Assembly (NCBI RefSeq): GCF_020731415.2
Contig: NZ_CP088273.1
Coordinates: 1,679,001-1,743,000, forward strand
Length of the DNA stretch: 64,000 nucleotides
DNA from: Phyllobacterium sp. T1293
Lineage (GTDB): Bacteria; Pseudomonadota; Alphaproteobacteria; Rhizobiales; Rhizobiaceae
Direction: 5' to 3'
Positions within the stretch are counted from its first letter, which is position 1. Each line of letters opens with the position of its first letter. Below the pieces are notes generated by a model. The model was not told the DNA's origin. It did not search any database and worked only from the letters and a program-made list of their open reading frames with translations. Shown here in pieces: positions 1 to 64,000 of the stretch. Position numbers and translations under genes: made by a program.

Positions 1-334
1 CATGGGGCAGATTGCGCCAGTTAATGCCAATCAGGCACACCGCAATGAAGAACGCCGGGATCAGATACCACTGGGACAGACCGATATCCGTCAGCAGCCG
101 CATGGAACTCAATGGCCCCTCATGGGAAGACAACTCGCGTGAGAGGAGTTCATCGAAGGGATGCAACAGGAGAATGAAGAAAAATATCAGCACCGCCGCC
201 ATCGACATGCCACCGGTCCATACGGCAGGTGTGTTCGGATGGGCAGGCGCTCGCATGCGTCGCAAAAAATTGACGATCGACCGGCCCGCGCGTCTTATGC
301 CTGACAGGGATTGTGAATTGGCGGCATCCGTCAT
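1..334 (-). CDS. PAP2-like membrane phosphatase, N-terminal part (cut by window edge)
   Basis: The first 111 codons of a minus-strand gene that runs off the left edge. It starts at an ATG at 334 with a GGAG ribosome site just upstream. Two hydrophobic segments are visible, around residues 44-58 and 92-107. The stretch with LTDIGLSQWYLIPAFF resembles the region before the catalytic motifs of PAP2-family lipid phosphatases, which often reads TDFGxSxWYL. The catalytic KX6RP and SGH motifs lie outside the window, so the family is inferred from this resemblance and from the membrane topology. It is divergent from the cystathionine lyase gene, with a spacer of about 140 bases. Confidence 0.55.
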   Translation of the reverse strand, partial: MTDAANSQSLSGIRRAGRSIVNFLRRMRAPAHPNTPAVWTGGMSMAAVLIFFFILLLHPFDELLSRELSSHEGPLSSMRLLTDIGLSQWYLIPAFFIAVCLIGINWRNLPH

Positions 335-474
335 TGTTTCTCCAATTGCCTGAACCTAAACAGGCTAACTGTTCCTCATCTGGCATTACTCGACTGTTGC
401 AACGGGAACGTCGTGGCATTATCGACTTCTCGCAACACTTACAATTGTCATGCATCGCAATGCGGAGAATATCC

Positions 475-1653
475 ATGGGCAAAGAGTCTGATAAGATGGC
501 AAAATTCGGGATCAACACACGTCTGGCCCATGGCGGCTATGATCCCCGTGATTATCACGGTTTTGTCAATCCGCCGGTTGTTCACGCTTCGACCGTTCTT
601 TTCCCTGATGCGGAAACCATGGCGAGCCATAAGCAGAGATATGGTTATGCAACGCATGGCACGCCCACAACCGATGCGCTGTGTCAGGCAATTGACGAAT
701 TGGAAGGCTCATTCGGCACCCTGCTCGTCCCATCAGGCCTTGCAGCCGTGACCATCCCGCTTCTCGCGTTCCTGTCACCCGGTGATCATTTGCTGATGGT
801 CGACAGCGTCTACGGCAATACGCGCTATTTCTGCAATACGATGCTGAAACGCCTGGGTATCGAGGTCGAGTATTATGACCCGCTTGTTGGCGCAGACATT
901 GAAAAGCTCATCCGCCCCAATACAAAAGTTGTCTTCACTGAATCGCCGGGCTCCAACACATTTGAAATTCAGGACATTCCCGCGATTGTTGAGAAAGCGC
1001 ATGCGGCAGGCGCCATTGTCATGATGGACAACACCTGGGCGACACCGCTTTATCTGAAGCCGCTGGATTTTGGCGTCGATATCTCCATCCACGCGGCAAC
1101 AAAATATCCGTCAGGCCATTCGGACATTCTCATGGGCACGATCTCAGCCAATGAAAAATGCTTCAAGCGGCTTGATGACGCCTATACGGCCATCGGCCTA
1201 TGCGTTGCTGGCGATGATGCTTATGATGTTTTGCGCGGCTTGCGTACAATGAAGCTGCGTCTGGATCAGCATGGCAAAAATGCGCTTGAAATTGCCCGCT
1301 GGCTAGAAACGCAGCCCGGTGTCATCGAAGTCTTGCACCCGGCTCTTGAGAGCCATGCCGGGCACGCCCTGTGGAAACGGGATTTTTCCGGTGCTGCGGG
1401 CGTCTTCTCCATCGTTATCAAGGGCGAAACAAAACAGGCCAGAGCCTTTCTCAACGCGCTTGATATTTTTGCGCTCGGCTATTCGTGGGGCGGCTATGCA
1501 AGCCTTGCGCTTCAGGTCAATCTTTCGGACCGGGTTCTGACTGGCAAGAAATATGCGGGAGCGCTTATCCGCCTGCAGATCGGTCTCGAAGATACAAAAG
1601 ATCTCATCGCTGATCTCGAAAAAGCCCTCGCGACAGCCAAAGCGGCGCAATAA
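475..1653 (+). CDS. metC: cystathionine beta-lyase (PLP-dependent)
   Basis: A 392-residue Cys/Met-metabolism PLP enzyme that cleaves cystathionine to homocysteine, pyruvate and ammonia in methionine synthesis in the cytosol. Family landmarks are present: YGYATHGTPTTDAL near the N-terminus, PSGLAAVT in the cofactor-binding region, the aspartate of MMDNTWATPLY and the Schiff-base lysine in HAATKYPSGHSD. A late GYSWGGYASL motif is typical of rhizobial MetC proteins. The frame is open further upstream, but the ATG at 475 has GGAGA seven bases before it. A second in-frame ATG at 496 is also possible. No SAM riboswitch was recognised in the leader. It stands alone. Other gamma-family enzymes such as methionine gamma-lyase cannot be fully excluded. 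Confidence 0.88.
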   Translation: MGKESDKMAKFGINTRLAHGGYDPRDYHGFVNPPVVHASTVLFPDAETMASHKQRYGYATHGTPTTDALCQAIDELEGSFGTLLVPSGLAAVTIPLLAFLSPGDHLLMVDSVYGNTRYFCNTMLKRLGIEVEYYDPLVGADIEKLIRPNTKVVFTESPGSNTFEIQDIPAIVEKAHAAGAIVMMDNTWATPLYLKPLDFGVDISIHAATKYPSGHSDILMGTISANEKCFKRLDDAYTAIGLCVAGDDAYDVLRGLRTMKLRLDQHGKNALEIARWLETQPGVIEVLHPALESHAGHALWKRDFSGAAGVFSIVIKGETKQARAFLNALDIFALGYSWGGYASLALQVNLSDRVLTGKKYAGALIRLQIGLEDTKDLIADLEKALATAKAAQ

Positions 1654-1706
1654 CAATAAACAGAAGGTGATTTCGCGTTTGGGATCGTTCTTGCTATGAC
1701 AAAGCC

Positions 1707-2072
1707 ATGAGCAGGCTTGCCATTCTTCTGACCTTCCTCACGGCGTTTTCCGTCGGTTGGGTGCCCGTATTTGCGGCGCCTGCCCGGCTGGCAACGGAAA
1801 TGACGGCACAGGTTACAGACCAAAAGCCAATGGCAGGTCATGCCCACGCCTGCGCCGGTGAACAAAAACACTGCATGGGCATGGCCAAAGTTCCCCATCC
1901 CGCCCTTTGTTCCGCCTGTATCGCCATTCCTGCTATCGCACTCATCACCATTACGACGCCATCCACACGAATGGTGGTTCCGCATGGGACGGAGTTGCCG
2001 CTTGTGGCACAGGCCAGCGCGCCCCTGTCACCCCCTCCCAAACCAAAATTGATCGCTTCCATTTCCATTTAA
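1707..2072 (+). CDS. small secreted Cys/His-rich protein, possibly metal-related
   Basis: A 121-residue protein with a signal peptide ending near VFAAPA. A short His/Cys/Met-rich stretch (GHAHACAGEQKHCMGMAK) follows, then a second hydrophobic segment with CSACIAIPAIALI and a proline-rich tail. The layout resembles small periplasmic or membrane proteins found beside copper-handling genes (DUF2946/CopL-like), but no exact family is recognised. The gene sits 61 bases upstream of a DUF305 gene in the same direction and may be co-transcribed with it. The ribosome site is weak. Metal binding is inferred from composition only. Confidence 0.6.
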   Translation: MSRLAILLTFLTAFSVGWVPVFAAPARLATEMTAQVTDQKPMAGHAHACAGEQKHCMGMAKVPHPALCSACIAIPAIALITITTPSTRMVVPHGTELPLVAQASAPLSPPPKPKLIASISI

Positions 2073-2133
2073 CGCAGAGGCGAACGGGTCATAGCCTGTG
2101 CTTGTCTGTCTGACCCAAGGAAAGATCAATCCA

Positions 2134-2514
2134 ATGAAAATGACTACTTTCTCCGCTGCCATCCTCGCTGGGCTTCTGGCTATTGCCTCCCCTGCATTGG
2201 CACAGGACCACAAGATGATGAAACACGATGCCATGACCATGCAGCCAACCGGCGATCAGGGCCCATCATCGAAGGCCTTTGCAGAAGCAAATGCCAAAAT
2301 GCACAAGGACATGACCATCAAGTTCACCGGCGAAGCCGACAAGGATTTCGTCCGCGGCATGATTGCCCACCATCAGGGCGCTATCGACATGGCCAAGGTG
2401 GAGTTGAAATACGGCAAGGATGAAGAAATCCGCAAGCTGGCAACAGATATCATTGCCGCGCAGGAAGGCGAGATCAAGCAGATGAATGCGTGGCTCGCCA
2501 AGCACGGCAACTAA
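2134..2514 (+). CDS. DUF305 family periplasmic protein
   Basis: A 126-residue protein with a clear signal peptide (residues 1-22, ending SPALAQ), then a Met/His-rich linker and one DUF305 domain. The domain carries the family hallmark DFVRGMIAHHQGAIDMAKVEL and the C-terminal IIAAQEGEIKQMNAWL. DUF305 proteins have a ferritin-like helical fold and are often found beside copper-resistance genes. Their exact role is unsettled. The ATG at 2134 was chosen because AAGGAAAG lies about ten bases upstream and the signal peptide begins there. A strong terminator follows. Confidence 0.85.
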   Translation: MKMTTFSAAILAGLLAIASPALAQDHKMMKHDAMTMQPTGDQGPSSKAFAEANAKMHKDMTIKFTGEADKDFVRGMIAHHQGAIDMAKVELKYGKDEEIRKLATDIIAAQEGEIKQMNAWLAKHGN

Positions 2515-2528
2515 CCGTCAAATAAATT

Positions 2529-2552
2529 ACCCGCCGGGTCAGTCCGGCGGGT
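2529..2552 (+). terminator. intrinsic terminator after DUF305 gene
   Basis: A perfect 9-base-pair GC-rich stem (2529-2537 with 2544-2552) with a six-base loop, 15 bases after the DUF305 stop. Only a short T-stretch follows. It lies between convergent genes and could act in both directions. Confidence 0.75.
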
Positions 2553-2575
2553 AGTTTAAAAGCTTCCAATAATTC

Positions 2576-2926
2576 TCAGGAGGCGTTGTGATGCTGCATC
2601 TCGAAGGAGGCAGCGCGTTTTTGCATGCTGAGTTCCCATAGGCTATGGGCGGCATCGGCATAGGTTGATGTGCCAGCTCTGAATTCGGCTGAGCGCAATG
2701 GCAGCAAATCTTCCACGACGGCCAATGTTCTGGCTGGAAGAATATCCGTACAGGTCCAAAGACGCCGGAACACGGCGCTGATTACAACCTGCCTGTCATT
2801 GACCTCAATCTGAGGCTCATCACTCCCGAGCTCCCAGTCCTCCAAAGCATCAATGGCGTCCTGAAAGGCACTATGCAATATGAAGGGCGCATGGCCCTCG
2901 TGAAGTGGGTGCAGCAAACCAGGCAT
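2576..2926 (-). CDS. hypothetical protein, 116 residues
   Basis: An unrecognised soluble protein with no signal peptide or membrane segment. It starts MPGLLHPL at 2926, chosen because GAGGAG precedes it at good spacing; the frame is open nine codons further. The middle (EPQIEVNDRQVVISAVFRRLWTC) is predicted to form beta strands and the C-terminal part is helical. It is convergent with the DUF305 gene. The good ribosome site and normal codon use suggest a real gene, but its function is unknown. Confidence 0.5.
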   Translation of the reverse strand: MPGLLHPLHEGHAPFILHSAFQDAIDALEDWELGSDEPQIEVNDRQVVISAVFRRLWTCTDILPARTLAVVEDLLPLRSAEFRAGTSTYADAAHSLWELSMQKRAASFEMQHHNAS

Positions 2927-3305
2927 TCCTGTCTCCTCACTCTTGTGTTGCACTGCCGGGGGCTCCCGGAAACAGAATCATAAGGGCGAGTAGGCTCGAT
3001 CAGCAAGACAAAACTTTAATACAAGACCGATTAACTCGACATTTCTGATTAAATCGAGTTTTCACTACAGTTTTAAGTATCAATCTTGATATCTTTATTA
3101 TGAAAAACCCTGCAAACTATTGATAGTATTTATTTATGATTCAAACGGTTTAAAGTCTGGCTGGAAACGTTCGCCGTTCCCCTGCCTCTGGCGCGACCAC
3201 AGGCGTTGCGACAGTTCGGCAACAACAGATTCGAGCTGACATCTTGCCAAAACCGCGTCATTGGCCCATTCATGTCCCGCTATTCGTGATCGAGGATATT
3301 GGCAC
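2927..3305. other. intergenic region without a supported gene
   Basis: An AT-rich spacer of 379 bases between a minus-strand and a plus-strand gene, so it must hold both promoters. A 7-base inverted repeat (AACTCGA at 3033-3039 with TCGAGTT at 3054-3060) could be an operator. No coding frame with convincing composition was found. Confidence 0.4.
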
Positions 3306-3632
3306 ATGACGACAAAACACCTTCCGGTGATTATTCTTGCGGTACTGCTTGCCGGTTGTGGCAACATACAGGGGCAGCTTGACCGCGAAAAGATTTCGTC
3401 GTTGCACTATGACACGACCGAGTGCCCTGCCCTGATTTCCCAGAAGAATGCGGCAATGGCACAGATTAACCAGTTGACCAATGGCAAGGGTTATCAGGAC
3501 CCTGATGTCATCACCGGTTTTGGGCCAATTCTCCCGGATTATCGCACAGCCAACCAGAAGAAGGCCGGTGCGCTGCAAGGTCAGGTTGATTCCATGACCC
3601 GTTCAATCGCCAGAAGAAAATGCGCCGGCTGA
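3306..3632 (+). CDS. small lipoprotein
   Basis: A 108-residue protein beginning MTTKHLPVIILAVLLAGC: a lipoprotein signal peptide with lipobox LAGC, so the mature N-terminus should be a lipid-modified cysteine. The mature part is hydrophilic, with a predicted helix and a pair of further cysteines (ECPAL and RKCAG). Similar small lipoproteins occur widely in rhizobia with no known role. The ATG at 3306 directly starts the signal peptide, with GAGGAT upstream. It is followed by a perfect terminator. Confidence 0.72.
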   Translation: MTTKHLPVIILAVLLAGCGNIQGQLDREKISSLHYDTTECPALISQKNAAMAQINQLTNGKGYQDPDVITGFGPILPDYRTANQKKAGALQGQVDSMTRSIARRKCAG

Positions 3633-3657
3633 AGGCACGGCGCTGCTCCGTTTATAA

Positions 3658-3681
3658 AAATGGCCCCTTGCGGGGCCATTT
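3658..3681 (+). terminator. intrinsic terminator, probably bidirectional
   Basis: A perfect 10-base-pair stem (3658-3667 with 3672-3681) with a four-base loop. A-rich sequence precedes it and T-rich sequence follows, between the lipoprotein gene and the convergent glycine-rich gene. Confidence 0.85.
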
Positions 3682-3700
3682 CTGTCTTATCCGTTTGACC

Positions 3701-4504
3701 TCATGTGCCGCGAAGCATCTTGCATAGCGCAACGAGAGAACTGTCGTAGCTCATCGAATTGGATGAAATCTCAGCACAACGGATTCTCAACTTCATACGG
3801 TCCTGTGCAGTAAGGCCTGCCAACCTCGCTGAAATGACACTGGATTTCACACCAGTGCCTGGTTTGATACCACCGCCGGGCGTTGTGCCTCCACCAATAA
3901 TTCCACCACCGGGATTAGTTCCTCCAGGATTTGTACCACCCGGATTCGTACCACCGGGATTTGTGCCGCCTGGCTTAGTTCCGCCGCCAATACCAACGCC
4001 GACACCGACGCCGATACCGCCAGTTCCACCAACATTGGCACCCACACCTGCCCCAATACCGTTCGAACCGATACCAGCACCCAGACCTGCGGATACACCG
4101 TTGGTACCACCAACATTGGCACCTGCTCCAGCGCCGATGCCTGTTGATGCAACGCTTGCACCAGCACCGGCCGTCACACCATTGGCACCGCCCACATTCG
4201 CGCCAACGCCCGCCTTGACGCCGTTACCAACTTGCGCGCCTGCACCGGCATTAATGCCATTTGCACCACCAACCGAAGCTCCTGCTCCTGCTGCAATACC
4301 TTTTGATCCACCTATGGATGCATCCGCGCCCGCCTTGATGCCACCGATGTTAGCACCAACGCCAACACCAAGACCGCCATTCTGCGAGCCTCCCACCGAA
4401 ACACCGCCTACTGATAATCCTCCGGCGAGGGCTGACGTGGAAATAACTGCAAGTATTAAGGAGCTAGCGACGATGCAGCTCGTCTTTTTATAAAATTTAC
4501 TCAT
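3701..4504 (-). CDS. exported glycine-rich repeat protein
   Basis: A 267-residue protein with a signal peptide ending STSALAG near residue 28. Residues 28-175 consist of imperfect repeats around GAGAxVGGxNGVxAG, 17-19 residues long. Residues 177-200 hold tandem TNPGG units, followed by a Gly/Thr/Pro linker. The last 45 residues are not repetitive and contain two cysteines (243 and 261) that could form a disulphide. The start at 4504 has GGGAGG eight bases upstream. The repeats suggest an extended or beta-helical surface or matrix protein, but no family is recognised. The opposite strand is also open for 244 codons as a proline-rich frame, a by-product of the repeats. The flanking DNA is AT-rich. 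Confidence 0.75.
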   Translation of the reverse strand: MSKFYKKTSCIVASSLILAVISTSALAGGLSVGGVSVGGSQNGGLGVGVGANIGGIKAGADASIGGSKGIAAGAGASVGGANGINAGAGAQVGNGVKAGVGANVGGANGVTAGAGASVASTGIGAGAGANVGGTNGVSAGLGAGIGSNGIGAGVGANVGGTGGIGVGVGVGIGGGTKPGGTNPGGTNPGGTNPGGTNPGGGIIGGGTTPGGGIKPGTGVKSSVISARLAGLTAQDRMKLRIRCAEISSNSMSYDSSLVALCKMLRGT

Positions 4505-5276
4505 TACAACCTCCCTACCCATTTTCTTATGTTGTCCAAGCATTAAAACTGAAGCTTAGAATATTTATATATGCATTATTATTTGATATTTTTCAATATA
4601 ATTATTATAACTGTAGTTTACATTTTGTATTTTCAATTTTCTTTTAAATAAAAATCAAACAAAAACCCTTAGCTGCCGAATGCAGATTGCAACAATAAAC
4701 AAAATTTCGTACTTATATCGACAATAGATACTTATGTTATTGCGATCACCTCCTGAATCCGACGCACACCAGAGACTGGCAGTCGCCTTCAGGAAACAGG
4801 TACGAGTTTTTTATTTTCTTAGTTTCATTTATATGGAATTTTCTATTCAAAGCTTTGTTTAACGATAAAACCAATTACGTACATAAAATCGCCGAAAATT
4901 ATATTTGCTTTGAAGACGCGTTACTGCAGCTATATCTTTATATTTCCAGCGGAAGACTTGACCAACAATAACGTCGAACCAGTGCGGTGACGAGGGTGTT
5001 CGCAAAATAGCTTGCTAGGCTCTTTCTGGTCATCACCGGTAAAGAGTAACGATTGCTTGATCTATAACAAAGCAGAACCAGCAATAGTTATGCACACTAC
5101 ATTTGAAATTCTATTTTTAATAAAATCTTCAAGACAATGTAACCAGAGATTAAGCAAGAAGACTGGTGACTATTTGCTAACCAGTTTCTTTAAGTCAGCC
5201 GCAATTGTTGAAAGCCTAAGTTCACGACGGTTCAACGAAACCGCGTCAAACACAACGCTTCAACAGGGATATAAAC
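4505..5276. other. long AT-rich intergenic region upstream of pilin genes
   Basis: 772 bases between the divergent glycine-rich gene and the first Flp pilin. The DNA is clearly more AT-rich than the flanking genes. An open frame at 5012-5311 runs into the pilin gene out of frame, lacks codon bias and is not supported. The region should hold promoters for both flanking genes. No further element was recognised. Confidence 0.5.
5229..5269 (+). repeat. duplicated pilin leader, copy 1
   Basis: About 40 bases directly before the first pilin gene are repeated with few changes at 5519-5557 before the second pilin gene. The tandem duplication therefore took the 5' untranslated leader along with the coding sequence. 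Confidence 0.8.
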
Positions 5277-5456
5277 ATGACAACTCTTTTCACACGTTTT
5301 CTCAAGGATGAGTCCGGCGCAACAGCGATCGAATACGGTCTGATTGCTGCTCTCATCTCCGTCGGTATCATTGCTGGTGCTACTTCGCTCGGTTCCGGCC
5401 TTGGAACACTGTTTACCAACCTCGGCACCAAGCTCAAGGGCGTAACCGTCCAGTAA
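5277..5456 (+). CDS. Flp/Fap-type pilin, copy 1
   Basis: A 59-residue type IVb (Flp) prepilin: a short leader MTTLFTRFLKDESG, the prepilin peptidase site G/ATAIEY with the conserved Glu-Tyr of Flp pilins, and one hydrophobic helix (about residues 20-45) that anchors the subunit and packs the fibre. Flp pili, assembled by Tad/Cpa proteins, mediate surface attachment. No tad/cpa gene lies in this window. A near-identical copy follows 109 bases downstream. It ends with its own terminator. Confidence 0.9.
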   Translation: MTTLFTRFLKDESGATAIEYGLIAALISVGIIAGATSLGSGLGTLFTNLGTKLKGVTVQ

Positions 5457-5466
5457 GCAGGCGCCT

Positions 5467-5493
5467 GGGACTGCCTTTCAACGAGGCAGTCCC
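5467..5493 (+). terminator. terminator after pilin copy 1
   Basis: A perfect 10-base-pair stem (5467-5476 with 5484-5493) with a seven-base loop and a short T-containing tail. It separates the two pilin genes, so each may have its own transcript or be read through partially. Confidence 0.75.
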
Positions 5494-5518
5494 GTTCCTA
5501 TTGAGCATTGTTCTCAAC

Positions 5519-5557
5519 GGTTCAACAACCATGTCAAACGCAACGCTTCAACAGAGA
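5519..5557 (+). repeat. duplicated pilin leader, copy 2
   Basis: Second copy of the leader found at 5229-5269, placed at almost the same distance before the second pilin start codon. It differs by a few substitutions and a two-base length change. Confidence 0.8.
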
Positions 5558-5565
5558 AACAAATT

Positions 5566-5745
5566 ATGACAACTCTTCTCGCACGCTTTCTCAAGGATGA
5601 GTCCGGCGCAACCGCGATCGAATACGGTCTGATTGCTGCCCTGATTTCTGTTGGCATCATTGCAGGCGCTACTTCGCTCGGCTCCGGCCTTGGAACACTG
5701 TTTACCAACCTTGGCACCAAGTTCAATGGCGTAAAGGTTGAATAA
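5566..5745 (+). CDS. Flp/Fap-type pilin, copy 2
   Basis: A 59-residue Flp prepilin that matches copy 1 except at six positions, two in the leader and four near the C-terminus (KFNGVKVE against KLKGVTVQ). The peptidase site G/ATAIEY and the hydrophobic helix are identical. The differences at the exposed C-terminal end could give two fibre surfaces. A tandem duplication is the simplest origin. Confidence 0.9.
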   Translation: MTTLLARFLKDESGATAIEYGLIAALISVGIIAGATSLGSGLGTLFTNLGTKFNGVKVE

Positions 5746-5753
5746 ATATTCAC

Positions 5754-5784
5754 CTTGGGCTGCCTGCCAAGTGGGCAGCCCAAG
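5754..5784 (+). terminator. terminator after pilin copy 2
   Basis: An 11-base-pair perfect stem (5754-5764 with 5774-5784) with a nine-base loop, followed within ten bases by a T-rich stretch. Confidence 0.8.
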
Positions 5785-5912
5785 ACAATATTGTTATTTT
5801 TACTCAAGTATATTGTTTACAGATCAATATTTACAATTGATACAAAATCTTGTTTCGTTTGTCCGTTTTAATTCAGAATAACTCTGAACAAAACCGATTG
5901 GGGGACGGCATC

Positions 5913-6398
5913 ATGATCTTTGGTATGACTTATTATACTTTCTTCCACGTACTTATCAGCCTTATCGGCATCATATCGGGACTTGTTGTTCTCACGGGCC
6001 TGTTCAATTCCGATAGGAAGGATGGCTGGACACTGATCTTTCTCGTTACCACAGTTGCAACCAGCCTGACCGGATTTGGATTTCCCTATAGTGGATTTAC
6101 ACCTGCCATTGGCGTCGGGATCATTTCCATCGTCTTTCTCGCCGCCGCGATTGCAGCGCGCTATCCCTACCGCCTTGTGGGCGCAGCGCGCTGGATTTAT
6201 GTTGTGACTGCAATCATCTCACTTTACCTCAACGTGTTCGTGCTGGTCGCCCAATCCTTTCAGAAGATACCACCACTCAACGCACTCGCCCCTACCGGAA
6301 CGGAGCCACCTTTCGCCATTGCTCAAGGGATTGTGTTTGTTCTGTTCATCATTGCCGGATTTGCATCGCTTCGCCGCTTCCATCCGATTATCCGGTAG
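5913..6398 (+). CDS. conserved integral membrane protein, four helices
   Basis: A 161-residue protein with four predicted membrane helices (about residues 8-28, 38-80 as two segments interrupted by a glycine-rich turn, 92-118 and 133-152). It starts at the ATG at 5913 behind GGGGGACG; the frame is open 21 codons further but without a ribosome site. Small four-helix proteins of this kind are common in rhizobia without known function. No catalytic motif is seen. Confidence 0.65.
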   Translation: MIFGMTYYTFFHVLISLIGIISGLVVLTGLFNSDRKDGWTLIFLVTTVATSLTGFGFPYSGFTPAIGVGIISIVFLAAAIAARYPYRLVGAARWIYVVTAIISLYLNVFVLVAQSFQKIPPLNALAPTGTEPPFAIAQGIVFVLFIIAGFASLRRFHPIIR

Positions 6399-6474
6399 TG
6401 CAAAACTCCCCCAAACGCTCGACAGCGGCATAAAGACCGATTAAATCTTGGCCGCAATTTTGGGGGAGTTCTTT

Positions 6475-6843
6475 ATGAAATCGATCTATCTTTCGGCGGC
6501 GTTTTTGCTCGCCATGCAAACCGTGAGCCACGCACAGCCAATCGACAGCTACACCGCAAGGCTTAGTTCAACCGACCATTTCAATTCCAACGGCCAAAGG
6601 CTGGACAGCGCCGCGGCGATTATCCGTCAGGACCGTGCCAATTATTACGTTTATGGCGATCGGGATGCCGAAGATCACGGGGACAGCTTCTTTCGCAGCA
6701 AAGAAAATCGCGCCCGTCTTGAAAGCATGCTCAATCGTGGCAGATTCACGCCGGGAGCCCGGCGTGCCATCATCAATGGCACACCGCTGATTCATGTCGA
6801 CATCTATGAGGATTACATCGAGGTTGAGGTTGAATCCGATTGA
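6475..6843 (+). CDS. small secreted protein
   Basis: A 122-residue protein with a signal peptide ending VSHAQP (about residue 21) and a strong GGGGGAG ribosome site before the ATG at 6475. The mature part is hydrophilic, with no cysteines and an acidic end (DIYEDYIEVEVESD). Its family is not recognised. It sits 76 bases after the four-helix membrane protein in the same direction and may share a transcript. Confidence 0.65.
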   Translation: MKSIYLSAAFLLAMQTVSHAQPIDSYTARLSSTDHFNSNGQRLDSAAAIIRQDRANYYVYGDRDAEDHGDSFFRSKENRARLESMLNRGRFTPGARRAIINGTPLIHVDIYEDYIEVEVESD

Positions 6844-6891
6844 TTGAACGGTAGCCTGACGGCTCCGGCCCCGTCTTGGTGTAAACCAGTA

Positions 6892-6916
6892 CCGGCATCC
6901 AATGTGCGGGTGCCGG
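6892..6916 (+). terminator. putative terminator
   Basis: A 9-base-pair stem with one G-U pair (6892-6900 with 6908-6916), placed about 50 bases after the secreted-protein gene. The T-run is short. Confidence 0.5.
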
Positions 6917-7094
6917 AATGTTGCTTCAAAAAACTGAAATATTAGCTCTCCCGCACCGCTCGGGACAGTGTTATTATAAGCCTGCTGAATTGTTCTCGAA
7001 TTGCCACGCCGGTCGAACGTGAATTGGTCCTCACCCCGATTGCAGGCTCAAATCCGTTGACTGTTGCTTGGCCCGGCCCATGCAGGAGAAGGCA

Positions 7095-7229
7095 ATGGAT
7101 GAGGACGACGACGAGAGAAGAGAGAAAGATGATTATGCGCCCTATATGACTCCAGTCTGGGGCTATCTCTTTGTTTTTATGATCATTATACCTATTGTTC
7201 TCGTTCTCGGCCGCAAGTTTGGCCGATGA
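7095..7229 (+). CDS. acidic single-span microprotein
   Basis: A 44-residue frame with a very strong AGGAGAAGG ribosome site. The N-terminus is highly acidic (MDEDDDERREKDD), followed by YMTPVWGYLFVF and a hydrophobic segment of about 22 residues, ending in a basic tail (GRKFGR). It should be a single-span inner-membrane protein. A similar plan, including the T-P-x-W motif before the membrane segment, appears in the microprotein at 17592-17720. Its stop is only one base from the stop of the convergent lyase gene. Confidence 0.6.
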   Translation: MDEDDDERREKDDYAPYMTPVWGYLFVFMIIIPIVLVLGRKFGR

Positions 7230-7230
7230 G

Positions 7231-8703
7231 CTACCGCATTTGCAGGCGCTGCACGAGGCGTGAAACATCGTCGCCAAGCGACCGATCTTCTTGCAGGGTC
7301 TCGGAAATGGCGCGAACCAGATCATAGGTCTGGCGCGTGTCGCCACCACAATGATGCCCGGCTCGCAGATCAATCGCCTGTGCTGCCGCCAGCATTTCGC
7401 ACGCCACGACATGGCGCCAAAGATCCAGCATCTCAGCGCATTTTGTCACTGCCAGAAGCGTCTGGGTTGCGTGGTCTTCAACACCTTCCGAAACGGGCAT
7501 GAAATCCAGCAAAACAGGATTGGCCCTGTGGCGGATCGCACCCATGAGGGCCGTAACGGTTTTCTGTAACGGGACAAGCCCTGCCGATGCACCGCCCACG
7601 GGCGAAAGATAGCGTGGCAGGCCATTGCGGCTTGAGCCGGTCAGCTGAATGAACCTGGCAGCACTGGCAAGCGCGGTCTGCGCAACGGCAAGCCCAAGGG
7701 TTTCAAAGGCCAGTGCCAGAGATGGCGTGTGAAAATTGCCTGTTGATAGCACCCTGTTCTCACCAACAATCACCAAGGGATTGTCTGCCGCTGCATTGAG
7801 TTCGATCTCGACCGCTTCCGTAGCCGCTGCGAGGGCCTGTGCCAGCGCACCGTGGATCGACGCGACACAGCGCAGGCTGAGCGGGTCCTGAATGGCGGCT
7901 CGCGCTTCATGCAGCGACGAGCCATCAAGCCGTTTAAGAAGCTTTTCCGCTTCCTGCGCCTGTCCTGCGGCAGGGCGTGCCTGCTGGATGGCTGGCGCGA
8001 GGATCAGCGGATTGCCGCCGAGCCCCTCAAAGCTGAGTGCCGCAGCATCCCGCTGCCACTCAAACAAGGCGGTTGTATCGACAACAGCAAGTGCCCCCTT
8101 GCCGACTGAAACTGCAGAAGCATTGAGCAGCGACAAGCCATCCTTGGGGCCAAGCGTTGAAGGCTCAAGGCCCGCCCTCGATAGGGCTTCTGTGGAGGCA
8201 AGTACCTCGCCTTCATACTCTGCATACCCCTCGCCGATCATGGTCTGCGCGATAGCCGAAAGGAGCACCAGATCACCCGCACCGATGGAACCAATGGATG
8301 GCACCACGGGATGCACTTTGCTGTTCAGGAGTGCCAGCAAATCATTAAAAACATCAGGCGATATGCCGGAGCCGCCAACCGCCAGCATGGACAGCCGGGC
8401 GGCCATCACCGCACGGGTCACATCCCGCGGCAAGGATGGGCCAACACCGACGCCGCGCCCACGCACCAGTTGCTGCTGAAAATGAAACGTTTCATCGCCC
8501 ACTGAAGTTTTCAGATTGGCACCAAGACCGGTATTCAGGCCATAGATTTGTTGCCCAGTTGCCGCCACCTGATCTAGAACGCTTCTCGCTTTTACAAGTT
8601 TGGCCGAAACCTCTGGCGTAGCCTCAACGGCAATGTTCCTGCGCGCCACGGCTTCGATATCGGCAACCGTGACGCCTGTCCCTTGGAGAATGAGCGTGCT
8701 CAT
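7231..8703 (-). CDS. histidine/phenylalanine ammonia-lyase family protein with altered MIO motif
   Basis: A 490-residue protein of the HutH/PAL superfamily, which eliminates an amine from histidine-like or aromatic substrates. Preserved marks are YGLNTGLG (54-61), GPKDGLSLLN (185-194), GNFHTP (322-327), SSRNGLP and EGVEDHATQ (406-413). The motif that forms the MIO electrophile, normally G-S-V-G-A-S-G-D-L, reads GSIGAGDL (138-145): the serine is missing and the loop is one residue shorter. The conserved QDxYSxRC reads QDPLSLRC (272-279), so a catalytic tyrosine is leucine. Classical ammonia-lyase chemistry is therefore unlikely. An elimination that needs no MIO, or a non-enzymatic role, is more likely. 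It is the last gene of a nine-gene operon and overlaps the upstream gene by four bases. Confidence 0.85.
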   Translation of the reverse strand: MSTLILQGTGVTVADIEAVARRNIAVEATPEVSAKLVKARSVLDQVAATGQQIYGLNTGLGANLKTSVGDETFHFQQQLVRGRGVGVGPSLPRDVTRAVMAARLSMLAVGGSGISPDVFNDLLALLNSKVHPVVPSIGSIGAGDLVLLSAIAQTMIGEGYAEYEGEVLASTEALSRAGLEPSTLGPKDGLSLLNASAVSVGKGALAVVDTTALFEWQRDAAALSFEGLGGNPLILAPAIQQARPAAGQAQEAEKLLKRLDGSSLHEARAAIQDPLSLRCVASIHGALAQALAAATEAVEIELNAAADNPLVIVGENRVLSTGNFHTPSLALAFETLGLAVAQTALASAARFIQLTGSSRNGLPRYLSPVGGASAGLVPLQKTVTALMGAIRHRANPVLLDFMPVSEGVEDHATQTLLAVTKCAEMLDLWRHVVACEMLAAAQAIDLRAGHHCGGDTRQTYDLVRAISETLQEDRSLGDDVSRLVQRLQMR

Positions 8704-9719
8704 GCAAACCGCAGCCTTTGGCCGATATTGTTCGCCTTGGCCTTCTCAAGCATGGCATAGCCAAGCGCGATGTCGCTGAGCGAAAGGCCGCGATGCCAGA
8801 ACAGGATTGTCTCGCTATCTTTCTCACGCCCCGTTTTGTGACCCGCAACGATCTGGCCGAGTTCCGCATGCAGCGTCTGTTCGGACAGTTTTCCCGCCTC
8901 GACATGGGCACGTAGCGAGCCAAACTTGCCACCCTTGCACTGCCCCCAATCATCAACCACCAGCTTGTCCATGATGTCGGTGAGTGACACTTCAACAGCG
9001 CTCATGGTCCCGTAAGGCACCACAAAGGCTCCGGGTTTGATCCATTCGGTTTTCAGCATCGGCGTCGGTTCCGGCAGGCGCGATGCCTCAACCACAATAT
9101 CCGCGCCTTCGGCGCAGGCCTGCCAGTTATCGACAACGGTTATTGTCTTGCCGAGATCATTGGAGAGCTTTTCGGCAAAGGCATTGCGGCTTTCCGGGCG
9201 GCGCGAATGCACGCGGATTTCATCGAAATCATAGAGATGATCGAGCAGCCGCACATTCCAGTAGGCGGTGCCGCGCGCGCCGATATGGCCAAGCACTTTT
9301 GAGTTCTTGCGCGCCAGATGTTTGGCACCAAGCGCGGTGATGGCACCGGTGCGCATATCCGTGATAACGGTCGCATCAAGAATGGCTTTCGGTGCGCCGG
9401 TGCGCGGATCGAACAGGTTGAGGACGCCGAATTCAGAAGGGTAGTTCAGCTTGTAGTTGTCAACGAAGTCGCCAACAATCTTTACTCCGGCCAGATTGAG
9501 CGGTGCCACATAGCCGCGCAGCACGTTAAAATGGCCATGAAACGTTTCATCCGGCTCCAGATGCACACGCGGCTCGATCACCGTCTCGCCATTGCCCTGT
9601 GCTTTAAGCGAGGTTTCAATGGCGCTCAGGATTTCCGAATCGGTCAAAGCGAGAGCGTCGATGTCGAAGGCATTCAGATAGTCGATATAGATCGGTTTCA
9701 TACGGTTCTCTCTGCTCAT
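8700..9719 (-). CDS. ornithine cyclodeaminase / mu-crystallin family protein
   Basis: A 339-residue NAD(P)-dependent protein of the OCD/mu-crystallin family. Members include ornithine and lysine cyclodeaminases, ketimine reductases and alanine dehydrogenases. The N-terminal substrate domain is followed by a Rossmann domain with the family sequence DATVITDMRTGAITALGAKHL and the dinucleotide loop VLGHIGARGTA. The loop GHIGARGTA replaces the commoner GxGxQA, so the specificity is uncertain. It starts at an ATG at 9719 that overlaps the upstream stop by four bases; an in-frame ATG six codons on is possible. In this operon it probably reduces an imine or oxidises or deaminates an amino acid produced or used by its neighbours. 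Confidence 0.85.
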   Translation of the reverse strand: MSRENRMKPIYIDYLNAFDIDALALTDSEILSAIETSLKAQGNGETVIEPRVHLEPDETFHGHFNVLRGYVAPLNLAGVKIVGDFVDNYKLNYPSEFGVLNLFDPRTGAPKAILDATVITDMRTGAITALGAKHLARKNSKVLGHIGARGTAYWNVRLLDHLYDFDEIRVHSRRPESRNAFAEKLSNDLGKTITVVDNWQACAEGADIVVEASRLPEPTPMLKTEWIKPGAFVVPYGTMSAVEVSLTDIMDKLVVDDWGQCKGGKFGSLRAHVEAGKLSEQTLHAELGQIVAGHKTGREKDSETILFWHRGLSLSDIALGYAMLEKAKANNIGQRLRFA

Positions 9720-11038
9720 GATAGGCGCGCCGGTTTTTTGACACCCAGATTTTCGCGCAATGTGCGCCCTTCATAATTTTCGCGAAAAAGACCGCGACGG
9801 CGTAGTTCTGGCACCACTAGGGTGCTAAAATCCTGAAGGCCCGTGGGAAACAGTGGCGGCATGACATTGAACCCGTCGGCTGCTCCGCCGCAAAACCGCT
9901 CCTCCAATGCATCGGCAATCTGAACGGGCGTTCCGATCAGTTGCCAGTGGCCGCGCGCACCGGCGAAATGCCGGGCCAATTGGCGGATCGACAGGTTTTC
10001 GCGTTTTCCAAGGTCGATGATCAGCTGCTGTCTGCTCTGGATACCATCGGTTTGCGGCATGTCAGGCAATGGCCCGTCCAGCGGGTGGTTGGACAGGTCT
10101 CTGATACTGAGATAGCTCGCCAACAGCGCCACTCCGACCTGATCGGGGATCAGTTCCTGCAGGGCATCATATTTGGCCCGCGCTTCGCTCTCCGTTTCAC
10201 CGACAATGGGTGAAACACCGGGCATGATCTTGAGATCATCGGCACTCCTGCCAAATTTTGACAGTCGTGCCTTTACATCCGCATAAAAGGCCTGCGCTTC
10301 CTGCAAAGTCTGGGCAGCGGAGAAAACCACATCGGCGGTGCGCGCGGCGAGATCCTTGCCAACATCCGACGCCCCGGCCTGTACCATAACCGGTCTGCCC
10401 TGCGGTGATCTCTGGCTATCAAGCAATCCCTTGACGGTAAAATGAGCGCCGTGATGATCCACCGGATGGAGTTTTGCAGGATCGGCATAGATGCCCTTTG
10501 CACCGTCGAGAATGTAGGCGCCCTCGTCCACACTATCCCAGACCGCAACAGCAGCCTCGGCAAACTCCTCCGCCCGCTCATAGCGCTGGCCATGCGGGCG
10601 CAACCCACTGGAAACGAAATTCTCCGCCTCGAGATCGCTGGCCGAAGTCACCAGATTCCATCCGGCACGGCCACCACTGAGCTGATCGAGTGAAGCAAAT
10701 GTTCGGGCCAGACCGTAGGGCTCGTTGTAGGTAGTCGAAGCGGTGGCAACGAGACCGATATGGGTGGTATTGACCGCAAGCGCCGCCAGCAGGCTGAGCG
10801 GCTCGAAGCTGGTGGAGCGCGCCGCCTGACTGGCTATTTCAGGATTACGCTCGCGGATCGCGGCAGCGTCTTCGATGAACACCATATCGAACTTGGCCCG
10901 CTCGGCCATCTGCGCCAATCCGATGAAATGGCCGATATCAGTACCAGCATTGGCGTGAGCATCGGGATGACGCCACGCGGCGATATGGTGCCCGCCAGCC
11001 ATGAGAAAGGCACCGAGTTTCATCTGCTTCGTGCTCAT
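9716..11038 (-). CDS. FMN-dependent monooxygenase, NtaA/SnaA/DszA family (long form)
   Basis: A 440-residue bacterial luciferase-like monooxygenase. The opening LGAFLMAGGHHIAAWRHPDA and the later SGGRAGWNLVTS, SPQGRPVMVQAG and LVVPELRRRGLF are typical of the NtaA/SnaA/SoxA(DszA) branch, which uses reduced FMN and oxygen to attack C-N or C-S bonds in substrates such as nitrilotriacetate and dibenzothiophene sulfone. These enzymes need a separate flavin reductase, and none is encoded in this operon. An NADPH-dependent FMN reductase gene lies far away at 34.2-34.8 kb. The gene overlaps both neighbours by four bases. The substrate is unknown. Confidence 0.88.
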   Translation of the reverse strand: MSTKQMKLGAFLMAGGHHIAAWRHPDAHANAGTDIGHFIGLAQMAERAKFDMVFIEDAAAIRERNPEIASQAARSTSFEPLSLLAALAVNTTHIGLVATASTTYNEPYGLARTFASLDQLSGGRAGWNLVTSASDLEAENFVSSGLRPHGQRYERAEEFAEAAVAVWDSVDEGAYILDGAKGIYADPAKLHPVDHHGAHFTVKGLLDSQRSPQGRPVMVQAGASDVGKDLAARTADVVFSAAQTLQEAQAFYADVKARLSKFGRSADDLKIMPGVSPIVGETESEARAKYDALQELIPDQVGVALLASYLSIRDLSNHPLDGPLPDMPQTDGIQSRQQLIIDLGKRENLSIRQLARHFAGARGHWQLIGTPVQIADALEERFCGGAADGFNVMPPLFPTGLQDFSTLVVPELRRRGLFRENYEGRTLRENLGVKKPARLS

Positions 11039-12066
11039 GATGCGCGCTCCAGACGATCCGGATGAGCAAGCCCTAGATGGCCACGCAAGGTCATTTCCTC
11101 ATAGGCATTCCGGAAAAGTCCGCGCTGGCGCAATTCGGGTATGACCAGATCAACGAAGCCGGTCACACCTTCGGGGGAAACTGGCGGCAGAATAACAAAG
11201 CCATCAAGATCAGCCGTTTCCGCCAAAGCCTGCATGCGCTCGGCAATCCCGGCAGGTGTGCCAACAATCTCAAGCGCATCGGGAATGGCATTCAGTTCGT
11301 CTGACGATGAATTGCCGACCATAGGGATAATATTCGCCAGAACCCGTACATCTTTCCGGCGACGGCCAAAGGCGGAAAGGCTGCTGTTTAAACGCGCCGA
11401 GAAGGTCTTTACTTCCTCGGATGAGGAAGACGGCAGAAAAACCACATCGGCAAAGCGCGCTGCGATCTCAAATGTACTGGCTGTCAGCACATGGCTGATC
11501 ACGGGCCTGCCTTGCGGCGAACGATTAACGTTCAAAGGTCCGCGAACGGTGAAATGCGCGCCTTTATGATTGAGCACATGCATTTTATCCGGTTCGAAAA
11601 AGCGGCCCAGTGCCTTGTCATAGACAAAGGCATCGTCCGCCCAGCTGTCCCAAAGCCCCGAGACCACATCAAGATATTCCTGATCGCGCTCAAGCTTTTC
11701 CGAGCCCACGACATTCCAGCCGGTACGACCTTTGCTGATCGAATCCAGCGAGGCAAAACGGCGGGCAAGATTATAAGGTTCGTGCTGGTGCGTGGCAGCG
11801 GTGACAATGAAGCCGATCTTGCCCGTTGCCGTTGCAAGAGCCGCGACCAGCGTCGTTGGCTCAAACGGCACCGTGAGAGGCGACATTTCATTTTCGGGTC
11901 TCTGACCAAGGCGATCCGCGAGCAGGACGAAATCCAGCCCGCCCTCTTCGGCCTTTTTCACCTGCGCCGCCAGATGACTAAACTCAAGCGCGCCCCGGGC
12001 GGCGCTGCTTCTGCGCCATGCAGCGGGGTGATGTCCGAACGGGGTCAGCGATAGCCCGATATGCAT
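11035..12066 (-). CDS. FMN-dependent monooxygenase, NtaA/SnaA/DszA family (short form)
   Basis: A 343-residue paralogue of the next gene downstream: FGHHPAAWRR at the start, KGRTGWNVVGS, SPQGRPVISHV and LVIPELRQRGLF at the end. It is about 100 residues shorter, lacking an insertion in the second half of the barrel. The start codon overlaps the last base of the DUF427 stop (TAATG), so translational coupling is likely. Two related but unequal monooxygenases could form a heteromer or act in succession on one substrate. Confidence 0.87.
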   Translation of the reverse strand: MHIGLSLTPFGHHPAAWRRSSAARGALEFSHLAAQVKKAEEGGLDFVLLADRLGQRPENEMSPLTVPFEPTTLVAALATATGKIGFIVTAATHQHEPYNLARRFASLDSISKGRTGWNVVGSEKLERDQEYLDVVSGLWDSWADDAFVYDKALGRFFEPDKMHVLNHKGAHFTVRGPLNVNRSPQGRPVISHVLTASTFEIAARFADVVFLPSSSSEEVKTFSARLNSSLSAFGRRRKDVRVLANIIPMVGNSSSDELNAIPDALEIVGTPAGIAERMQALAETADLDGFVILPPVSPEGVTGFVDLVIPELRQRGLFRNAYEEMTLRGHLGLAHPDRLERAS

Positions 12067-12803
12067 TATTCCGCATCCCCGGCGCTGACGCGGATATTGT
12101 CGATCTTCTCATTGTAGAACGAGATCAATCCCTTGATCCTGCCAGCTTCATAAAGCGGCTCTGGATAGTACCAGACGATATTCTCGTGGCGTTTTCCGTC
12201 GAGTTCGAAATGATAGTAGGAGGCCTTGCCCTTATAGGGGCAATAGCTATGCAGCGGGCTTTGCACCAATGTTCCGGCGATCAGATCCTCCACCGGGAAG
12301 TAATATCGTGTGATAAGACTGGTTTCGAACAGGAAAATCGCACGGTTTGTCCGGGCAACAAGCTTGCCATCCACAAAGACTTCGACAAGGCGCGAACTGT
12401 TGATGGTGTCGATGCGCCAGTGGACATTGCGCGGATGGCCAAAGATTTCCTCATCCTCTTCAAACCAGCGCACCGCACTCCATGCAACGGTTACATAATC
12501 GGCGAGATTGGGCACGCCATCGGGTGCGTTTTCGTAGCTCCATGCGCTGTCTTCACCCGCAAGCGACCAGTAGCGCCTTGGCCCGAGCACCGGTGATGCA
12601 CCGGTCTTTGATGAGGGCTCAAGAGCGTCTTCGCGGAAATCAGATTTCGGCAGGTAGTAAACCGGATGGCCGCCGTTCTCGTAGACGACAATCGCCTTGG
12701 CACTGTCGGCAATCACCTCTTCGCCGAGCTTGAGGCGGATGCGGCGATAGGTCGGCTCAATCAGAATGGCGGGGATTTCATTGGAACGATAGCTGATGGA
12801 CAT
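12066..12803 (-). CDS. DUF427 protein
   Basis: A 245-residue protein with two DUF427 (PF04248) units. The first spans about residues 25-105 (with NGGHPVYYLPKSDF and GPRRYWSL) and the second about 130-225 (with HWRIDTINSSRLVEVFVDG, LFETSLITRYYFP, CPYKGKASYYHFE, WYYPEPL). DUF427 has a small beta-barrel fold of unknown biochemical role and is often found next to oxidoreductases. The ATG at 12803 is preferred over a GTG two codons upstream because GGAGA is better spaced. It is followed by a one-base overlap with a monooxygenase gene. Confidence 0.85.
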   Translation of the reverse strand: MSISYRSNEIPAILIEPTYRRIRLKLGEEVIADSAKAIVVYENGGHPVYYLPKSDFREDALEPSSKTGASPVLGPRRYWSLAGEDSAWSYENAPDGVPNLADYVTVAWSAVRWFEEDEEIFGHPRNVHWRIDTINSSRLVEVFVDGKLVARTNRAIFLFETSLITRYYFPVEDLIAGTLVQSPLHSYCPYKGKASYYHFELDGKRHENIVWYYPEPLYEAGRIKGLISFYNEKIDNIRVSAGDAE

Positions 12804-12859
12804 AAGCACTCTCCAAAGGTGAGTTTCTATCGAGATGTCTGATCGAACGCATAGCGCGA

Positions 12860-13792
12860 TCAGACGGAAAAAATCGCATCGCGGGTCAGTTGGCCCTTCA
12901 CGGCGCCTGATGCATCGGTCACAGCAAGCACGTCGCTATTGGCTGCCACCATCAATGCCAGCGCATCGCGAAGATTGCTTGTTGAAGCAACCATGTGTGC
13001 CCCTTGCCGTGGCTTATCCGTTGTCATGGCATCATCGACAGTAAACAGGCTCAGGCGCTTGATTGCACGGTCTATGCCGACGAAGTTTTCGACAAATGCG
13101 TCAGCCGGATGAGACAGGATGGCATCCGGCGTATCATACTGGACAATCTTGCCGCTTTTCATGAGGGCGATACGGTCGCCCAGACGAATAGCTTCGTCGA
13201 GATCATGCGTCACCAATACGACAGTCTTGCGCACGCGCTGCAATATCTGGCGGAACTCGTCCTGCAAGCGTGCGCGTGCAATCGGATCGATGGCGCCAAA
13301 TGGCTCATCCAACAACAGAACGGGCGGATCAGCCGCCAAGGCGCGCGCCACGCCGATGCGCTGGCGCTGGCCGCCCGATAGCTGGCGCGGATAGCGTTTC
13401 AGCATCTCAGCCGGATCAAGCCCAACGAGATGCAGAAGCTCGTCAGTGCGATTCCTGATCTTGGCGTCGTCCCAGCCGAGAAGCTTTGGCACGGCGGCGA
13501 TATTCTGGGCGATGGTCATATGCGGGAACAGACCTACCTGCTGGATCACATAACCGATATGGCGACGCAGGATCACAGGATCAACCTTGGTAACATCCTC
13601 GCCATTGACAATAATCGTGCCCTCGGTTGGATCGATCAACCGGTTGATCATGCGCATGGTGGTTGTCTTGCCGCAGCCTGATGGGCCGATCAGCGCGACC
13701 GTTGATCCCTCCGGGACAATGAGGCTGAGATCGTCAACTGAAGCTGCACCACCTTCCGTATAGCGCTTGGTGACATGCTGCATATTGATCAT
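12860..13792 (-). CDS. osmoprotectant/quaternary-amine ABC transporter, ATPase (OpuCA/OsmV type)
   Basis: A 310-residue ABC ATPase with Walker A GPSGCGKT (36-43), signature LSGGQRQRIGVARAL, Walker B VLLLDEPFGAID and the switch histidine in VTHDLDEA. The C-terminal extension of about 60 residues fits a CBS module, as in OpuCA, ProV and OsmV, where it senses ionic strength or nucleotide. This type energises uptake of betaines, choline and related cations. Its start overlaps the last base of the permease stop. A 56-base gap separates it from the DUF427 gene. Confidence 0.9.
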   Translation of the reverse strand: MINMQHVTKRYTEGGAASVDDLSLIVPEGSTVALIGPSGCGKTTTMRMINRLIDPTEGTIIVNGEDVTKVDPVILRRHIGYVIQQVGLFPHMTIAQNIAAVPKLLGWDDAKIRNRTDELLHLVGLDPAEMLKRYPRQLSGGQRQRIGVARALAADPPVLLLDEPFGAIDPIARARLQDEFRQILQRVRKTVVLVTHDLDEAIRLGDRIALMKSGKIVQYDTPDAILSHPADAFVENFVGIDRAIKRLSLFTVDDAMTTDKPRQGAHMVASTSNLRDALALMVAANSDVLAVTDASGAVKGQLTRDAIFSV

Positions 13793-14430
13793 CAGGATGT
13801 TCTTTCTGCGAAGAAGAATTTTTCAGCAAAGCCGAGTGTGAATTCCGTGGCCAGTGCCAGCAAGGCGATGGGCACTGCGCCGACCAGAAGCCGCGACATA
13901 TCCATCATGCTGATGCCGACGGCGATAAAATCACCGAGCCCACCGCCGCCAATGAAAGGCGCCAATGTTGCACCGGCAAGCACCTGCACGGCGGCTGTGC
14001 GCGCGCCGGCGAACATGGCGGGGGCAGCCAGCGGAATGCGTATCTTGCGCAAGACCTGCCCCCTGTTCATGCCCATGCCAATGGCCGCTTCCACCGCATC
14101 GGGATCAACATCACGCAGGCCGATAAAGGCGTTGAGCAGAATGGGCGGCAGAGCGAGGATCGTGAGCGCCACGATGGATGGCCACAGGCCAATGCCGAGC
14201 AGCGGCATCATGATGGCAAGAATGGCAAGGCTTGGAATGGTGCGCAGCGCATTGATCGCATTGATGACCGTGAAGGCCAGTCCGCCGCGATTGATGATGA
14301 GAATGGCAAGCGGCAGGCCTATAGCCAGCGCAAACACAAGCGAGACGCCCGACATCACCAGATGCTGGCCAAGCGCCCGCAAAAACTCCGGCTGATTATT
14401 AATGATCCAGTTGAAAGCGGTGATCAGCAT
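13792..14430 (-). CDS. osmoprotectant-type ABC permease 1
   Basis: A 212-residue inner-membrane permease of the ProW/OpuCB/OsmW type. It has five or six predicted helices and the coupling-loop sequence NAFIGLRDVDPDAVEAAIGMGMNRGQVLRKIRIPLA (an EAA-type loop that docks on the ATPase), shown here only to mark its place at about residues 120-155. The ATG at 14430 begins an N-terminal periplasmic segment. The next gene downstream overlaps by one base. Confidence 0.88.
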   Translation of the reverse strand: MLITAFNWIINNQPEFLRALGQHLVMSGVSLVFALAIGLPLAILIINRGGLAFTVINAINALRTIPSLAILAIMMPLLGIGLWPSIVALTILALPPILLNAFIGLRDVDPDAVEAAIGMGMNRGQVLRKIRIPLAAPAMFAGARTAAVQVLAGATLAPFIGGGGLGDFIAVGISMMDMSRLLVGAVPIALLALATEFTLGFAEKFFFAERTS

Positions 14431-14440
14431 TGTCAGCCCC

Positions 14441-15058
14441 TCACCGCCAGCGGACCAGAGCTTTTTCAGCCTGGCTCAAAACAAGATCAAAGAACGTGGC
14501 CATCAGCGCCGTAAGAATACCGCCGACGAGGATTTTTTCCGTATAGCTCTGGTCGATCCCCATGAGGATAATAGTCCCAAGCCCGCCCCCATCGATGAAG
14601 GCGGCAACGGTGGCAATGCCGATGACCGTGACCAAGGCAATGCGAATGCCGGAAACAATAAGCGGCAAGGCCAGCGGCAGTTCAATACGCGCCAGCCGCT
14701 GCCATGCGCTGTAGCCCATGCCGTCAGCAGCATCGAGTACATCGGCGGGGACGCCGCGCAGGCCGGTTACGACATTGCGCAGGAGAATAAGCAGGCAATA
14801 GGAAGAAAGGCCAACCAGCGCCGGCTTGGTGCCAAGACCAAGCCATGGAATGAGCAGCGCAAACAGCGCAAGGCTCGGAATGACGAAGATGATGCCGGTG
14901 ATCGTCAGAACCACCGCGTAAAGGCGCGGACGGCGCGCGCAGATGATCCCAAGGATCAAGGCGATGACCAGCCCGATCAAAACGGATGAAACCGACAACA
15001 TCAGATGCTGCCAGGTTGCCGTGAGTATCTCAGGGATGTTTTTGGGGGCCCAGTTCAA
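14441..15058 (-). CDS. osmoprotectant-type ABC permease 2
   Basis: A 205-residue partner permease of the same ProW/OpuCB type, with the coupling motif ADVLDAADGMGYSAWQRLAR and five or six helices. OpuC-like systems commonly carry two unequal permeases. The predicted start is a TTG at 15058 with GGAA eight bases upstream. No ATG lies in frame before residue 20, where translation would begin inside the first helix. The gap to permease 1 is ten bases. Confidence 0.85.
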   Translation of the reverse strand: MNWAPKNIPEILTATWQHLMLSVSSVLIGLVIALILGIICARRPRLYAVVLTITGIIFVIPSLALFALLIPWLGLGTKPALVGLSSYCLLILLRNVVTGLRGVPADVLDAADGMGYSAWQRLARIELPLALPLIVSGIRIALVTVIGIATVAAFIDGGGLGTIILMGIDQSYTEKILVGGILTALMATFFDLVLSQAEKALVRWR

Positions 15059-15091
15059 ATGCGTCGTTCCATATCGGTCAGAATTGAAACA

Positions 15092-15113
15092 GCGGAGACG
15101 ATCTCATCTCCGC
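15092..15113 (-). promoter_or_regulatory. hairpin between binding-protein and permease genes
   Basis: A 7-base-pair stem (15092-15098 with 15107-15113) with an eight-base loop in the 96-base spacer, the longest in the operon. Such hairpins between a binding-protein gene and its permease genes often stop RNA decay or part of transcription, giving more binding protein than transporter. The role here is inferred from position. Confidence 0.4.
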
Positions 15114-15154
15114 CGCTTCCTGTATATGTGCGTGAAACCCTGTAAGCCCTGATG

Positions 15155-16036
15155 TCAGATGCCCTTTTCCTTCAGGAAGGCTTCGGCAACTTCCTTGGGT
15201 TCCTTCTTGTCGCGTTCAACGGCGGCATTAAGCTCGCGCATGTTTTCATTGTTCAGGAGCGGGCTGACCTTGTTCAGAACTTCCGCGATCTTGGGATTTT
15301 TTGCCAAAGTATCCTGACGCACGACCGGCACGAGATAATAGGGCGGGAACAGGTTCTTATCGTCAGCAAGAACAACCAGCTTGTTGTCGGCAATCTGCCA
15401 ATCGGTGGCAAAACCATAGGACACATCAATGTTCTTGCTGGTCAGCGCGCTGTAGCGAATACCGAGCTTGGCAAAAATGCGGAAATCCTTGAACACGATG
15501 CCATAGGTCTGTTTGAGACCGGGCAAGCCGTCCTTGCGCTCGCCAAACCCGCCTTCCGCACCAAAACTCAGATCTTTGGAAACTGGGCCCAGATCCGTGA
15601 GCGTCTTGAGCTTGTATTTTTCGGCGGTTTCCGGGAGCGTGATGATCGCATAGCCATTGTTGATGTTTGTCGGCTGGAGCAAGGTCAGCTTCAGGTTCTT
15701 CTCGTAGTAGTCCTTGACTTCGCCGTAGATTTTTTCAGCGGAACCCGAAAGATCGCCCTTCACCACGGCGGCAAGCGCTGTGCCTGTATATTCAGGATAA
15801 AGGTCAATTTCGCCATTCAACAGTGCCGAATGGGCGATCAGTGTTGCACCGAGATTGGTACGCCGTTCCACCTCGACGCCAGCCTTTTCCAGAGCCTGCG
15901 CGTAGATTTCAGCGACCACAAACTGTTCGGTAAAATTCTTGCTGCCAATCTTGACGGCTTGCGCAAAGCCCGGCGTTGCCGCTGCCAATGCCAATATTAC
16001 CCCCATCCCCATGGAGGCGACGCTTTTGAAAATCAT
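15155..16036 (-). CDS. substrate-binding protein, OsmF/OpuCC type
   Basis: A 293-residue periplasmic binding protein with a signal peptide ending TPGFAQA (about residue 26). The mature start VKIGSKNFTEQFVVAEI is the hallmark of the OpuAC/OsmF (YehZ) family that binds glycine betaine, choline and similar quaternary amines. GEIDLYPEYTGTAL follows, also typical. Whether the aromatic cage residues for a trimethylammonium head are kept cannot be judged by eye. It is the first gene of the nine-gene operon, so the promoter should lie just above 16036. Confidence 0.9.
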   Translation of the reverse strand: MIFKSVASMGMGVILALAAATPGFAQAVKIGSKNFTEQFVVAEIYAQALEKAGVEVERRTNLGATLIAHSALLNGEIDLYPEYTGTALAAVVKGDLSGSAEKIYGEVKDYYEKNLKLTLLQPTNINNGYAIITLPETAEKYKLKTLTDLGPVSKDLSFGAEGGFGERKDGLPGLKQTYGIVFKDFRIFAKLGIRYSALTSKNIDVSYGFATDWQIADNKLVVLADDKNLFPPYYLVPVVRQDTLAKNPKIAEVLNKVSPLLNNENMRELNAAVERDKKEPKEVAEAFLKEKGI

Positions 16037-16695
16037 GATATACCCTGCGAGCTGACGTAGGATTTAATCTATCCCACTGGTTTCTTTGTTCATTTCGCAT
16101 GCTAGCAATCCGCGGGCGCAAGTTCGTAGAACAAACTCCCAATATTTCCCGATTAAGTAGAATTTATTTACCTGACGATTGCAATCGTCCTGCCACCGAC
16201 AATGAAAATATAACGACAATCTTCTTCGATCAGCGCCGTGGGATCGATACGTCTGGATGGAACAACGCGTTATCAAGCGTGGCCAATTCCCGGCAATCCG
16301 CATGTTTGCTGGCCTGTTGTCCTGAAGGACCATATTGTCCGAACCGCAGTTCTGTGCGTTGGAAAAACCGCGGTAATTCACGCACAATCGGTAAAAACCA
16401 CACTGTCATGAAAGGCTGTATCTATCGGATATCATGTGGTTTTGTGATATTGAGCCGCGTTTACAGCTGTTGCAGCAGCGAGAGCATTGAGAATTACAAC
16501 TAAAGTTCTATTTGATGTCGCTGATTGGCTTTTTTTGGCGGTTATCGTCTTGTGTTCCAGCCCCTCCTCCAATTTGCTGATGAGGAACCTGCGACTGCGC
16601 TGGCAGGTGATATTCGGAAAGGGGCCACCTGAGTGCTTACTCTGTACTTTTTGGAAGACTATCGTAATCCGGGCCATTCAAATCACGAGACCGCA
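16037..16695. other. intergenic region upstream of the nine-gene operon
   Basis: About 660 bases with several short frames on both strands, none with consistent codon bias or a family match. It must contain the promoter of the minus-strand operon. No repressor or activator gene is adjacent, so the regulator of the operon is not obvious. Confidence 0.4.
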
Positions 16696-16887
16696 ATGGC
16701 GACACATCGCCCAGAAAACTCAAAACCAAACACAAAGACCAAGAAAGCCAAACCAGCCAAAGTCGTTGCAAAGACCAACTGGGACCAACTTATCGCCCGG
16801 AGCGTCAAGCTTGAAGACCGGCTTCTGAAAAAGCTGAAGTCGCGCAACATGGTTCGCAAGCTTAAAGTCAAGATGCTGGCCAAATAG
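16696..16887 (+). CDS. small basic protein, 63 residues
   Basis: A highly basic, Lys-rich short protein. The N-terminal half is unstructured and rich in Lys, Thr and Pro. The C-terminal half (NWDQLIARSVKLEDRLLKKL, then a basic tail) looks like a helix. The ATG at 16696 has only a weak ribosome site. A nucleic-acid-binding role would fit the charge but is not shown. It could also be a chance frame. Confidence 0.4.
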   Translation: MATHRPENSKPNTKTKKAKPAKVVAKTNWDQLIARSVKLEDRLLKKLKSRNMVRKLKVKMLAK

Positions 16888-17188
16888 GCATTTCATTGCG
16901 CAGATCGACTGACCACCAAGCCTAAGAAAAGCCGTGGTCAGCACGACTCATTATTATCTCGCAATAACTGATAAGCACTTTAGCATCATAACCCTACGTC
17001 TTAGTGCAATCGTCTTATATATTTTTCTGAGTTCTTCTGATCAATTGTCTGGATGAATCGGCATGAAATGATTGTCGTCAAATACGGCATGCAACATTTC
17101 ACCTTTTATTATTACACAAGTTCTCGTTGCTTATTCGCGCAATAGTTGTATTTATTTTACAAAACAAATATGTGCTCTGGAACTTTCA
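16888..17188. other. AT-rich intergenic stretch
   Basis: Roughly 300 bases of AT-rich DNA with no supported gene and no strong hairpin. Confidence 0.35.
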
Positions 17189-17299
17189 ATGTCTGACGAT
17201 AATAAACAACCCGGCGTATTCGCAGGTTCGTGGCGACTCGCTATTATCATGCTCATTGTTCTGGCGGGAATCTGGATGCTTGGGCGCGCCTTCGCATAA
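17189..17299 (+). CDS. single-span microprotein, 36 residues
   Basis: A 36-residue frame: a short polar N-terminus (MSDDNKQPGVFAGSWR) followed by one hydrophobic segment of about 17 residues ending GRAFA. The ribosome site is weak. Size and layout match the other microproteins in this window. The same frame is open for 39 codons further upstream, but that stretch has no codon bias. Confidence 0.4.
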   Translation: MSDDNKQPGVFAGSWRLAIIMLIVLAGIWMLGRAFA

Positions 17300-17591
17300 C
17301 AACCTAAGGTTGTGCCATTTTGATTTCAACCGACGATCATTTGCCCTGACCACGTATGCGCATCGTACTGGCCGGGACAATGGATATTTACCTACCTCTA
17401 AACGCAACGCGTGAGAGAATCATTGTTCTTAACGCCTCGCCATCACGTTTGTACGGCCTGTTTCAAGGCCCAATTTGCCCTTACAGTCGCTTTTCAGTGC
17501 ATTTTCTGAATTATTTTCATGCACATGCTTTGACATTTTACTTTCATGTTGATGGAATAGGCACCTGCAGACGAATTAGGGGAACATTCGA

Positions 17592-17720
17592 ATGTATGAA
17601 GATGATGAGGAAGAACAGCACCTGCACTATACCACACCGGCGTGGTGTCATCTGCTCGTCTTTGGCTTCGCACTTGCTCTGGCCGTGCTGATTAGCCAGC
17701 TGTGCTCATCCATGGCCTGA
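17592..17720 (+). CDS. acidic single-span microprotein, 42 residues
   Basis: A 42-residue frame starting MYEDDEEEQHLHYTTPAW, followed by a hydrophobic segment of about 20 residues and a short tail with a cysteine. AGGGGA lies about nine bases before the start. The acidic head, the T-P-x-W motif at the membrane boundary and the single span match the microprotein at 7095-7229, so the two look like members of one family. A longer frame in another phase (17356-17691) overlaps it but has no coding character. Confidence 0.55.
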   Translation: MYEDDEEEQHLHYTTPAWCHLLVFGFALALAVLISQLCSSMA

Positions 17721-17798
17721 ATGACCTTCTTTGCTTTCCTGAATTCATAGTTTTGAAGCACCCTTATTCAAGATGATTGAGGCCGCCGAGGCCAACAT

Positions 17799-18080
17799 TC
17801 ATAAATAGGTTTTACCGCTGACTGTCATCAAACTACGGTTGCCAAAATCCAATGGCGGAACGTCCTGATTGCATTGCACCAGCAGACCGTTCAACCATGG
17901 GCTCTCCGATGCGGATTTACCGGCTGAACCAGAACTGTTGAGTTTGATGGATGCAATCAGCCGTGCGTCCTGCTCACTTGATGCCCGCACCCAGCAGGTT
18001 TCGCGTATTTTCGATCTTTCCCAAATCACATGCCCCATAAAATCAACGGACGGCTCCAGTCTGAAAAACCTGTTATTCAT
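17799..18080 (-). CDS. hypothetical protein, 93 residues
   Basis: A soluble, unrecognised protein. The N-terminal half has the character of a small alpha/beta fold (FFRLEPSVDFMGHVIWERSK, then CWVRASSEQDARLIASI), with an alternating strand-helix pattern. The C-terminal part is polar. GGGGACC precedes the ATG at 18080. It is co-directional with the DUF982 gene, 122 bases apart. Confidence 0.5.
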   Translation of the reverse strand: MNNRFFRLEPSVDFMGHVIWERSKIRETCWVRASSEQDARLIASIKLNSSGSAGKSASESPWLNGLLVQCNQDVPPLDFGNRSLMTVSGKTYL

Positions 18081-18202
18081 ATCGTCGAGGTCCCCTTGCC
18101 CGGACAGATACGTTTGAGCGCAAGAAAAAGTTCGATCACAAAGAATTAAAATTGAATTCCAAATTTATGGAACCCGATGATGCAAAGCGCCGTCCGTAGA
18201 TC

Positions 18203-18520
18203 CTACGCGGTGCCAACGGGTTTTTCGGAGGGTTCGGCGGGAATACCGGGTGCAGTGCCAAGCAGCGATCCCGTGCGCTCGGTGACATAAATGCCTGCCT
18301 CACGCGACGCTTCCACAAATGCCGCGCGCGCTTCGTCTGGTGATCGCGTGTCACCCAGAGCATCCCGGCAGGCCTGACAGGCAATAGCGTGTTTTTCACT
18401 CTGCCGCCGTAACCAGGACTGGGTCAGCACCGCCAAAGCATCCTGCACGTTGCGCACAATAAGGATACGTCCGCTGCGAGGTGATTTGATGGTGACATGG
18501 GTAAAGAAATTTGTCTCCAT
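18203..18520 (-). CDS. DUF982 family protein
   Basis: About 105 residues matching DUF982, a family largely restricted to rhizobia: an N-terminal strand region (HVTIKSPRSGRILIVRNVQDAL), then L-T-x-S-W, an A-C-Q-A-C-R-D-A-L helix and the hallmark EARAAFVEASREAGI. The start is uncertain: the ATG at 18520 (METNFF) fits the domain boundary but has a poor ribosome site, and the frame is open to 18664. The function of the family is unknown. Several copies per genome are usual. Confidence 0.7.
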   Translation of the reverse strand: METNFFTHVTIKSPRSGRILIVRNVQDALAVLTQSWLRRQSEKHAIACQACRDALGDTRSPDEARAAFVEASREAGIYVTERTGSLLGTAPGIPAEPSEKPVGTA

Positions 18521-18750
18521 AAGGACCAAATGCATGAGGGAGGAACTGGTTCCACGGATCGTGCAAACAAGGTTGTCTTCGCTGGCGGGCATGATTTGCT
18601 GACAGCGCGCCAGCCACAATTCGTAACAAAAATGGCTCTTCGGTTTCCGCCTCTGAACGCACAATGTTGCGGCCTGCGGTTTGCCGCCAATCGATTGACG
18701 AACTCTCCGGCTTGGCTGAGAGTGGGTCTTTCACGTTGAAAGGGAAGCCA

Positions 18751-18969
18751 ATGGAATATGACAAGGAGACAATCAAGGGCTCGACCGATGGCTATTCGCT
18801 GGGGACAAAATTCGAACTGACCAATGGTCAGGTCTGGGAGCAGACAAGTGATGATGACGAATATGTCCATCAGTTCATGCCTGAAGTATTGCTCGACACG
18901 GCTGAAGGTGTCGGAAAGCTGAAAATCAACGACATGAATGATTGGGTGGAGGTAAAGCGCATCCTTTGA
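18751..18969 (+). CDS. small hypothetical protein, 72 residues
   Basis: A compact, acidic protein (MEYDKETIKGSTDGYSLGTK, then LTNGQVWEQTSDDDEY) that looks like a small beta-strand fold ending in VEVKRIL. AAAGGGAAG lies nine bases before the ATG at 18751, which is why this start is preferred over the open frame from 18664. Short proteins containing L-T-N-G-Q-x-W-E-Q are widespread in bacteria without a known role. There is no signal peptide. Confidence 0.6.
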   Translation: MEYDKETIKGSTDGYSLGTKFELTNGQVWEQTSDDDEYVHQFMPEVLLDTAEGVGKLKINDMNDWVEVKRIL

Positions 18970-19197
18970 TGGTTTATGCCTGACAAGGGGGATGTTGACC
19001 GTCTTTAGTAGGGCATCTTCCGCCGGGCAAAGACGCGTTTGTCAGACAAACCGCGTGAACAGCAATGTTCAGTGATTTTCAGTCACTGCTGATGTGATCA
19101 ATTTGCACTTCAATCAACATCGCTCAATCAGTACCTTTGCGCCATGGCAATGACCGGATGGCCGGGACCATCGGCTTCACCGCAAAGGAACAATAAT

Positions 19198-20064
19198 ATG
19201 TATGCAATATCAGGAATCACCGGCAAGGTCGGTGGGGTGATGGCCCACGCGCTTCTCGCGGCGGGCAAGCCGGTGCGCGCTGTCGTGAGGAACCCTGACA
19301 AATCAGGGGAATGGCTGCGCCTTGGTTGCGAACTCGCCATCGCAGACATGGGCGATGAAGCAGCTTTGACTAAGGCTTTCAGCGGTGTGGAGGGTGTGTT
19401 CATCCTTCCGCCGTCGAATTTTGATCCCCTGCCCGGATTTCCCGAAGCCCACGCGGAAGCCGCGATTATCCGCAATGCGTTGCAATCTGCCAAGCCTGAT
19501 AAAATCGTCTGCCTGTCGACCATTGGTGGTCAAGCAACGCAAAGTAACCTTCTGAGCCAGCGCACCATTCTTGAACAGGCGCTCAGCACGCTGTCGATCC
19601 CGCTGACAATCCTGCGGCCCGCCTGGTTTCTCGATAATCTCGTCTGGGATGTGGCTTCCGCAAGGGAAGAAGGCGTCATCCATTCATTTCTTCAGCCTGC
19701 CAACCGTACGTTTCCGATGATTTCAACGGTGGATGTCGGCCGCTTCGCGGCGGAACTCATTCAGGAGAATTGGACCGGGCGGCGCATTGTCGAGATCGAG
19801 GGACCGAAGCGGGTTTCGCCTGTTGATATCGCCGATGCGATGTCGGAGGTGCTGTCACAGCCGGTTCGGGTCGAGACCGTGCCGCGGGAGACGTGGGAAG
19901 CGATGTTCAGAGCACAGGGCATGCGCAACCCGGAGCCAAGAATACAAATGCTCGACGGTTTTAACGAAGGCTGGATTCGGTTCGAAAATCCGAAAAGCGA
20001 GATCTTGCAAGGGACTGTCGACGTTCGGGACGTTATCCGCGACCTTGTCGGTCGCGGTGGCTAA
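19198..20064 (+). CDS. NmrA-like / atypical SDR NAD(P)-binding protein
   Basis: A 288-residue Rossmann protein of the NmrA/NAD(P)H-azoreductase-like SDR group. It opens MYAISGITGKVGG, a variant of the GxxGxxG dinucleotide loop, followed by VRAVVRNPDKSGEW at the end of the second strand. ILRPAWFLDNLVW and MISTVDVGRFAAELI are typical of NmrA-like reductases and redox sensors that bind NAD(P) without the SDR catalytic tyrosine. AAGGAA supports the ATG at 19198; an in-frame start 18 codons upstream is less likely. Its substrate is unknown. Confidence 0.82.
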   Translation: MYAISGITGKVGGVMAHALLAAGKPVRAVVRNPDKSGEWLRLGCELAIADMGDEAALTKAFSGVEGVFILPPSNFDPLPGFPEAHAEAAIIRNALQSAKPDKIVCLSTIGGQATQSNLLSQRTILEQALSTLSIPLTILRPAWFLDNLVWDVASAREEGVIHSFLQPANRTFPMISTVDVGRFAAELIQENWTGRRIVEIEGPKRVSPVDIADAMSEVLSQPVRVETVPRETWEAMFRAQGMRNPEPRIQMLDGFNEGWIRFENPKSEILQGTVDVRDVIRDLVGRGG

Positions 20065-20125
20065 CCCATCGACTCCCGCTTGTTCTTTTGCTTATCTGGA
20101 CTTGGGTAAATTGGAGGGGAAACCG

Positions 20126-20506
20126 ATGCAAACCAAGTCAATCATACGTCTGGGAATCGCTATTTCCGCCGCACTATGCTTCGGGCTGGCGGCCTTGCCG
20201 TCAATGGCGGAAAATGCCGGAACTGCCTTGGATACCTCGCCTATGGAGAGAACCAAAGTTCGCATACTCACAGACGAGGAACTTAAGGATAATCGCGACG
20301 TGATCGTCGTTATAAGGTTCAAACTGACCCGGGATGGGACGATAGAGGGCTCACCTGTTGTTTCCGGTCAGGGCAGCAATAGCGAAGTGGTCGCGAAAGC
20401 CAAAGAACGGGCACTCCAAGCGGTGCTCCGTTCCCAACCGTTCAAGCTTGATCCGGAGAAATATGATCTGTGGAGCAATGTCGAACTGACATTTCACCCT
20501 GAATAG
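20126..20506 (+). CDS. secreted TolA/TonB C-terminal-like domain protein
   Basis: A 126-residue protein with a signal peptide (ending PSMAENA) and one domain with the pattern of the TolA/TonB C-terminus: VIVVIRFKLTRDGTIEGSPV, then AKERALQAVLRSQPF and KYDLWSNVELTFHPE. It lacks the long helical stalk and the energy-transducing partners, so it is an orphan periplasmic domain rather than a complete TolA. The ATG at 20126 follows TTGGAGGGG closely. A 258-codon open frame upstream overlaps the NmrA gene and is not used. Confidence 0.7.
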   Translation: MQTKSIIRLGIAISAALCFGLAALPSMAENAGTALDTSPMERTKVRILTDEELKDNRDVIVVIRFKLTRDGTIEGSPVVSGQGSNSEVVAKAKERALQAVLRSQPFKLDPEKYDLWSNVELTFHPE

Positions 20507-20534
20507 GCATCTCGAGTACAAAGGAAAAGCCGTC

Positions 20535-20921
20535 ATGCAGATTGACCAGCGCTACATGGTCATGGTGCTGATCCCGGTAGCCAGCAATTCTATACCCCGC
20601 GTTTTCGCGATACATCGGCAAACCGCACAGCTTTATAAGCAACTGGGTGCTGTAGATGTAGAGATTTCATTGCTCGCAGATGGCTCGGCGAAATATGGAT
20701 GTTTGGGACTTAACTGTGCTGTTCCCCTCATGGCTGGGGAGCAGTTAATGATGGTTGTGGATAGTTTTACCGACAAGGAATCCTACTCCCGCGTCAGTAA
20801 AACCGCTGACAAAGATTCGGCCATATCGAATCTCTTTGAGGAATTATCAGCACTTGTCGATATTTCGCGCATCGTTCGCGCCGAATTCGAGACGCCAGAA
20901 GTTCAAGACAATTATCGATAA
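20535..20921 (+). CDS. hypothetical protein, possibly ferredoxin-like (dimeric alpha/beta barrel) fold
   Basis: A 128-residue protein that starts MQIDQRYMVMVLIPV and continues with a helix (RVFAIHRQTAQLYKQLGAVDVEISL), then more strands and a helix beginning SAISNLFEELSAL. The order resembles DUF1428 and other dimeric alpha/beta-barrel proteins, but no signature is certain. It follows the TolA-like gene by 28 bases and may share its transcript. Its last ten bases overlap the end of the convergent acetyltransferase gene. Confidence 0.55.
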   Translation: MQIDQRYMVMVLIPVASNSIPRVFAIHRQTAQLYKQLGAVDVEISLLADGSAKYGCLGLNCAVPLMAGEQLMMVVDSFTDKESYSRVSKTADKDSAISNLFEELSALVDISRIVRAEFETPEVQDNYR

Positions 20922-21418
20922 ACGACGGCCATGTTGACGGTATCCACATATCTGCCATCAATAAACACTGCGTCGCGCGCAACCCCTTCCCTTATGAAAC
21001 CAACCTTTTCATAAAGAGCGATGGCCCGTTCATTGTCAGCATGCACACCGAGTTCAATTCTAACGAAACCCGCCTTTCTTGCTTGCTTCATGGCTGCATC
21101 AATCAGCCGGATGCCAAGGCCCTGCCCGCGATATGACGCAATGATTCCCATGCCGAGAGTTCCCCGGTGTGCATGCGCGGCATGAAAATGCCGGCGAATA
21201 TCACACCAGCCGACGACCCTTTGGTCTGCCAGTGCAACATATTGAGGATTTCCGTCCGCGATCATGGTTGTCACGAATTCACGGAAGCGATCCAATGGAG
21301 GAGCTTCAAGAAAAGTCAGATATCGCCGCTCACGAGACACCATATCAAGCGCCTGGTGAAAGCTGATGATATTCTCTGGTGTGACAGGTGATATCGTTAC
21401 GACGGATGACTGGTCCAT
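20912..21418 (-). CDS. GNAT family N-acetyltransferase
   Basis: A 168-residue GNAT enzyme that moves acetyl from acetyl-CoA to an amine. The CoA pyrophosphate loop is clear (IASYRGQGLGIRLIDAAM, the Q/RxxGxG/A motif), and the C-terminal part has the usual IELGVHADNERAIALYEKVGF and GRYVDTVNMAVV. The ATG at 21418 begins the conserved fold; the frame is open 27 codons further. The substrate is unknown, and the sequence resembles the YhhY/PhnO-like general amine acetyltransferases. Confidence 0.85.
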   Translation of the reverse strand: MDQSSVVTISPVTPENIISFHQALDMVSRERRYLTFLEAPPLDRFREFVTTMIADGNPQYVALADQRVVGWCDIRRHFHAAHAHRGTLGMGIIASYRGQGLGIRLIDAAMKQARKAGFVRIELGVHADNERAIALYEKVGFIREGVARDAVFIDGRYVDTVNMAVVYR

Positions 21419-21574
21419 TGGAAATTCTCGCACGGCATGAGTGGTATTGCGGCAATACACTATTGAGTGATGCCAAGAAACCTTGATTGAGGGAGCCACC
21501 TATGTTCCATTGGTGCCTGTTCCATCACTATTACATTCCCCTCAGATTAGCTGGTCTTAATTGGAGTTGCGGAA

Positions 21575-22813
21575 ATGCGGAATCTTTTCGACAGACTTTC
21601 ATTTTCAAATCCCCTCCGCAGTCGATCATCAACAGATACAAAAATAGAGCAAGAAGCCCAGAAGAAAGGGAAGTACGACTGGAAGAATGCGCCGCTCTCC
21701 GTAACGGAGATTGCTGCCATTTGTCTTGATGTCGCTTTCGGTTCGGCAAATGGCGGCCACGATAATGGGTTTGCAGCCTTGGTAAACTCCGGGGCTGATG
21801 CGGGGCAAAAGGCGCACGGCGCAAAGACCGGGAAAATCGACGTTCGCCCGAATCCCCTGTTTGTCAGCCATGGCCACAGCACCGGTGATCTGACAATCGA
21901 AAGTCCCGCCACCCTCAAATACCTGCAACGGCGAAAATACAAAGAACTTGCAGGAACGGGCGTCGGCATCGCAGGTTCTGTGGCCTCGATAGGATCGCTC
22001 GGATACCTGCCAGTCAATCCCGTATCCATTTTGAAGCAATCCAACACGGTTGGCGCAACGTCAGTGCATCTGACAAAACTGAAACAGTTGGCAAAGGAAA
22101 TAGCCTCGCTGGAAGCAGAGAGGCCGCAGACCCGGCAGACCGCCGAGCAGGAAAGTGCAGGAATTTCCACATTAATCAATCAAGTCATTAAACTGAAGGC
22201 GCACAAGGCAGGAATTGAGGGATCAAAGCTTGTAACCAGCGCCATTCCTGTGCTCGGTGAGATCGTTACGGCGGGCGTAAACGCGGGGATCAACGCGACA
22301 TCGTCGGCGGTGAAGACGTTTGACAAAGCCTATCATGCCAAGAGTTGTGCAAGACTTGCGATGATGCTTCATTGGCTCGCCTACAAGGAGCAGTTTCGTT
22401 CGTACTGCCGCAGGAATGGTCTGACCGAGGACTATTTTGCGCGTGAGGATTATCTCGCCCATCCGCGGCCTCCCCGCCTGACAGGTATGGGTCTTAAAGC
22501 TGCCAATGAGACGCTGGCAAATGCAGCCCGCCCCCCACGCTTGACCGGGATGGGATTGGCAGCCGCCAGACAAGCATTGGACAAGCATTCCCCGCCATCC
22601 AACCGAAAGCCGTCATCCGAATTCGAGACGACCGTCAGAAAGGCGCGTCAAAATTTCTACTTCGACCGGGACGCGGGTAATGCAACCAAAATAGTCAATG
22701 AACTTTTCACCCGAAGATCGGCACTTGCCGCTTACGGACATTACGATGTTCTGGCCTTGATTATGGAGCCGGGCGGCTGGGTCGCTCTCACGGACAAGAT
22801 TTCGTCACTCTGA
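21575..22813 (+). CDS. unrecognised 412-residue protein with repeated PPRLTGMGL motif
   Basis: No family is recognised. A polar N-terminus is followed by two long Gly/Ala-rich apolar stretches (127-147 and 217-242) that could enter a membrane. A Lys-rich helical stretch (165-212) lies between them. Residues 299-314 and 320-335 are a near-perfect tandem copy around PPRLTGMGLxAAxxxL. A final domain (350-412) contains aromatic residues and the end GGWVALTDKISSL. There is no signal peptide. TGGAG precedes the ATG. The layout (apolar helices, then a repeat, then a small end domain) recalls secreted effectors, but nothing nearby supports this. It stands alone. Confidence 0.6.
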   Translation: MRNLFDRLSFSNPLRSRSSTDTKIEQEAQKKGKYDWKNAPLSVTEIAAICLDVAFGSANGGHDNGFAALVNSGADAGQKAHGAKTGKIDVRPNPLFVSHGHSTGDLTIESPATLKYLQRRKYKELAGTGVGIAGSVASIGSLGYLPVNPVSILKQSNTVGATSVHLTKLKQLAKEIASLEAERPQTRQTAEQESAGISTLINQVIKLKAHKAGIEGSKLVTSAIPVLGEIVTAGVNAGINATSSAVKTFDKAYHAKSCARLAMMLHWLAYKEQFRSYCRRNGLTEDYFAREDYLAHPRPPRLTGMGLKAANETLANAARPPRLTGMGLAAARQALDKHSPPSNRKPSSEFETTVRKARQNFYFDRDAGNATKIVNELFTRRSALAAYGHYDVLALIMEPGGWVALTDKISSL

Positions 22814-22999
22814 CCACTCATCAATCGTCGGCATTGCCATCCGATAGCGAAACTGCGCCGCGGCAGTCATGGTCAAACTGCCGGGCCCAATTACTTCGCC
22901 GCCAAAGCCGGTTGCTGCACGATCTCTGTTCTGCTTATAATCCGGCACGCCTCCAATAAGACGTCGTTATGAAACAATGGCCGATCCGAGGAAAACCCC

Positions 23000-24226
23000 A
23001 TGAATCGATACAGAAAATCTTTGCGGGCAAGCATAGCTGCGGCATGCCTCATAACGTTGTTTGCAGGAACATCTGGCGCCAGTGCGCAAGAAGCATGGCA
23101 GGGAAGTTGGGGCGCCAGCCCGGCATTCCCAATCGGCCCTGAACTCAGCAATGCCACGATACGGCAGTTTGTCCGCATCAGCGCCGGCGGATCAAAGGTT
23201 CGTCTGCGCTTTTCCAATGAGACCAGCACGCAGCCATTGGTTATCGGCGCGGCCCGCATCGCCCGTCCCGGCAATGCACCCGGTTCCATTGATCCTGCCA
23301 GCAGCCTGACGGTAACATTTGGCGGCGCAAATTCCATCACTGTTCCGCCGGGTGCCCCGGCAGTCTCGGACCCGATTGATCTGAACGTATCGGCTCTGGA
23401 TACTTTGGCGGTCAGCTTGTTTTTACCACGCTGGACCGGACCTTCCGTGGTGCATCCATTGGCGGAGCAAACTGCTTATCTGTCCATGTCCGGTGACAGC
23501 ACGGATACGCCTGCACTACCGGAAGCGACCACGCAAACCATGCGGTTCATGCTTTCACGGGTCGAAGTGATGGCCGAAGGCGGCACCTTGGTCACGCTTG
23601 GGGATTCAATTACCGACGGTTATGGCTCGGGTACCGACACCAATCAGCGCTGGCCTGATATTCTGGCTGAACGGCTGGCCAAATCAGGTGGTCCGGCGGT
23701 CGGTGTCGTGAATGCCGGGATCAGTGGCAACCGTGTGCTGCACGATTTACCGGAGGCAATGTTCGGCCCCAGCGCCCTCTCCCGGCTGGATCGGGACGTG
23801 CTCTCGGTTCCCGGGCTGCGCTGGGTGGTTGTCATGGAGGGTATTAACGATATTGGCCATTCAACATCGGCAGGTCTGTCCGAACAGACAGTAACGCCTG
23901 AAGATCTCATTGGCGGACTGAAACAGATTGTTGCCCGCACGCGTGCGCATGGCGTGAAAGCCTATTGCGCCACCCTGACGCCCTATGAGGGCACGGTCTT
24001 CGCGCATTATTTCACTCCGGAGGGCGAGATAAAACGTCAGGCAGTTAACAGCTGGATACGCACTCCAGACAATTGTGATGCGGTGATCGACTTTGATGCA
24101 ACCGTGCGCGATCAGGCGAATCCGACGCGTCTTCGCGCCGATTTCGATGTTGGCGACCATCTGCATCCAAACGCCGCCGGCTACAAAGCAATGGCGGAAG
24201 CGGTCGACCTTGGTCTCTTTCGCTAA
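23000..24226 (+). CDS. secreted SGNH/GDSL hydrolase
   Basis: A 408-residue protein with a signal peptide (ending GASAQE), an N-terminal beta-rich domain (about 30-185) and an SGNH hydrolase domain. Catalytic blocks are visible: block I LGDSITDGYGS with the nucleophile serine, a glycine block in VNAGISGNRVL, block III EGINDIGHS with Asn, and block V DHLHPNAAGY with the Asp-His pair. These enzymes are esterases on acetylated sugars or lipids. GAGGAAAA precedes the ATG at 23000. Its substrate is not evident from its neighbours. Confidence 0.88.
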   Translation: MNRYRKSLRASIAAACLITLFAGTSGASAQEAWQGSWGASPAFPIGPELSNATIRQFVRISAGGSKVRLRFSNETSTQPLVIGAARIARPGNAPGSIDPASSLTVTFGGANSITVPPGAPAVSDPIDLNVSALDTLAVSLFLPRWTGPSVVHPLAEQTAYLSMSGDSTDTPALPEATTQTMRFMLSRVEVMAEGGTLVTLGDSITDGYGSGTDTNQRWPDILAERLAKSGGPAVGVVNAGISGNRVLHDLPEAMFGPSALSRLDRDVLSVPGLRWVVVMEGINDIGHSTSAGLSEQTVTPEDLIGGLKQIVARTRAHGVKAYCATLTPYEGTVFAHYFTPEGEIKRQAVNSWIRTPDNCDAVIDFDATVRDQANPTRLRADFDVGDHLHPNAAGYKAMAEAVDLGLFR

Positions 24227-24317
24227 AGCTGCGCCGGAACTCAGCAGGTTTTGATGTCTGGCTATGGCGGGTGGTTCAAACTGATTCTGAAAACACAGTT
24301 GAGCGCTTGAAAGAGAG

Positions 24318-24394
24318 TGGCGATCCCGGCTGGATTCGAACCAGCGACCGTCGGCTTAGAAGGCCGGTGCTCTATCCAGCTGAGCTACGGGACC
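24318..24394 (-). tRNA. tRNA-Arg (anticodon TCT)
   Basis: 77 bases on the minus strand, with an acceptor stem starting GGTCCCG at 24394, a D-arm TAGCTCAGCTGGATAGAGCA, anticodon TCT in the loop CTTCTAA, a T-arm GGTTCGAATCC and an encoded CCA end at 24318-24320. Confidence 0.95.
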
Positions 24395-24450
24395 AGCTTT
24401 TTAACCGGCGATCACAGTATCGCCGGGAAATCCGAACAAAATGCAAACAG

Positions 24451-24756
24451 TCAGTGAGTCCAGGGCTGCTTACGATCAAAGCGGAAGTTTTCCGAATAGG
24501 AAACAACACGCCGTCTGGTTTCCTTGGGTTCCTGCACCGAATAGGCAATGCCGTTCTTCTGTGCATAGGCGATTGCCTCTTCCTTCGTTTCGAAGGACAG
24601 GCGAATCTGGCTCTTCATATCGCCCGATGACGTGTAGCCCATCAGCGGCTCAACCTTACGTGGCTGTTCCGGCTCAAACTCAAGCGTCCAGCCATCGGTT
24701 TTGGCCTTGCCTGATTGCATTGCTGTTTTTGCGGGGCTGTAAATACGTGCTGCCAT
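24451..24756 (-). CDS. complex I accessory subunit, NDUFS4-like (ETC complex I subunit)
   Basis: A 101-residue protein matching the alphaproteobacterial counterpart of mitochondrial NDUFS4 (18 kDa, AQDQ subunit). Conserved sequences include ARIYSPAKTAMQSGKAKT, WTLEFEPEQPRKVEPLMGYTSS, then DMKSQIRLSF, then EEAIAYAQKNGI and the C-terminal basic end around the former AQDQ core. It binds at the junction of the NADH dehydrogenase arm and stabilises the complex. As in related genomes it lies away from the nuo operon. It is flanked on both sides by tRNA genes on the same strand. Confidence 0.88.
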   Translation of the reverse strand: MAARIYSPAKTAMQSGKAKTDGWTLEFEPEQPRKVEPLMGYTSSGDMKSQIRLSFETKEEAIAYAQKNGIAYSVQEPKETRRRVVSYSENFRFDRKQPWTH

Positions 24757-24832
24757 CAGAAAAAATCCCTTTGTCTGAAATCCCGATATAGTACAGGCTT
24801 CGGTTCAGTACCAGCAGCATCATCGGTCAAAG

Positions 24833-24909
<77 letters not shown>

Positions 24910-25150
24910 TTCCAACTTGAACGTTGTGTGCAATAGAGAGTCGGAACCGGGAAAGCAATAGCCAGAAATAGGAAAACTTATGAAAATCGCATAATTGCTG
25001 TGCAGGCGTGAAATAGGGCCGAAAAGCCGCATGCAAAATCCTGCTGATTTGCCCTTTGCCTTGAAATCGCACACCAAATTGTAAGTATTGTTGCGACTCA
25101 GACCCGAATTTTCATACTCCGCTGCGGCTGCCGGCTTATATCTCCTCTCC

Positions 25151-25837
25151 TCATAGATCGAATGTCGCCTGCCCCTCATCAATGGCGGTCACAACACTGG
25201 CAGCCAGCGCACGGGTGATTTTTGATTTTTTCTCCAGCGCCGCACGATCAAGCTTATCGACAATGCGGCTGGCTGTGGAAAGCGAACGCTCAATATGGCT
25301 GACAAGGAAGCTGATGACATTGGGGTCAACGGCGATCTGCCGGTCGGCGAAGAGCTTGTAGAGCACCCCTGATAGCAGCATATCGTCCGGCTCACCGATC
25401 TCCACCGTCGTTGCCGCCTTCAGGCGCGACGCAAGATCAGGCAGTTTCACCGGCCAGTTGGCAGGCCAACGGCGCGAGGTCATGAGCAAGCTTGAGCCGC
25501 TCTGGCGCACAGTGTTGATGAGATGGAACAGACCAGCCTCGTCAATTGGGCCATCGCCGATGTTATCGATGAGAAATGGCCCGCTTTTGCCCGACGCGTC
25601 ACCGATATTTGCGGCGTCAATGACTGTGGCATCCGATTCGGCCTTCCAGACAGCGGCCAGATGGGTTTTGCCCGATCCCGTTGGTCCCGCGAGAATAACG
25701 ACTGGGGAAATCCACTCCGGCCAGCGATCAACAATATCCACCGCTGCCATGTTGGAGGCGGTGACAATCAGGTCGTCGCGAGAATATCCGGGCTCATGGC
25801 CAAGATCGAGCGGCAGTTGTCGCGGTGTATCGGTCAT
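25151..25837 (-). CDS. hdaA: DnaA-related regulatory protein HdaA
   Basis: A 228-residue AAA+ protein homologous to DnaA domain III. It opens with the sliding-clamp-binding segment RQLPLDLGHEP (QLxLDL type), then Walker A GPTGSGKTHLA and a degenerate Walker B FLIDNIGD. The C-terminal lid contains FLVSHIERSLSTASRIVDKLD. Hda proteins act with the DNA-loaded clamp to promote ATP hydrolysis by DnaA and so prevent re-initiation. The gene follows the permease gene on the same strand, about 33 bases apart, matching the usual rhizobial order. Confidence 0.88.
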   Translation of the reverse strand: MTDTPRQLPLDLGHEPGYSRDDLIVTASNMAAVDIVDRWPEWISPVVILAGPTGSGKTHLAAVWKAESDATVIDAANIGDASGKSGPFLIDNIGDGPIDEAGLFHLINTVRQSGSSLLMTSRRWPANWPVKLPDLASRLKAATTVEIGEPDDMLLSGVLYKLFADRQIAVDPNVISFLVSHIERSLSTASRIVDKLDRAALEKKSKITRALAASVVTAIDEGQATFDL

Positions 25838-25870
25838 GGCCAGTGAAATACAGTCAATACCGCCCTGATG

Positions 25871-27046
25871 TCACCGGATTTCTTTGGATTGCTCGATTTT
25901 GCGGGGATCGCCTGTGTAGAGCGGGGATTGCCGGTAGCGACTGATAACAAAGCGCACGAGAACACCCATGGCCGCAGCTGTTGGCACCGCAATCAGCATC
26001 CCGGTAAAGCCCAGAAGCGAACCGAAGGCAAACAGCGCAAACATCAACCACACTGGATGCAACCCGACCGAGGAGCCAACGAGTTTCGGCTGGAGAATGT
26101 TACCTTCAAAGAACTGGCCGACGAAGAACACGACAGCGACAGCGCCCACATAAAAATAATCAGGCCAGAACTGCACCAGCGCCACGCCAATCGCCAGCAC
26201 CAGTCCAACAAGCGAACCGACATAGGGAATGAAGCTGATGAGACCAGCGAAAAGGCCGATGAGCAGTCCGAAATTCAGACCAACTATGGTGAGGCCCACG
26301 GCATAGATCATGCCAAGTAGCAGGCACACAGTGCCCTGCCCGCGCACAAATCCGGCTATCGCCTTGTTCATGTCATTGGCGATATCGCGCACGGTCTGGA
26401 CATGATCGCGCGGCGTAAGATTGTCGATGCTTTGGACCATGCGGTCCCAGTCAAGCAGCATGTAGAAAGCCACAACCGGGGTCACGACAAAGAGCGCGGC
26501 AACGTCAATCAGCGTCTTGCCCGAACTCCAGATCGACTGGAGCAGAGTGGAAAGGAAGCCCGCGCCCTGCTGCAACAGGGAATCGAGGCTGTTGCGGATG
26601 ACGGAAGCATCAACGCCGATGAAATCCTTCAGCCATTGCGAATCGCGGTTGGCGATCAATTCCTGCAAACGTGCCACGTAGCTTGGCAAACGCGCGATAA
26701 AATCGGTCATCTGCGAGGCGAGGATCGGCACGAGGATCATCAGCAACAGCGCGAACGTGACCACAAACAGGATCAGGATGACGATGGTTGCGACAAGGCG
26801 CGACATCCCGAGGCGTTCCAGCCGGTCAGCGACAGGATCAAGGAAGTAGGCAAGCACAAGCCCTGCCACGAATGGCAGCAGGATGGACGAGAAGATGTAG
26901 AGGAACAGGGCCAGGAACACGACAGCGCCGGTCCAGAAAACCGCCTGACGGCGCACACTGGTGGCAAGCGTGTTCACCTGCACATCGACGTGGATGTCAT
27001 GCTCGGCCGGTGTGATCGTCTTCGTCTTACTTACGGATTTGCTCAT
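25871..27046 (-). CDS. AI-2E family (PerM-like) transporter
   Basis: A 391-residue membrane protein with eight predicted helices in the typical layout: two at the N-terminus, a middle periplasmic domain (about 95-190, LQELIANRDSQWLKDF) and a C-terminal cluster with GLISFIPYVGSLVG and GNILQPKLVGSSVGLHPVW, both family signatures. Members include AI-2 exporters and ion or metabolite permeases. The substrate here is unknown. Its start overlaps the upstream phosphatidyltransferase gene by 20 bases, so the two are likely coupled. Confidence 0.86.
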   Translation of the reverse strand: MSKSVSKTKTITPAEHDIHVDVQVNTLATSVRRQAVFWTGAVVFLALFLYIFSSILLPFVAGLVLAYFLDPVADRLERLGMSRLVATIVILILFVVTFALLLMILVPILASQMTDFIARLPSYVARLQELIANRDSQWLKDFIGVDASVIRNSLDSLLQQGAGFLSTLLQSIWSSGKTLIDVAALFVVTPVVAFYMLLDWDRMVQSIDNLTPRDHVQTVRDIANDMNKAIAGFVRGQGTVCLLLGMIYAVGLTIVGLNFGLLIGLFAGLISFIPYVGSLVGLVLAIGVALVQFWPDYFYVGAVAVVFFVGQFFEGNILQPKLVGSSVGLHPVWLMFALFAFGSLLGFTGMLIAVPTAAAMGVLVRFVISRYRQSPLYTGDPRKIEQSKEIR

Positions 27047-27575
27047 AGCCTGCCATATGTTTTGTCCATGCCACGAGATAGGCAGTGGAGGACGCTGCGG
27101 TCAAGAGTGCAACCACCCATACCAGAATCATCCGGCCTGCGCCGAACGAAAATTCAAACGTCATGTCTGCCAGTGTGAAGGCCACCAGTATGATCTGCAG
27201 GGCCGTATTCGCCTTGGAGACGAGAAGCGGACGCATTTCCACCGGATTGGCCATCACCGTCGAGAGCAGCACGGCACCTATAATGAGGATATCGCGCGAA
27301 ACAACGATGACAACCAGCCAGACCGGCAATTCATTGAGGAAACCGAGAACGACAAACAGCGTCACCAGCAGCAATTTATCAGCGATGGGATCAAGATAGG
27401 CACCAAGTTCCGTGCGCTGGTTATAGCGACGGGCAATATAGCCATCGACACCATCGGACACACCCGCCACGACAAAACCGATCAGCGCCGCGCCGACATA
27501 ACCGGAAAGCAGAGCCATGACGATGAAGGGAACGAGGATAAAGCGAAAAATGGTGATGTAATTGGGAATTGTCAC
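27027..27575 (-). CDS. CDP-alcohol phosphatidyltransferase
   Basis: A 182-residue membrane enzyme with the CDP-OH-P-transferase signature D-G-x2-A-R-x8-G-x3-D-x3-D, seen as DGVDGYIARRYNQRTELGAYLDP with IADK (residues 43-69). It transfers a phosphatidyl group from CDP-diacylglycerol to an alcohol. It is a paralogue of the PgsA at 42.1-42.6 kb and could be a cardiolipin synthase of the bacterial CDP-alcohol type or a second PGP synthase. About five helices are predicted. It is divergent from purM across a palindromic repeat. Confidence 0.85.
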   Translation of the reverse strand: MTIPNYITIFRFILVPFIVMALLSGYVGAALIGFVVAGVSDGVDGYIARRYNQRTELGAYLDPIADKLLLVTLFVVLGFLNELPVWLVVIVVSRDILIIGAVLLSTVMANPVEMRPLLVSKANTALQIILVAFTLADMTFEFSFGAGRMILVWVVALLTAASSTAYLVAWTKHMAGYEQIRK

Positions 27576-27622
27576 GCTATCGACTTCCTCGCATTTTCTT
27601 CTGTTTGTGGGTCTGGTTGGTC

Positions 27623-27868
27623 GTGTGTGGTTCGTGGTTCGACAAGCTCACCATGAGGGAGAGTGAGGATGCAAGGCTAATCGCCAGCATTGCGGATCAC
27701 TAAAATCACCAGCATTGCAGAATAGAGCGCCCTGCAACCCATCCATCCGCCTCATGGTGATGAAAGGGAGCTAAACGCTGTAACCTTTGTGATCTGCGAT
27801 TCCTACGATTATCGTTGTATCCCCACTCTCCCTCATGGTGAGCTTGTCGAACCACGAACCACGCACAC
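27623..27868. repeat. long palindromic intergenic repeat, copy A
   Basis: The arms (27623-27670 and 27822-27868) are inverted complements of nearly 45 bases containing TTCGTGGTTCGACAAGCTCA and CATGAGGGAGAGTG. The centre is less conserved but keeps TAATCGCCAGCATTGC. It lies in the divergent spacer between the phosphatidyltransferase gene and purM, so it may affect both promoters. Confidence 0.85.
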
Positions 27869-27985
27869 CCCCTTTTCAGGCTGCCAAACTGTCGATATCT
27901 GGTGTTTTCATCCGGCATGAGGCACTCAGAGCTTGCAGCGGCGGCGGAGTCGTGGCATTTCGCCAGCAATAATCCGGAGCTGACA

Positions 27986-29047
27986 ATGACGATCAAAAAT
28001 GGCCTCACCTATGCGCAGGCAGGCGTCGATATCGATGCTGGCAATCTGCTTGTCGAAAAGATCAAGCCGATCGTGCGCTCGACGCGCCGTCCCGGCGCCG
28101 ATGGCGAGATTGGCGGCTTTGGCGGTCTGTTCGATCTGAAAGCGGCGGGTTTTACCGATCCGGTTCTCGTCGCCGCCAATGATGGCGTCGGCACAAAACT
28201 CAAAATCGCCATCGATGCGGGCGTACACGACACTGTCGGCATCGACCTCGTTGCCATGTGCGTCAACGATCTGGTGGTTCAGGGTGCCGAACCGCTGTTC
28301 TTCCTTGATTATTTTGCCACCGGCAAGCTTGATCCGGATCAGGGCGCGGCCATCGTCACTGGCATCGCCGAAGGCTGCCTGCAGGCCGGATGCGCATTGA
28401 TCGGCGGCGAAACCGCAGAAATGCCCGGCATGTACCGCGATGGCGATTATGATCTTGCTGGTTTTGCTGTTGGTGCAGCGGAACGCAACCAGCTGCTGCC
28501 ATCAGGCGATATTGCCGAGGGTGATGTCATTCTGGGTCTCGCCTCCTCAGGCGTTCATTCCAACGGCTTTTCACTGGTCCGCCGCATTGTTGAACTATCA
28601 GGCCTTGGCTGGGATGCGGATGCCCCCTTCAAACCCGGTACAACACTTGGACAGGCATTGCTCACTCCCACCCGCATCTATGTGAAGCAGTTGCTGGCGG
28701 CAATCCGCGAAACCAACGCGATCAAGGCGCTGGCCCATATCACCGGTGGCGGTTTTCCTGACAATATTCCCCGCGTGCTGCCAAAAGACCTGACAGCCAG
28801 CATTGATCTTTCGGCCATCAAGGTGCCGCCAGTGTTTTCATGGCTGGCAAAGGTCGGCGGCGTCGAACGCGACGAGATGCTGCGCACATTCAATTGCGGC
28901 ATCGGCATGATCGCCGTTGTTGCGCCTGAACATGCCGACGCCGTACTGGCAGCGCTGAAGGCTCAGGGTGAGGATGCGGTGCGGCTTGGCACCATGGTCG
29001 CCCGCGCTGACACGGGTGTCGTCTATCAGGGCAATCTGGCGCTGTGA
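27986..29047 (+). CDS. purM: phosphoribosylformylglycinamidine cyclo-ligase (AIR synthetase)
   Basis: A 353-residue enzyme for the fifth step of purine synthesis: ATP-dependent closure of FGAM to AIR in the cytosol. It has the PurM signature [10 protein letters not shown], the ATP/phosphate region [40 protein letters not shown] (a hallmark block) and [16 protein letters not shown]. The ATG at 27986 has GGAGC upstream; the frame is open 28 codons further into the repeat. Its TGA overlaps the GTG start of purN. Confidence 0.95.
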
Positions 29048-29667
29048 GCAACAAAACTCCAAAGAAGCGTGTCGCGGTTCTGATTTCGGGTCGCGGCTCC
29101 AACATGACGGCTTTGATTGAAGCGGCCAAAGCAGCCGACTATCCGGCAGAGATCGTCGCTGTCATCGCCAACAAGGCGGACGCGGGCGGGCTGGATACGG
29201 CCAGAGCACACGGCATTGCCGCCCATGCCATCCCCCATCGTAACTATCCGACAAAACAGGCGCACGAAGCAGCTGTTTCTGAAGCGCTGCATGCGGCTGG
29301 TGCGGAAATCGTCTGCCTTGCCGGTTACATGCGGCTGATGTCAGCGGAGTTTGTTCAGGCGTGGGAAGGCCGGATGATCAATATTCACCCTTCCCTGCTG
29401 CCGCTATTCAAGGGCCTGCACACCCATGAGCAGGCTCTGGAAGCGGGCGTTCGCGTTCATGGCTGCACCGTGCATTTTGTCACGGCGGGCATGGATGAAG
29501 GCCCAATCATCGCCCAGACCGCCGTACCGGTGCTTAATGGCGATACGGCTGATAGCCTTGCATTACGGGTGCTATCCGTGGAACACGAAACCTATGCCGG
29601 TGCTCTTGCGCTGGTTGCTTCAGGCAAGGCCGCGACGAAAGATGGGCGTACGATTTTCAGCGATTGA
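29044..29667 (+). CDS. purN: phosphoribosylglycinamide formyltransferase
   Basis: A 207-residue enzyme that formylates GAR using 10-formyl-THF, the third step of purine synthesis. Motifs are [45 protein letters not shown] (with the catalytic Asn-His) and [17 protein letters not shown] (with the catalytic Asp). It starts with GTG overlapping the purM stop by four bases, so the two are translated together. Confidence 0.95.
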
Positions 29668-29673
29668 TAGAGT

Positions 29674-29979
29674 TCAAGCAGCATCCTGCTTTTTGGTCGC
29701 CACAGGCACCAAAGACAGCTTGAGTCCCAATACGTCAGCCACCTTAGTAATCGTTGCCAATCCAGGATTACCTTCACCGCTCAAAGCTTTGTATAGCGCT
29801 TGACGGGTAAGGCCGGTTTTTTGGGCAAGCTCGGTGATACCGCGTGCGCGCGCAATGTTACCCAAAGCGCGGGCTATTTCCGACGGAGTACCATCTTCGC
29901 ACGTTGCCAACAGATACTCTTCGATCATTTCTTCGGAATCGAGGTGCTGGGCAGTATCGTATGGGCTCAACTTTATCAT
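29674..29979 (-). CDS. antitoxin, HigA-like XRE-family protein
   Basis: A 101-residue antitoxin of the addiction-module antidote type: an N-terminal toxin-binding part (MIKLSPYDTAQHLDSEEMIE) and a helix-turn-helix with LAQKTGLTRQALYKALSGEG. It should bind the toxin and repress its own promoter. It overlaps the toxin gene by four bases and lies downstream of it, the reverse-order (HigBA) arrangement. The start at 29979 is supported by GGAAAG. It is convergent with purN, six bases between the stops. Confidence 0.85.
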   Translation of the reverse strand: MIKLSPYDTAQHLDSEEMIEEYLLATCEDGTPSEIARALGNIARARGITELAQKTGLTRQALYKALSGEGNPGLATITKVADVLGLKLSLVPVATKKQDAA

Positions 29980-30281
29980 GATCTTACTTTCCTTAAAGCA
30001 GCAGCCATTGTCTTTGCCTTTCTGATATCGCGATCCTGAGTGCTCTTGTCTCCACCACACAACAGGATAATCAGGACGTCGTTTCGCTCGATGAAATAGA
30101 CGCGGTAACCGGGACCATAATCAATTCGAAGTTCACTGACGCCGTCGCCGACAAGTTTGATGTCGCCGAGATTGCCGTCGATCAAGCGATCAAGTCGCAT
30201 CGCAATTCTGGCTCTGGCTCTTTGGTCTCTCAAGCCATCAATCCAGCTTAAAAAAGTGTCCGTCTTCTCAATCAATCTCAT
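29976..30281 (-). CDS. toxin, RelE/HigB-like (HI1419/DUF891 type)
   Basis: A 101-residue RelE-fold protein of the addiction-module killer type, with the conserved FLSWIDGLRDQRARARIAMR, GDIKLVGDGVSELRIDYGPG and YRVYFIERNDVLIILLCGGDK. Such toxins usually cleave mRNA on the ribosome. It is the first gene of the two-gene operon, with the antitoxin behind it. The upstream 80 bases are AT-rich and should hold the autoregulated promoter. Confidence 0.86.
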   Translation of the reverse strand: MRLIEKTDTFLSWIDGLRDQRARARIAMRLDRLIDGNLGDIKLVGDGVSELRIDYGPGYRVYFIERNDVLIILLCGGDKSTQDRDIRKAKTMAAALRKVRS

Positions 30282-30362
30282 AGAAAGTGTAAACCACAGT
30301 TGTCAAAATGTATAGGTACTTAAAATTTCAATTTCAGAAAAATATAAAATATATCAATAAAA

Positions 30363-32474
30363 TCAATTTATTGCAGGGCGGACCCATACCTTGCTGTCAT
30401 GGAAGGCAGAGCCGCCATAGGGCGCTGATGCATCGGAGCCAGTGAGGACATTAATCCCTTCACCGCGCTCGAAAGCGGAGTTGCGGAACAGGCCTTCGGA
30501 GATCACGACACCGCGCTTGAGGCCCGTGTGCAGACGGGCGTGAACCACCACCTCGCCGCGCTCATTGCCCACTTCCACACGTGCGCCTTCCTCAATGCCA
30601 AGCGTAGCGGCATCATCAGGATGGATCAGCAGTTCCGGACGGCCTTCTTTCAGCACCGAAGTCGGTGTTTCGGCAAAGGTTGAATTGAGGAAATTGTGGG
30701 CAGGTGATGTGCCCAAGCGGAATGGATGCTTTGCATCCGCTACCTCGATGGCTTCCCAATAATCGGGGAATTGCGGCAGGGTTTCGAATGGTCCTTGCGT
30801 GCCCATGGATTGCGGCGGACGGTTTGGCGATGGACTGCCGGTCCAATCGGGCTTGAAGCGGAACTTGCCGTCGGGCCAGTTAAAGCCCTTTTCGTAATGG
30901 GCAGTTTCATAATCCGGCTGAACGTCGAGCCAGCGCATTTCTTTCAGCACGTCATAACCCGGCAGATTGCTAGAGGCCATCATGTTGCCGATCAGCGTCT
31001 TGGCATCAAGATCAAAGCCCGGCAGATCGCCTACGCCAAGGCGTTTGGCCAGTTCGTTAATGACATAAAGATTGGGGCGGGTTTCGCCGGGGCCGTCGAT
31101 GAGCTTGGGGCCAAGCACAATATGCTGCTGGCCACCACCGCGATAAATATCGTCATGTTCCATGAACATGGTGGCCGGGAGCACCACATCAGCCATCTTT
31201 GCCGTATCAGTCATGAACTGTTCGTGGACGACCATGAACAGATCTTCGCGCGCCATGCCCTGCTTGATCAGACGCTGTTGCGGCGCGACATTTGCCGGAT
31301 TGGTGTTCTGGATCAGCATCGCCATAACGGGCGGGCCGCCATAGAGCGTCTCCTTGTCGCCGGTCAAAGCAAGGCCGATTTTCGACTGGTCAATATGGCG
31401 AACAGAGGTGTCCTTGAACGCCTGTCCCTCGATTTCCCGCTTATCCATCCGGAAAATGCCTGAATTGGAGTGAAATGCGCCGCCGCCTTCGTGCTTCCAC
31501 GCGCCTGTCACAGCCGCAATCGACAGTGCTGCATGCATATTGACTGCGCCATTGCGCTGGCGGGTAAAGCCATAGCCAAGCCGGAAGAATGTCTTTTTCG
31601 TCGTACCGACAAGGCGGGCGAACTCTTCGATTTCCGCAATCGAAAGACCGGTCAGAGCAGCCGCCCATTCGGGTGTGCGATCGCGTAGATGCGCCTCCAA
31701 TCCTTTGGGATCGTCCGTGTAACGGTTGAGATAATCCCAGTCGGCAAGACCATCGCGGAACAGCACATGCATGACGGCACAGGCGAGCGCGCCGTCGGTT
31801 CCCGGCTTCAGCACCAGCCCGAGATCAGCCTGACGAACGGTGGCGTTCTCATAAATATCGATGGCGACGATCTTGGCACCACGATCCTTGCGGGCGCGTA
31901 CCGCGTGGGTCATCACATTGACCTGTGTTGCCGCCGCATTGGTGCCCCAGATAACCACGCAATCGGATTTGGCCATTTCGCGCGGATCGACACCGCCAAG
32001 CTTGCCCGTGCCAGCGAAAAAGCCGGTCCATGCCATATTGGTGCAAAAACTGTCGAACTGGTTGGAATATTTTTTTGCATGGCGCAGGCGATGCATGGAG
32101 TCGCGCTGCACCAATCCCATTGTCCCCGCATAAATATAGGGCCAGATGCTTTGTGAGCCGTATTCGGCTTCTGCTTTCAGGAAACGGTCGGCGACGAGAT
32201 CGAGCGCCGCATCCCAGCTTGCCTCTTTCCAGACGCCCTCACCCTTGGAACCGCCACGGATAAGCGGCTTCAACAGCCGGTCCGCGTGATGGATACGCTC
32301 GGCATAGCGGGCAACCTTGGCGCAGATGACACCCGCCGTATAGGTGTTTTCCTTGGCACCGCGCACACGCCCGATCTGGCCTGAGTCGAGCACTTCGACA
32401 TCCAGCGCGCAGGTGGACGGGCAATCGTGAGGACAGGCTGAATGGCCAGTGCGAAGGATGACAGCTTTATTCAT
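30363..32474 (-). CDS. molybdopterin-dependent oxidoreductase (4Fe-4S, DMSO reductase superfamily)
   Basis: A 703-residue protein with a 4Fe-4S motif at the N-terminus (C14-x3-C18-x3-C22-x28-C51, in ACPHDCPSTC to GVICAKVARY). A molybdopterin domain follows with WDYLNRYTDDP and NTNPANVAPQQRLIK, then a C-terminal molydopterin-binding domain (LLIHPDDAATLGIEEGARVEV). The fold is that of formate dehydrogenases and BisC-like enzymes. It lacks a Tat signal, so it is cytoplasmic. No electron-transfer partner or maturation gene is nearby, and the substrate is not evident. Orphan enzymes of this type are frequent in rhizobia. Confidence 0.85.
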   Translation of the reverse strand: MNKAVILRTGHSACPHDCPSTCALDVEVLDSGQIGRVRGAKENTYTAGVICAKVARYAERIHHADRLLKPLIRGGSKGEGVWKEASWDAALDLVADRFLKAEAEYGSQSIWPYIYAGTMGLVQRDSMHRLRHAKKYSNQFDSFCTNMAWTGFFAGTGKLGGVDPREMAKSDCVVIWGTNAAATQVNVMTHAVRARKDRGAKIVAIDIYENATVRQADLGLVLKPGTDGALACAVMHVLFRDGLADWDYLNRYTDDPKGLEAHLRDRTPEWAAALTGLSIAEIEEFARLVGTTKKTFFRLGYGFTRQRNGAVNMHAALSIAAVTGAWKHEGGGAFHSNSGIFRMDKREIEGQAFKDTSVRHIDQSKIGLALTGDKETLYGGPPVMAMLIQNTNPANVAPQQRLIKQGMAREDLFMVVHEQFMTDTAKMADVVLPATMFMEHDDIYRGGGQQHIVLGPKLIDGPGETRPNLYVINELAKRLGVGDLPGFDLDAKTLIGNMMASSNLPGYDVLKEMRWLDVQPDYETAHYEKGFNWPDGKFRFKPDWTGSPSPNRPPQSMGTQGPFETLPQFPDYWEAIEVADAKHPFRLGTSPAHNFLNSTFAETPTSVLKEGRPELLIHPDDAATLGIEEGARVEVGNERGEVVVHARLHTGLKRGVVISEGLFRNSAFERGEGINVLTGSDASAPYGGSAFHDSKVWVRPAIN

Positions 32475-32641
32475 GCTTTATGCATAGCGCAGTTTGAACG
32501 CCGCTGAAATGGCCTGCATTGTCCTTCTTGTCCCTGTCAGGACGCGCGAAATGTCGCGACAACGCTTGACGACCGGCTGTTGAATTGATAGTTAAGCAAT
32601 CACTTTAGTATTTTTATTCGACGCTGGATGGGAGGTCCGAC

Positions 32642-33289
32642 ATGTCACTCAAACTGTATTTTCACCCATTGTCATCCTTTTGCATGAAGGTGCTGACCGC
32701 ACTTTATGAAAACGACACACCGTTTGAGCCAAGCGTTGTCAATTTCATGGACGAAAAGGAAAGCGCCGACTTTGCCAAGATCTGGCCCGTCAGGCAGTTT
32801 CCGGTGCTACGCGATGAAGCCAAGGGGAAGACCATTCCGGAATCCAGCCTGATCATCGAATATCTGGAACAGCATTTTCCCGGCAAGGTAAAGCTTCTGC
32901 CATCGGATCAGGAACTGGCATTCGATACCCGGTTTTATGATCGCTTTTTCGATCTGCATGTGCAGGTGCCGATGCAGAAGATTGTTACGGACAATTTTCG
33001 CCCTGAAGGCCAGAATGACACCCTCGGCGTTGAATATGCCAGGCAAAAACTGCGTACCGCCTATGATATTCTGGAAAAGCATCTGGCGGGCCGGACATGG
33101 GCCACTGGCAATGACTACACCATGGCCGATTGCGCCGCTTCCCCAGCACTTTTCTATGCCAATTTCGACGTGCCGATTGGCGAGGGATATCCAAATTTGA
33201 CCGGCTATCTAGACCGGCTGATGCACAGGCCTTCCTTTGCCCGTGCGATTGAAGAGGCAACGCCCTATTTCGATATGCGGCCGGAATAA
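32642..33289 (+). CDS. glutathione S-transferase family protein
   Basis: A 215-residue GST-fold protein: a thioredoxin-like N-terminal domain (1-80) with KLYFHPLSSFCMKVLTALYE and the glutathione-binding PESSLIIEYLEQHFPG, and an all-helical C-terminal domain with TWATGNDYTMADCAASPALF, the family's N-capping region. A Ser/Cys in SSFCMK occupies the catalytic position. Its substrate is unknown. It is one of three GST-fold genes in the window, which are not close relatives of each other. Convergent with the DMT permease gene, three bases apart. Confidence 0.88.
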   Translation: MSLKLYFHPLSSFCMKVLTALYENDTPFEPSVVNFMDEKESADFAKIWPVRQFPVLRDEAKGKTIPESSLIIEYLEQHFPGKVKLLPSDQELAFDTRFYDRFFDLHVQVPMQKIVTDNFRPEGQNDTLGVEYARQKLRTAYDILEKHLAGRTWATGNDYTMADCAASPALFYANFDVPIGEGYPNLTGYLDRLMHRPSFARAIEEATPYFDMRPE

Positions 33290-33292
33290 TTC

Positions 33293-34135
33293 TCAGGCAA
33301 GGCGCATCACGGCAGCGCCAGCGGCAATCAGAGCCACGGCGATGAGGCGTTTCGCACCGATATTCTCCTTGAGAATGAAGGCGGAAATGGCCACGGCGAA
33401 CAGGATCGACGTCTCACGCAGCGCGGCGACGGCGGCGACCGGCGCCATGGTCATCGCCCACAGGGCAAGTCCGTAGGAGCCGAGCGTACCCACACCGCCG
33501 ACGGTTGCCAGCCGTGTGCGCTTGATGAAATGCGGCCAAAACTCGCCCTTGCGGGTGATGATGGTCCAAAGGAACAATGGAACGGCATTGAGTGTGAAAA
33601 CCCACATCGTATAGGCCGCCGGCGCGCCTGAATGACGAACGCCAATGCCATCAATCAACGTATAGGTGGCGATGACCAAGGCATTGATCAGCGCAAAGAC
33701 CGTGGTGGCGCGATTGGCGCCTGCTCGCCTGCGTGCCTCCAGAGCAAGCACCAGCACGCCGCAGCAAATCAGGGCAATGCCGGACCATTTTTGCGCGGAC
33801 AGAAACTCGCCAACCAGTGGCCCGCTGGCAATGGCTACAAACAGCGGTGCAGTACCGCGCATGATCGGATAGGCCTGGCTCATGTCTCCACTGCGATAGG
33901 CGGCGGCAACGAGTGCGAGATAAACCAGCTGCACGACTGCGGAACCAGCCAGAAACGGCCAACTTTCACGCGCCGGAGCGGGCAGGAACGGCAGGCAAAC
34001 AACTGCGATCACCCCAGCTGAGGTGACCACGACCACCGTATTGAGAAATTTATCGCCCTCAGATTTGACAACAGCATTCCAGCTTGCATGCAGAAACGCA
34101 GCAAACAGGACGATGAGAACAACAGTTCCAGACAT
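33293..34135 (-). CDS. EamA/DMT-family permease
   Basis: A 280-residue membrane protein with ten predicted helices arranged as two EamA repeats, each ending in a helix rich in Gly and Ala (SGPLVGEFLSAQKWSGIALICCG in the first, EENIGAKR-like KENIGAKRLIAVALIAAGA in the second). It probably exports a small metabolite or amino acid. The ATG at 34135 is used; a TTG two codons upstream is possible. Confidence 0.85.
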   Translation of the reverse strand: MSGTVVLIVLFAAFLHASWNAVVKSEGDKFLNTVVVVTSAGVIAVVCLPFLPAPARESWPFLAGSAVVQLVYLALVAAAYRSGDMSQAYPIMRGTAPLFVAIASGPLVGEFLSAQKWSGIALICCGVLVLALEARRRAGANRATTVFALINALVIATYTLIDGIGVRHSGAPAAYTMWVFTLNAVPLFLWTIITRKGEFWPHFIKRTRLATVGGVGTLGSYGLALWAMTMAPVAAVAALRETSILFAVAISAFILKENIGAKRLIAVALIAAGAAVMRLA

Positions 34136-34237
34136 GATCAAACCCCGACACGCCAGCTATTTGCGTGTTCCATGTGCTCAATGACACATCTGGGGCAGAT
34201 GGCAAATTGGATAATCTGACGTTTAACATCAGTCGTT

Positions 34238-34768
34238 CTAAACGGCGTTGATTGCGTCCACAAAACCGGCAAGACTGTCGCGCAATTGGCCGCCGAATTC
34301 TTTGCTTTTGGCGATGCCGTCAGCATCGAGTTTCTTGCCTTTGAGCGGCAAGGTGAGCGATGCATTGATGACCACGCGGGCAGACATCGTCATCAGAACT
34401 TCCATAAGCAGCGGCGTGATGCGCTCCGACTGCGGCGACGTATTAATCAGAAGAACCGGCTTTTCCGGAAATTCAACACATGAAACCAGCCAGTCCAGCA
34501 TATTCTTGAAACTGCCGGGAATGCCATGGGCATATTCCGGGCAGGAAATGATCAAGCCATCGGCAGCGCCGACCTGTTTTCGCAGCGCTACTATCTTTTT
34601 AGGCGGACTATCGCCGTCAAGATCGGGATTGAAGGGCGGCAAACCTGCCAAACCCTTGTAAAGAGCGATGCTCACATCAGCAGGTGCCAGTTTCATACAG
34701 GCCTCCAGAACACTCGTGTTCATGGAAACGGCACGCAGGCTACCGGAAATAGCGAGAAGCTTTGTCAT
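34238..34768 (-). CDS. NADPH-dependent FMN reductase family protein
   Basis: A 176-residue flavodoxin-fold protein with the phosphate-binding GSLRAVSMNTSVLEA, the substrate/cofactor loop SCPEYAHGIPGSFKNMLDW and a C-terminal helix. Enzymes of this family reduce FMN or quinones using NADPH, and some supply FMNH2 to two-component monooxygenases. It is far from the NtaA-like genes and not in their operon, so a functional link is only possible. Confidence 0.87.
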   Translation of the reverse strand: MTKLLAISGSLRAVSMNTSVLEACMKLAPADVSIALYKGLAGLPPFNPDLDGDSPPKKIVALRKQVGAADGLIISCPEYAHGIPGSFKNMLDWLVSCVEFPEKPVLLINTSPQSERITPLLMEVLMTMSARVVINASLTLPLKGKKLDADGIAKSKEFGGQLRDSLAGFVDAINAV

Positions 34769-34856
34769 GGAAAGGCCTTGCAGTGGGAATCATTTTGGAT
34801 CATCAGCATAACCGAGTTGCTTGCGATAGCACCAACATCATGACAGAAGCTGAGCC

Positions 34857-35717
34857 ATGAACTACCGCCACGCCTATCATGCCGGCAATTTCGCCGATGT
34901 TGTCAAACACATTATCCTGACACGGATTGTGCTGTATATGCAGCGCAAAGACCATGCTTTTCGCGTTATTGATACCCATGCGGGTATCGGGCGCTACGAT
35001 CTCAAAGGAACGGAAGCGGGCAAGACAGGTGAATGGCAAAACGGCATCGGCCGCCTGCTTGACACCAAGCTTGATGCAACTGTCGCCGATCTGATCAAAC
35101 CCTATCTCGATATTGTCCGCGCCGAGAATGCCGACGGCACAATTCGCCATTATCCCGGATCGCCGCTGCTCGTGCGGCACCTGTTGCGCAAGCAGGATCG
35201 TCTGTCCGCACTGGAATTGCATCCGGATGATGCGCGAACCCTTGCCGCCCTGTTCGAGGGCGATGTGCAGGTACGCGTCACGGAGCTTGATGGCTGGCTG
35301 GCGCTTGGTGCGCATCTGCCGCCGAAGGAAAAGCGCGGCCTCATTCTTGTTGATCCGCCTTTTGAAGTGGGCGGCGAATTTGATCGTCTGGTTGAGGGCC
35401 TTGTTAAAGCCCACCGGCGTTTTGCCGGCGGCACCTATGCTTTCTGGTACCCGGTCAAGGACCGCATGGAGGTGAAGCGTTTTGTCTCAGCCCTGCACGA
35501 CACCGGCATTCCGAAAATCCTGCGCGCGGAATTGATGATTCGTGCGCCCTCGCCCGAACAGCGGCTGGATGGCACGGGAATGATCATCGTCAACCCGCCT
35601 TTCACACTGGACGACGAGCTTAGAACTGTTTTACCTGCGTTGTCGAAAGTCCTCAGTGACGGACAGAATGCGGGTTTCACCCTCGATTGGGTCCGCGGCG
35701 AGCAAGTTGGTGCTTGA
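34857..35717 (+). CDS. rlmJ: 23S rRNA (adenine(2030)-N6)-methyltransferase
   Basis: A 286-residue RlmJ: the opening MNYRHAYHAGNFADVVKH is the family signature. A SAM-binding region IDTHAGIGRYDL and the catalytic DPPFE motif (LVDPPFEVGGEF) follow. It methylates A2030 of 23S rRNA. Length and end (GFTLDWVRGEQVGA) fit the family. It is monocistronic, divergent from the FMN reductase gene. Confidence 0.92.
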   Translation: MNYRHAYHAGNFADVVKHIILTRIVLYMQRKDHAFRVIDTHAGIGRYDLKGTEAGKTGEWQNGIGRLLDTKLDATVADLIKPYLDIVRAENADGTIRHYPGSPLLVRHLLRKQDRLSALELHPDDARTLAALFEGDVQVRVTELDGWLALGAHLPPKEKRGLILVDPPFEVGGEFDRLVEGLVKAHRRFAGGTYAFWYPVKDRMEVKRFVSALHDTGIPKILRAELMIRAPSPEQRLDGTGMIIVNPPFTLDDELRTVLPALSKVLSDGQNAGFTLDWVRGEQVGA

Positions 35718-35786
35718 CCGCAGGCACCGGCTGTTCGACATTGGTCTCAAATTAATACCTTGTATACCCTATGGAGAGTGACCCCG

Positions 35787-36248
35787 ATGGCACGCGTTTC
35801 CACCCTTCTCGCCACAGCTTTTAGCACCGCTCTGGGCGCTGCTCTGGCAGTTTCATCCGTCGTTCCGGCATTATCAGCCGATTATCTCGAACGCGCACCC
35901 AGCCAGACCTATGACGACACATGCGGCCGCTCAGGCGTTCTCAACCGTATCGCCAGCCGATTCTCCTATCAGGTCCATCATGTTCCCGGCCTGCAGCAGG
36001 TAGCCATTCAGGATTTCAGCGAAGTCCATCAGCAGCGCTATGAGCCAAGCCGCGATCCGGAAATGTCGGCTGTCTCACGCTATTATTGCCAGGCGACCGC
36101 ACATCTCTCCGATGGCAATCAGCGTCCGGTCTGGTATGTGGTTGAAGAAGGCATGGGCTATGCGTCCATCGGCAACAATGTCGAGTTCTGCGTTGCCGGT
36201 TTCGACCGCTGGAATGTTTACAACGGCGGCTGCCGCAGCCTGAAATGA
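35787..36248 (+). CDS. secreted hypothetical protein
   Basis: A 153-residue protein with a signal peptide (ending ALSADY) and four cysteines in the mature part (DTCGRSG, YYCQATA, EFCVAGF, GGCRSLK), probably two disulphides. The middle has HVPGLQQVAIQDFSEVHQQR. It is found in rhizobia without known role. It precedes the RNase T2 gene by 13 bases in the same direction, so both are likely one operon of exported proteins. Confidence 0.72.
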   Translation: MARVSTLLATAFSTALGAALAVSSVVPALSADYLERAPSQTYDDTCGRSGVLNRIASRFSYQVHHVPGLQQVAIQDFSEVHQQRYEPSRDPEMSAVSRYYCQATAHLSDGNQRPVWYVVEEGMGYASIGNNVEFCVAGFDRWNVYNGGCRSLK

Positions 36249-36261
36249 GCCGTGATCACTG

Positions 36262-37005
36262 ATGCAGATCGGCAGGCTGGCCCGCTACGCCCTGTTTGCG
36301 GCCCTTCTTGGCCTGTCCGTGCTGACGTATCTGCGCGAACAACGGCCCCGGGAAAATGCTGTTAACCAGCAAACGCCCGAGGCGATTGCGACAAGCGAGC
36401 GGCAAACACCAGCATCTCCAGCGGCATCCGTGCCCATTGGCAAGGGCTTTGATTTTTACGTTCTCGCCCTCTCCTGGTCACCAAGCTATTGCGCTTCGGA
36501 AGGGTCAAACGCCAACCGGCAGCAATGTTCGACCAACCGCCCCTATGGTTTTGTCGTACACGGGCTTTGGCCGCAATATGAACAGGGTTATCCGCAGGAT
36601 TGCGACACATCCGAGCGCGATGTGCCGTTCAGCCGGGCAAAGCAGCTCTCTGACATTATGCCATCAGCAGGGCTTGTCACCTATGAGTGGCGCAAGCACG
36701 GCAGCTGTACCGGATTGAGCCAGCAGGATTATTTTTCGGTGATGCGACAGGCGGTATCACGGGTTTCCATTCCCTCCGCCTATAGTCAGCCAACCCAGCG
36801 GGCACCGGTTAATCCGCAGGTGGTGGAACAGGCCTTCATTGCCGCCAACCCCGGTATGAGCAGCGATGCCGTTTCGATCACATGCGATAGGGATTACCTG
36901 CGCGAGGTGCGTGTCTGCCTGACCAAGGATCTTCAGTTCAGAGGCTGTCCGGAGGTGGAACGCTCATCCTGCCGCAAACGATCCGTTGATATGCCGGGGC
37001 AATAG
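36262..37005 (+). CDS. ribonuclease T2 family protein
   Basis: A 247-residue exported endoribonuclease. It has an N-terminal hydrophobic segment (signal or anchor, 8-24), a linker rich in Pro and Ala, then the T2 domain with CAS I FVVHGLWPQ (97-105, His100) and CAS II YEWRKHGSC (141-149, Glu142, His146) as catalytic blocks. It has the usual cysteine set for disulphides. It cleaves RNA without base specificity by a cyclic phosphate route, in the periplasm or outside. Uncommon but known in rhizobia. Confidence 0.9.
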   Translation: MQIGRLARYALFAALLGLSVLTYLREQRPRENAVNQQTPEAIATSERQTPASPAASVPIGKGFDFYVLALSWSPSYCASEGSNANRQQCSTNRPYGFVVHGLWPQYEQGYPQDCDTSERDVPFSRAKQLSDIMPSAGLVTYEWRKHGSCTGLSQQDYFSVMRQAVSRVSIPSAYSQPTQRAPVNPQVVEQAFIAANPGMSSDAVSITCDRDYLREVRVCLTKDLQFRGCPEVERSSCRKRSVDMPGQ

Positions 37006-37024
37006 GTTGCGTTGAGTGTGTGGG

Positions 37025-37181
37025 TGGTTTGTGTTCCGTGGTTCGACATAACAACCATGAGGCCCTTCGACAGGCTCAGGATAAGGGGCGCTAAATTCTG
37101 CACCCCCTTTACGCTGCAATCTTGATGATTAGCGTTGCATCCTCACTCTCCCTCATGGTGAGCTTGTCGAACCACGAACCA
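37025..37181. repeat. long palindromic intergenic repeat, copy B
   Basis: The right arm (37141-37181) matches copy A closely (CACTCTCCCTCATGGTGAGC, then TTGTCGAACCACGAACC). The left arm carries the variant CATAACAACC in place of CAAGCTCACC and has been partly replaced by a segment with CCCTTCGACAGGCTCAGGAT. It lies between the RNase T2 and GST genes. Confidence 0.8.
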
Positions 37182-37278
37182 TAGCTTCGCCACACTGAAC
37201 ATACCGCGCTGAACGCTTTGCTAAAAACCGACACAGGTTTACCGTCAATCATCGAATCGCCAACTCTGGAGCGTCATT

Positions 37279-37875
37279 GTGACGAAAGTTCTTTATTCCC
37301 CCGCCTCGCCCTACAGCACCAAGGTGCGCATGGCGGCTCATTATGCTGGCATACCGGTTGAAAGTATTCTTGTAGACACCAATGCCGCCCCAGCCGATCT
37401 GATCAATGCCAATCCGCTGGGCAAGATTCCAACACTCATTCTCGACGATGGCCGATCAATTTATGATAGCCGCGTCATCACCCAGTATTTCAACCGCATT
37501 TCCGGCAACAAGATTTTTCCGCGCAATGCGGAAAAACGGCTTGAGGCGGAGCAGCTGGAATCCATTGCGGACGGTCTGTGCGATGTCCTGCTCGCCCATG
37601 TCTATGAACGCCGTTTCCATCCGGAAGAGAAAATCCATCAGCCATGGCTCGACTGGCAATGGGCGAAGGCGATTCGTGTGCTCGATTATCTGAACGCAGC
37701 ACCGCCGCGTCTGAGCAAAAAACTTAATGGCGGTCATATTGCGCTGGCTGCTGCCCTTGCCTATGCGACATTGCGCTTTGAAGGCAAATGGGAAAAGGGC
37801 CGTTCTAAACTCAAGCGCTGGCAAAAACGCTTTGAAGAACTGCACCCGGAGCTTGCCGCACTTTTACCGAAATGA
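37279..37875 (+). CDS. glutathione S-transferase family protein
   Basis: A 198-residue GST-fold protein: VLYSPASPYSTKVRMAAHYAG in the thioredoxin domain, with a Ser at the catalytic site, then NPLGKIPTLILDDGRSIYDSRVI, the glutathione-binding block. The C-terminal helical domain ends HPELAALLPK. It starts with GTG, preceded by GGAG. Closest to the YibF-like GST group. Its substrate is unknown. Confidence 0.88.
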   Translation: MTKVLYSPASPYSTKVRMAAHYAGIPVESILVDTNAAPADLINANPLGKIPTLILDDGRSIYDSRVITQYFNRISGNKIFPRNAEKRLEAEQLESIADGLCDVLLAHVYERRFHPEEKIHQPWLDWQWAKAIRVLDYLNAAPPRLSKKLNGGHIALAAALAYATLRFEGKWEKGRSKLKRWQKRFEELHPELAALLPK

Positions 37876-37892
37876 ATCCAACCCAACAAAAA

Positions 37893-37916
37893 AGCCGGAC
37901 AGTTTCCTGTCCGGCT
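37893..37916. terminator. bidirectional terminator
   Basis: A perfect 10-base-pair stem (37893-37902 with 37907-37916) with loop TTTC, A-run before and T-run after, between the convergent GST and Omp25 genes. Confidence 0.92.
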
Positions 37917-37937
37917 CTTTTCTGGATCAAATTCTGA

Positions 37938-38579
37938 TTAGAACTTGTAACCGACACCAACGCGAACTTCGTTCGTGGTGATCTTGTTCGAGACACTATC
38001 GATGCCACCGAGATCATAGTCTTTCTTGCCATAATCGGAGTAGCGATATTCAACGCGACCAACGATGTTCTGGGTGATCTTGGCTTCTGCACCGGCACCG
38101 GCTGTCCAGCCGATGTGAGTCTTGCTTTCGCTGCCCAGAGGACCGGAGAGCTTGCTGTCCATAATCGCAACACCGCCTGTACCGTAGAGCAGGACCGGAT
38201 CAAGAGCGATACCGGCACGGGCACGAACCGAACCTTCAACGCCCTGCTTCGCCCGGTAGCCGAAATTGCGTTCCTTGGCACCGGAATAGCCGACGTCACC
38301 TTCAACACCGTACACGAACTGGCCGTTCTGCAGGTTGTAGCCGCCGTAAGCACCGCCCTTGAAGCCATCGGCATCAAGTTTGCCGGCGCTGGTCTTGTTC
38401 TTGTTCCAGCCGTAGCCGCCATAGGCACCGATGTAAGCACCGGACCAATCGGCCTGAGGCGCCTGGTATGCAGCTTCAGGCGCAGGAGCCTGTTCAGTAA
38501 TAATGTCAGCAGCCAGAACTGGGGCGGAGAGCGTCAGCACAGCCGCCGAAGCGAGGATCATTGTCTTAAGAGTGCGCAT
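37938..38579 (-). CDS. Omp25/RopB-type outer membrane beta-barrel protein
   Basis: A 213-residue outer membrane protein with a signal peptide (ending APVLAAD), a short Pro/Ala/Gln linker and an eight-strand barrel of the OmpA-like/Omp25 group. Marks are WSGAYIGAYGGYGW at the first strand and the terminal phenylalanine (VRVGVGYKF) recognised by the BAM complex. Members are abundant surface proteins in Brucella and rhizobia. The 500 bases upstream are AT-rich and free of genes, consistent with a strong promoter. Confidence 0.92.
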   Translation of the reverse strand: MRTLKTMILASAAVLTLSAPVLAADIITEQAPAPEAAYQAPQADWSGAYIGAYGGYGWNKNKTSAGKLDADGFKGGAYGGYNLQNGQFVYGVEGDVGYSGAKERNFGYRAKQGVEGSVRARAGIALDPVLLYGTGGVAIMDSKLSGPLGSESKTHIGWTAGAGAEAKITQNIVGRVEYRYSDYGKKDYDLGGIDSVSNKITTNEVRVGVGYKF

Positions 38580-39080
38580 GGCAATCTCCTTATTTGAACT
38601 CTTTTACACGGAGCGGGCACTTGGTCGGGGGGAAAAAACCAAAACTTGCGTCCGCTGAACGAGATGGACATTCGCTCCGCATTGTGGCGGCACTTGCTCC
38701 GGACTGTGAAAAGAAACTGTCGAGAAAATGGCAGAAATGCGATGTGTTTATTATGCAACATGTCGAATTTACGAATGATTTCAAATGGATAAAAATAACC
38801 CAACAAAATAGAATTTGCGAAATATTTGCGTAAAATTTATCGCAAAGTCTGAAAATCGGTGTTTTCAATATAGTATACTTAATGGTTACTTAAACTTTTC
38901 ATTACTCTTGAACCCGCCGTTCACTTCCCACCGTTATACGTGCTTTGAAAGAGGAAAAATGCCGCGACGGATACGAATGACTTTGATATTTCATTTGTCA
39001 TTGCAGCCGCAGCCACACCCTCGCGCTTTCGCTATATCCTCCCTATATTCAGGGGTGAATCGCAGCATCAGGAGAGCCAC
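38580..39080. other. AT-rich promoter region between Omp25 gene and SDR gene
   Basis: About 500 bases with only short frames of no coding character. It must hold the divergent promoters of the Omp25-type gene and of the SDR-uvrC transcript. The last 150 bases before the SDR start are more GC-rich. Confidence 0.5.
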
Positions 39081-39845
39081 TTGCAGACAGATAAGACCGT
39101 TGTTCTTGTAACGGGTGGGGCAAAACGTGTTGGCAAGGCGATTGTAGAAAATCTGGCCGCCAATGGTTTTGCCGTGGCTATTCATTGCAATCATTCGCTG
39201 GAAGAAGGTCAGGCGCTGCTGGAAACGGTTCAGGCGGCGGGTGGAACTGCAGCCGTGGTTCAGGCAGACCTTACCGACAGTGCATCGGTACGCGGTTTGA
39301 TTGGAAGCGCTGAGGATGCGCTTGGTCCCGTCGAAATCCTCGTCAACAATGCCTCGATTTTTCAGGACGATGGTTTTGGCGATTTCGATGATGAACGCTG
39401 GAACAGGCACTTTGCGGTGCATGTAAAAGCACCCGTTCTGCTGGCGGATGCCATGCAGGCAGCACTTCCGCACGGGGAAAGCGGCCTCATTGTCAATATT
39501 ATCGACCAGCGCGTTTGGAAGCTTACGCCCAAATTCATCTCCTATACCCTGTCAAAGGCTGCCTTATGGACAGCAACCCAGACCATGGCGCAGGCGCTCG
39601 CTCCGCATATCCGCGTCAATGCCATTGGTCCGGGACCAACAATGCAGGGAGAACGTCAGGAGAGAATCGATTTTGAACAACAAGTTGATGGCCTGCTGTT
39701 GAAACACGGGCCCGATCTGTCAGAATTTGGCAATACGATCCGCTATCTCTGGCAGACTCGCTCCGTGACCGGGCAAATGATTGCATTGGATGGCGGGCAG
39801 CATCTGGCGTGGGAGACGCCGGATGTCACAGGAATGGCAGAATGA
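39081..39845 (+). CDS. SDR-family reductase, FolM/pteridine-reductase-like
   Basis: A 254-residue short-chain dehydrogenase: cofactor loop [22 protein letters not shown], and catalytic SYTLSKAAL (Tyr-x3-Lys). [15 protein letters not shown] and [15 protein letters not shown] match dihydromonapterin reductase (FolM) and pteridine reductases better than FabG, so pterin reduction is the best guess. The start is a TTG with CAGGAGAGC eight bases before. Its stop overlaps the uvrC start by four bases, an arrangement often seen in rhizobia. Confidence 0.82.
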
Positions 39846-41947
39846 ACAAAGCACCCAATCATCCAATCATCGATCCGGTACCACCGCTTTCCCCTGACGG
39901 GAACGAGGAGGATATCGGCGTGATGCTGGATGATGAAGGCCCGCTTGCTGCGGAGAACAGTGAGCCGATCCGCGACGTTGCGGCGCTGATCAATGCGATC
40001 GAGTGGGATTCCAGCGTTGAAAGCGATGGTACCAGTGGCGCCGATGTCATTGGCGAACTGGTCAAGCGGCTGCCAAACAAGCCTGGTGTCTATCGCATGT
40101 TCAATCAGGATGGCGACGTGCTCTATGTGGGCAAAGCGCGCAACCTGAAAAAGCGTGTTTCGAACTATGCGCGCGGTCAGGGACACAATAACCGCATTGC
40201 CCGTATGATCCGCGAAACCATGAAAATGGAGTTCGTTGTCACCCGCACCGAGACGGAAGCGCTGCTTCTGGAAGCGAATCTCATCAAGCGCTTACGTCCG
40301 CGCTTTAATGTTCTGATGCGGGATGACAAATCCTTCCCCTATATCCTGCTGACAGCGCCGAAACAGACAGATCGGCGGCTTGCACCGGGTATTTTCAAGC
40401 ATCGCGGTGCCCGATCCTCGAAGGGCGACTATTTTGGTCCCTTCGCCTCGGCGGGAGCTGTTGGGCGCACGATCAATGCCTTGCAGCGGGCATTTCTGCT
40501 GCGAACCTGCACCGATTCTTTTTACGAGAACCGCACACGCCCCTGTCTGCTCTACCAGATCAAGCGCTGCTCCGGTCCATGCACCAATGAAATCAGCGAA
40601 GCGGAGTATGATGAGCTGGTCAGCGAGACCAAGGCTTTTCTGTCAGGCAAAAGTCAGGCGGTCAAAACCCATCTCTCCGACGCCATGCGCGAAGCTTCCG
40701 CCGCGCTGGATTTTGAACGGGCTGCCGTCTACCGCGACCGCCTGTCATCCCTTTCCCATGTCCAGTCGCATTCGGGCATCAACCCGCAATCGGTGGAAGA
40801 AGCCGACGTGTTCGCCATTTTTCAGGATGGCGGTGTGACCTGTATTCAGGTGTTCTTTTTCAGAACCGGCCAGAACTGGGGCAACCGCGCTTACTATCCG
40901 AAGGCAGACTCATCACTCTCGAGCGCAGAGGTTCTGGGGGCGTTTCTGGCGCAATTCTACGATGACAAGCCCTGCCCTTCGCTGATCATGCTGTCGGAAA
41001 CGGTCGAGGATCAGGAACTGCTCGGCGTGGCACTGACAGCAAAATCAGACCGCAAGGTGACAATCACGGTGCCGCAGCGCGGCGAGAAGAAAGATCTTGT
41101 GGAACATGCGCTCAGCAATGCGCGCGAAGCGCTTGGTCGCCAGCTTGCCGAAACCTCGTCGCAGTCGCGTTTGCTCAAGGGCGTTGCAGAAACGTTCGGC
41201 TTGGAGAAAACACCACGCCGCATCGAGGTCTACGATAACTCCCACATCATGGGCACCAACGCCATTGGCGGCATGATCGTTGCCGGACCAGAGGGCTTTG
41301 TCAAAAACCAGTACCGCAAGTTCAACATCCGCTCGACCGATATCACCCCCGGCGACGATTTCGGCATGATGAAGGAAGTGATCGAGCGCCGGTTCAGCCG
41401 TCTGGTCAAAGAGCACGGCACGCCCGAGAACAAGGATATGCCCGATACGGCTGATATCGAGATTGACGAATTCGATGATGATTCCGACGCCTTCCCCGCA
41501 TGGCCGGATATTATCCTGATCGACGGCGGTCAGGGGCAGATGAGTGCCGTGCGCGGCATTCTTCAGGAAATGGGGCTTACCGACAAGGTAACGGCCATTG
41601 GCGTGGCCAAGGGTGTCGACCGTGATGCCGGACGCGAACGGTTTTTCATGGAAGGCAAGCAATCCTTCACCCTGCCGCCACGCGATCCCGTCCTTTACTT
41701 CCTGCAACGCCTGCGCGACGAGGCACACCGTTTTGCCATCGGCACACACCGGGCGAAGCGCAAGAAGGAAATGATCAAGAATCCGCTGGATGAGATCGCC
41801 GGCATCGGCCCTTCACGAAAACGTGCGCTGCTTCATCAATTTGGCACAGCAAAGGCGATATCACAGGCTGCTGTCGAAGATTTGATGAAGGTAGACGGGA
41901 TATCGGAAGCAATGGCTATTACTATTCGCGATCATTTTCGCAGTTAG
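39842..41947 (+). CDS. uvrC: excinuclease ABC subunit C
   Basis: A 701-residue UvrC, which makes both incisions in nucleotide excision repair. Domains in order: an N-terminal extension of about 75 residues usual in rhizobia; GIY-YIG nuclease ([20 protein letters not shown]); a Cys-rich part with [13 protein letters not shown]; a UVR motif ([17 protein letters not shown]); the RNase H-like C-terminal nuclease ([20 protein letters not shown]); and two helix-hairpin-helix motifs ([20 protein letters not shown]). The ATG overlaps the TGA of the SDR gene. Confidence 0.95.
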
Positions 41948-42057
41948 CGCGTTTACTTATTGAAAACGGGACATAATTGCGCCCGACTCCGTGACGATGA
42001 GCTTGACGTTTGACGGACAAGCCCGTTTGATCGGCACTGATTTGATTGGTTGGAAAT

Positions 42058-42642
42058 ATGCCCAAGAACAACGCTTACTCATTGCCGAACCTGTTGACCT
42101 ACGGGCGCATTCTTGCGGTGCCACTGGTCGTTCTCTGTTTCTTCCTTGAAGGCAGTCTGCAATCGAGTGATGCAGCCCGCTGGGGTGCATTGGCCATTTT
42201 TGCCATCGCCAGTATCACCGATTTCTTTGACGGCTATCTCGCCCGTATCTGGAAACAGACATCAACCATCGGCCGTATGCTTGATCCGATTGCCGACAAA
42301 CTGCTCGTCTCGGCCTGTCTGTTGCTGCTTGCGGCGGACGGAACCATTGCAGGGTGGACGCTATGGGCCGCCATCATCATCCTTTGCCGCGAAATTCTTG
42401 TCTCTGGCCTGCGCGAATATCTGGCGGAGCTGAAAGTCAGCGTACCCGTCAGCCAGTTGGCGAAGTGGAAAACGACAATCCAGATGTTTGCCGTTGCCAT
42501 TCTTCTGGCCGGGCCAGCGGGCGACAAGATTCTGCCCTACACGACGCAGTTCGGCATTGCCCTGCTCTGGGTTGCCGCGCTTGTTACGCTTTATACCGGC
42601 TGGGACTATTTCCGCGCCGGTCTGAAACATGTGGTAGACTAA
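42058..42642 (+). CDS. pgsA: CDP-diacylglycerol-glycerol-3-phosphate 3-phosphatidyltransferase
   Basis: A 194-residue membrane enzyme that makes phosphatidylglycerol phosphate, the first step to phosphatidylglycerol and cardiolipin. The signature D-G-x2-A-R-x8-G-x3-D-x3-D is seen as DFFDGYLARIWKQTSTIGRM followed by LDPIADK. NLLTYGRILAVPLVV at the N-terminus is typical of PgsA. It starts at the ATG at 42058. The order uvrC-pgsA-moaD-moaE is classical for this order of bacteria. Confidence 0.93.
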   Translation: MPKNNAYSLPNLLTYGRILAVPLVVLCFFLEGSLQSSDAARWGALAIFAIASITDFFDGYLARIWKQTSTIGRMLDPIADKLLVSACLLLLAADGTIAGWTLWAAIIILCREILVSGLREYLAELKVSVPVSQLAKWKTTIQMFAVAILLAGPAGDKILPYTTQFGIALLWVAALVTLYTGWDYFRAGLKHVVD

Positions 42643-42646
42643 GCTT

Positions 42647-42901
42647 ATGACCAAACTCGTTTATTTCGCATGGGTGCGCGAGCGGATCGGCAAGGGGGAA
42701 GAAGACATCGAACTCCCCGCCTCTGTCGTGACCGTGCGTGACTTGCTGAGCCATCTCAAAACCCGCGGCGAAGAATATGAACAGGCGCTGGAATATCAGG
42801 ATGTGATCCGCGTTGCCATCAATCAGGAGCATGTTGATCACAAGACGCCCATCAACGGTGCGCATGAGATTGCGCTGTTTCCGCCCATGACCGGTGGCTG
42901 A
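42647..42901 (+). CDS. moaD: molybdopterin synthase, small subunit
   Basis: An 84-residue ubiquitin-like sulphur carrier that ends in Gly-Gly (PPMTGG), where the thiocarboxylate is formed. It supplies sulphur to precursor Z in molybdopterin synthesis. It lies four bases after pgsA and directly before moaE, its partner. Confidence 0.93.
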   Translation: MTKLVYFAWVRERIGKGEEDIELPASVVTVRDLLSHLKTRGEEYEQALEYQDVIRVAINQEHVDHKTPINGAHEIALFPPMTGG

Positions 42902-42904
42902 GCC

Positions 42905-43381
42905 ATGACCGGCGTAATCAAACCGCTTGTTAAAATCCAGAGCGACGATTTTGATACGGCTGCAGAAATTAGCCGCCTGACGTCAGGACGCCATGATATT
43001 GGTGCTGTCGTCACCTTCAGCGGGTTATGCCGCGACGAAGCGGGTACGCTCATTGCGCTCGAAATCGAGCACTATCCCGGCATGGCTGCCAATGAAATCA
43101 CCAAAATTGCCGATGAGGCCCTTTCGCGCTGGCCATTGACGGGGCTTACGGCCATTCATCGCTATGGCATGATCAAGCCGGGTGAAAACATTGTGCTTGT
43201 GGTTTCGGCTTCCGCCCATCGCCGGTCGGCGTTTGATGCGGCCTCTTTCCTGATGGATTATTTGAAGAATGCCGCGCCCTTCTGGAAGAAAGAGCATCTC
43301 GTCAGCGGTGCAGAGAGCAGCTGGGTTGAGGCCAAATCCACCGATGCTGCGGCGCTCAAGCGCTGGCACGAGGCCAAATAA
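42905..43381 (+). CDS. moaE: molybdopterin synthase, large subunit
   Basis: A 158-residue catalytic subunit that takes sulphur from MoaD to make molybdopterin. It has GAVVTFSGLCRDEAGTLIALEIEHYPGMA, shortened here to its start GAVVTFSGLCRD and the ALEIEHYPGMA block, HRYGMIKPGENIVLVVS and the catalytic Lys/Arg in FWKKEHL. It serves molybdoenzymes such as the one at 30.4-32.5 kb. Its stop shares one base with the next start. Confidence 0.93.
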   Translation: MTGVIKPLVKIQSDDFDTAAEISRLTSGRHDIGAVVTFSGLCRDEAGTLIALEIEHYPGMAANEITKIADEALSRWPLTGLTAIHRYGMIKPGENIVLVVSASAHRRSAFDAASFLMDYLKNAAPFWKKEHLVSGAESSWVEAKSTDAAALKRWHEAK

Positions 43382-43812
43382 TGCGGCGGCTTGCCATCCT
43401 CTCGCTTATTATCGGCTTTATCGGGGTGATCGCGCTGTTTGGTCTGTCATTCAAGGCCCGCAGTGAGCAGCGCGTACCAGTTATCACCGATGTGACCTGG
43501 CTGGCCGAAGACCTCGATGGCGGCGGGGTCATCGATTTTGCCCAGACGACGCTGATGATTGACCATGACGGCAATGTCAGCGGTTCCGGCGGCTGCAACC
43601 GTTTCATGAGCAAGGCCACATTCCGGGGGCTAAAACTGACATTCACGCCAGCCGCCGCAACCCGAAAACTCTGCCCGCCTGCCCTGATGAATCAGGAGAA
43701 CAAATTCTTTTCGGTGCTGGAGCAAACCCGCTCCTTTTTGGTGGTCGATGGCAAGCTGACCCTGCGTGGCACAGCGAGCAAAACCATCGCCCGTCTGGCA
43801 CGGCAGGACTGA
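43381..43812 (+). CDS. META-domain protein, membrane-anchored
   Basis: A 143-residue protein with one N-terminal membrane anchor (residues 4-24) and a META (HslJ-like) domain: VTWLAEDLDGGGVID, then GNVSGSGGCNRFMSKATF, the family's GxxGCNx(F/Y) block, and the end VVDGKLTLRGTAS. META proteins are small envelope proteins of unclear role (heat-inducible HslJ in E. coli). It is linked to moaE by a one-base overlap and ends before a terminator. Confidence 0.82.
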   Translation: MRRLAILSLIIGFIGVIALFGLSFKARSEQRVPVITDVTWLAEDLDGGGVIDFAQTTLMIDHDGNVSGSGGCNRFMSKATFRGLKLTFTPAAATRKLCPPALMNQENKFFSVLEQTRSFLVVDGKLTLRGTASKTIARLARQD

Positions 43813-43832
43813 TCCTACCCTTCACAAACAAA

Positions 43833-43856
43833 AAAGCCGGGACAAATCCCGGCTTT
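43833..43856. terminator. bidirectional terminator
   Basis: A perfect 10-base-pair stem (43833-43842 with 43847-43856), loop CAAA, with an A-run before and T-run after, between convergent META-protein and ndk genes. Confidence 0.93.
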
Positions 43857-43877
43857 CTTTTATCAGTCTCGAAGCAA

Positions 43878-44300
43878 TCAGCCGACGACTTCTGTACCGG
43901 AAAACCAGTAAGCGATTTCTTCTGCTGCTGTTTCAGGCGCATCGGAACCGTGAACGGAGTTTTCACCGATCGACAGAGCGAATGTCTTGCGGATCGTGCC
44001 TTCGTCGGCATTGGCTGGATTGGTGGCGCCCATGACTTCGCGGTTGCGAGCAATGGCGTTTTCACCTTCCAGAACCTGCACGATGGTCGGTGCGGAGGAC
44101 ATGAATTCAACGAGTTCGCCGAAGAATGGGCGATCCTTGTGAACAGCGTAGAAGCCTTCAGCTTCGCGGCGGCTCATCCAGACGCGCTTGGAAGCAACAA
44201 CACGAAGACCAGCCTCTTCCAGCTTCTGTGTGATGGCACCGGTAAGGTTGCGACGGGTCGCGTCGGGCTTGATCATCGAGAATGTGCGTTCAATCGCCAT
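43878..44300 (-). CDS. ndk: nucleoside diphosphate kinase
   Basis: A 140-residue enzyme that balances nucleoside triphosphates. It has the start [20 protein letters not shown], and the active-site histidine in [18 protein letters not shown], plus [17 protein letters not shown]. Length and sequence are normal for the family. Confidence 0.95.
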
Positions 44301-44410
44301 GGAATAAAACCTTGTCGTTAGGGGAATTGGATGGCGGCTCTATAGCCGCAGGCAACTCCTTTGCCAAGGGGCAGTAACCATTTAACAGCCGCCATACTGT
44401 GATTGGGGGT

Positions 44411-44572
44411 GTGTGGTTCGTGGTTCGTGGTTCGTGGTTCGACAAGCTCACCATGAGGGAGAGTGAGGATGCAACAATAATCTCCAACGTTGCAGAATGT
44501 AGCTCCCCTCATCCTGAGCTTGTCGAAGGGCCTCATGGTGAGCTTGTCGAACCACGAACCACCACCCCCAAT
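44411..44572. repeat. long palindromic intergenic repeat, copy C
   Basis: Nearly complete inverted repeat with arms TTCGACAAGCTCACCATGAG (left) and the inverted match on the right, ending in TCGAACCACGAACC. The left end carries three tandem units of a 7-base sequence (GGTTCGT). The centre keeps TAATCTCCAACGTTGCAGAA and a shorter inverted element CCTCATCCTGAGCTTGTCGA. It lies between ndk and a GST gene. Confidence 0.88.
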
Positions 44573-44586
44573 CACGCATGACAGGT

Positions 44587-45279
44587 TTACTCAGCGGCGG
44601 TGATCTCGCGGGCAATACCGCCATGCAAATCCAAACAGCGCTCGAACCAGTCATAAACCGGATCGTTTTTATTCAGCAGCTTGAAGGGCGTGAGAACCCG
44701 CACCCACTGGAACGCACCAAACACAATATAATCGCTGAACAAAGGCCCCTCACCGCCAATAAACGGCTGCGACAACAGCATCTTGCGCATAGGTTCGAGA
44801 CTTCTGGTGAAAGCTTCGTGCTTGGCATCGCGCTCGGCGGCCACATCTTCAAGCGGGCGGCCAAAGATTTTCTCGCGACTGTCACGAAAATAGGCCTGAT
44901 TGGGCTCATCGAGAATATCATGCACCGGCATCAGGATAACCACGTTCAGGTAGGGATGCAGGGTCATCTGCGACCAGCCTTCGACAAAGCGGGCCATGGC
45001 CCGGCCACCCTCGCCTTTGAACAGCGATGGCCGGTCCGGATAATTGTCTTCCAGATAGAGTGCGATCTCAAAAGAATCCGCCACCCGCTTGTCACCGTCG
45101 CGGAGAATGGGAACTTTCGGCGAAAACGCGCCTTCCAGATCCGGAATACCTTTGAACGACACCCGATTGCGGTTGAACGGCAGCCCCTTATGCGCCAGTG
45201 ACATCACTGTCTTCCAGCAATGCGGGCTGAATGGACGGTTCAGATCCGTGCCGACGAGTTCGTGCAGAATGATTCCCAT
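44587..45279 (-). CDS. glutathione S-transferase N-domain protein
   Basis: A 230-residue GST-fold protein beginning MGIILHELVGTDLNRPFSPH and continuing CWKTVMSLAHKGL, with FKGIPDLEGAFSPKVPILRDGDKRVADSFEIALYLED as the glutathione site region (shown as FKGIPDLE to the YLED end). The C-terminal domain has EGPLFSDYIVFGAFQW. It differs from the other two GSTs. Its function is unknown. Confidence 0.86.
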   Translation of the reverse strand: MGIILHELVGTDLNRPFSPHCWKTVMSLAHKGLPFNRNRVSFKGIPDLEGAFSPKVPILRDGDKRVADSFEIALYLEDNYPDRPSLFKGEGGRAMARFVEGWSQMTLHPYLNVVILMPVHDILDEPNQAYFRDSREKIFGRPLEDVAAERDAKHEAFTRSLEPMRKMLLSQPFIGGEGPLFSDYIVFGAFQWVRVLTPFKLLNKNDPVYDWFERCLDLHGGIAREITAAE

Positions 45280-45345
45280 GGAAAGCCACCCTTCTTTGGA
45301 TATTATGGCAATAAGACTGACTCATTTCAGCGGAAAGTCAATTTG

Positions 45346-45858
45346 ATGGAACAGCATTTTCGCATGTTTGCGGCCTATAACCGCTGGGCAAATGAACGGC
45401 TCTATGCCGCCGCCGCCGCACTTGATGACGAGGATTACCGGCGCGATATGGGGGCGTTCTTCAAATCACTGCATGGGACGTTCAATCATCTCATGGTAGC
45501 GGATCGCGTCTGGCTTTATCGCTTTACCGGTGAAGGCGAAGCACCCAAGGCCCTTGATGCCATTCTGTTTGAGAACCGCGATGAATTGCAGGCAGCACGC
45601 GTCAAGGAGGATGCCCGCCTTATCAACTGGGTCAATGGGTTGAGCGGTGATGATATTGCCGGGCGGTTTACCTATACGACGATCACTGACATGCGCACGT
45701 TCAGCCAACGCATTGCACCAGCTTTGGCCCATCTCTTCAACCACCAGACGCACCATCGCGGACAGGCGCATACTATATTGACGTCACTGGGAACCTCCGC
45801 CCCAGCCCTTGATCTGATGCTGTTTCAGAGGAGTGAAGAAGGCCGGGCATATGCCTGA
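45346..45858 (+). CDS. DinB-family protein
   Basis: A 170-residue DinB/YfiT four-helix bundle with the metal triad: one His in FNHLMVADRVWL and two in LFNHQTHHRGQAHTIL. FRMFAAYNRWANERL opens the fold. DinB proteins of this group are putative metal-dependent thiol transferases, and some are stress-induced. The ATG at 45346 is chosen over an open frame that extends 42 codons into the divergent GST gene. GCGGAAAG lies upstream. Confidence 0.86.
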   Translation: MEQHFRMFAAYNRWANERLYAAAAALDDEDYRRDMGAFFKSLHGTFNHLMVADRVWLYRFTGEGEAPKALDAILFENRDELQAARVKEDARLINWVNGLSGDDIAGRFTYTTITDMRTFSQRIAPALAHLFNHQTHHRGQAHTILTSLGTSAPALDLMLFQRSEEGRAYA

Positions 45859-45872
45859 ACCATCGCATTAGC

Positions 45873-46020
45873 ATGGTTCGTGGTTCGTGGTTCGTGGTTC
45901 GACAGGCTCACCATGAGGGGGAGTGTGGATGCAACGATAATCTCCAACGTTGCAGAATTGAGTTCCCCTCATCCTGAGCCTGTCGAAGGGCTCATGGTGA
46001 GCCTGTCGAACCACGAACCA
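45873..46020. repeat. long palindromic intergenic repeat, copy D
   Basis: Same family as copy C, very similar in the centre (TAATCTCCAACGTTGCAGAA). Here both arms use CAGGCTCA instead of CAAGCTCA, a paired change that keeps the arms complementary. Three GGTTCGT units open the left arm. It lies between DinB and the ABC-F gene. Confidence 0.88.
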
Positions 46021-46112
46021 ATCATGCACAAATCCCCTATGCAGCCCCTATTTCCATAATCTCCCGCTAGCACGGCTTGCGAAAAACGCATTTCCCGTGC
46101 AAAAGCGCGGCC

Positions 46113-48011
46113 ATGCTTATTCTCAACGACATATCCGTGCGTATGGCCGGACGCCTGCTGATCGATCACGCCAACCTTAATCTGCCATCGGGCACAAAGG
46201 CGGGTCTGGTTGGGCGCAATGGCGCGGGCAAATCAACGCTGTTCAAGGTCATCACGGGCGAAATGCCAGCGGAAACCGGCGATTTCTTCCTGCCGAAGAA
46301 CATCCGCATCGGTCAGGTGGCGCAGGAAGCGCCGGGAACCGAAGATTCCCTGATCCAGATCGTGCTTGCCGCTGATCTGGAGCGCACCGCGCTGCTGGCT
46401 GAGGCCGAGACGGCGACCGACCCGAACCGCATTGCCGAAATCCATATTCGCCTCGTTGACATCGATGCGCATTCCGCCGAAGCGCGTGCCGGGGCGATCC
46501 TGTCGGGTTTGGGCTTTGACAGTGAAGCGCAAAAGCGCCCTGCCTCGTCCTTTTCGGGCGGCTGGCGCATGCGTGTGGCGCTGGCGGCGGTGCTTTTTGC
46601 CGAGCCTGATCTGCTGCTTCTGGACGAGCCGACCAACTATCTCGATCTGGAAGGCACGCTGTGGCTGGAGGATTATGTGCGCCGTTATCCGCATACGGTC
46701 ATCCTGATCAGCCACGACCGCGATCTTCTCAATTCAGCCGTCAATTCGATCATCCATCTGGATCAGACCAAGCTGACGCTGTGGCAGGGCAATTACGACC
46801 AGTTCGAACGCCTGCGCAGCGAAGCGCTGGAATTACAGCAGAAGCAGCGCACCAAGCAGGAAGCGCACCGCAAGCATATGGAAGCCTTCGTTGAGCGGTT
46901 CCGCGCCAAGGCATCAAAAGCCAAGCAGGCCCAGTCCCGCCTGAAAGCTCTGCAGAAGCTGAAGCCGATCTCTGCCGTGATCGAAGACCATGTGGCACCC
47001 TTCCATTTTCCCGAGCCGGAAAAGGTCGTGGCATCGCCGATCATCGCGATTGAAAGCGGTGAAGTTGGCTATACCCCCGGCAAGCCTGTTCTGAAACACC
47101 TCAACCTGCGTATTGATGCGGATGACCGCATTGCGCTGCTGGGTTCAAACGGCAATGGTAAATCGACGCTCGCCAAGCTGATCAGCGGACGCCTGCCCCT
47201 GCAAAGCGGCCGGATGACCGTGGCGCCCAACCTGAAGATTTCCTTCTTCGCCCAGCACCAGCTGGATGATCTGGTGCCTGACGATAATGCCATCGAGCAT
47301 GTGCGCAAGCTGATGCCCGATGCGCCGGAATCCAAGGTGCGCGCCCGCGTTTCGCAGATGGGGCTGGCCACGGTGAAGATGAACACCGCGGCAAAGGATC
47401 TTTCCGGCGGTGAAAAGGCACGGCTTTTGATGGGTCTTTCGACGTTTCAGGGTCCGAACCTGCTCATCCTCGACGAACCGACCAACCATCTGGATATCGA
47501 CAGCCGCGAAGCCCTGATGCATGCGCTGAATGATTTTGACGGCGCTGTCATCCTGATTGCCCACGACCGGCACCTGATCGAGGCCACCATGGACCGCCTC
47601 TGGCTGGTGCGTGACGGAGCAGTTGCACCTTACGATGGCGATCTTGATGCCTATCGCTCGCTGGTTCTGGCCGATGCCAAGGCCGAGCGGTCGGGCGGCA
47701 GCAAGATATCTTTCGATGAGGGACAAAAGCTGAGCAAAGCCGACCAGCGCAAGCTCGCCGCACAAAAACGCGAAGCCCTGAAGCCCTTGCAGAAAAAGAT
47801 TCAGGAAGCCGATGCCATGGTGCAGCGCTTCCAGAAGAAAGTCGAGACCTTGCAGGACCAGCTGGCAGACCCGATTATTTACAGCCGCGAACCCGCAAGG
47901 GCGACACAGATCGGCAAGGAAATCGGTTACGCCAAATCCTCGCTCGCCCGCGCCGAAGAGGAATGGCTCACGCTTTCAACCGAATATGAAGCGGCAATGG
48001 CTGATCTCTGA
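46113..48011 (+). CDS. ABC-F family ATPase
   Basis: A 632-residue soluble ABC-F protein with two ATPase domains and no membrane part. First Walker A GRNGAGKST and signature FSGGWRMRVALAAVLF, then the linker helix rich in Lys and Gln, then Walker A GSNGNGKST and signature LSGGEKARLLMGL, each with LLDEPTNYLD or LDEPTNHLD. A C-terminal coiled coil (about 545-632) makes it like Uup/YheS. ABC-F proteins act on stalled ribosomes at the exit site. Their substrate specificity is not evident here. A longer start, twelve codons earlier, has no ribosome site. Confidence 0.9.
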   Translation: MLILNDISVRMAGRLLIDHANLNLPSGTKAGLVGRNGAGKSTLFKVITGEMPAETGDFFLPKNIRIGQVAQEAPGTEDSLIQIVLAADLERTALLAEAETATDPNRIAEIHIRLVDIDAHSAEARAGAILSGLGFDSEAQKRPASSFSGGWRMRVALAAVLFAEPDLLLLDEPTNYLDLEGTLWLEDYVRRYPHTVILISHDRDLLNSAVNSIIHLDQTKLTLWQGNYDQFERLRSEALELQQKQRTKQEAHRKHMEAFVERFRAKASKAKQAQSRLKALQKLKPISAVIEDHVAPFHFPEPEKVVASPIIAIESGEVGYTPGKPVLKHLNLRIDADDRIALLGSNGNGKSTLAKLISGRLPLQSGRMTVAPNLKISFFAQHQLDDLVPDDNAIEHVRKLMPDAPESKVRARVSQMGLATVKMNTAAKDLSGGEKARLLMGLSTFQGPNLLILDEPTNHLDIDSREALMHALNDFDGAVILIAHDRHLIEATMDRLWLVRDGAVAPYDGDLDAYRSLVLADAKAERSGGSKISFDEGQKLSKADQRKLAAQKREALKPLQKKIQEADAMVQRFQKKVETLQDQLADPIIYSREPARATQIGKEIGYAKSSLARAEEEWLTLSTEYEAAMADL

Positions 48012-48035
48012 TGCAGTGACGTTGCAAGTTGCTAT

Positions 48036-48296
48036 GGTTGCATGCCCTGTAGTTCGTGGTTCGACAAAACAACCAAGAGGGAGATGGGTGATGCAACGCT
48101 AATCGTAGAGATTGCAGCATGAAGGGTGCAGAATAAAGCTCCCTGCAACGCACCCCTCTCCGTCATCCTATGGCTCCCATCTCTCCGTCATCCTCAGTCC
48201 TCGGGTTTAACCCGGGGACTGAGGATGACGGAGAGAGGTATCCACAGTCTCCCTCATGGTTGTTATGTCGAACCAGGAACCACAGGGCATGCAACC
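48036..48296. repeat. long palindromic intergenic repeat, copy E, with nested palindrome
   Basis: The outer ends form a perfect 15-base inverted repeat (48036-48050 with 48282-48296). Inside, the arms have the variant CATAACAACC type on the right and CAAAACAACC on the left. Nested at 48181-48235 is a second palindrome with 20-base arms ending in GACGGAGAG and a loop around CGGGTTTAACCCGG. It lies downstream of the ABC-F gene. Confidence 0.85.
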
Positions 48297-48363
48297 ACTC
48301 ATGCATGACAGGTTTTGCAATTCATCAACGAAAACAGCAAAAACGCTAGCTCACAAAATCACA

Positions 48364-48434
48364 AGAGAGGGGATTTGCAGGTCGAAATCCTCCCCTCTCC
48401 TGGATTTTCGGGAATTCAGCGGTGTGAATTCCCG
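48364..48434. other. two adjacent inverted repeats downstream of the MFS gene
   Basis: GAGAGGGGA with its complement after a short loop (48364-48399, with a two-base bulge), and a perfect 10-base stem CGGGAATTCA/TGAATTCCCG (48409-48418 with 48425-48434, six-base loop). Both lie beyond the end of the minus-strand MFS gene. No T-run follows on either strand, so they are not classical terminators. They could stabilise or end the MFS transcript. Confidence 0.5.
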
Positions 48435-48466
48435 AACAGTGCCCGCCCCAATAGAGGGCAGGTTTT

Positions 48467-49900
48467 CTATGAATTGAGGCAATCGGCGGCGAATACCGTT
48501 TTCTTGCGGAATGGCAGGGCAAATCCGGCGATCAGGGCAGCCAGGCCAATCATGGTTGAGACTGCAAAGATGGTCATTGTTGCATCGCGCAAGGCATCCG
48601 GGCTGGTTGCCTGCGGATAATTGGCAGCGTTGGCGACAAGTCCGGCAACCGCAGCGCCGATGGCATAACCGGCGGACTGCAATGTCGGCAGCAGGGCCGA
48701 TGCCCGGTCGCGCTCGCCATCACGCGCCGCTTCCATGACGCTTTGGCTTAAAAAGCCCCAGCTGACACCAAAACCGGCGCCGATGCTCATCTGACCGGCC
48801 AGAACCACCAGCGGCAGATCGGCAGAGAAACCAAGAACGAGAACGGCAAGCCCCGTGACCAAAAGCGTTGGTCCAAGACGGATCAACCATGAACGACGAC
48901 GCGGGTCCTGAATATTGGCGATCAGAATGGCGATTGTGCTCCATGCGACGGCAAAACTTGCACTGAATGCACCGGCCATTGTTGGACCATAGCCCCACAG
49001 ATTCTGCAGGGTCATCACGAGATAAACCGATGTGGAAGCCTGCGCGATGGGCATCAACAGGACGATCCACAGGCCGATACCAACCGTGGATGTAAGCGCG
49101 AAGGCATCCGATGGAAACAGCGGCGTGCGGCTGCGGCGATCCACAATCACAACGGCGGCAAGGACCGCAGCGGCACCGGCAACGAACAGCACTTCCATCG
49201 TCAAAGTCTGCATGATGCCTGCGAGCGCCACCAGCATGATGCCGCCTCCAATGGCTGCGAGCCGCAGGAATGGTACGGACAAACTCCCGGTCTCAGCGCT
49301 GGAGCGCGGGACGATACGGAAAACCAGCGTCATGAAGATCAAAGCCATGGGAACGTTGACGAGGAAAGCAGCGCGCCACGATACGGTTTCCGTGAGAATA
49401 CCGGCAACCAGCGGGCCGCCAAACGCGGCAATGGCCCACACCACAGCTTCCGCACCAAAGACTTTCGCCACAAGACGCGACGGGAAAAGTTCAGGAATAA
49501 GCGCATAACAGATGGCGGCAATCACACCCTCGCCCAGCCCCTGCAGCGCGCGGCCAACAAGCACTTCCGTCATCGATGAGGCGAAAGCGGCAATGAGTGT
49601 GCCGACCAGAAACACCAGCGCAGCGCCGACAAGCGCCCGGCGTGGCCCTAATTTGCCTTTCAATAGCGCACCGCTGGCACCACCGACGATGGAGAGCACC
49701 AGATAGAGCGTGAAAGCCCATGAGATGAGCGCCAGACCGCCGATTTCGCGTACTGCTGTCGGCAAGGACGTGGAAACCAGAAAGCCATTGAACGCAAACA
49801 ACGCCACGCCAAGGCAAAGCGTTGTTGTTGCAGCCGAATATTGCGGGCTTATCAGCTCGGACCAGCGTGCATCGCTGGTTTGATCTGTCGACTCTTGCAT
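48467..49900 (-). CDS. MFS transporter (DHA2-like exporter)
   Basis: A 477-residue major facilitator with 12-14 predicted helices, a motif A-like loop GKLGPRRALVGAALVF between helices 2 and 3 and the motif C-like GGPLVAGILTETVSWRAAFLVNVP, typical of drug-proton antiporters. The substrate is unknown. It is divergent from a SufR/DeoR-like regulator with a 94-base AT-rich spacer, an arrangement typical for a locally regulated exporter. Confidence 0.87.
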   Translation of the reverse strand: MQESTDQTSDARWSELISPQYSAATTTLCLGVALFAFNGFLVSTSLPTAVREIGGLALISWAFTLYLVLSIVGGASGALLKGKLGPRRALVGAALVFLVGTLIAAFASSMTEVLVGRALQGLGEGVIAAICYALIPELFPSRLVAKVFGAEAVVWAIAAFGGPLVAGILTETVSWRAAFLVNVPMALIFMTLVFRIVPRSSAETGSLSVPFLRLAAIGGGIMLVALAGIMQTLTMEVLFVAGAAAVLAAVVIVDRRSRTPLFPSDAFALTSTVGIGLWIVLLMPIAQASTSVYLVMTLQNLWGYGPTMAGAFSASFAVAWSTIAILIANIQDPRRRSWLIRLGPTLLVTGLAVLVLGFSADLPLVVLAGQMSIGAGFGVSWGFLSQSVMEAARDGERDRASALLPTLQSAGYAIGAAVAGLVANAANYPQATSPDALRDATMTIFAVSTMIGLAALIAGFALPFRKKTVFAADCLNS

Positions 49901-49994
49901 GGCGTCACCTCAATTAAATAAGTTTTATGTTTTTATATTCTCCTTAATAAAACAAGCAATAGCTTTTTAAAAATATTCTTGTTATCGTCTGGTG
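49901..49994. promoter_or_regulatory. divergent promoter/operator region of MFS and regulator genes
   Basis: 94 bases, strongly AT-rich, with TTAATTGA and several AATAAAAC-like stretches. Both genes must start here. A symmetrical operator was not clearly recognised. Confidence 0.45.
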
Positions 49995-50654
49995 ATGCAG
50001 GATCGTACCACAAATCGCATGCTCTATTCCCTGAAGGTGGCTGGCGCGCAAACAGCCGCATCGCTGGCGGACCGTCTTGGCATCACATCTGTTGCTGTTC
50101 GTCAGATGCTGGGGCGGCTGCAGGAGGACGGGCTTGTCGGCTTTGACGACAGCCGCGAGACTGTCGGTCGGCCAAAACGCTTCTGGCATTTGACCGACGA
50201 TGGCAACCGGCAGTTTCCAGACAACCATGCCGCCCTGACAGCCGATATTCTGGCTTCTGTATCCGCTGTTTTCGGCGATGCTGGTCTCGACAAGCTCATT
50301 TCCCATCGTGAAGCCACCACGCTTAATCATTACCGCAACGAGCTGTCCAATATAGATTCCATGGAGCAGCGCGTGGAGCGATTGGCGGAAATACGCTCTG
50401 CCGAAGGCTATATGGCGGAGATAAACCGCGATGAATCAGGCGCGTTGATTCTCGTCGAAAACCACTGCCCTATCTGTGTCGCTGCCAAAGCGTGCCAAAA
50501 GCTCTGCCGGTCAGAACTGGATGTGTTTCAGGCAGCGCTTGGCCCTGACGTGGAAATCAAGCGGTTCGAGCATATTCTGAAGGGTGCAAGACGCTGCGCC
50601 TACCGGATTACCGAGAAGCAAGCGGACAATCGTCAGCTGACGATGAGGCTGTAG
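49995..50654 (+). CDS. winged-helix transcriptional regulator, SufR-like with cysteine cluster
   Basis: A 219-residue regulator: an N-terminal helix-turn-helix wing (residues 10-70, TAASLADRLGITSVAVRQML and GRPKRFWHLTDDG) and a C-terminal part with ENHCPICVAAKACQKLC (Cys158, 161, 167 and 171) and Cys201 in RRCAYRI. Cys158, Cys171 and Cys201 match the cysteines that hold a [4Fe-4S] or [2Fe-2S] cluster in SufR-type repressors. It could sense redox, oxygen or iron and control the divergent MFS gene. The start is the ATG at 49995; a GTG one codon earlier is possible. Confidence 0.82.
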   Translation: MQDRTTNRMLYSLKVAGAQTAASLADRLGITSVAVRQMLGRLQEDGLVGFDDSRETVGRPKRFWHLTDDGNRQFPDNHAALTADILASVSAVFGDAGLDKLISHREATTLNHYRNELSNIDSMEQRVERLAEIRSAEGYMAEINRDESGALILVENHCPICVAAKACQKLCRSELDVFQAALGPDVEIKRFEHILKGARRCAYRITEKQADNRQLTMRL

Positions 50655-51181
50655 AGCATCGGGCTCATATAGGTGGTTCCAACACGCCAGTAATCACGCA
50701 TCGGCCCGCCTTCACATTCGAATCCGAGACGCTCGACAAGTTTGATCGAGGCTGCATTGTCAGGATGAATGATCGCCGAAATACGGTGTATTTTGAGATT
50801 CTCCGAGCAGTGATTGACGAGCGCCTGCACCGCTTCCCCCATCAGGCCGCGACCCTGCCATTCGGTTCGCAGGATGTAACCGATTTCAAGCCGGTGATTG
50901 CGCGCTTCGCGGTGATGATAATTGACCATGCCGATGCACTGGTCCGTCGTTCTGTCGGCCACGGCCCATGCCATCGTTTCATAGGGCGACGTGGTCTTGG
51001 CCAACACACGCAGCCAGCGCCGCGTTTCCTCAATCGTCTCGCAGGCGGAAAAATCCCAATATTGCGTCAGCTTTTCATTCCCGAGGCAAGCATGCAGCCC
51101 CTTCTCATCCCGGCTTTCAAACTGCCGCAAGCGCAGGCGCGGCGTCAGTAAAGTCGGGCAACCATTAAGCTGATGGGTCAT
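50633..51181 (-). CDS. GNAT acetyltransferase, RimJ/RimL-like
   Basis: A 182-residue acetyltransferase of the RimJ/RimL branch: LLTPRLRLRQFESRDEKGLHA at its start (only the first 18 residues given as the mark), EIGYILRTEWQGRGLMGEAV for the acetyl-CoA loop, and NAASIKLVERLGFECEGG. It probably acetylates protein N-termini or small amines. The start at 51181 shares one base with the stop of the membrane-anchored protein gene, so these are coupled. Its last 22 bases overlap the convergent regulator gene. Confidence 0.86.
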   Translation of the reverse strand: MTHQLNGCPTLLTPRLRLRQFESRDEKGLHACLGNEKLTQYWDFSACETIEETRRWLRVLAKTTSPYETMAWAVADRTTDQCIGMVNYHHREARNHRLEIGYILRTEWQGRGLMGEAVQALVNHCSENLKIHRISAIIHPDNAASIKLVERLGFECEGGPMRDYWRVGTTYMSPMLYSLIVS

Positions 51182-51771
51182 TACCGTCCCCATTTTGGTG
51201 CCTGCGGTGTGCTGGTGGGCTGTGCTTTGCGGCGTCCCAGCCGGATCAAACCAAAGAGGGCGACGGCAATCATGGTCAGACCAGCGGGGATGACCCACCG
51301 GTCAACCGTCGCCGCGCCTTTGCGCAGAACCAGATCAACCTGCGCCACTTCAAGACCATCCACATCGCCAGGCCCGATCTTGAATGTATAGTCGCCTGAC
51401 CCTACCGGATCGATATCACCCGCCCTGTCACGATAAACACGCGGCCCCTGCGGTGATCCCCGGTTGGCTGCCTGTGCGTTGACATAGGTCAGCGTTTTGA
51501 CCAGCACGTCCTTTCCATCGCGGGTGACGACGGAGGTCAATGCGCTGCGTCCTTCAGCCGGAATGAAATTGCGCAGCGGCTGCATATCCACAAAAACGCG
51601 GACAGGTCCGTCGCTATCCTTCAATGCTACAGTGATTGGCTTGTATGGCCCGGGTCGGTCAAACACCCGCCATGAACCTATCTCGGCACCGGAAAAATTA
51701 TAGATATACCAAGGATAACCGATCCCAAGCCCGATGCCAGCAATCAAAAGCAACAGCAGCAGCTTGCGCAT
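51181..51771 (-). CDS. membrane-anchored protein with two transmembrane segments
   Basis: A 196-residue protein: N-terminal helix (residues 3-22), a periplasmic beta-rich domain (about 23-160; GSWRVFDRPGPYKPITVAL and DSDGPVRVFVDMQPL) and a C-terminal helix (165-183) with a basic tail. No family is recognised. It is placed between holC and a GNAT gene and may be translated with them. The start at 51771 follows the holC stop by one base. Confidence 0.7.
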   Translation of the reverse strand: MRKLLLLLLIAGIGLGIGYPWYIYNFSGAEIGSWRVFDRPGPYKPITVALKDSDGPVRVFVDMQPLRNFIPAEGRSALTSVVTRDGKDVLVKTLTYVNAQAANRGSPQGPRVYRDRAGDIDPVGSGDYTFKIGPGDVDGLEVAQVDLVLRKGAATVDRWVIPAGLTMIAVALFGLIRLGRRKAQPTSTPQAPKWGR

Positions 51772-51772
51772 G

Positions 51773-52222
51773 TCAGGCCTTCTTTTCCCAGCGGCCCTCG
51801 GCATTCTGCTGCCAATAGGTCAGCATATGCCCCTCGGCCTTCAAAAGCTTCCACTGCGCGCGCGCCTGTTCAAGCTGCATCTGGTCATGCCCGTCAAACA
51901 TCAGCACAAGCCGTTCATAGGCTTCAACATTGCTGGGCTCGGCACCATCCACCAGAAAGCGCACTGTCGCCCCATTCGGATTGCCCTCACCCGTCGTCAA
52001 TATGACAGGCTGCTCCTGAGGATGCGGTTCCTGATCCGTGGCATGAGCGAGAAACGACGCGTCGGACCATGTCCACAGATGATTGTCCAGACTGTCACGC
52101 CGCTCCTGCGACCCGGTCTGGATAACGACCTTCCATTGGCGGCTGAGCGAGCGCTCGACCAAGCCCGGAAGCGCATTTTCCAGTGTCGATTCAGTCAGAT
52201 GGTAGAACAGGATTTCAGTCAT
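51773..52222 (-). CDS. holC: DNA polymerase III chi subunit
   Basis: A 149-residue HolC: MTEILFYHLTESTLENALPG at the start, then ALPGLVERSLSRQWKVVIQT, LDNHLWTWSDASFLAHA (the family's NxxLWTxxDxSFLPHG block) and a helical end. It connects the clamp loader to SSB at the replication fork. It lies directly upstream of the membrane-anchored gene, and a palindromic repeat separates it from pepA. In many relatives pepA and holC are adjacent, as here. Confidence 0.9.
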   Translation of the reverse strand: MTEILFYHLTESTLENALPGLVERSLSRQWKVVIQTGSQERRDSLDNHLWTWSDASFLAHATDQEPHPQEQPVILTTGEGNPNGATVRFLVDGAEPSNVEAYERLVLMFDGHDQMQLEQARAQWKLLKAEGHMLTYWQQNAEGRWEKKA

Positions 52223-52266
52223 TTTTACTCATCTGATTGGATATTCGCCACTGGGGTTTGTTGAAT

Positions 52267-52563
52267 GGTTCGTGGTTCGACATAACAACCATGAGGGAGA
52301 GTGAGGATGCAACGATAATCGCAAATTTGCAGAACGTGACTCCTCATACCCCACCCATTTCTGTCATCCTCGGGCTTGACCCGAGGACCACGGCCAAGGA
52401 GATCAGATTTATCCGTATATTCAGCGCCTTTAAGTTGTGGGTCCTCGGGTCAAGCCCGAGGATGACAGAGATTGGAGGATTGCAGGGAGCTAAACTCTGC
52501 ACCCTCGGCGATTAGCATTGCATCCCCACTCTCCCTCATGGTTGTTATGTCGAACCACGAACC
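52267..52563. repeat. long palindromic intergenic repeat, copy F, with nested palindrome pair
   Basis: Arms at 52267-52303 and 52527-52563 carry the CATAACAACC variant. Nested inside, 52361-52389 and 52440-52468 form a perfect 29-base inverted repeat, each half itself a hairpin (TCCTCGGG/CCCGAGGA). The nested pair flanks about 50 bases of unrelated sequence. It lies between holC and pepA. Confidence 0.88.
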
Positions 52564-52588
52564 GCATTATTATCGCTTTCTGGCTTAA

Positions 52589-54088
52589 TCAGCCTTCGAA
52601 ATTATCGTGCACCAATCGGTCCAAAAGGCGCACGCCAAAGCCGGAGGCCCAGGACTGGCTGTATTCCGTTGCCGGCGCGCCCATGGCGGTGCCCGCAATA
52701 TCCAGATGCGCCCAGGCCGTATCACCGACAAAGCGCTTGAGGAACTGCGCTGCAATGATAGCGCCGCCAAAACGGGTGCCGATGTTCTTCATATCGGCAT
52801 TTTTCGTATCGATCAGCTTGTCATAATCAGGACCGAGCGGCATACGCCACAATTTTTCACCCGTTGCCTGCCCTGCCTCGAACAATTGCGCTGCGAGCGT
52901 GTCGTCATTGGAGAAAAGCCCGGCGCGTGACACACCAAGCGCAACCATGATGGCACCGGTCAACGTTGCGAGATTGACCATGAATTTCGGTTGAAACCGC
53001 TCATTGCAGTAGTAAAGAGCATCCGCCAGCACCAGACGGCCTTCCGCATCGGTGTTGAGCACTTCAATCGTCTGTCCGGACATGGAGGTGACGATATCGC
53101 CCGGACGCTGCGCATTGCCGTCAACCATGTTTTCCACAAGGCCGACAATGCCGACCGCATTCACCTTGGCCTTGCGGGTTGCGAGTGCATGCAGAAGACC
53201 TGTCACGGCAGCTGCGCCGCCCATGTCGCCCTTCATCTCTTCCATGCCGGCGGCCGGTTTGATGGAGACACCGCCGGAATCGAATGTGACGCCCTTGCCG
53301 ACGAAAGCGATCGGCGCTTCCTTGCCCTTGCCACCCTGCCATTCCATGATAGCGAGGCGCGCCGGACGGACCGAACCCTGCGCAACGCCAAGAAGCGAAC
53401 CCATACCAAGCTTCTTCATGTCCTTCGGATCAAGGATTTCCACCTTCACATCGAGTTTTTTGAGTTCCTCGATTCGTTCAGCAAATTCGACCGGCCCCAG
53501 AATGTTGGCTGGTTCATTGACGAGATCGCGTGCAAGGTTAACGCCCTCGGCCACGGCTTCGGCATTGGCAAAGGCTTTCTTTGCGGCGTGAGGGTCGGCC
53601 ACAAGAATGGTGATCTTGGCGGAAGATTTCTCTTCCTTGCCCTCATCGTCGCTTTTGCCCTTCTTGGTCTTGTATTTATCAAAGCTGTAGGCGCGCAGCA
53701 GAATACCGAGCGCAAAGTCTGCGGCATTTTCGCCCGAGACCTCTGCTTCAGGCAAAGCAAGAACCACGGAAACGTGTTTGGCCTTGCCGATCTTTGCGAA
53801 TGCGGAACCGCCCAGTTTCAGCCAGTCATCGGCTTTCAACTCCGCTGGATCACCCGTTCCAACCAGCACCAGACGATCCAGTTCAGTCCCGGCTGGCGCA
53901 AGTGTGCTCAGACTTGCAGCAAGTTTTCCCTTGAAATCCGAGACATCAATGATACGCGACAGCAACGCCTGCCCGACGACAGATTCGGCTTCGCCAGCTA
54001 CCTTACCTTCGGTGGCCAGAAGCAAAACTGCGGTTCCGTTTTCAACGGCAGCAAACTTTGCAAAACTGATGGATGGTCGTTTGGACAT
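52589..54088 (-). CDS. pepA: leucyl aminopeptidase (M17)
   Basis: A 499-residue cytosolic aminopeptidase with a variable N-terminal domain and an M17 catalytic domain: the signature [16 protein letters not shown], the metal-site lysine in [16 protein letters not shown], and [12 protein letters not shown]. It removes N-terminal residues using two metal ions. A Lys/Asp-rich insertion near residues 140-160 is unusual. Upstream of it lie 268 bases before the divergent lptF. Confidence 0.93.
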
Positions 54089-54357
54089 GATATCTCCAGA
54101 TTGAACAAATTGTGACTTCCTTATTCATCACAGTTGATGAATGAAGTGGGTGACGATAAGGATCGCGCGCTAACACCTTGTTAACCAGCTTTCTTCGCCT
54201 ATTTTTAGCCAAGCCTGACTAGATTGAACATATACCGGGTTCGTCCCATAGTGCGGCAAAATAATGCCATAAGTTGTATGGCATAGATGAAATGGTCGGT
54301 CATTCGTGAACGGCAAGTCGACAAACAAGGTGGCGGAACTCTATTGCGAAACATGAC

Positions 54358-55569
54358 ATGCGCCTGATCGAGATATATATCTTACGACGCATTGTCGTCA
54401 TGTTCCTGGCTGTCCTGTTGTCGGCAGTCGGTATTACATGGATTGTTCAGGTGCTCGGTCGCATCAACTTCCTGACCACAAGTGGTCAGAGCTTCTTCTA
54501 TATCCTCAAGTTCAGTTCCAACCTTCTTCCGTCAGCATTTCCCGTTGTCATGCCGTTCGCGCTGGTTATTGCCGTGACGCAGACGCTTTCAACGATGAAC
54601 CAGGATTCGGAACTCGTTGTCATCAATGCCTCGGGCGCACCGCGTTCTACGGTTATCCGTCCGGTTATCCTCTTCGCGATTGTCGTCGCCGCCCTTTCCT
54701 TTATCATTGCCAACTACATTGCTCCCTATTCGCAGATGAGCATGCGGCAGATGATTGCCGATGCCCGCTCTGACGTCATCAATCTGGTTGTGCAGCAGGG
54801 ATCGTTCCAGCGGCTGGACGAAAATCTCTATCTGCAGATTGAAAGCCGCGATTCAAACGGCTCGATCAAAGGTCTGTTCGTCTCCGATTCGCGCGATCCG
54901 GTAACTGATCTGCTGTATTATGCCAAAGATGGCCTTGTCGTTGACAAGGGCGACCAGAGCTTGCTCGTCATGAAGGACGGCGAGATCGACCGCCGCGACG
55001 TAAAGACCGGCAATGTATCCATTATCAAGTTCAACACCTATGCGCTTGATCTGGCTGAGTTTTTGCCGAACGACGATAAAGATCCAACGATTTTTGCCAA
55101 GGACAGGCCACTGGATTATCTGATGAATCCGGACCCGAACGACCCGGTTTATCAACAGAAACCCTTGCGCTATACGGCAGAACTGGCCAAGCGACTGACC
55201 GACTGGATGTACCCTATCGTCTTCGCGTTGATTTCACTGGCCGCAGCGGCGGACTCGCGCTCGCACCGGGAAGCCCGCATTTCGGCTTCTTTCACGGCGA
55301 TTACCTTGAGTCTCGTCGTGTTCTGGATCAGCTATTCCAGCGGCCAGACAGCAGAAAAGAATGAGGATGTTATCCCATTCCTCTTTGCCTTCCCGATTGT
55401 GGTTTCATTGCTGGCAATTTATGCACTGGCGACCAACCGTCAGATCGGCGTGCCGGCTTTCCTGAGCAATCTCTTCAAGAATGGACCTGTTACACCACGG
55501 GCAGCGCTTGCGGGTGTAAGGACAAAGCTGCTAAATCCCCGCTCCAGACGCGGAGCGAATGAAGAATGA
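54358..55569 (+). CDS. lptF: LPS export permease LptF
   Basis: A 403-residue inner-membrane protein with six helices, three at each end of a periplasmic beta-jellyroll domain (about 115-270). MRLIEIYILRRIVVMFLAVL and the coupling region (VINASGAPRSTVIRP) are typical. It forms with LptG the channel that, powered by LptB, extracts LPS from the membrane. Overlaps lptG by four bases. Confidence 0.94.
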   Translation: MRLIEIYILRRIVVMFLAVLLSAVGITWIVQVLGRINFLTTSGQSFFYILKFSSNLLPSAFPVVMPFALVIAVTQTLSTMNQDSELVVINASGAPRSTVIRPVILFAIVVAALSFIIANYIAPYSQMSMRQMIADARSDVINLVVQQGSFQRLDENLYLQIESRDSNGSIKGLFVSDSRDPVTDLLYYAKDGLVVDKGDQSLLVMKDGEIDRRDVKTGNVSIIKFNTYALDLAEFLPNDDKDPTIFAKDRPLDYLMNPDPNDPVYQQKPLRYTAELAKRLTDWMYPIVFALISLAAAADSRSHREARISASFTAITLSLVVFWISYSSGQTAEKNEDVIPFLFAFPIVVSLLAIYALATNRQIGVPAFLSNLFKNGPVTPRAALAGVRTKLLNPRSRRGANEE

Positions 55570-56654
55570 TAGGCTGGACACTCGGGCGTTATTTCTTTCT
55601 CCGCTACGTGACAATCACCTGCTATTTCCTTCTGGGAAGTTTTGCGCTCGCCCTGATTCTGGATTTCACGGAACTGTCGAGCAAGCTAGCCGCGCTGCCG
55701 CAATATTCGTCGATTCAGGCTTTCGGCCTGTCGCTGATGCGTATTCCTTACATCATGCAGCAGGTGTTTCCGTTCATTGCCCTGTTCTCTGCCATGACCA
55801 CGTTGATATCCCTCAACCGGAAATATGAACTCGTTGTGGCCCGTTCGGTCGGCGTGTCGGCCTGGCAGTTTCTGCTGCCTGCCTGCACCGGCGCATTTCT
55901 GTTCGGCCTTCTGGCGGTGCTGGTGGTCAACCCCCTCGCCGCCTATGGCTTTGAGAAAAGCGAAGCGGTGCAAGCGAACTGGCGGAGCGGAAAAACCAAC
56001 GATACAACCAATGATCGTGTGCCCTGGCTGCGCCAGAAAACCGATGAAGGCGAGACGATCATTGGTGCCAAGAGTATCGTCAATCGCGGCCTGCGACTTG
56101 TCGATGCTAGTTTTATCCGTCTGGACAAAAACAAGGACATTATCGAGCGACTCGATGCCAAAACTGCCGACCTTCAAGAAGGTTACTGGCAGCTAACCGA
56201 TGTGACGAAATTTGTGCTTGGTGAGACCCCTGTTTCACCGGGCGATGTACAAATTCCAACCCATCTTCGCCCTGAATTTGTTGAAGAAAGCCTCGCGCGG
56301 CCTGAGACAATTCCTTTTTTTGAGCTGCGTAACAAAATTGCCGCAGCTCGTTCTTTTGGCTATCCAGCCAATGCTTTTGACATGCATTTCCAGTCTTTGC
56401 TGGCTTTGCCTGCACTTTTAATGGCGATGACCCTAATCGCTGCGACAGTTTCGCTAAAATTTGTGCGCTTTGGACAATCCGGGACAATGATTCTGGGTGG
56501 CGTCCTTGCGGGCTTCGTGCTTTATGTCGTCACAGTCGTGGTCAAGGCATTCGGAAATGCGGGATTTGTCCCGCCTTTCGTTGCCGCTTGGACTCCGGTC
56601 CTGATTGCGACTTTTTTTGGGGTCTCCTTTCTACTGCACAAGGAGGATGGTTAG
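55566..56654 (+). CDS. lptG: LPS export permease LptG
   Basis: A 362-residue partner of LptF with the same layout: three helices, a periplasmic jellyroll (about 130-245) and three helices. MIGWTLGRYFFLRYVTITC opens it, and ELVVARSVGVSAWQFL is its LptB-contact loop. It ends just before lptD, so LPS export genes form one transcript. Confidence 0.94.
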   Translation: MIGWTLGRYFFLRYVTITCYFLLGSFALALILDFTELSSKLAALPQYSSIQAFGLSLMRIPYIMQQVFPFIALFSAMTTLISLNRKYELVVARSVGVSAWQFLLPACTGAFLFGLLAVLVVNPLAAYGFEKSEAVQANWRSGKTNDTTNDRVPWLRQKTDEGETIIGAKSIVNRGLRLVDASFIRLDKNKDIIERLDAKTADLQEGYWQLTDVTKFVLGETPVSPGDVQIPTHLRPEFVEESLARPETIPFFELRNKIAAARSFGYPANAFDMHFQSLLALPALLMAMTLIAATVSLKFVRFGQSGTMILGGVLAGFVLYVVTVVVKAFGNAGFVPPFVAAWTPVLIATFFGVSFLLHKEDG

Positions 56655-56655
56655 A

Positions 56656-59001
56656 GTGGGATTGAATGTAACGCGCTCGGTGTTGCCGACGTGGCTCGCA
56701 CGGCTTATGTGCGGGACGGCCGTGCTATGCCTTGCAGGCGGGATTTCGTTCCCAGCCGTGGCCCAGACCAATGATGCCCTTGCAGGTAATTTCAAGACGA
56801 ATCCAAACGCGCAAATGCTGCTGGAATCGGATGAGCTTGTGTATGACATCAACGCCAAGACGATTTCGGCCGTCGGTGGTGTACAGATCGATTATGACGG
56901 CAACCGGCTGGTTGCCCGGCAAGTCACCTATGATCAGAAGACCGGTCGCCTGAAGGCCATGGGCAAGGTCGAGATTGTCGAAAAAGACGGCAACCGCATC
57001 TATGCGGAAAATCTCGATGTGACCGATGACTTCAAGGAAGGCTTCATCAACACCTTGCGGGTTGAATCAGCCGATAATACGCGGTTTGCTGCTGAAAGCG
57101 CCGAGCGTATTGGCGGCGAGATTACAAAGTTCAACAACGGCATTTATACCGCCTGCGAGCCCTGCCGCGATAAACCCGGCAAAGCTCCGCTTTGGCAGGT
57201 GCGTGCCCAGAAAATCATCTGGAACGGCAAGAAGAAGACCATCCGCTTCGAGCGCGGCCGGTTTGAGCTGTTCGGTATGCCCCTGGCATTCATGCCAGCC
57301 TTCGAAATTGCCGACCCGACAGTGAAGCGCAAGAGCGGCTTCCTGATGCCAAGCTATAAGTATGAGACGGATCTCGGCTACGGCGTCAGCGTCCCCTATT
57401 TCTGGGCGCTTGCTCCTAATTATGACCTGACGCTAACCGGCACCGGCTATACAAAGCAGGGGTTTCTGGCTGAAGCGGAATGGCGCCATCGTTTGGCCAA
57501 TGGTGAATACAGCATCAATCTTGCTGGAATTAGCCAGAACAAACCGCACGAATTCAATGCCATCAACGATCAGGAAGATTACAACAATACCGGTCGCGGT
57601 ATGGTTGGATCGAAGGGTCATTTCCAGATCAATCCACGCTGGTCATTCGGCTGGGATGTCATGGTGCAGTCCGACAAGGCGTTCGCCTATCGTTATGGTC
57701 TCGAGAACTATGCGGATTATAACAAGACCGACCAGATTTATCTGACCGGATTGCATGACCGCAATTATTTCGATCTGCGTCTGTATAAATTCCATGTTCA
57801 GGAAGGCTGGAGCGACTCCAATCCCTCCTCGTCCGAACCCAAGCAGCCCTGGGTCCTGCCAAGTCTTGATTATGCCTATATCCCGACACAGCCTCTTGCT
57901 GGCGGCGAGTTGAATTTCAACCTCAACTTGCAGGCACTCAGCCGTGACAAGGAAGATGGCACAGCCGTCACAGGCCTCACCCGCTCCGGCTACCTTTCCG
58001 GTATCAAGGGCAATGACGGTCGCATTACCGGCGAAGTCGAGTGGAAGCGTACGTTTATTACGGATAGCGGCCTTGTTCTGACACCTATCCTCGCGCTGCG
58101 CGGTGATGGAATGTATGTGGATTCGGATTCAGTTGGCGTTAATCGTGATCAGGCCTTCCGCGGCTTGGCAACCGCCGGACTTGAAGCCAAATATCCGATC
58201 CTGTTTACGGCAGCCAATTCAACGCATGTTCTTGAGCCGACAGCCCAGATTTTTGTTCGCAACAATGAACCCTATGCGGGTCAGATGCCGAACGAGGACG
58301 CACAGAGCTTTGTCTTTGATGCGTCGAGCCTGTTCGAGCGGGACAAATTCTCCGGTTACGACCGGGTTGAAGGCGGTACGCGTGCCAATCTCGGCATCCG
58401 TTATTCAGGCACATTCAACAATGGCCTGTCACTCAATGGTATTGCCGGTCAATCATTCCAGCTTGGTGGCCTGAACTCTTTTGCAACGCAGGACTTTGTC
58501 AATGCCGGTGCAGAATCAGGGCTTGAATCGGCGCGCTCCGACTATGTTGCCATGATCGGTGCGAATTACGGTGCATACAATCTGACGACAGGCGGGCGTT
58601 TCGACAAGGATACGTTCGAAATGCGCCGTGCTGAAGTTGCAGCCACTGCAGCGGGCACACACGGCACGCTTTTTGCCAAATATGCGTTTATTGATGCCCA
58701 GCCAACTTACGGCTTTCCAACGGACAGACAGGAAGTCACGCTTGGTGGCTCACTCAAAATCACACCAAACTGGCGCGTTTTGGGTTCTGGCACCTATGAT
58801 ATTGTTCACGATACACTCGTGAAGCAGGTCGCGGCATTGGCCTATGATGACGAGTGCTTTACCTATCAGATGTCCTATAGCGAGCAGCGGCCAATCGACA
58901 GCACCGGTGCAGCGGGCGACAAGACAACGACATTCGGCTTTAACATTTCCTTCCGCACCCTGTGGGAATTTGGCAAGCCGGTGAATATTGGCGGTATTTA
59001 A
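56656..59001 (+). CDS. lptD: LPS-assembly outer membrane protein LptD
   Basis: A 781-residue protein that inserts LPS into the outer leaflet. Signal peptide ending PAVAQT; N-terminal LptA-like jellyroll (MLLESDELVYDINAKTISAV, about residues 55-180); the LptD core with YTACEPCRDKPGKAPLWQVR and the barrel (about 220-780). The CEPC pair may form a disulphide. The start is hard to place: the ATG at 56647 follows AGGAGG with no spacing, whereas the GTG at 56656 has AGGAGG nine bases upstream and begins one base after the lptG stop, so GTG is chosen. A terminator hairpin follows. Confidence 0.92.
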   Translation: MGLNVTRSVLPTWLARLMCGTAVLCLAGGISFPAVAQTNDALAGNFKTNPNAQMLLESDELVYDINAKTISAVGGVQIDYDGNRLVARQVTYDQKTGRLKAMGKVEIVEKDGNRIYAENLDVTDDFKEGFINTLRVESADNTRFAAESAERIGGEITKFNNGIYTACEPCRDKPGKAPLWQVRAQKIIWNGKKKTIRFERGRFELFGMPLAFMPAFEIADPTVKRKSGFLMPSYKYETDLGYGVSVPYFWALAPNYDLTLTGTGYTKQGFLAEAEWRHRLANGEYSINLAGISQNKPHEFNAINDQEDYNNTGRGMVGSKGHFQINPRWSFGWDVMVQSDKAFAYRYGLENYADYNKTDQIYLTGLHDRNYFDLRLYKFHVQEGWSDSNPSSSEPKQPWVLPSLDYAYIPTQPLAGGELNFNLNLQALSRDKEDGTAVTGLTRSGYLSGIKGNDGRITGEVEWKRTFITDSGLVLTPILALRGDGMYVDSDSVGVNRDQAFRGLATAGLEAKYPILFTAANSTHVLEPTAQIFVRNNEPYAGQMPNEDAQSFVFDASSLFERDKFSGYDRVEGGTRANLGIRYSGTFNNGLSLNGIAGQSFQLGGLNSFATQDFVNAGAESGLESARSDYVAMIGANYGAYNLTTGGRFDKDTFEMRRAEVAATAAGTHGTLFAKYAFIDAQPTYGFPTDRQEVTLGGSLKITPNWRVLGSGTYDIVHDTLVKQVAALAYDDECFTYQMSYSEQRPIDSTGAAGDKTTTFGFNISFRTLWEFGKPVNIGGI

Positions 59002-59014
59002 TCATTTCTTTTCA

Positions 59015-59036
59015 ACTGGCCGCACTTGCGGCCAGT
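59015..59036 (+). terminator. putative terminator after lptD
   Basis: A perfect 9-base-pair stem (59015-59023 with 59028-59036), loop ACTT, with a weak T-tract. It may only partly end the lptFGD transcript before surA. Confidence 0.6.
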
Positions 59037-59161
59037 CATGCTTTTGCCTTAGTAAAATTGCACTAGGGAACGGAAATAAACTCACAGGAATGGATTTTGC
59101 TGATCATTTTTGTCAAAATGGCCAAAAGAGATTCATAAATGATCGGATAACGTGGAAGATG

Positions 59162-60106
59162 ATGGTGAGGAAGCACATTCTTGCGGCGGCGATAGTGACC
59201 GCTTTGGGTTCTGGTCTGACGGCAGGGTTTTCGCTGCCTGCACAGGCAAGTGACGTCAAGGTCATCGTCAATGGATCACCAATTACCGATTATGACATTG
59301 CCCGTCGCGCGGCCTTTTTGAAGCTGCAGCGCAAGAAGGGCAACCTCACGCAGATGGCGCGTGAGGAACTGACCGACGATATGCTCAAGCGCCAGGAAAT
59401 GCGGCGGCTGAATATTGTTGTTTCAGATACGGAAGTGACACAGGCTTTTGAACGCTTTGCCACGAACAACAAGATGACGCTCGCCCAGCTCAACGGTGTC
59501 CTCGACAAATCAGGCGTTACGGCTGATCACTTCAAAGAATATATCCGTCTGCAGATGGGTTGGGGCCGTGCCCTTGGCACCCGCGGCCGCTCGCAGGGTG
59601 GTAGCCGCGTTTCCGAACAGGACGCTGTGCAGCGCATGTTGAAAGATGGCGGCAAAAAGCCTGTATCGACCGAATACACGTTACAGCAGGTGATTTTTGT
59701 CGTGCCTGCCGCTGATCGCGGCAATCTGGCAAAGCGGCGCAATGAGGCCAATGCCCTGCGCGCAAAGTTCAGCGGATGTGATTCAACACGCGATATCGCC
59801 AAGGGTACACTTGATGTCACAGTGCGTGACCTTGGCCGTTTCGTCGAGCAGGAACTGCCGCCGGAATGGTCAAAGCAGGTGACAGCTACATCTGTTGGCC
59901 ATGCCACCGTGACGCAGGATACTGACAAGGGTGTGGAATTCCTCGGTATCTGCGCAACCCGCCAGATTTCTGACGACCGCGTTGCGCGTCTCGTCTTCTC
60001 GCAGGAAGCAGCGGCAGCCAACCAGAAGCCTGATGCCACGGCAGAAGCCGTTAACAAAAAGTATCTCGACGATCTCCGGAAGAAGGCATCCATCGTCAAT
60101 CGGTGA
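59162..60106 (+). CDS. SurA-like periplasmic chaperone
   Basis: A 314-residue protein with a signal peptide (ending LPAQAS) and a SurA N-terminal domain: VIVNGSPITDYDIARRAAFL, EELTDDMLKRQEMRRLNIVV and NKMTLAQLNGVLDKSGV. The remaining 130 residues have the position of a parvulin domain (TEYTLQQVIFVV) but lack its clear motifs, so it may be a chaperone without prolyl isomerase activity. It helps outer membrane proteins such as LptD fold. Several starts are close together; the ATG at 59162 is preferred. Its place between lptD and pdxA is standard. Confidence 0.82.
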   Translation: MVRKHILAAAIVTALGSGLTAGFSLPAQASDVKVIVNGSPITDYDIARRAAFLKLQRKKGNLTQMAREELTDDMLKRQEMRRLNIVVSDTEVTQAFERFATNNKMTLAQLNGVLDKSGVTADHFKEYIRLQMGWGRALGTRGRSQGGSRVSEQDAVQRMLKDGGKKPVSTEYTLQQVIFVVPAADRGNLAKRRNEANALRAKFSGCDSTRDIAKGTLDVTVRDLGRFVEQELPPEWSKQVTATSVGHATVTQDTDKGVEFLGICATRQISDDRVARLVFSQEAAAANQKPDATAEAVNKKYLDDLRKKASIVNR

Positions 60107-60121
60107 TGGTATTGCCCGTTC

Positions 60122-61147
60122 ATGAACAACGTCCTTGCTGTCAGTTCTGGTGATCCATCCGGCATAGGGCCTGATATCGCGCTTACAGCTTGGACTTTGC
60201 GCAGATCAGCCCATCTGCCTGCCTTTTTTCTTCTTGGCGACGCGACGCTTATTGCTGCACGCGCGGCGCGATTGGGCCTCGAATGTCCTATCGAAATCAC
60301 CACACCGGACAATGCCCGCCAGGTTTTCGGTCGCGCATTGCCGGTTGTTCCATTGCGAAATCCGCAAATCGATCGCCCCGGCACACCATTGGCAGACAAT
60401 GCCGCCGGAACAATCGAGGCGATTGAACGGGCTGTTGAATATACCCTTTCCGGTCAGGCGAGCGCCGTTGTTACCTGTCCCATCGCCAAGAAGCCGCTCT
60501 ATGAGGCCGGTTTTCGCTTTCCCGGCCATACGGAGTTTCTCGCGCATCTGGCCGGTGAGCATCTTGGCCACGAGGTAACGCCTGTCATGATGCTGGCCGG
60601 GCCATTGCTGCGCGCTGTGCCCGTAACCATTCACATTGCGCTCAGCCGCGTTCCTGAAGTGCTTGATATTGCCAAGATTCTCGCCATATCCCGCATCACC
60701 GCTGAGGCGCTCAGGAGCCAGTTTGGTATTGCCAAACCGCGCCTTGCAATTGCCGGGCTTAATCCGCACGCGGGTGAAGGCGGCTCAATGGGCCTGGAAG
60801 ATGAGGAAATCGTGCGTCCGGCAATTGAAATCCTGCGAAGCGAGGGGATTGATGCCCGCGGGCCATTGCCTGCGGATACCATGTTCCACGCCGCTGCGCG
60901 CGCCACCTATGATGCCGCAATCTGCATGTATCATGATCAGGCTCTCATTCCGGCCAAGACACTTGGATTTGACGATAGTGTAAATGTGACGCTCGGCCTG
61001 CCCTTTGTGCGCACTTCACCGGATCATGGCACCGCATTTGATATTGCGGGATCTGGCAAGGCCAAGCCGGACAGCCTGATTGCAGCCTTGCGTCTTGCCG
61101 ACGAACTCTCCTCCCATCGCTCCAGCCAGAATCGCGCCATCGCATGA
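60122..61147 (+). CDS. pdxA: 4-hydroxythreonine-4-phosphate dehydrogenase
   Basis: A 341-residue NAD-dependent enzyme of vitamin B6 (pyridoxal phosphate) synthesis. It has [29 protein letters not shown] with a metal-binding His, [19 protein letters not shown] and [17 protein letters not shown]. Length and order are normal. The pdxA-ksgA pair follows surA, as in many proteobacteria. Its stop overlaps the ksgA start by four bases. Confidence 0.95.
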
Positions 61148-61965
61148 GTATTGACGACCTCCCTCCTCTGCGTGATGTGATTGATCGCCATGAACTGATG
61201 GCGAAGAAATCGCTTGGCCAGAATTTTCTGCTCGATCTCAACCTGACCGCCAAGGTTGCGCGGCAGGCGGGTGATCTGCAAGGACAGACCGTCATTGAAG
61301 TCGGCCCCGGCCCCGGCGGCCTCACACGCGCCCTTTTGGCGCATGGGGCCAATGTCATCGCCATTGAACGCGACGAGCGCTGCCTGTCGGCCCTGCAGGA
61401 GATCGCCGATCATTACCCCGGCCGTCTCAGGGTCATCTCCGGCGATGCAATGGAGACGGATTTTAAGGCATTGGCCGGCGACGAGAAAGTCAAAATCATT
61501 GCCAACCTGCCTTATAATATCGGCACGCAGCTGCTGATCGGCTGGCTGCTCAGCGAGCCATGGCCGCCCTTCTACGCCTCACTGACACTGATGTTCCAGC
61601 GTGAAGTGGCGGAGCGTATCGTAGCAAAACCGACCTCAGATCCCTATGGCCGCCTCGGCGTACTGGCGGGGTGGCGCACGGAGGCAAAGATCACCTTCGA
61701 CGTGCCGCCGCAGGCCTTTACACCACCGCCAAAGGTGACGTCATCGGTGGTCCATCTCGTTCCACGCGCAACACCGCTCCCATGCGACGCAATTATGCTC
61801 GGACGGGTGACACAGGCCGCTTTCGGCCAGCGCCGTAAGATGCTGCGCCAGAGCATCAAACCGCTTGGCGGCGAAGCGCTGCTGGCCAAGGCAGGCATAG
61901 ACGGCACCCGCCGCGCGGAAACCCTATCAATTGAAGAGTTTGTGGCCCTCGCCAGCGCTCTCTAA
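61144..61965 (+). CDS. rsmA: 16S rRNA (adenine(1518)-N6/adenine(1519)-N6)-dimethyltransferase
   Basis: A 273-residue KsgA/RsmA enzyme that dimethylates two adenines near the 3' end of 16S rRNA. It has [45 protein letters not shown] and the catalytic [13 protein letters not shown] (motif IV). Convergent with gmk; the two stops overlap by four bases. Confidence 0.95.
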
Positions 61966-62618
61966 TCTATCTTTTCATCCAGCAGGGTGCTGACGAAATC
62001 GAACAGGCCGGGGCAACGGTCGCGGCGCAGACGCTCGGCAGTCACGATTGACTGGACCTGATGATAGGCGCGGTCCAGATCCTCGTTGACGATGACATAG
62101 TCATAGGATCGCCAACGCTCGATCTCGTTGCGTGCATTGCGCAGGCGCACATCGATCACTTCTTCCGTGTCTTCGGCGCGGCGATGCAAGCGGTGCTTCA
62201 AAGCGGCCATCGACGGCGGCAGAATGAAGATGCTGACGACGTCGCCCTTCATTTTCTCCTGCAATTGCAGCGCGCCCTGCCAGTCAATGTCAAAAAGCAT
62301 GTCCTGGCCATCGGCAAGGGCATTTTCCGCAGCTTCCCGGGGTGTGCCATAGAAATTGCCATGCACCTCAGCCCATTCAATCAGTTCATCGCTGTCGCGC
62401 AGGCGCTCGAACTCGCGCACGGAAATGAAATGATAGTGGACACCCTCAATCTCGCTGGCCCGGCGCGGACGCGTGGTCACACTGACCGACAATGCCAGTT
62501 CCAGCTTCTCTTTATCATTGAGCAACAGCCGGGCGATCGTTGACTTTCCTGCGCCCGATGGCGAGGACAGCACCAGCATGAGGCCACGTCGTTTGATGCT
62601 GTTGGATGCGTTGAGCAT
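61962..62618 (-). CDS. gmk: guanylate kinase
   Basis: A 218-residue kinase that makes GDP from GMP. Walker [35 protein letters not shown] and GMP-site residues in [12 protein letters not shown], with [11 protein letters not shown]. The gmk-yicC-mltG order is conserved in the group. yicC ends three bases upstream of its start. Confidence 0.94.
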
Positions 62619-62620
62619 GA

Positions 62621-63508
62621 TTACTCCAGATTCTGTATTTGCTCGCGCAATTGATCCACAACCGCCTTCAGGTCAAGTCCAATCGACGTGATCGAGGCCG
62701 CATTGGCCTTGGAGCAGAGTGTATTTGCCTCGCGGTTAAATTCCTGTGTCAGAAAATCCAGCTTGCGGCCGACCCCGTTTCCGTCGCGCAGAAGCGTGCG
62801 CGCAGCGGCCACATGCATATCAAGACGATCAAGTTCTTCCTGAATATCGGCTTTTGTCGCCAGAAATGCCGCTTCCATATGCAGGCGGGCTTCATCAAGC
62901 GCCGGAGACGCGTCCAGCAGCAGCGCCACCTGCGCGGCAAGCCGCGCGCGAACTGCATCGAGCGTGCGGCTTGGATCGCGCCGGGCCTGCTGGGTGAGCA
63001 GTTCCACCGCATCGACCTGCGCGCTCAATATGTCGCCGAGCGCCTTGCCTTCAATCTGGCGATTGTGTTCGAGTTGCAAAAGCGTTTCGTCAAGAACAGC
63101 CAGAACGGCTTCCTCAACCTCAGCCTGATCTTCCGGCGATAACACGTCCTGCGGCGCCTCCAGAACACCGCGCAGCGCCATCAGGCCCTCCGGTGTTGAA
63201 GGAGCCAGTTTGAAGTCCTCGCGCAGCTGTGCGGCAATCCTCGCCAGTTCCTTCAGCAAAGGCTCGTTGATGAGAGCCTTCGCATCACCGGCATTGCGGG
63301 TCACGGTCAATGCCGCCTGAAAATTACCGCGCTTGAAACGCTGGCCAAACAATGCGCGCGCCTTTTGCTCCACAGCTTCAAAGCCGGTGGGCAGGCGAAA
63401 CCTGACATCAAGGCCCTTGCCATTGACCGATTTGATTTCCCATGAAATCTGCGCCCCGGCATCGTTCCGGAGGTGACGGGCAAAACCCGTCATGCTTTGC
63501 AATGACAT
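62621..63508 (-). CDS. YicC/YloC-family endoribonuclease
   Basis: A 295-residue protein of the YicC family: [20 protein letters not shown] at the N-terminus, [20 protein letters not shown], and the C-terminal block [21 protein letters not shown], all family signatures. Some members act as endoribonucleases that help decay small RNAs. GGGGGGAA precedes the ATG at 63508. Co-transcribed with gmk. Confidence 0.92.
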
Positions 63509-63556
63509 TATTCCCCCCAAGAACGAAGGCCTGATCGCAATCAGGCCCCTGCAGAA

Positions 63557-64000
63557 TTATTGTTGTGTTGGCTCGCTGTCATCCCCGGCATCAGACGGAT
63601 CGGCATTCTTGTCACCGGTTGCCGCCTTTGCTGCCTCGTCAATGCGGTTCTTCTCGACCGTGCGCCAGCGCTTCACATTGTCATTGTGGTCATCAAGCGT
63701 TTCGGCAAATACGTGACCGCCCGTGCCATCGGCGACAAAATAAAGATCCTTGGTCTGCGAGGGATGCGCGACAGCTTCCAGCGCATCGCGACCGGGATTG
63801 GCAATTGGCCCCGGCGGCAGGCCGTTGATCGTATAGGTGTTGTACGGTGTCGGCTTTTCCAGATCGGATTTCAGGATTGGGCGGTCAGATGGTTTGCCCT
63901 TGCCACCAAACAGGCCATAAATGATCGTAGGATCGGACTGAAGGCGCATGCGCTTGTTCAAACGATTGATGAACACGGCAGCAACGCGCGGGCGCTCATC
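63557..64000 (-). CDS. mltG: endolytic murein transglycosylase MltG, C-terminal part (cut by window edge)
   Basis: The last 147 codons of MltG; the start lies beyond the right edge. Conserved marks are ERPRVAAVFINRLNKRMRLQ, LQSDPTIIYGLFG, YNTYTINGLPPGPIANPG and LYFVADGTGGHVFAETLDDH. MltG cleaves nascent glycan strands at the inner membrane and sets their length. An acidic tail of about 30 residues after the YceG domain is normal in rhizobia. Confidence 0.94.
   Translation of the reverse strand, partial: DERPRVAAVFINRLNKRMRLQSDPTIIYGLFGGKGKPSDRPILKSDLEKPTPYNTYTINGLPPGPIANPGRDALEAVAHPSQTKDLYFVADGTGGHVFAETLDDHNDNVKRWRTVEKNRIDEAAKAATGDKNADPSDAGDDSEPTQQ

Follow-up and report, generated by a model that had tools for sequence, protein, structure and literature searches.

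A conserved Phyllobacterium operon linking an OpuC-type importer to a MIO-free lyase, a candidate route for aromatic amino-acid betaine breakdown

Nine co-directional open reading frames on the minus strand (positions 7231..16036 of the window, i.e. the whole 64,000-nucleotide stretch of Phyllobacterium sp. T1293 DNA analyzed here) join a four-gene ABC importer of the quaternary-ammonium (OpuC/ProX) type to an aromatic amino acid lyase in which the triad that gives rise to the MIO cofactor is one residue short. On balance, with slightly better than even confidence, we favor a reading in which this operon takes up and degrades an amino-acid betaine, namely an aromatic amino acid that is N,N,N-trimethylated. 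A preliminary description had proposed a single uptake-plus-breakdown unit for a cationic or zwitterionic nitrogen compound. Conservation of the gene set in the window's family supports such a unit, and the substrate class is retained and narrowed here to an aromatic amino-acid betaine.

All nine same-facing genes were found in place, and their profile matches agree with the families initially named. The run starts with a substrate-binding protein (SBP) of the OpuAC family and OpuC/ProX type (15155..16036; PF04069, 230.6 bits), two OpuC-type permeases (14441..15058 and 13792..14430; PF00528, 79.6 and 67.1 bits) and an ATPase of the betaine/proline/choline family (12860..13792; TIGR01186, 332.9 bits, cut-off 326.6). 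These genes are followed by an optional member encoding a two-domain DUF427 (beta-tent) protein (12066..12809; PF04248), LLMb, a short LLM-family subunit of 343 amino acids (11035..12066), LLMa, a full-length FMN-dependent monooxygenase of the NtaA/DmoA family (9716..11038), an OCD/mu-crystallin-family NAD(P) protein (8700..9719; PF02423, 185.1 bits) and the MIO-free aromatic amino acid lyase, a predicted betaine (trimethylamine) lyase (7231..8703; PF00221, 451 bits). Successive gaps measure 96, 10, -1, 50, -1, -4, -4 and -4 bases. Six of the eight junctions are thus tight, five of them overlaps, and two are longer; the seven tight junctions counted previously already conflicted with the two exceptions listed alongside. 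The 96-base spacer between SBP and permease was confirmed, and that between ATPase and DUF427 gene, given as 56 bases, has this length with an ATG start and 50 bases with an upstream GTG start. No riboswitch or other RNA reached its gathering score between window positions 3000 and 20000, and scans for promoter-like sites (9 versus 6.8 expected, sd 2.6) and terminator-like sites (14 versus 11.1 expected, sd 3.1) gave results close to chance.

The MIO cofactor of aromatic amino acid lyases is made from an Ala-Ser-Gly triad. Since the window lyase lacks a complete triad, with Ala-Gly remaining, it is not expected to carry MIO. In 46/46 lyase rows one triad residue is missing; in six of them, Ser or Thr-Ser remains and Gly is lost. 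Among the 46 family matches, the triad was inspected in 40 besides the window. The shortened column is the same as in ergothionase of T. denticola, which works without MIO and splits trimethylamine off ergothioneine. Ergothionase is also the top PDB sequence match (6s7j, 273.7 bits; next match, 249.0 bits) and the top Foldseek match of the window lyase; VIA-align did not separate HAL from ergothionase. At position 383 (T. denticola numbering), Lys is found in 55 of 57 MIO-free rows, ergothionase included, and Val in all five MIO-type HutH sequences, while Tyr53 and Glu411 occur in 57/57 MIO-free rows (residue counts and tree leave out L131_HutH, an ORF poorly aligned at the triad). All three residues, which we take to be among those essential in ergothionase, are present in the window lyase, as Lys381, Tyr54 and Glu409. 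The protein scores 384.5 bits with the hutH model TIGR01225, below the cut-off of 539.15. What had been called an unusual lyase is a member of the aromatic amino acid lyase family, now specified as MIO-free and ergothionase-like. Canonical histidine degradation was rejected, as the triad is incomplete and the genome has a separate hut cluster elsewhere, whose HutH keeps the triad.

The SBP, whose N-terminus resembles a signal peptide by eye, matches precursors of choline/nicotine sensors best in the PDB; ProX and EgtUC rank lower. Residues K33, Y83, T86, N127, Y129 and R167 are invariant in 15/15 lyase-linked SBPs, and Y195 is nearly so. Mapped by motif spacing and the residues quoted in PMC9732360, rather than by a direct alignment with EgtUC or ProX, they correspond to the EgtUC residues that form the cage and contact the carboxylate. 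The OsmF equivalog model NF049931 gave 154.3 bits, below its cut-off of 400. A role in osmoprotection only was discarded, as enzyme genes overlap or follow the importer genes and the association recurs. The general statement that importers of this kind are normally not joined to catabolic genes needs correction, as quaternary-ammonium importers have such neighbors elsewhere too; at a second locus of the same genome (L152), for example, an OpuAC-family importer adjoins a pair of MTTB genes and a gene resembling dimethylglycine dehydrogenase.

These data bear on a related but, in our view, rather unlikely alternative, namely that the substrate is specifically ergothioneine or hercynine, with a divergent ergothionase/hercynine lyase whose product would enter the hut pathway or be desulfurized by the LLM pair. 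Ergothionase is the closest solved relative of the lyase; a related lyase set in L131 adjoins hutG, hutI, a HutH-like ORF and hutU; loci of the R. leguminosarum type include a regulator of HutC type; and the PDB matches of LLMa include DszA, YtnJ and dimethyl-sulfide monooxygenase, which we take to act on C-S bonds. However, the window lyase has Thr, Leu and Arg where the T. denticola and Polaromonas JS666 enzymes share Arg57, Lys63 and His83 (His83 also being found in HAL), and the operon lacks a urocanase-like gene. Moreover, by motif spacing, EgtU Gly244, Glu375 and Phe293 correspond to F35, G163 and Y83 of the SBP, such that Phe occupies the place of Gly244, the EgtU specificity glycine (PMC9732360). 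Because the residues specific to ergothionase and EgtU are missing, ergothioneine itself is not favored.

Of 394 genomes in the window's family, 42 have lyase matches (E<=1e-80). Among the 46 matches, 40 regions were used for neighbor counts; the other six are the window, G217:C1:508479, G073:C56, G314:C13, G332:C151 and G160:C27 (the last read later as L161). Counts were made by tblastn, as the crude gene-caller misses or mis-starts genes (the second permease and OCD are absent as ORFs in some loci). The four importer genes, LLMb, LLMa, OCD and lyase are all kept in 9/9 regions with a lyase at least 66% identical to that of the window, as well as in 3/3 plasmid loci (L003-L005); at the 28% threshold, LLMb can also match LLMa, and separate LLMb-labelled ORFs are present in loci read gene by gene. 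One named relative, Phyllobacterium sp. OV277, is 94% identical. The DUF427 gene is variable (four of the nine close regions, one of the three plasmid loci), so that its membership holds for the window but is optional across the family. Over all 40 regions, OCD is a neighbor of the lyase in 34, an OpuC SBP in 20, LLMa in 18 and DUF427 in 4, and LLMa, OCD and SBP occur together with the lyase in 16. Conversely, 13 of 16 OCD matches in 180 genomes adjoin a lyase, and two distinct lyase clades both show the LLM pair plus OpuC importer. As the one control region, the canonical hut cluster of the same genome contained no SBP, permease, LLM, DUF427 or OCD match at E<=1e-15. Conservation of the neighborhood, suggested as a check, extends in the close regions and plasmid loci to the set apart from DUF427. 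The separation of transporter and enzyme genes, named as evidence against a unit, is seen in part: G133 and G160 carry importer plus LLM and the lyase apart, and 9/10 lyases at 57-66% identity have no LLM or OpuC gene nearby.

Both LLM proteins pass the NtaA/DmoA model TIGR03860 (548.3 bits for LLMa, 326.9 for LLMb; cut-off 279.7). The best PDB match of LLMa is 7e36_B, matches of LLMb include 7e36_A and 7e36_B, and the LLMb gene overlaps that of LLMa by four bases. LLMb is the probable partner subunit of LLMa; the two flavin monooxygenases described previously do belong to the LLM family but look like one heterodimeric enzyme. Ring opening by this pair is central to another proposal, in which the substrate is a heteroaromatic quaternary compound (trigonelline-like) and an intermediate that is no longer a betaine is handled afterwards by lyase and OCD. 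In L156 and L159, the importer genes and the LLM pair stand as a separate run with an extra ORF after LLMa; the L072 ORF after LLMa weakly resembles 2-keto-4-pentenoate hydratase (75.1 bits, cut-off 350), and similar ORFs were recognized by eye in L061, L074, L156 (where it has no Pfam family) and L159. Yet the lyase keeps aromatic-lyase residues and the ergothionase lysine, and lyase-OpuC linkage is also found without LLM (L006, L079, L131). We regard this proposal as improbable.

The OCD protein falls below the cut-off of each of 13 listed NCBIfam models. At the cyclodeaminase aspartate site, mapped via 1omo, Met239 is found in 38/40 and Ser240 in 39/40 rows. The catalytic aspartate of ornithine cyclodeaminase is Asp228 in the P. 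putida enzyme. Ornithine cyclodeaminase activity was ruled out on the missing aspartate, and the OCD-like designation holds at the level of the OCD/mu-crystallin family. Relatives with at least 60% identity occur in alpha- and betaproteobacteria, Streptomyces and Rhodococcus. It is quite doubtful that the substrate is instead an opine-like secondary amine, cleaved oxidatively by an SbnB-like OCD while the lyase eliminates another amine. Models and structures of alanine dehydrogenase do match, and so does the SbnB model (136 bits, cut-off 326.9); in 39/39 loci, OCD resembles its window copy more closely than the lyase does its own. But a secondary amine leaves poorly without MIO, and the OpuC cage residues point to quaternary ammonium. 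An osmoprotectant importer lying beside unrelated enzymes by chance would agree with the separation in G133 and G160, but is disfavored as highly unlikely by the recurrence of the set and the overlapping genes.

Under the betaine reading, the SBP would hold the quaternary ammonium in its aromatic cage and the carboxylate by Lys, Thr and Arg, and the ABC transporter would bring the betaine into the cell. The lyase could then take a beta proton and expel trimethylamine to yield an aryl-acrylate, with no need for the MIO electrophile because trimethylamine is a good leaving group. LLMb and LLMa, as one two-subunit FMN monooxygenase served by a flavin reductase encoded elsewhere, may oxidize a product, either the ring or trimethylamine by demethylation; the genome holds three flavin reductases and two MTTB genes. 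OCD would act on a linked imine or N-methyl intermediate as an NAD(P)-dependent oxidoreductase, and DUF427 would be an accessory protein. The DUF427 match totals 165.1 bits over two stretches (gathering score 22.1), and its poor model (pLDDT 64.6) recovered with confidence only the known DUF427 structure, 3djm. Plasmid-borne relatives of this protein number 12 records, and L071 has a weak DUF427-like stretch (31% over 104 amino acids) directly before OCD.

Neighbors in other genomes fit trimethylamine and an arylacrylate as products: MTTB beside a lyase relative in L144; CoA-transferase, SDR and MaoC in R. leguminosarum, co-directional with the HutC-type regulator, lyase, OpuC SBP and OCD; and, 5' of the importer in L071, a p-hydroxycinnamoyl-CoA hydratase/lyase (339.8 bits, cut-off 276) with an ALDH and an ATP-grasp_5 fragment. 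More broadly, and as a tentative proposal taken as a whole, MIO-free HutH relatives may be a broad class of lyases that act on betaines without a cofactor, each clade serving one aromatic ring and often accompanied by an OpuC-type importer. Together with OCD and a third component (LLM heterodimer, MTTB system or desaturase-like oxygenase), they would form undescribed pathways in soil- and plant-associated bacteria, converting tyrosine-, tryptophan- or histidine-betaines to trimethylamine and aryl-acrylates; the window LLM pair would then be a new FMN-dependent enzyme acting on the ring or the released amine.

A search of titles and abstract openings in open-access PMC returned no description of this pathway or of an amino-acid betaine breakdown route. 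According to a recent study (PMC13405746, 2026), ergothionase is restricted to few genera, divergent homologues not being counted; judged by sequence, such lyase matches, which may or may not act on ergothioneine, reach 42 of 394 genomes of a single family. Relatives of the lyase are publicly annotated as hutH/histidine ammonia-lyase although they lack a complete triad, the defining feature of HutH, so that a misnomer may be concealing a catabolic ability. If the betaine reading is true, soil bacteria would have an overlooked way to feed on trimethylated aromatic amino acids, which would mean that trimethylamine arises aerobically in soil and that amino-acid betaines have a route of degradation, and would give a DUF427 protein and an OCD-like family a testable candidate class of substrate.

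Compared with known systems, the window lyase shares fold, shortened triad and Tyr53/Lys383/Glu411 with T. denticola ergothionase (6s7j/6s7q; neighbors of this enzyme type were looked at in the Polaromonas locus), but differs at Arg57, Lys63 and His83 and is only 32-33% identical in structural alignments. With HutH it has fold and most active-site positions in common, but not the complete triad. The OCD protein matches the family of archaeal alanine dehydrogenase 1omo and EutC and keeps Lys80 and Arg123, but passes no NCBIfam cut-off and has Met239/Ser240 in place of the 1omo aspartate. The importer lacks EgtU specificity residues and does not reach the OsmF equivalog level, but shares the quaternary ammonium cage, carboxylate residues and four-gene ABC layout of the EgtU and OpuC, OsmF and ProX systems. 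Finally, the heterodimeric LLM hydroxylase NtfO1-NtfO2/StmO1-StmO2 (7e36), which acts on a polyketide intermediate, resembles the window pair in having a long NtaA-family LLM protein and a short one; gene overlap, as between LLMb and LLMa, is reported for stmO1/stmO2 (PMC8027225).

Nine minus-strand ORFs were found across window positions 7231–16036, bearing out the gene set of the preliminary description. The first four encode an importer (OpuAC-family binding protein, two permeases and an ATPase) and are followed by genes for a two-domain DUF427 protein, a short (LLMb) and a long (LLMa) LLM-family monooxygenase and, in the last two positions, an OCD-family protein and an aromatic-amino-acid-lyase-family protein (the lyase). 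Intergenic gaps are 96, 10, −1, 50, −1, −4, −4 and −4 nt in gene order. The set has the look of a catabolic operon. No Rfam family matched within window 3000–20000, and promoter and terminator scans stayed at about chance level. GC content is 0.55–0.58 inside the operon versus 0.449 (window 4001–6000) and 0.467 (16001–18000) on its flanks; given this drop on either side, the whole gene block may have been inserted here. Window 3701–4543 encodes a glycine-rich protein with GVGVGANVGG-type repeats, secreted-looking by eye and lacking a Pfam match.

When 394 genomes of the window's family were searched for the lyase, 42 of them gave a total of 46 matches at E<=1e-80. The Phyllobacterium sp. OV277 lyase is 94% identical, and seven other genomes of the window's genus have a lyase match. 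Among 40 fetched regions, OCD was present in 34, an OpuC-type binding protein in 20, LLMa in 18 and DUF427 in four. At lyase identities of at least 66%, all nine regions retain every part except DUF427 (4/9), and three plasmid loci retain the same set (DUF427 in one). At 57–66%, LLM and OpuC genes occur in only one of ten regions and OCD in all ten; at 40–57%, LLMa, the binding protein and OCD occur in 8, 10 and 15 of 17 regions; below 40%, all three are missing (4/4). In a reverse search of 180 genomes, a lyase lies next to 13 of 16 OCD matches; of the 10 LLMa matches with at least 62% identity, 8 fall within a lyase region. In two exceptional genomes (G133, G160), importer, LLMb, LLMa and one extra ORF form a single run and the lyase lies elsewhere. 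Based on these split runs and linkage counts, importer plus LLM pair and OCD plus lyase seem to be two co-travelling modules, fused as one operon in the window's group. Outside the family both markers are sparse (OCD at E<=1e-100, 19/289 class and 11/349 phylum genomes; lyase at E<=1e-75, 9/289 and 8/299), with the window genome and family members counted.

Residues K33, Y83, T86, N127, Y129 and R167 are invariant in all 15 lyase-linked binding proteins and correspond, by spacing, to the cage (F293, N339, Y341) and carboxylate (K242, T296, R379) residues of EgtUC, from the ergothioneine importer EgtU (PMC9732360). The EgtU-specific Gly244 and Glu375 are replaced, again by spacing, by Phe35 and Gly163. 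The ligand is therefore probably a betaine, which would be held otherwise than by EgtU.

Among PDB structures, LLMa matches best to NtfO2, one subunit of the NtfO1-NtfO2 heterodimer (7e36); other matches include EDTA, dimethyl-sulfide and dibenzothiophene-desulfurising enzymes. Relatives of NtfO1-NtfO2 comprise two overlapping LLM genes encoding one hydroxylase (PMC8027225). LLMb and LLMa share this arrangement of long and short subunits from overlapping genes and by analogy likely form a single heterodimeric enzyme.

In all 39 loci, the OCD protein resembles its window counterpart more closely than the lyase does. Lys80 and Arg123 are retained in it, and the alanine dehydrogenase aspartate is missing. 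It is also present in loci where no lyase was seen, and in hut operons whose HutH is of the MIO type (L082, L087 and, by 79% identity, L132). Orthologues 60–73% identical lie in or beside hut genes (L082:14019–15867, L132, L125, L111), as a candidate accessory of histidine utilisation. A PhnD-like protein accompanies them in L082 and L132; in several of the lyase loci and hut loci, OCD is followed by such a protein with no evident signal peptide. DUF427 is described as a beta-tent fold of unknown function (PMC4287342). From L071:8014 onward, a sequence immediately ahead of OCD weakly resembles DUF427 (31% over 104 aa).

Several loci offer clues to the product. A Rhizobium leguminosarum locus (L079) carries, in one direction, genes for a CoA-transferase, SDR, MaoC, HutC-type regulator, lyase, OpuC binding protein, OCD, PhnD-like protein and OpuC permeases, the gene content to be expected if an unsaturated acid were degraded as its CoA ester. 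In L071, the region upstream of the importer holds genes for a p-hydroxycinnamoyl-CoA hydratase/lyase (above cut-off) and an ALDH, together with an ATP-grasp_5 fragment of the kind found in NDP-forming acyl-CoA synthetases; this single locus hints at a hydroxycinnamate there and therefore at tyrosine betaine for that clade. AMP-forming CoA ligases, which are common genes, lie close to related sets in L045, L064, L139 and L156, taken alone a weak clue. Directly after LLMa, L072 has an ORF weakly resembling 2-keto-4-pentenoate hydratase (75.1 bits against a cut-off of 350), and similar ORFs were judged by eye in L061, L074, L156 and L159; no hydratase-like gene follows LLMa in the window. In L144, a lyase relative adjoins an MTTB methyltransferase gene (671.6 bits) and a desaturase-family gene.

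Further modules were seen elsewhere. Another locus of the window genome (L152:9229–15552; C1:603228–609551) has an FA_desaturase gene followed by a PhnD-like gene (PF12974, 38 bits), with two MTTB, B12-binding, DUF1638, homocysteine methyltransferase, dimethylglycine-dehydrogenase-like and OpuAC importer genes as neighbours. On Polaromonas sp. JS666 plasmid 1 (L078:7978–13853), a lyase annotated as aromatic amino acid ammonia-lyase keeps R57, K63 and H83 (T. denticola ergothionase numbering), residues that make it a likely true ergothionase; a YeiH-family exporter, OCD and a PhnD-like gene are its neighbours. OCD and lyase in L050, L051 and L053 lie beside desaturase-like, Rieske ferredoxin and PanB-like genes (PurU in L050), which we take to resemble rhizopine moc genes, a possible further demethylation module.

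Taken together, we lean towards a reading in which the operon would import an aromatic amino-acid betaine and eliminate trimethylamine without a cofactor. Listings from the open-access literature searched returned no description of this operon. A betaine lyase of the ergothionase kind together with an importer for quaternary amines is already known; new is the combination of LLM pair, OCD and DUF427 with a probable betaine lyase and such an importer, and the substrate probably differs from that of the known system.
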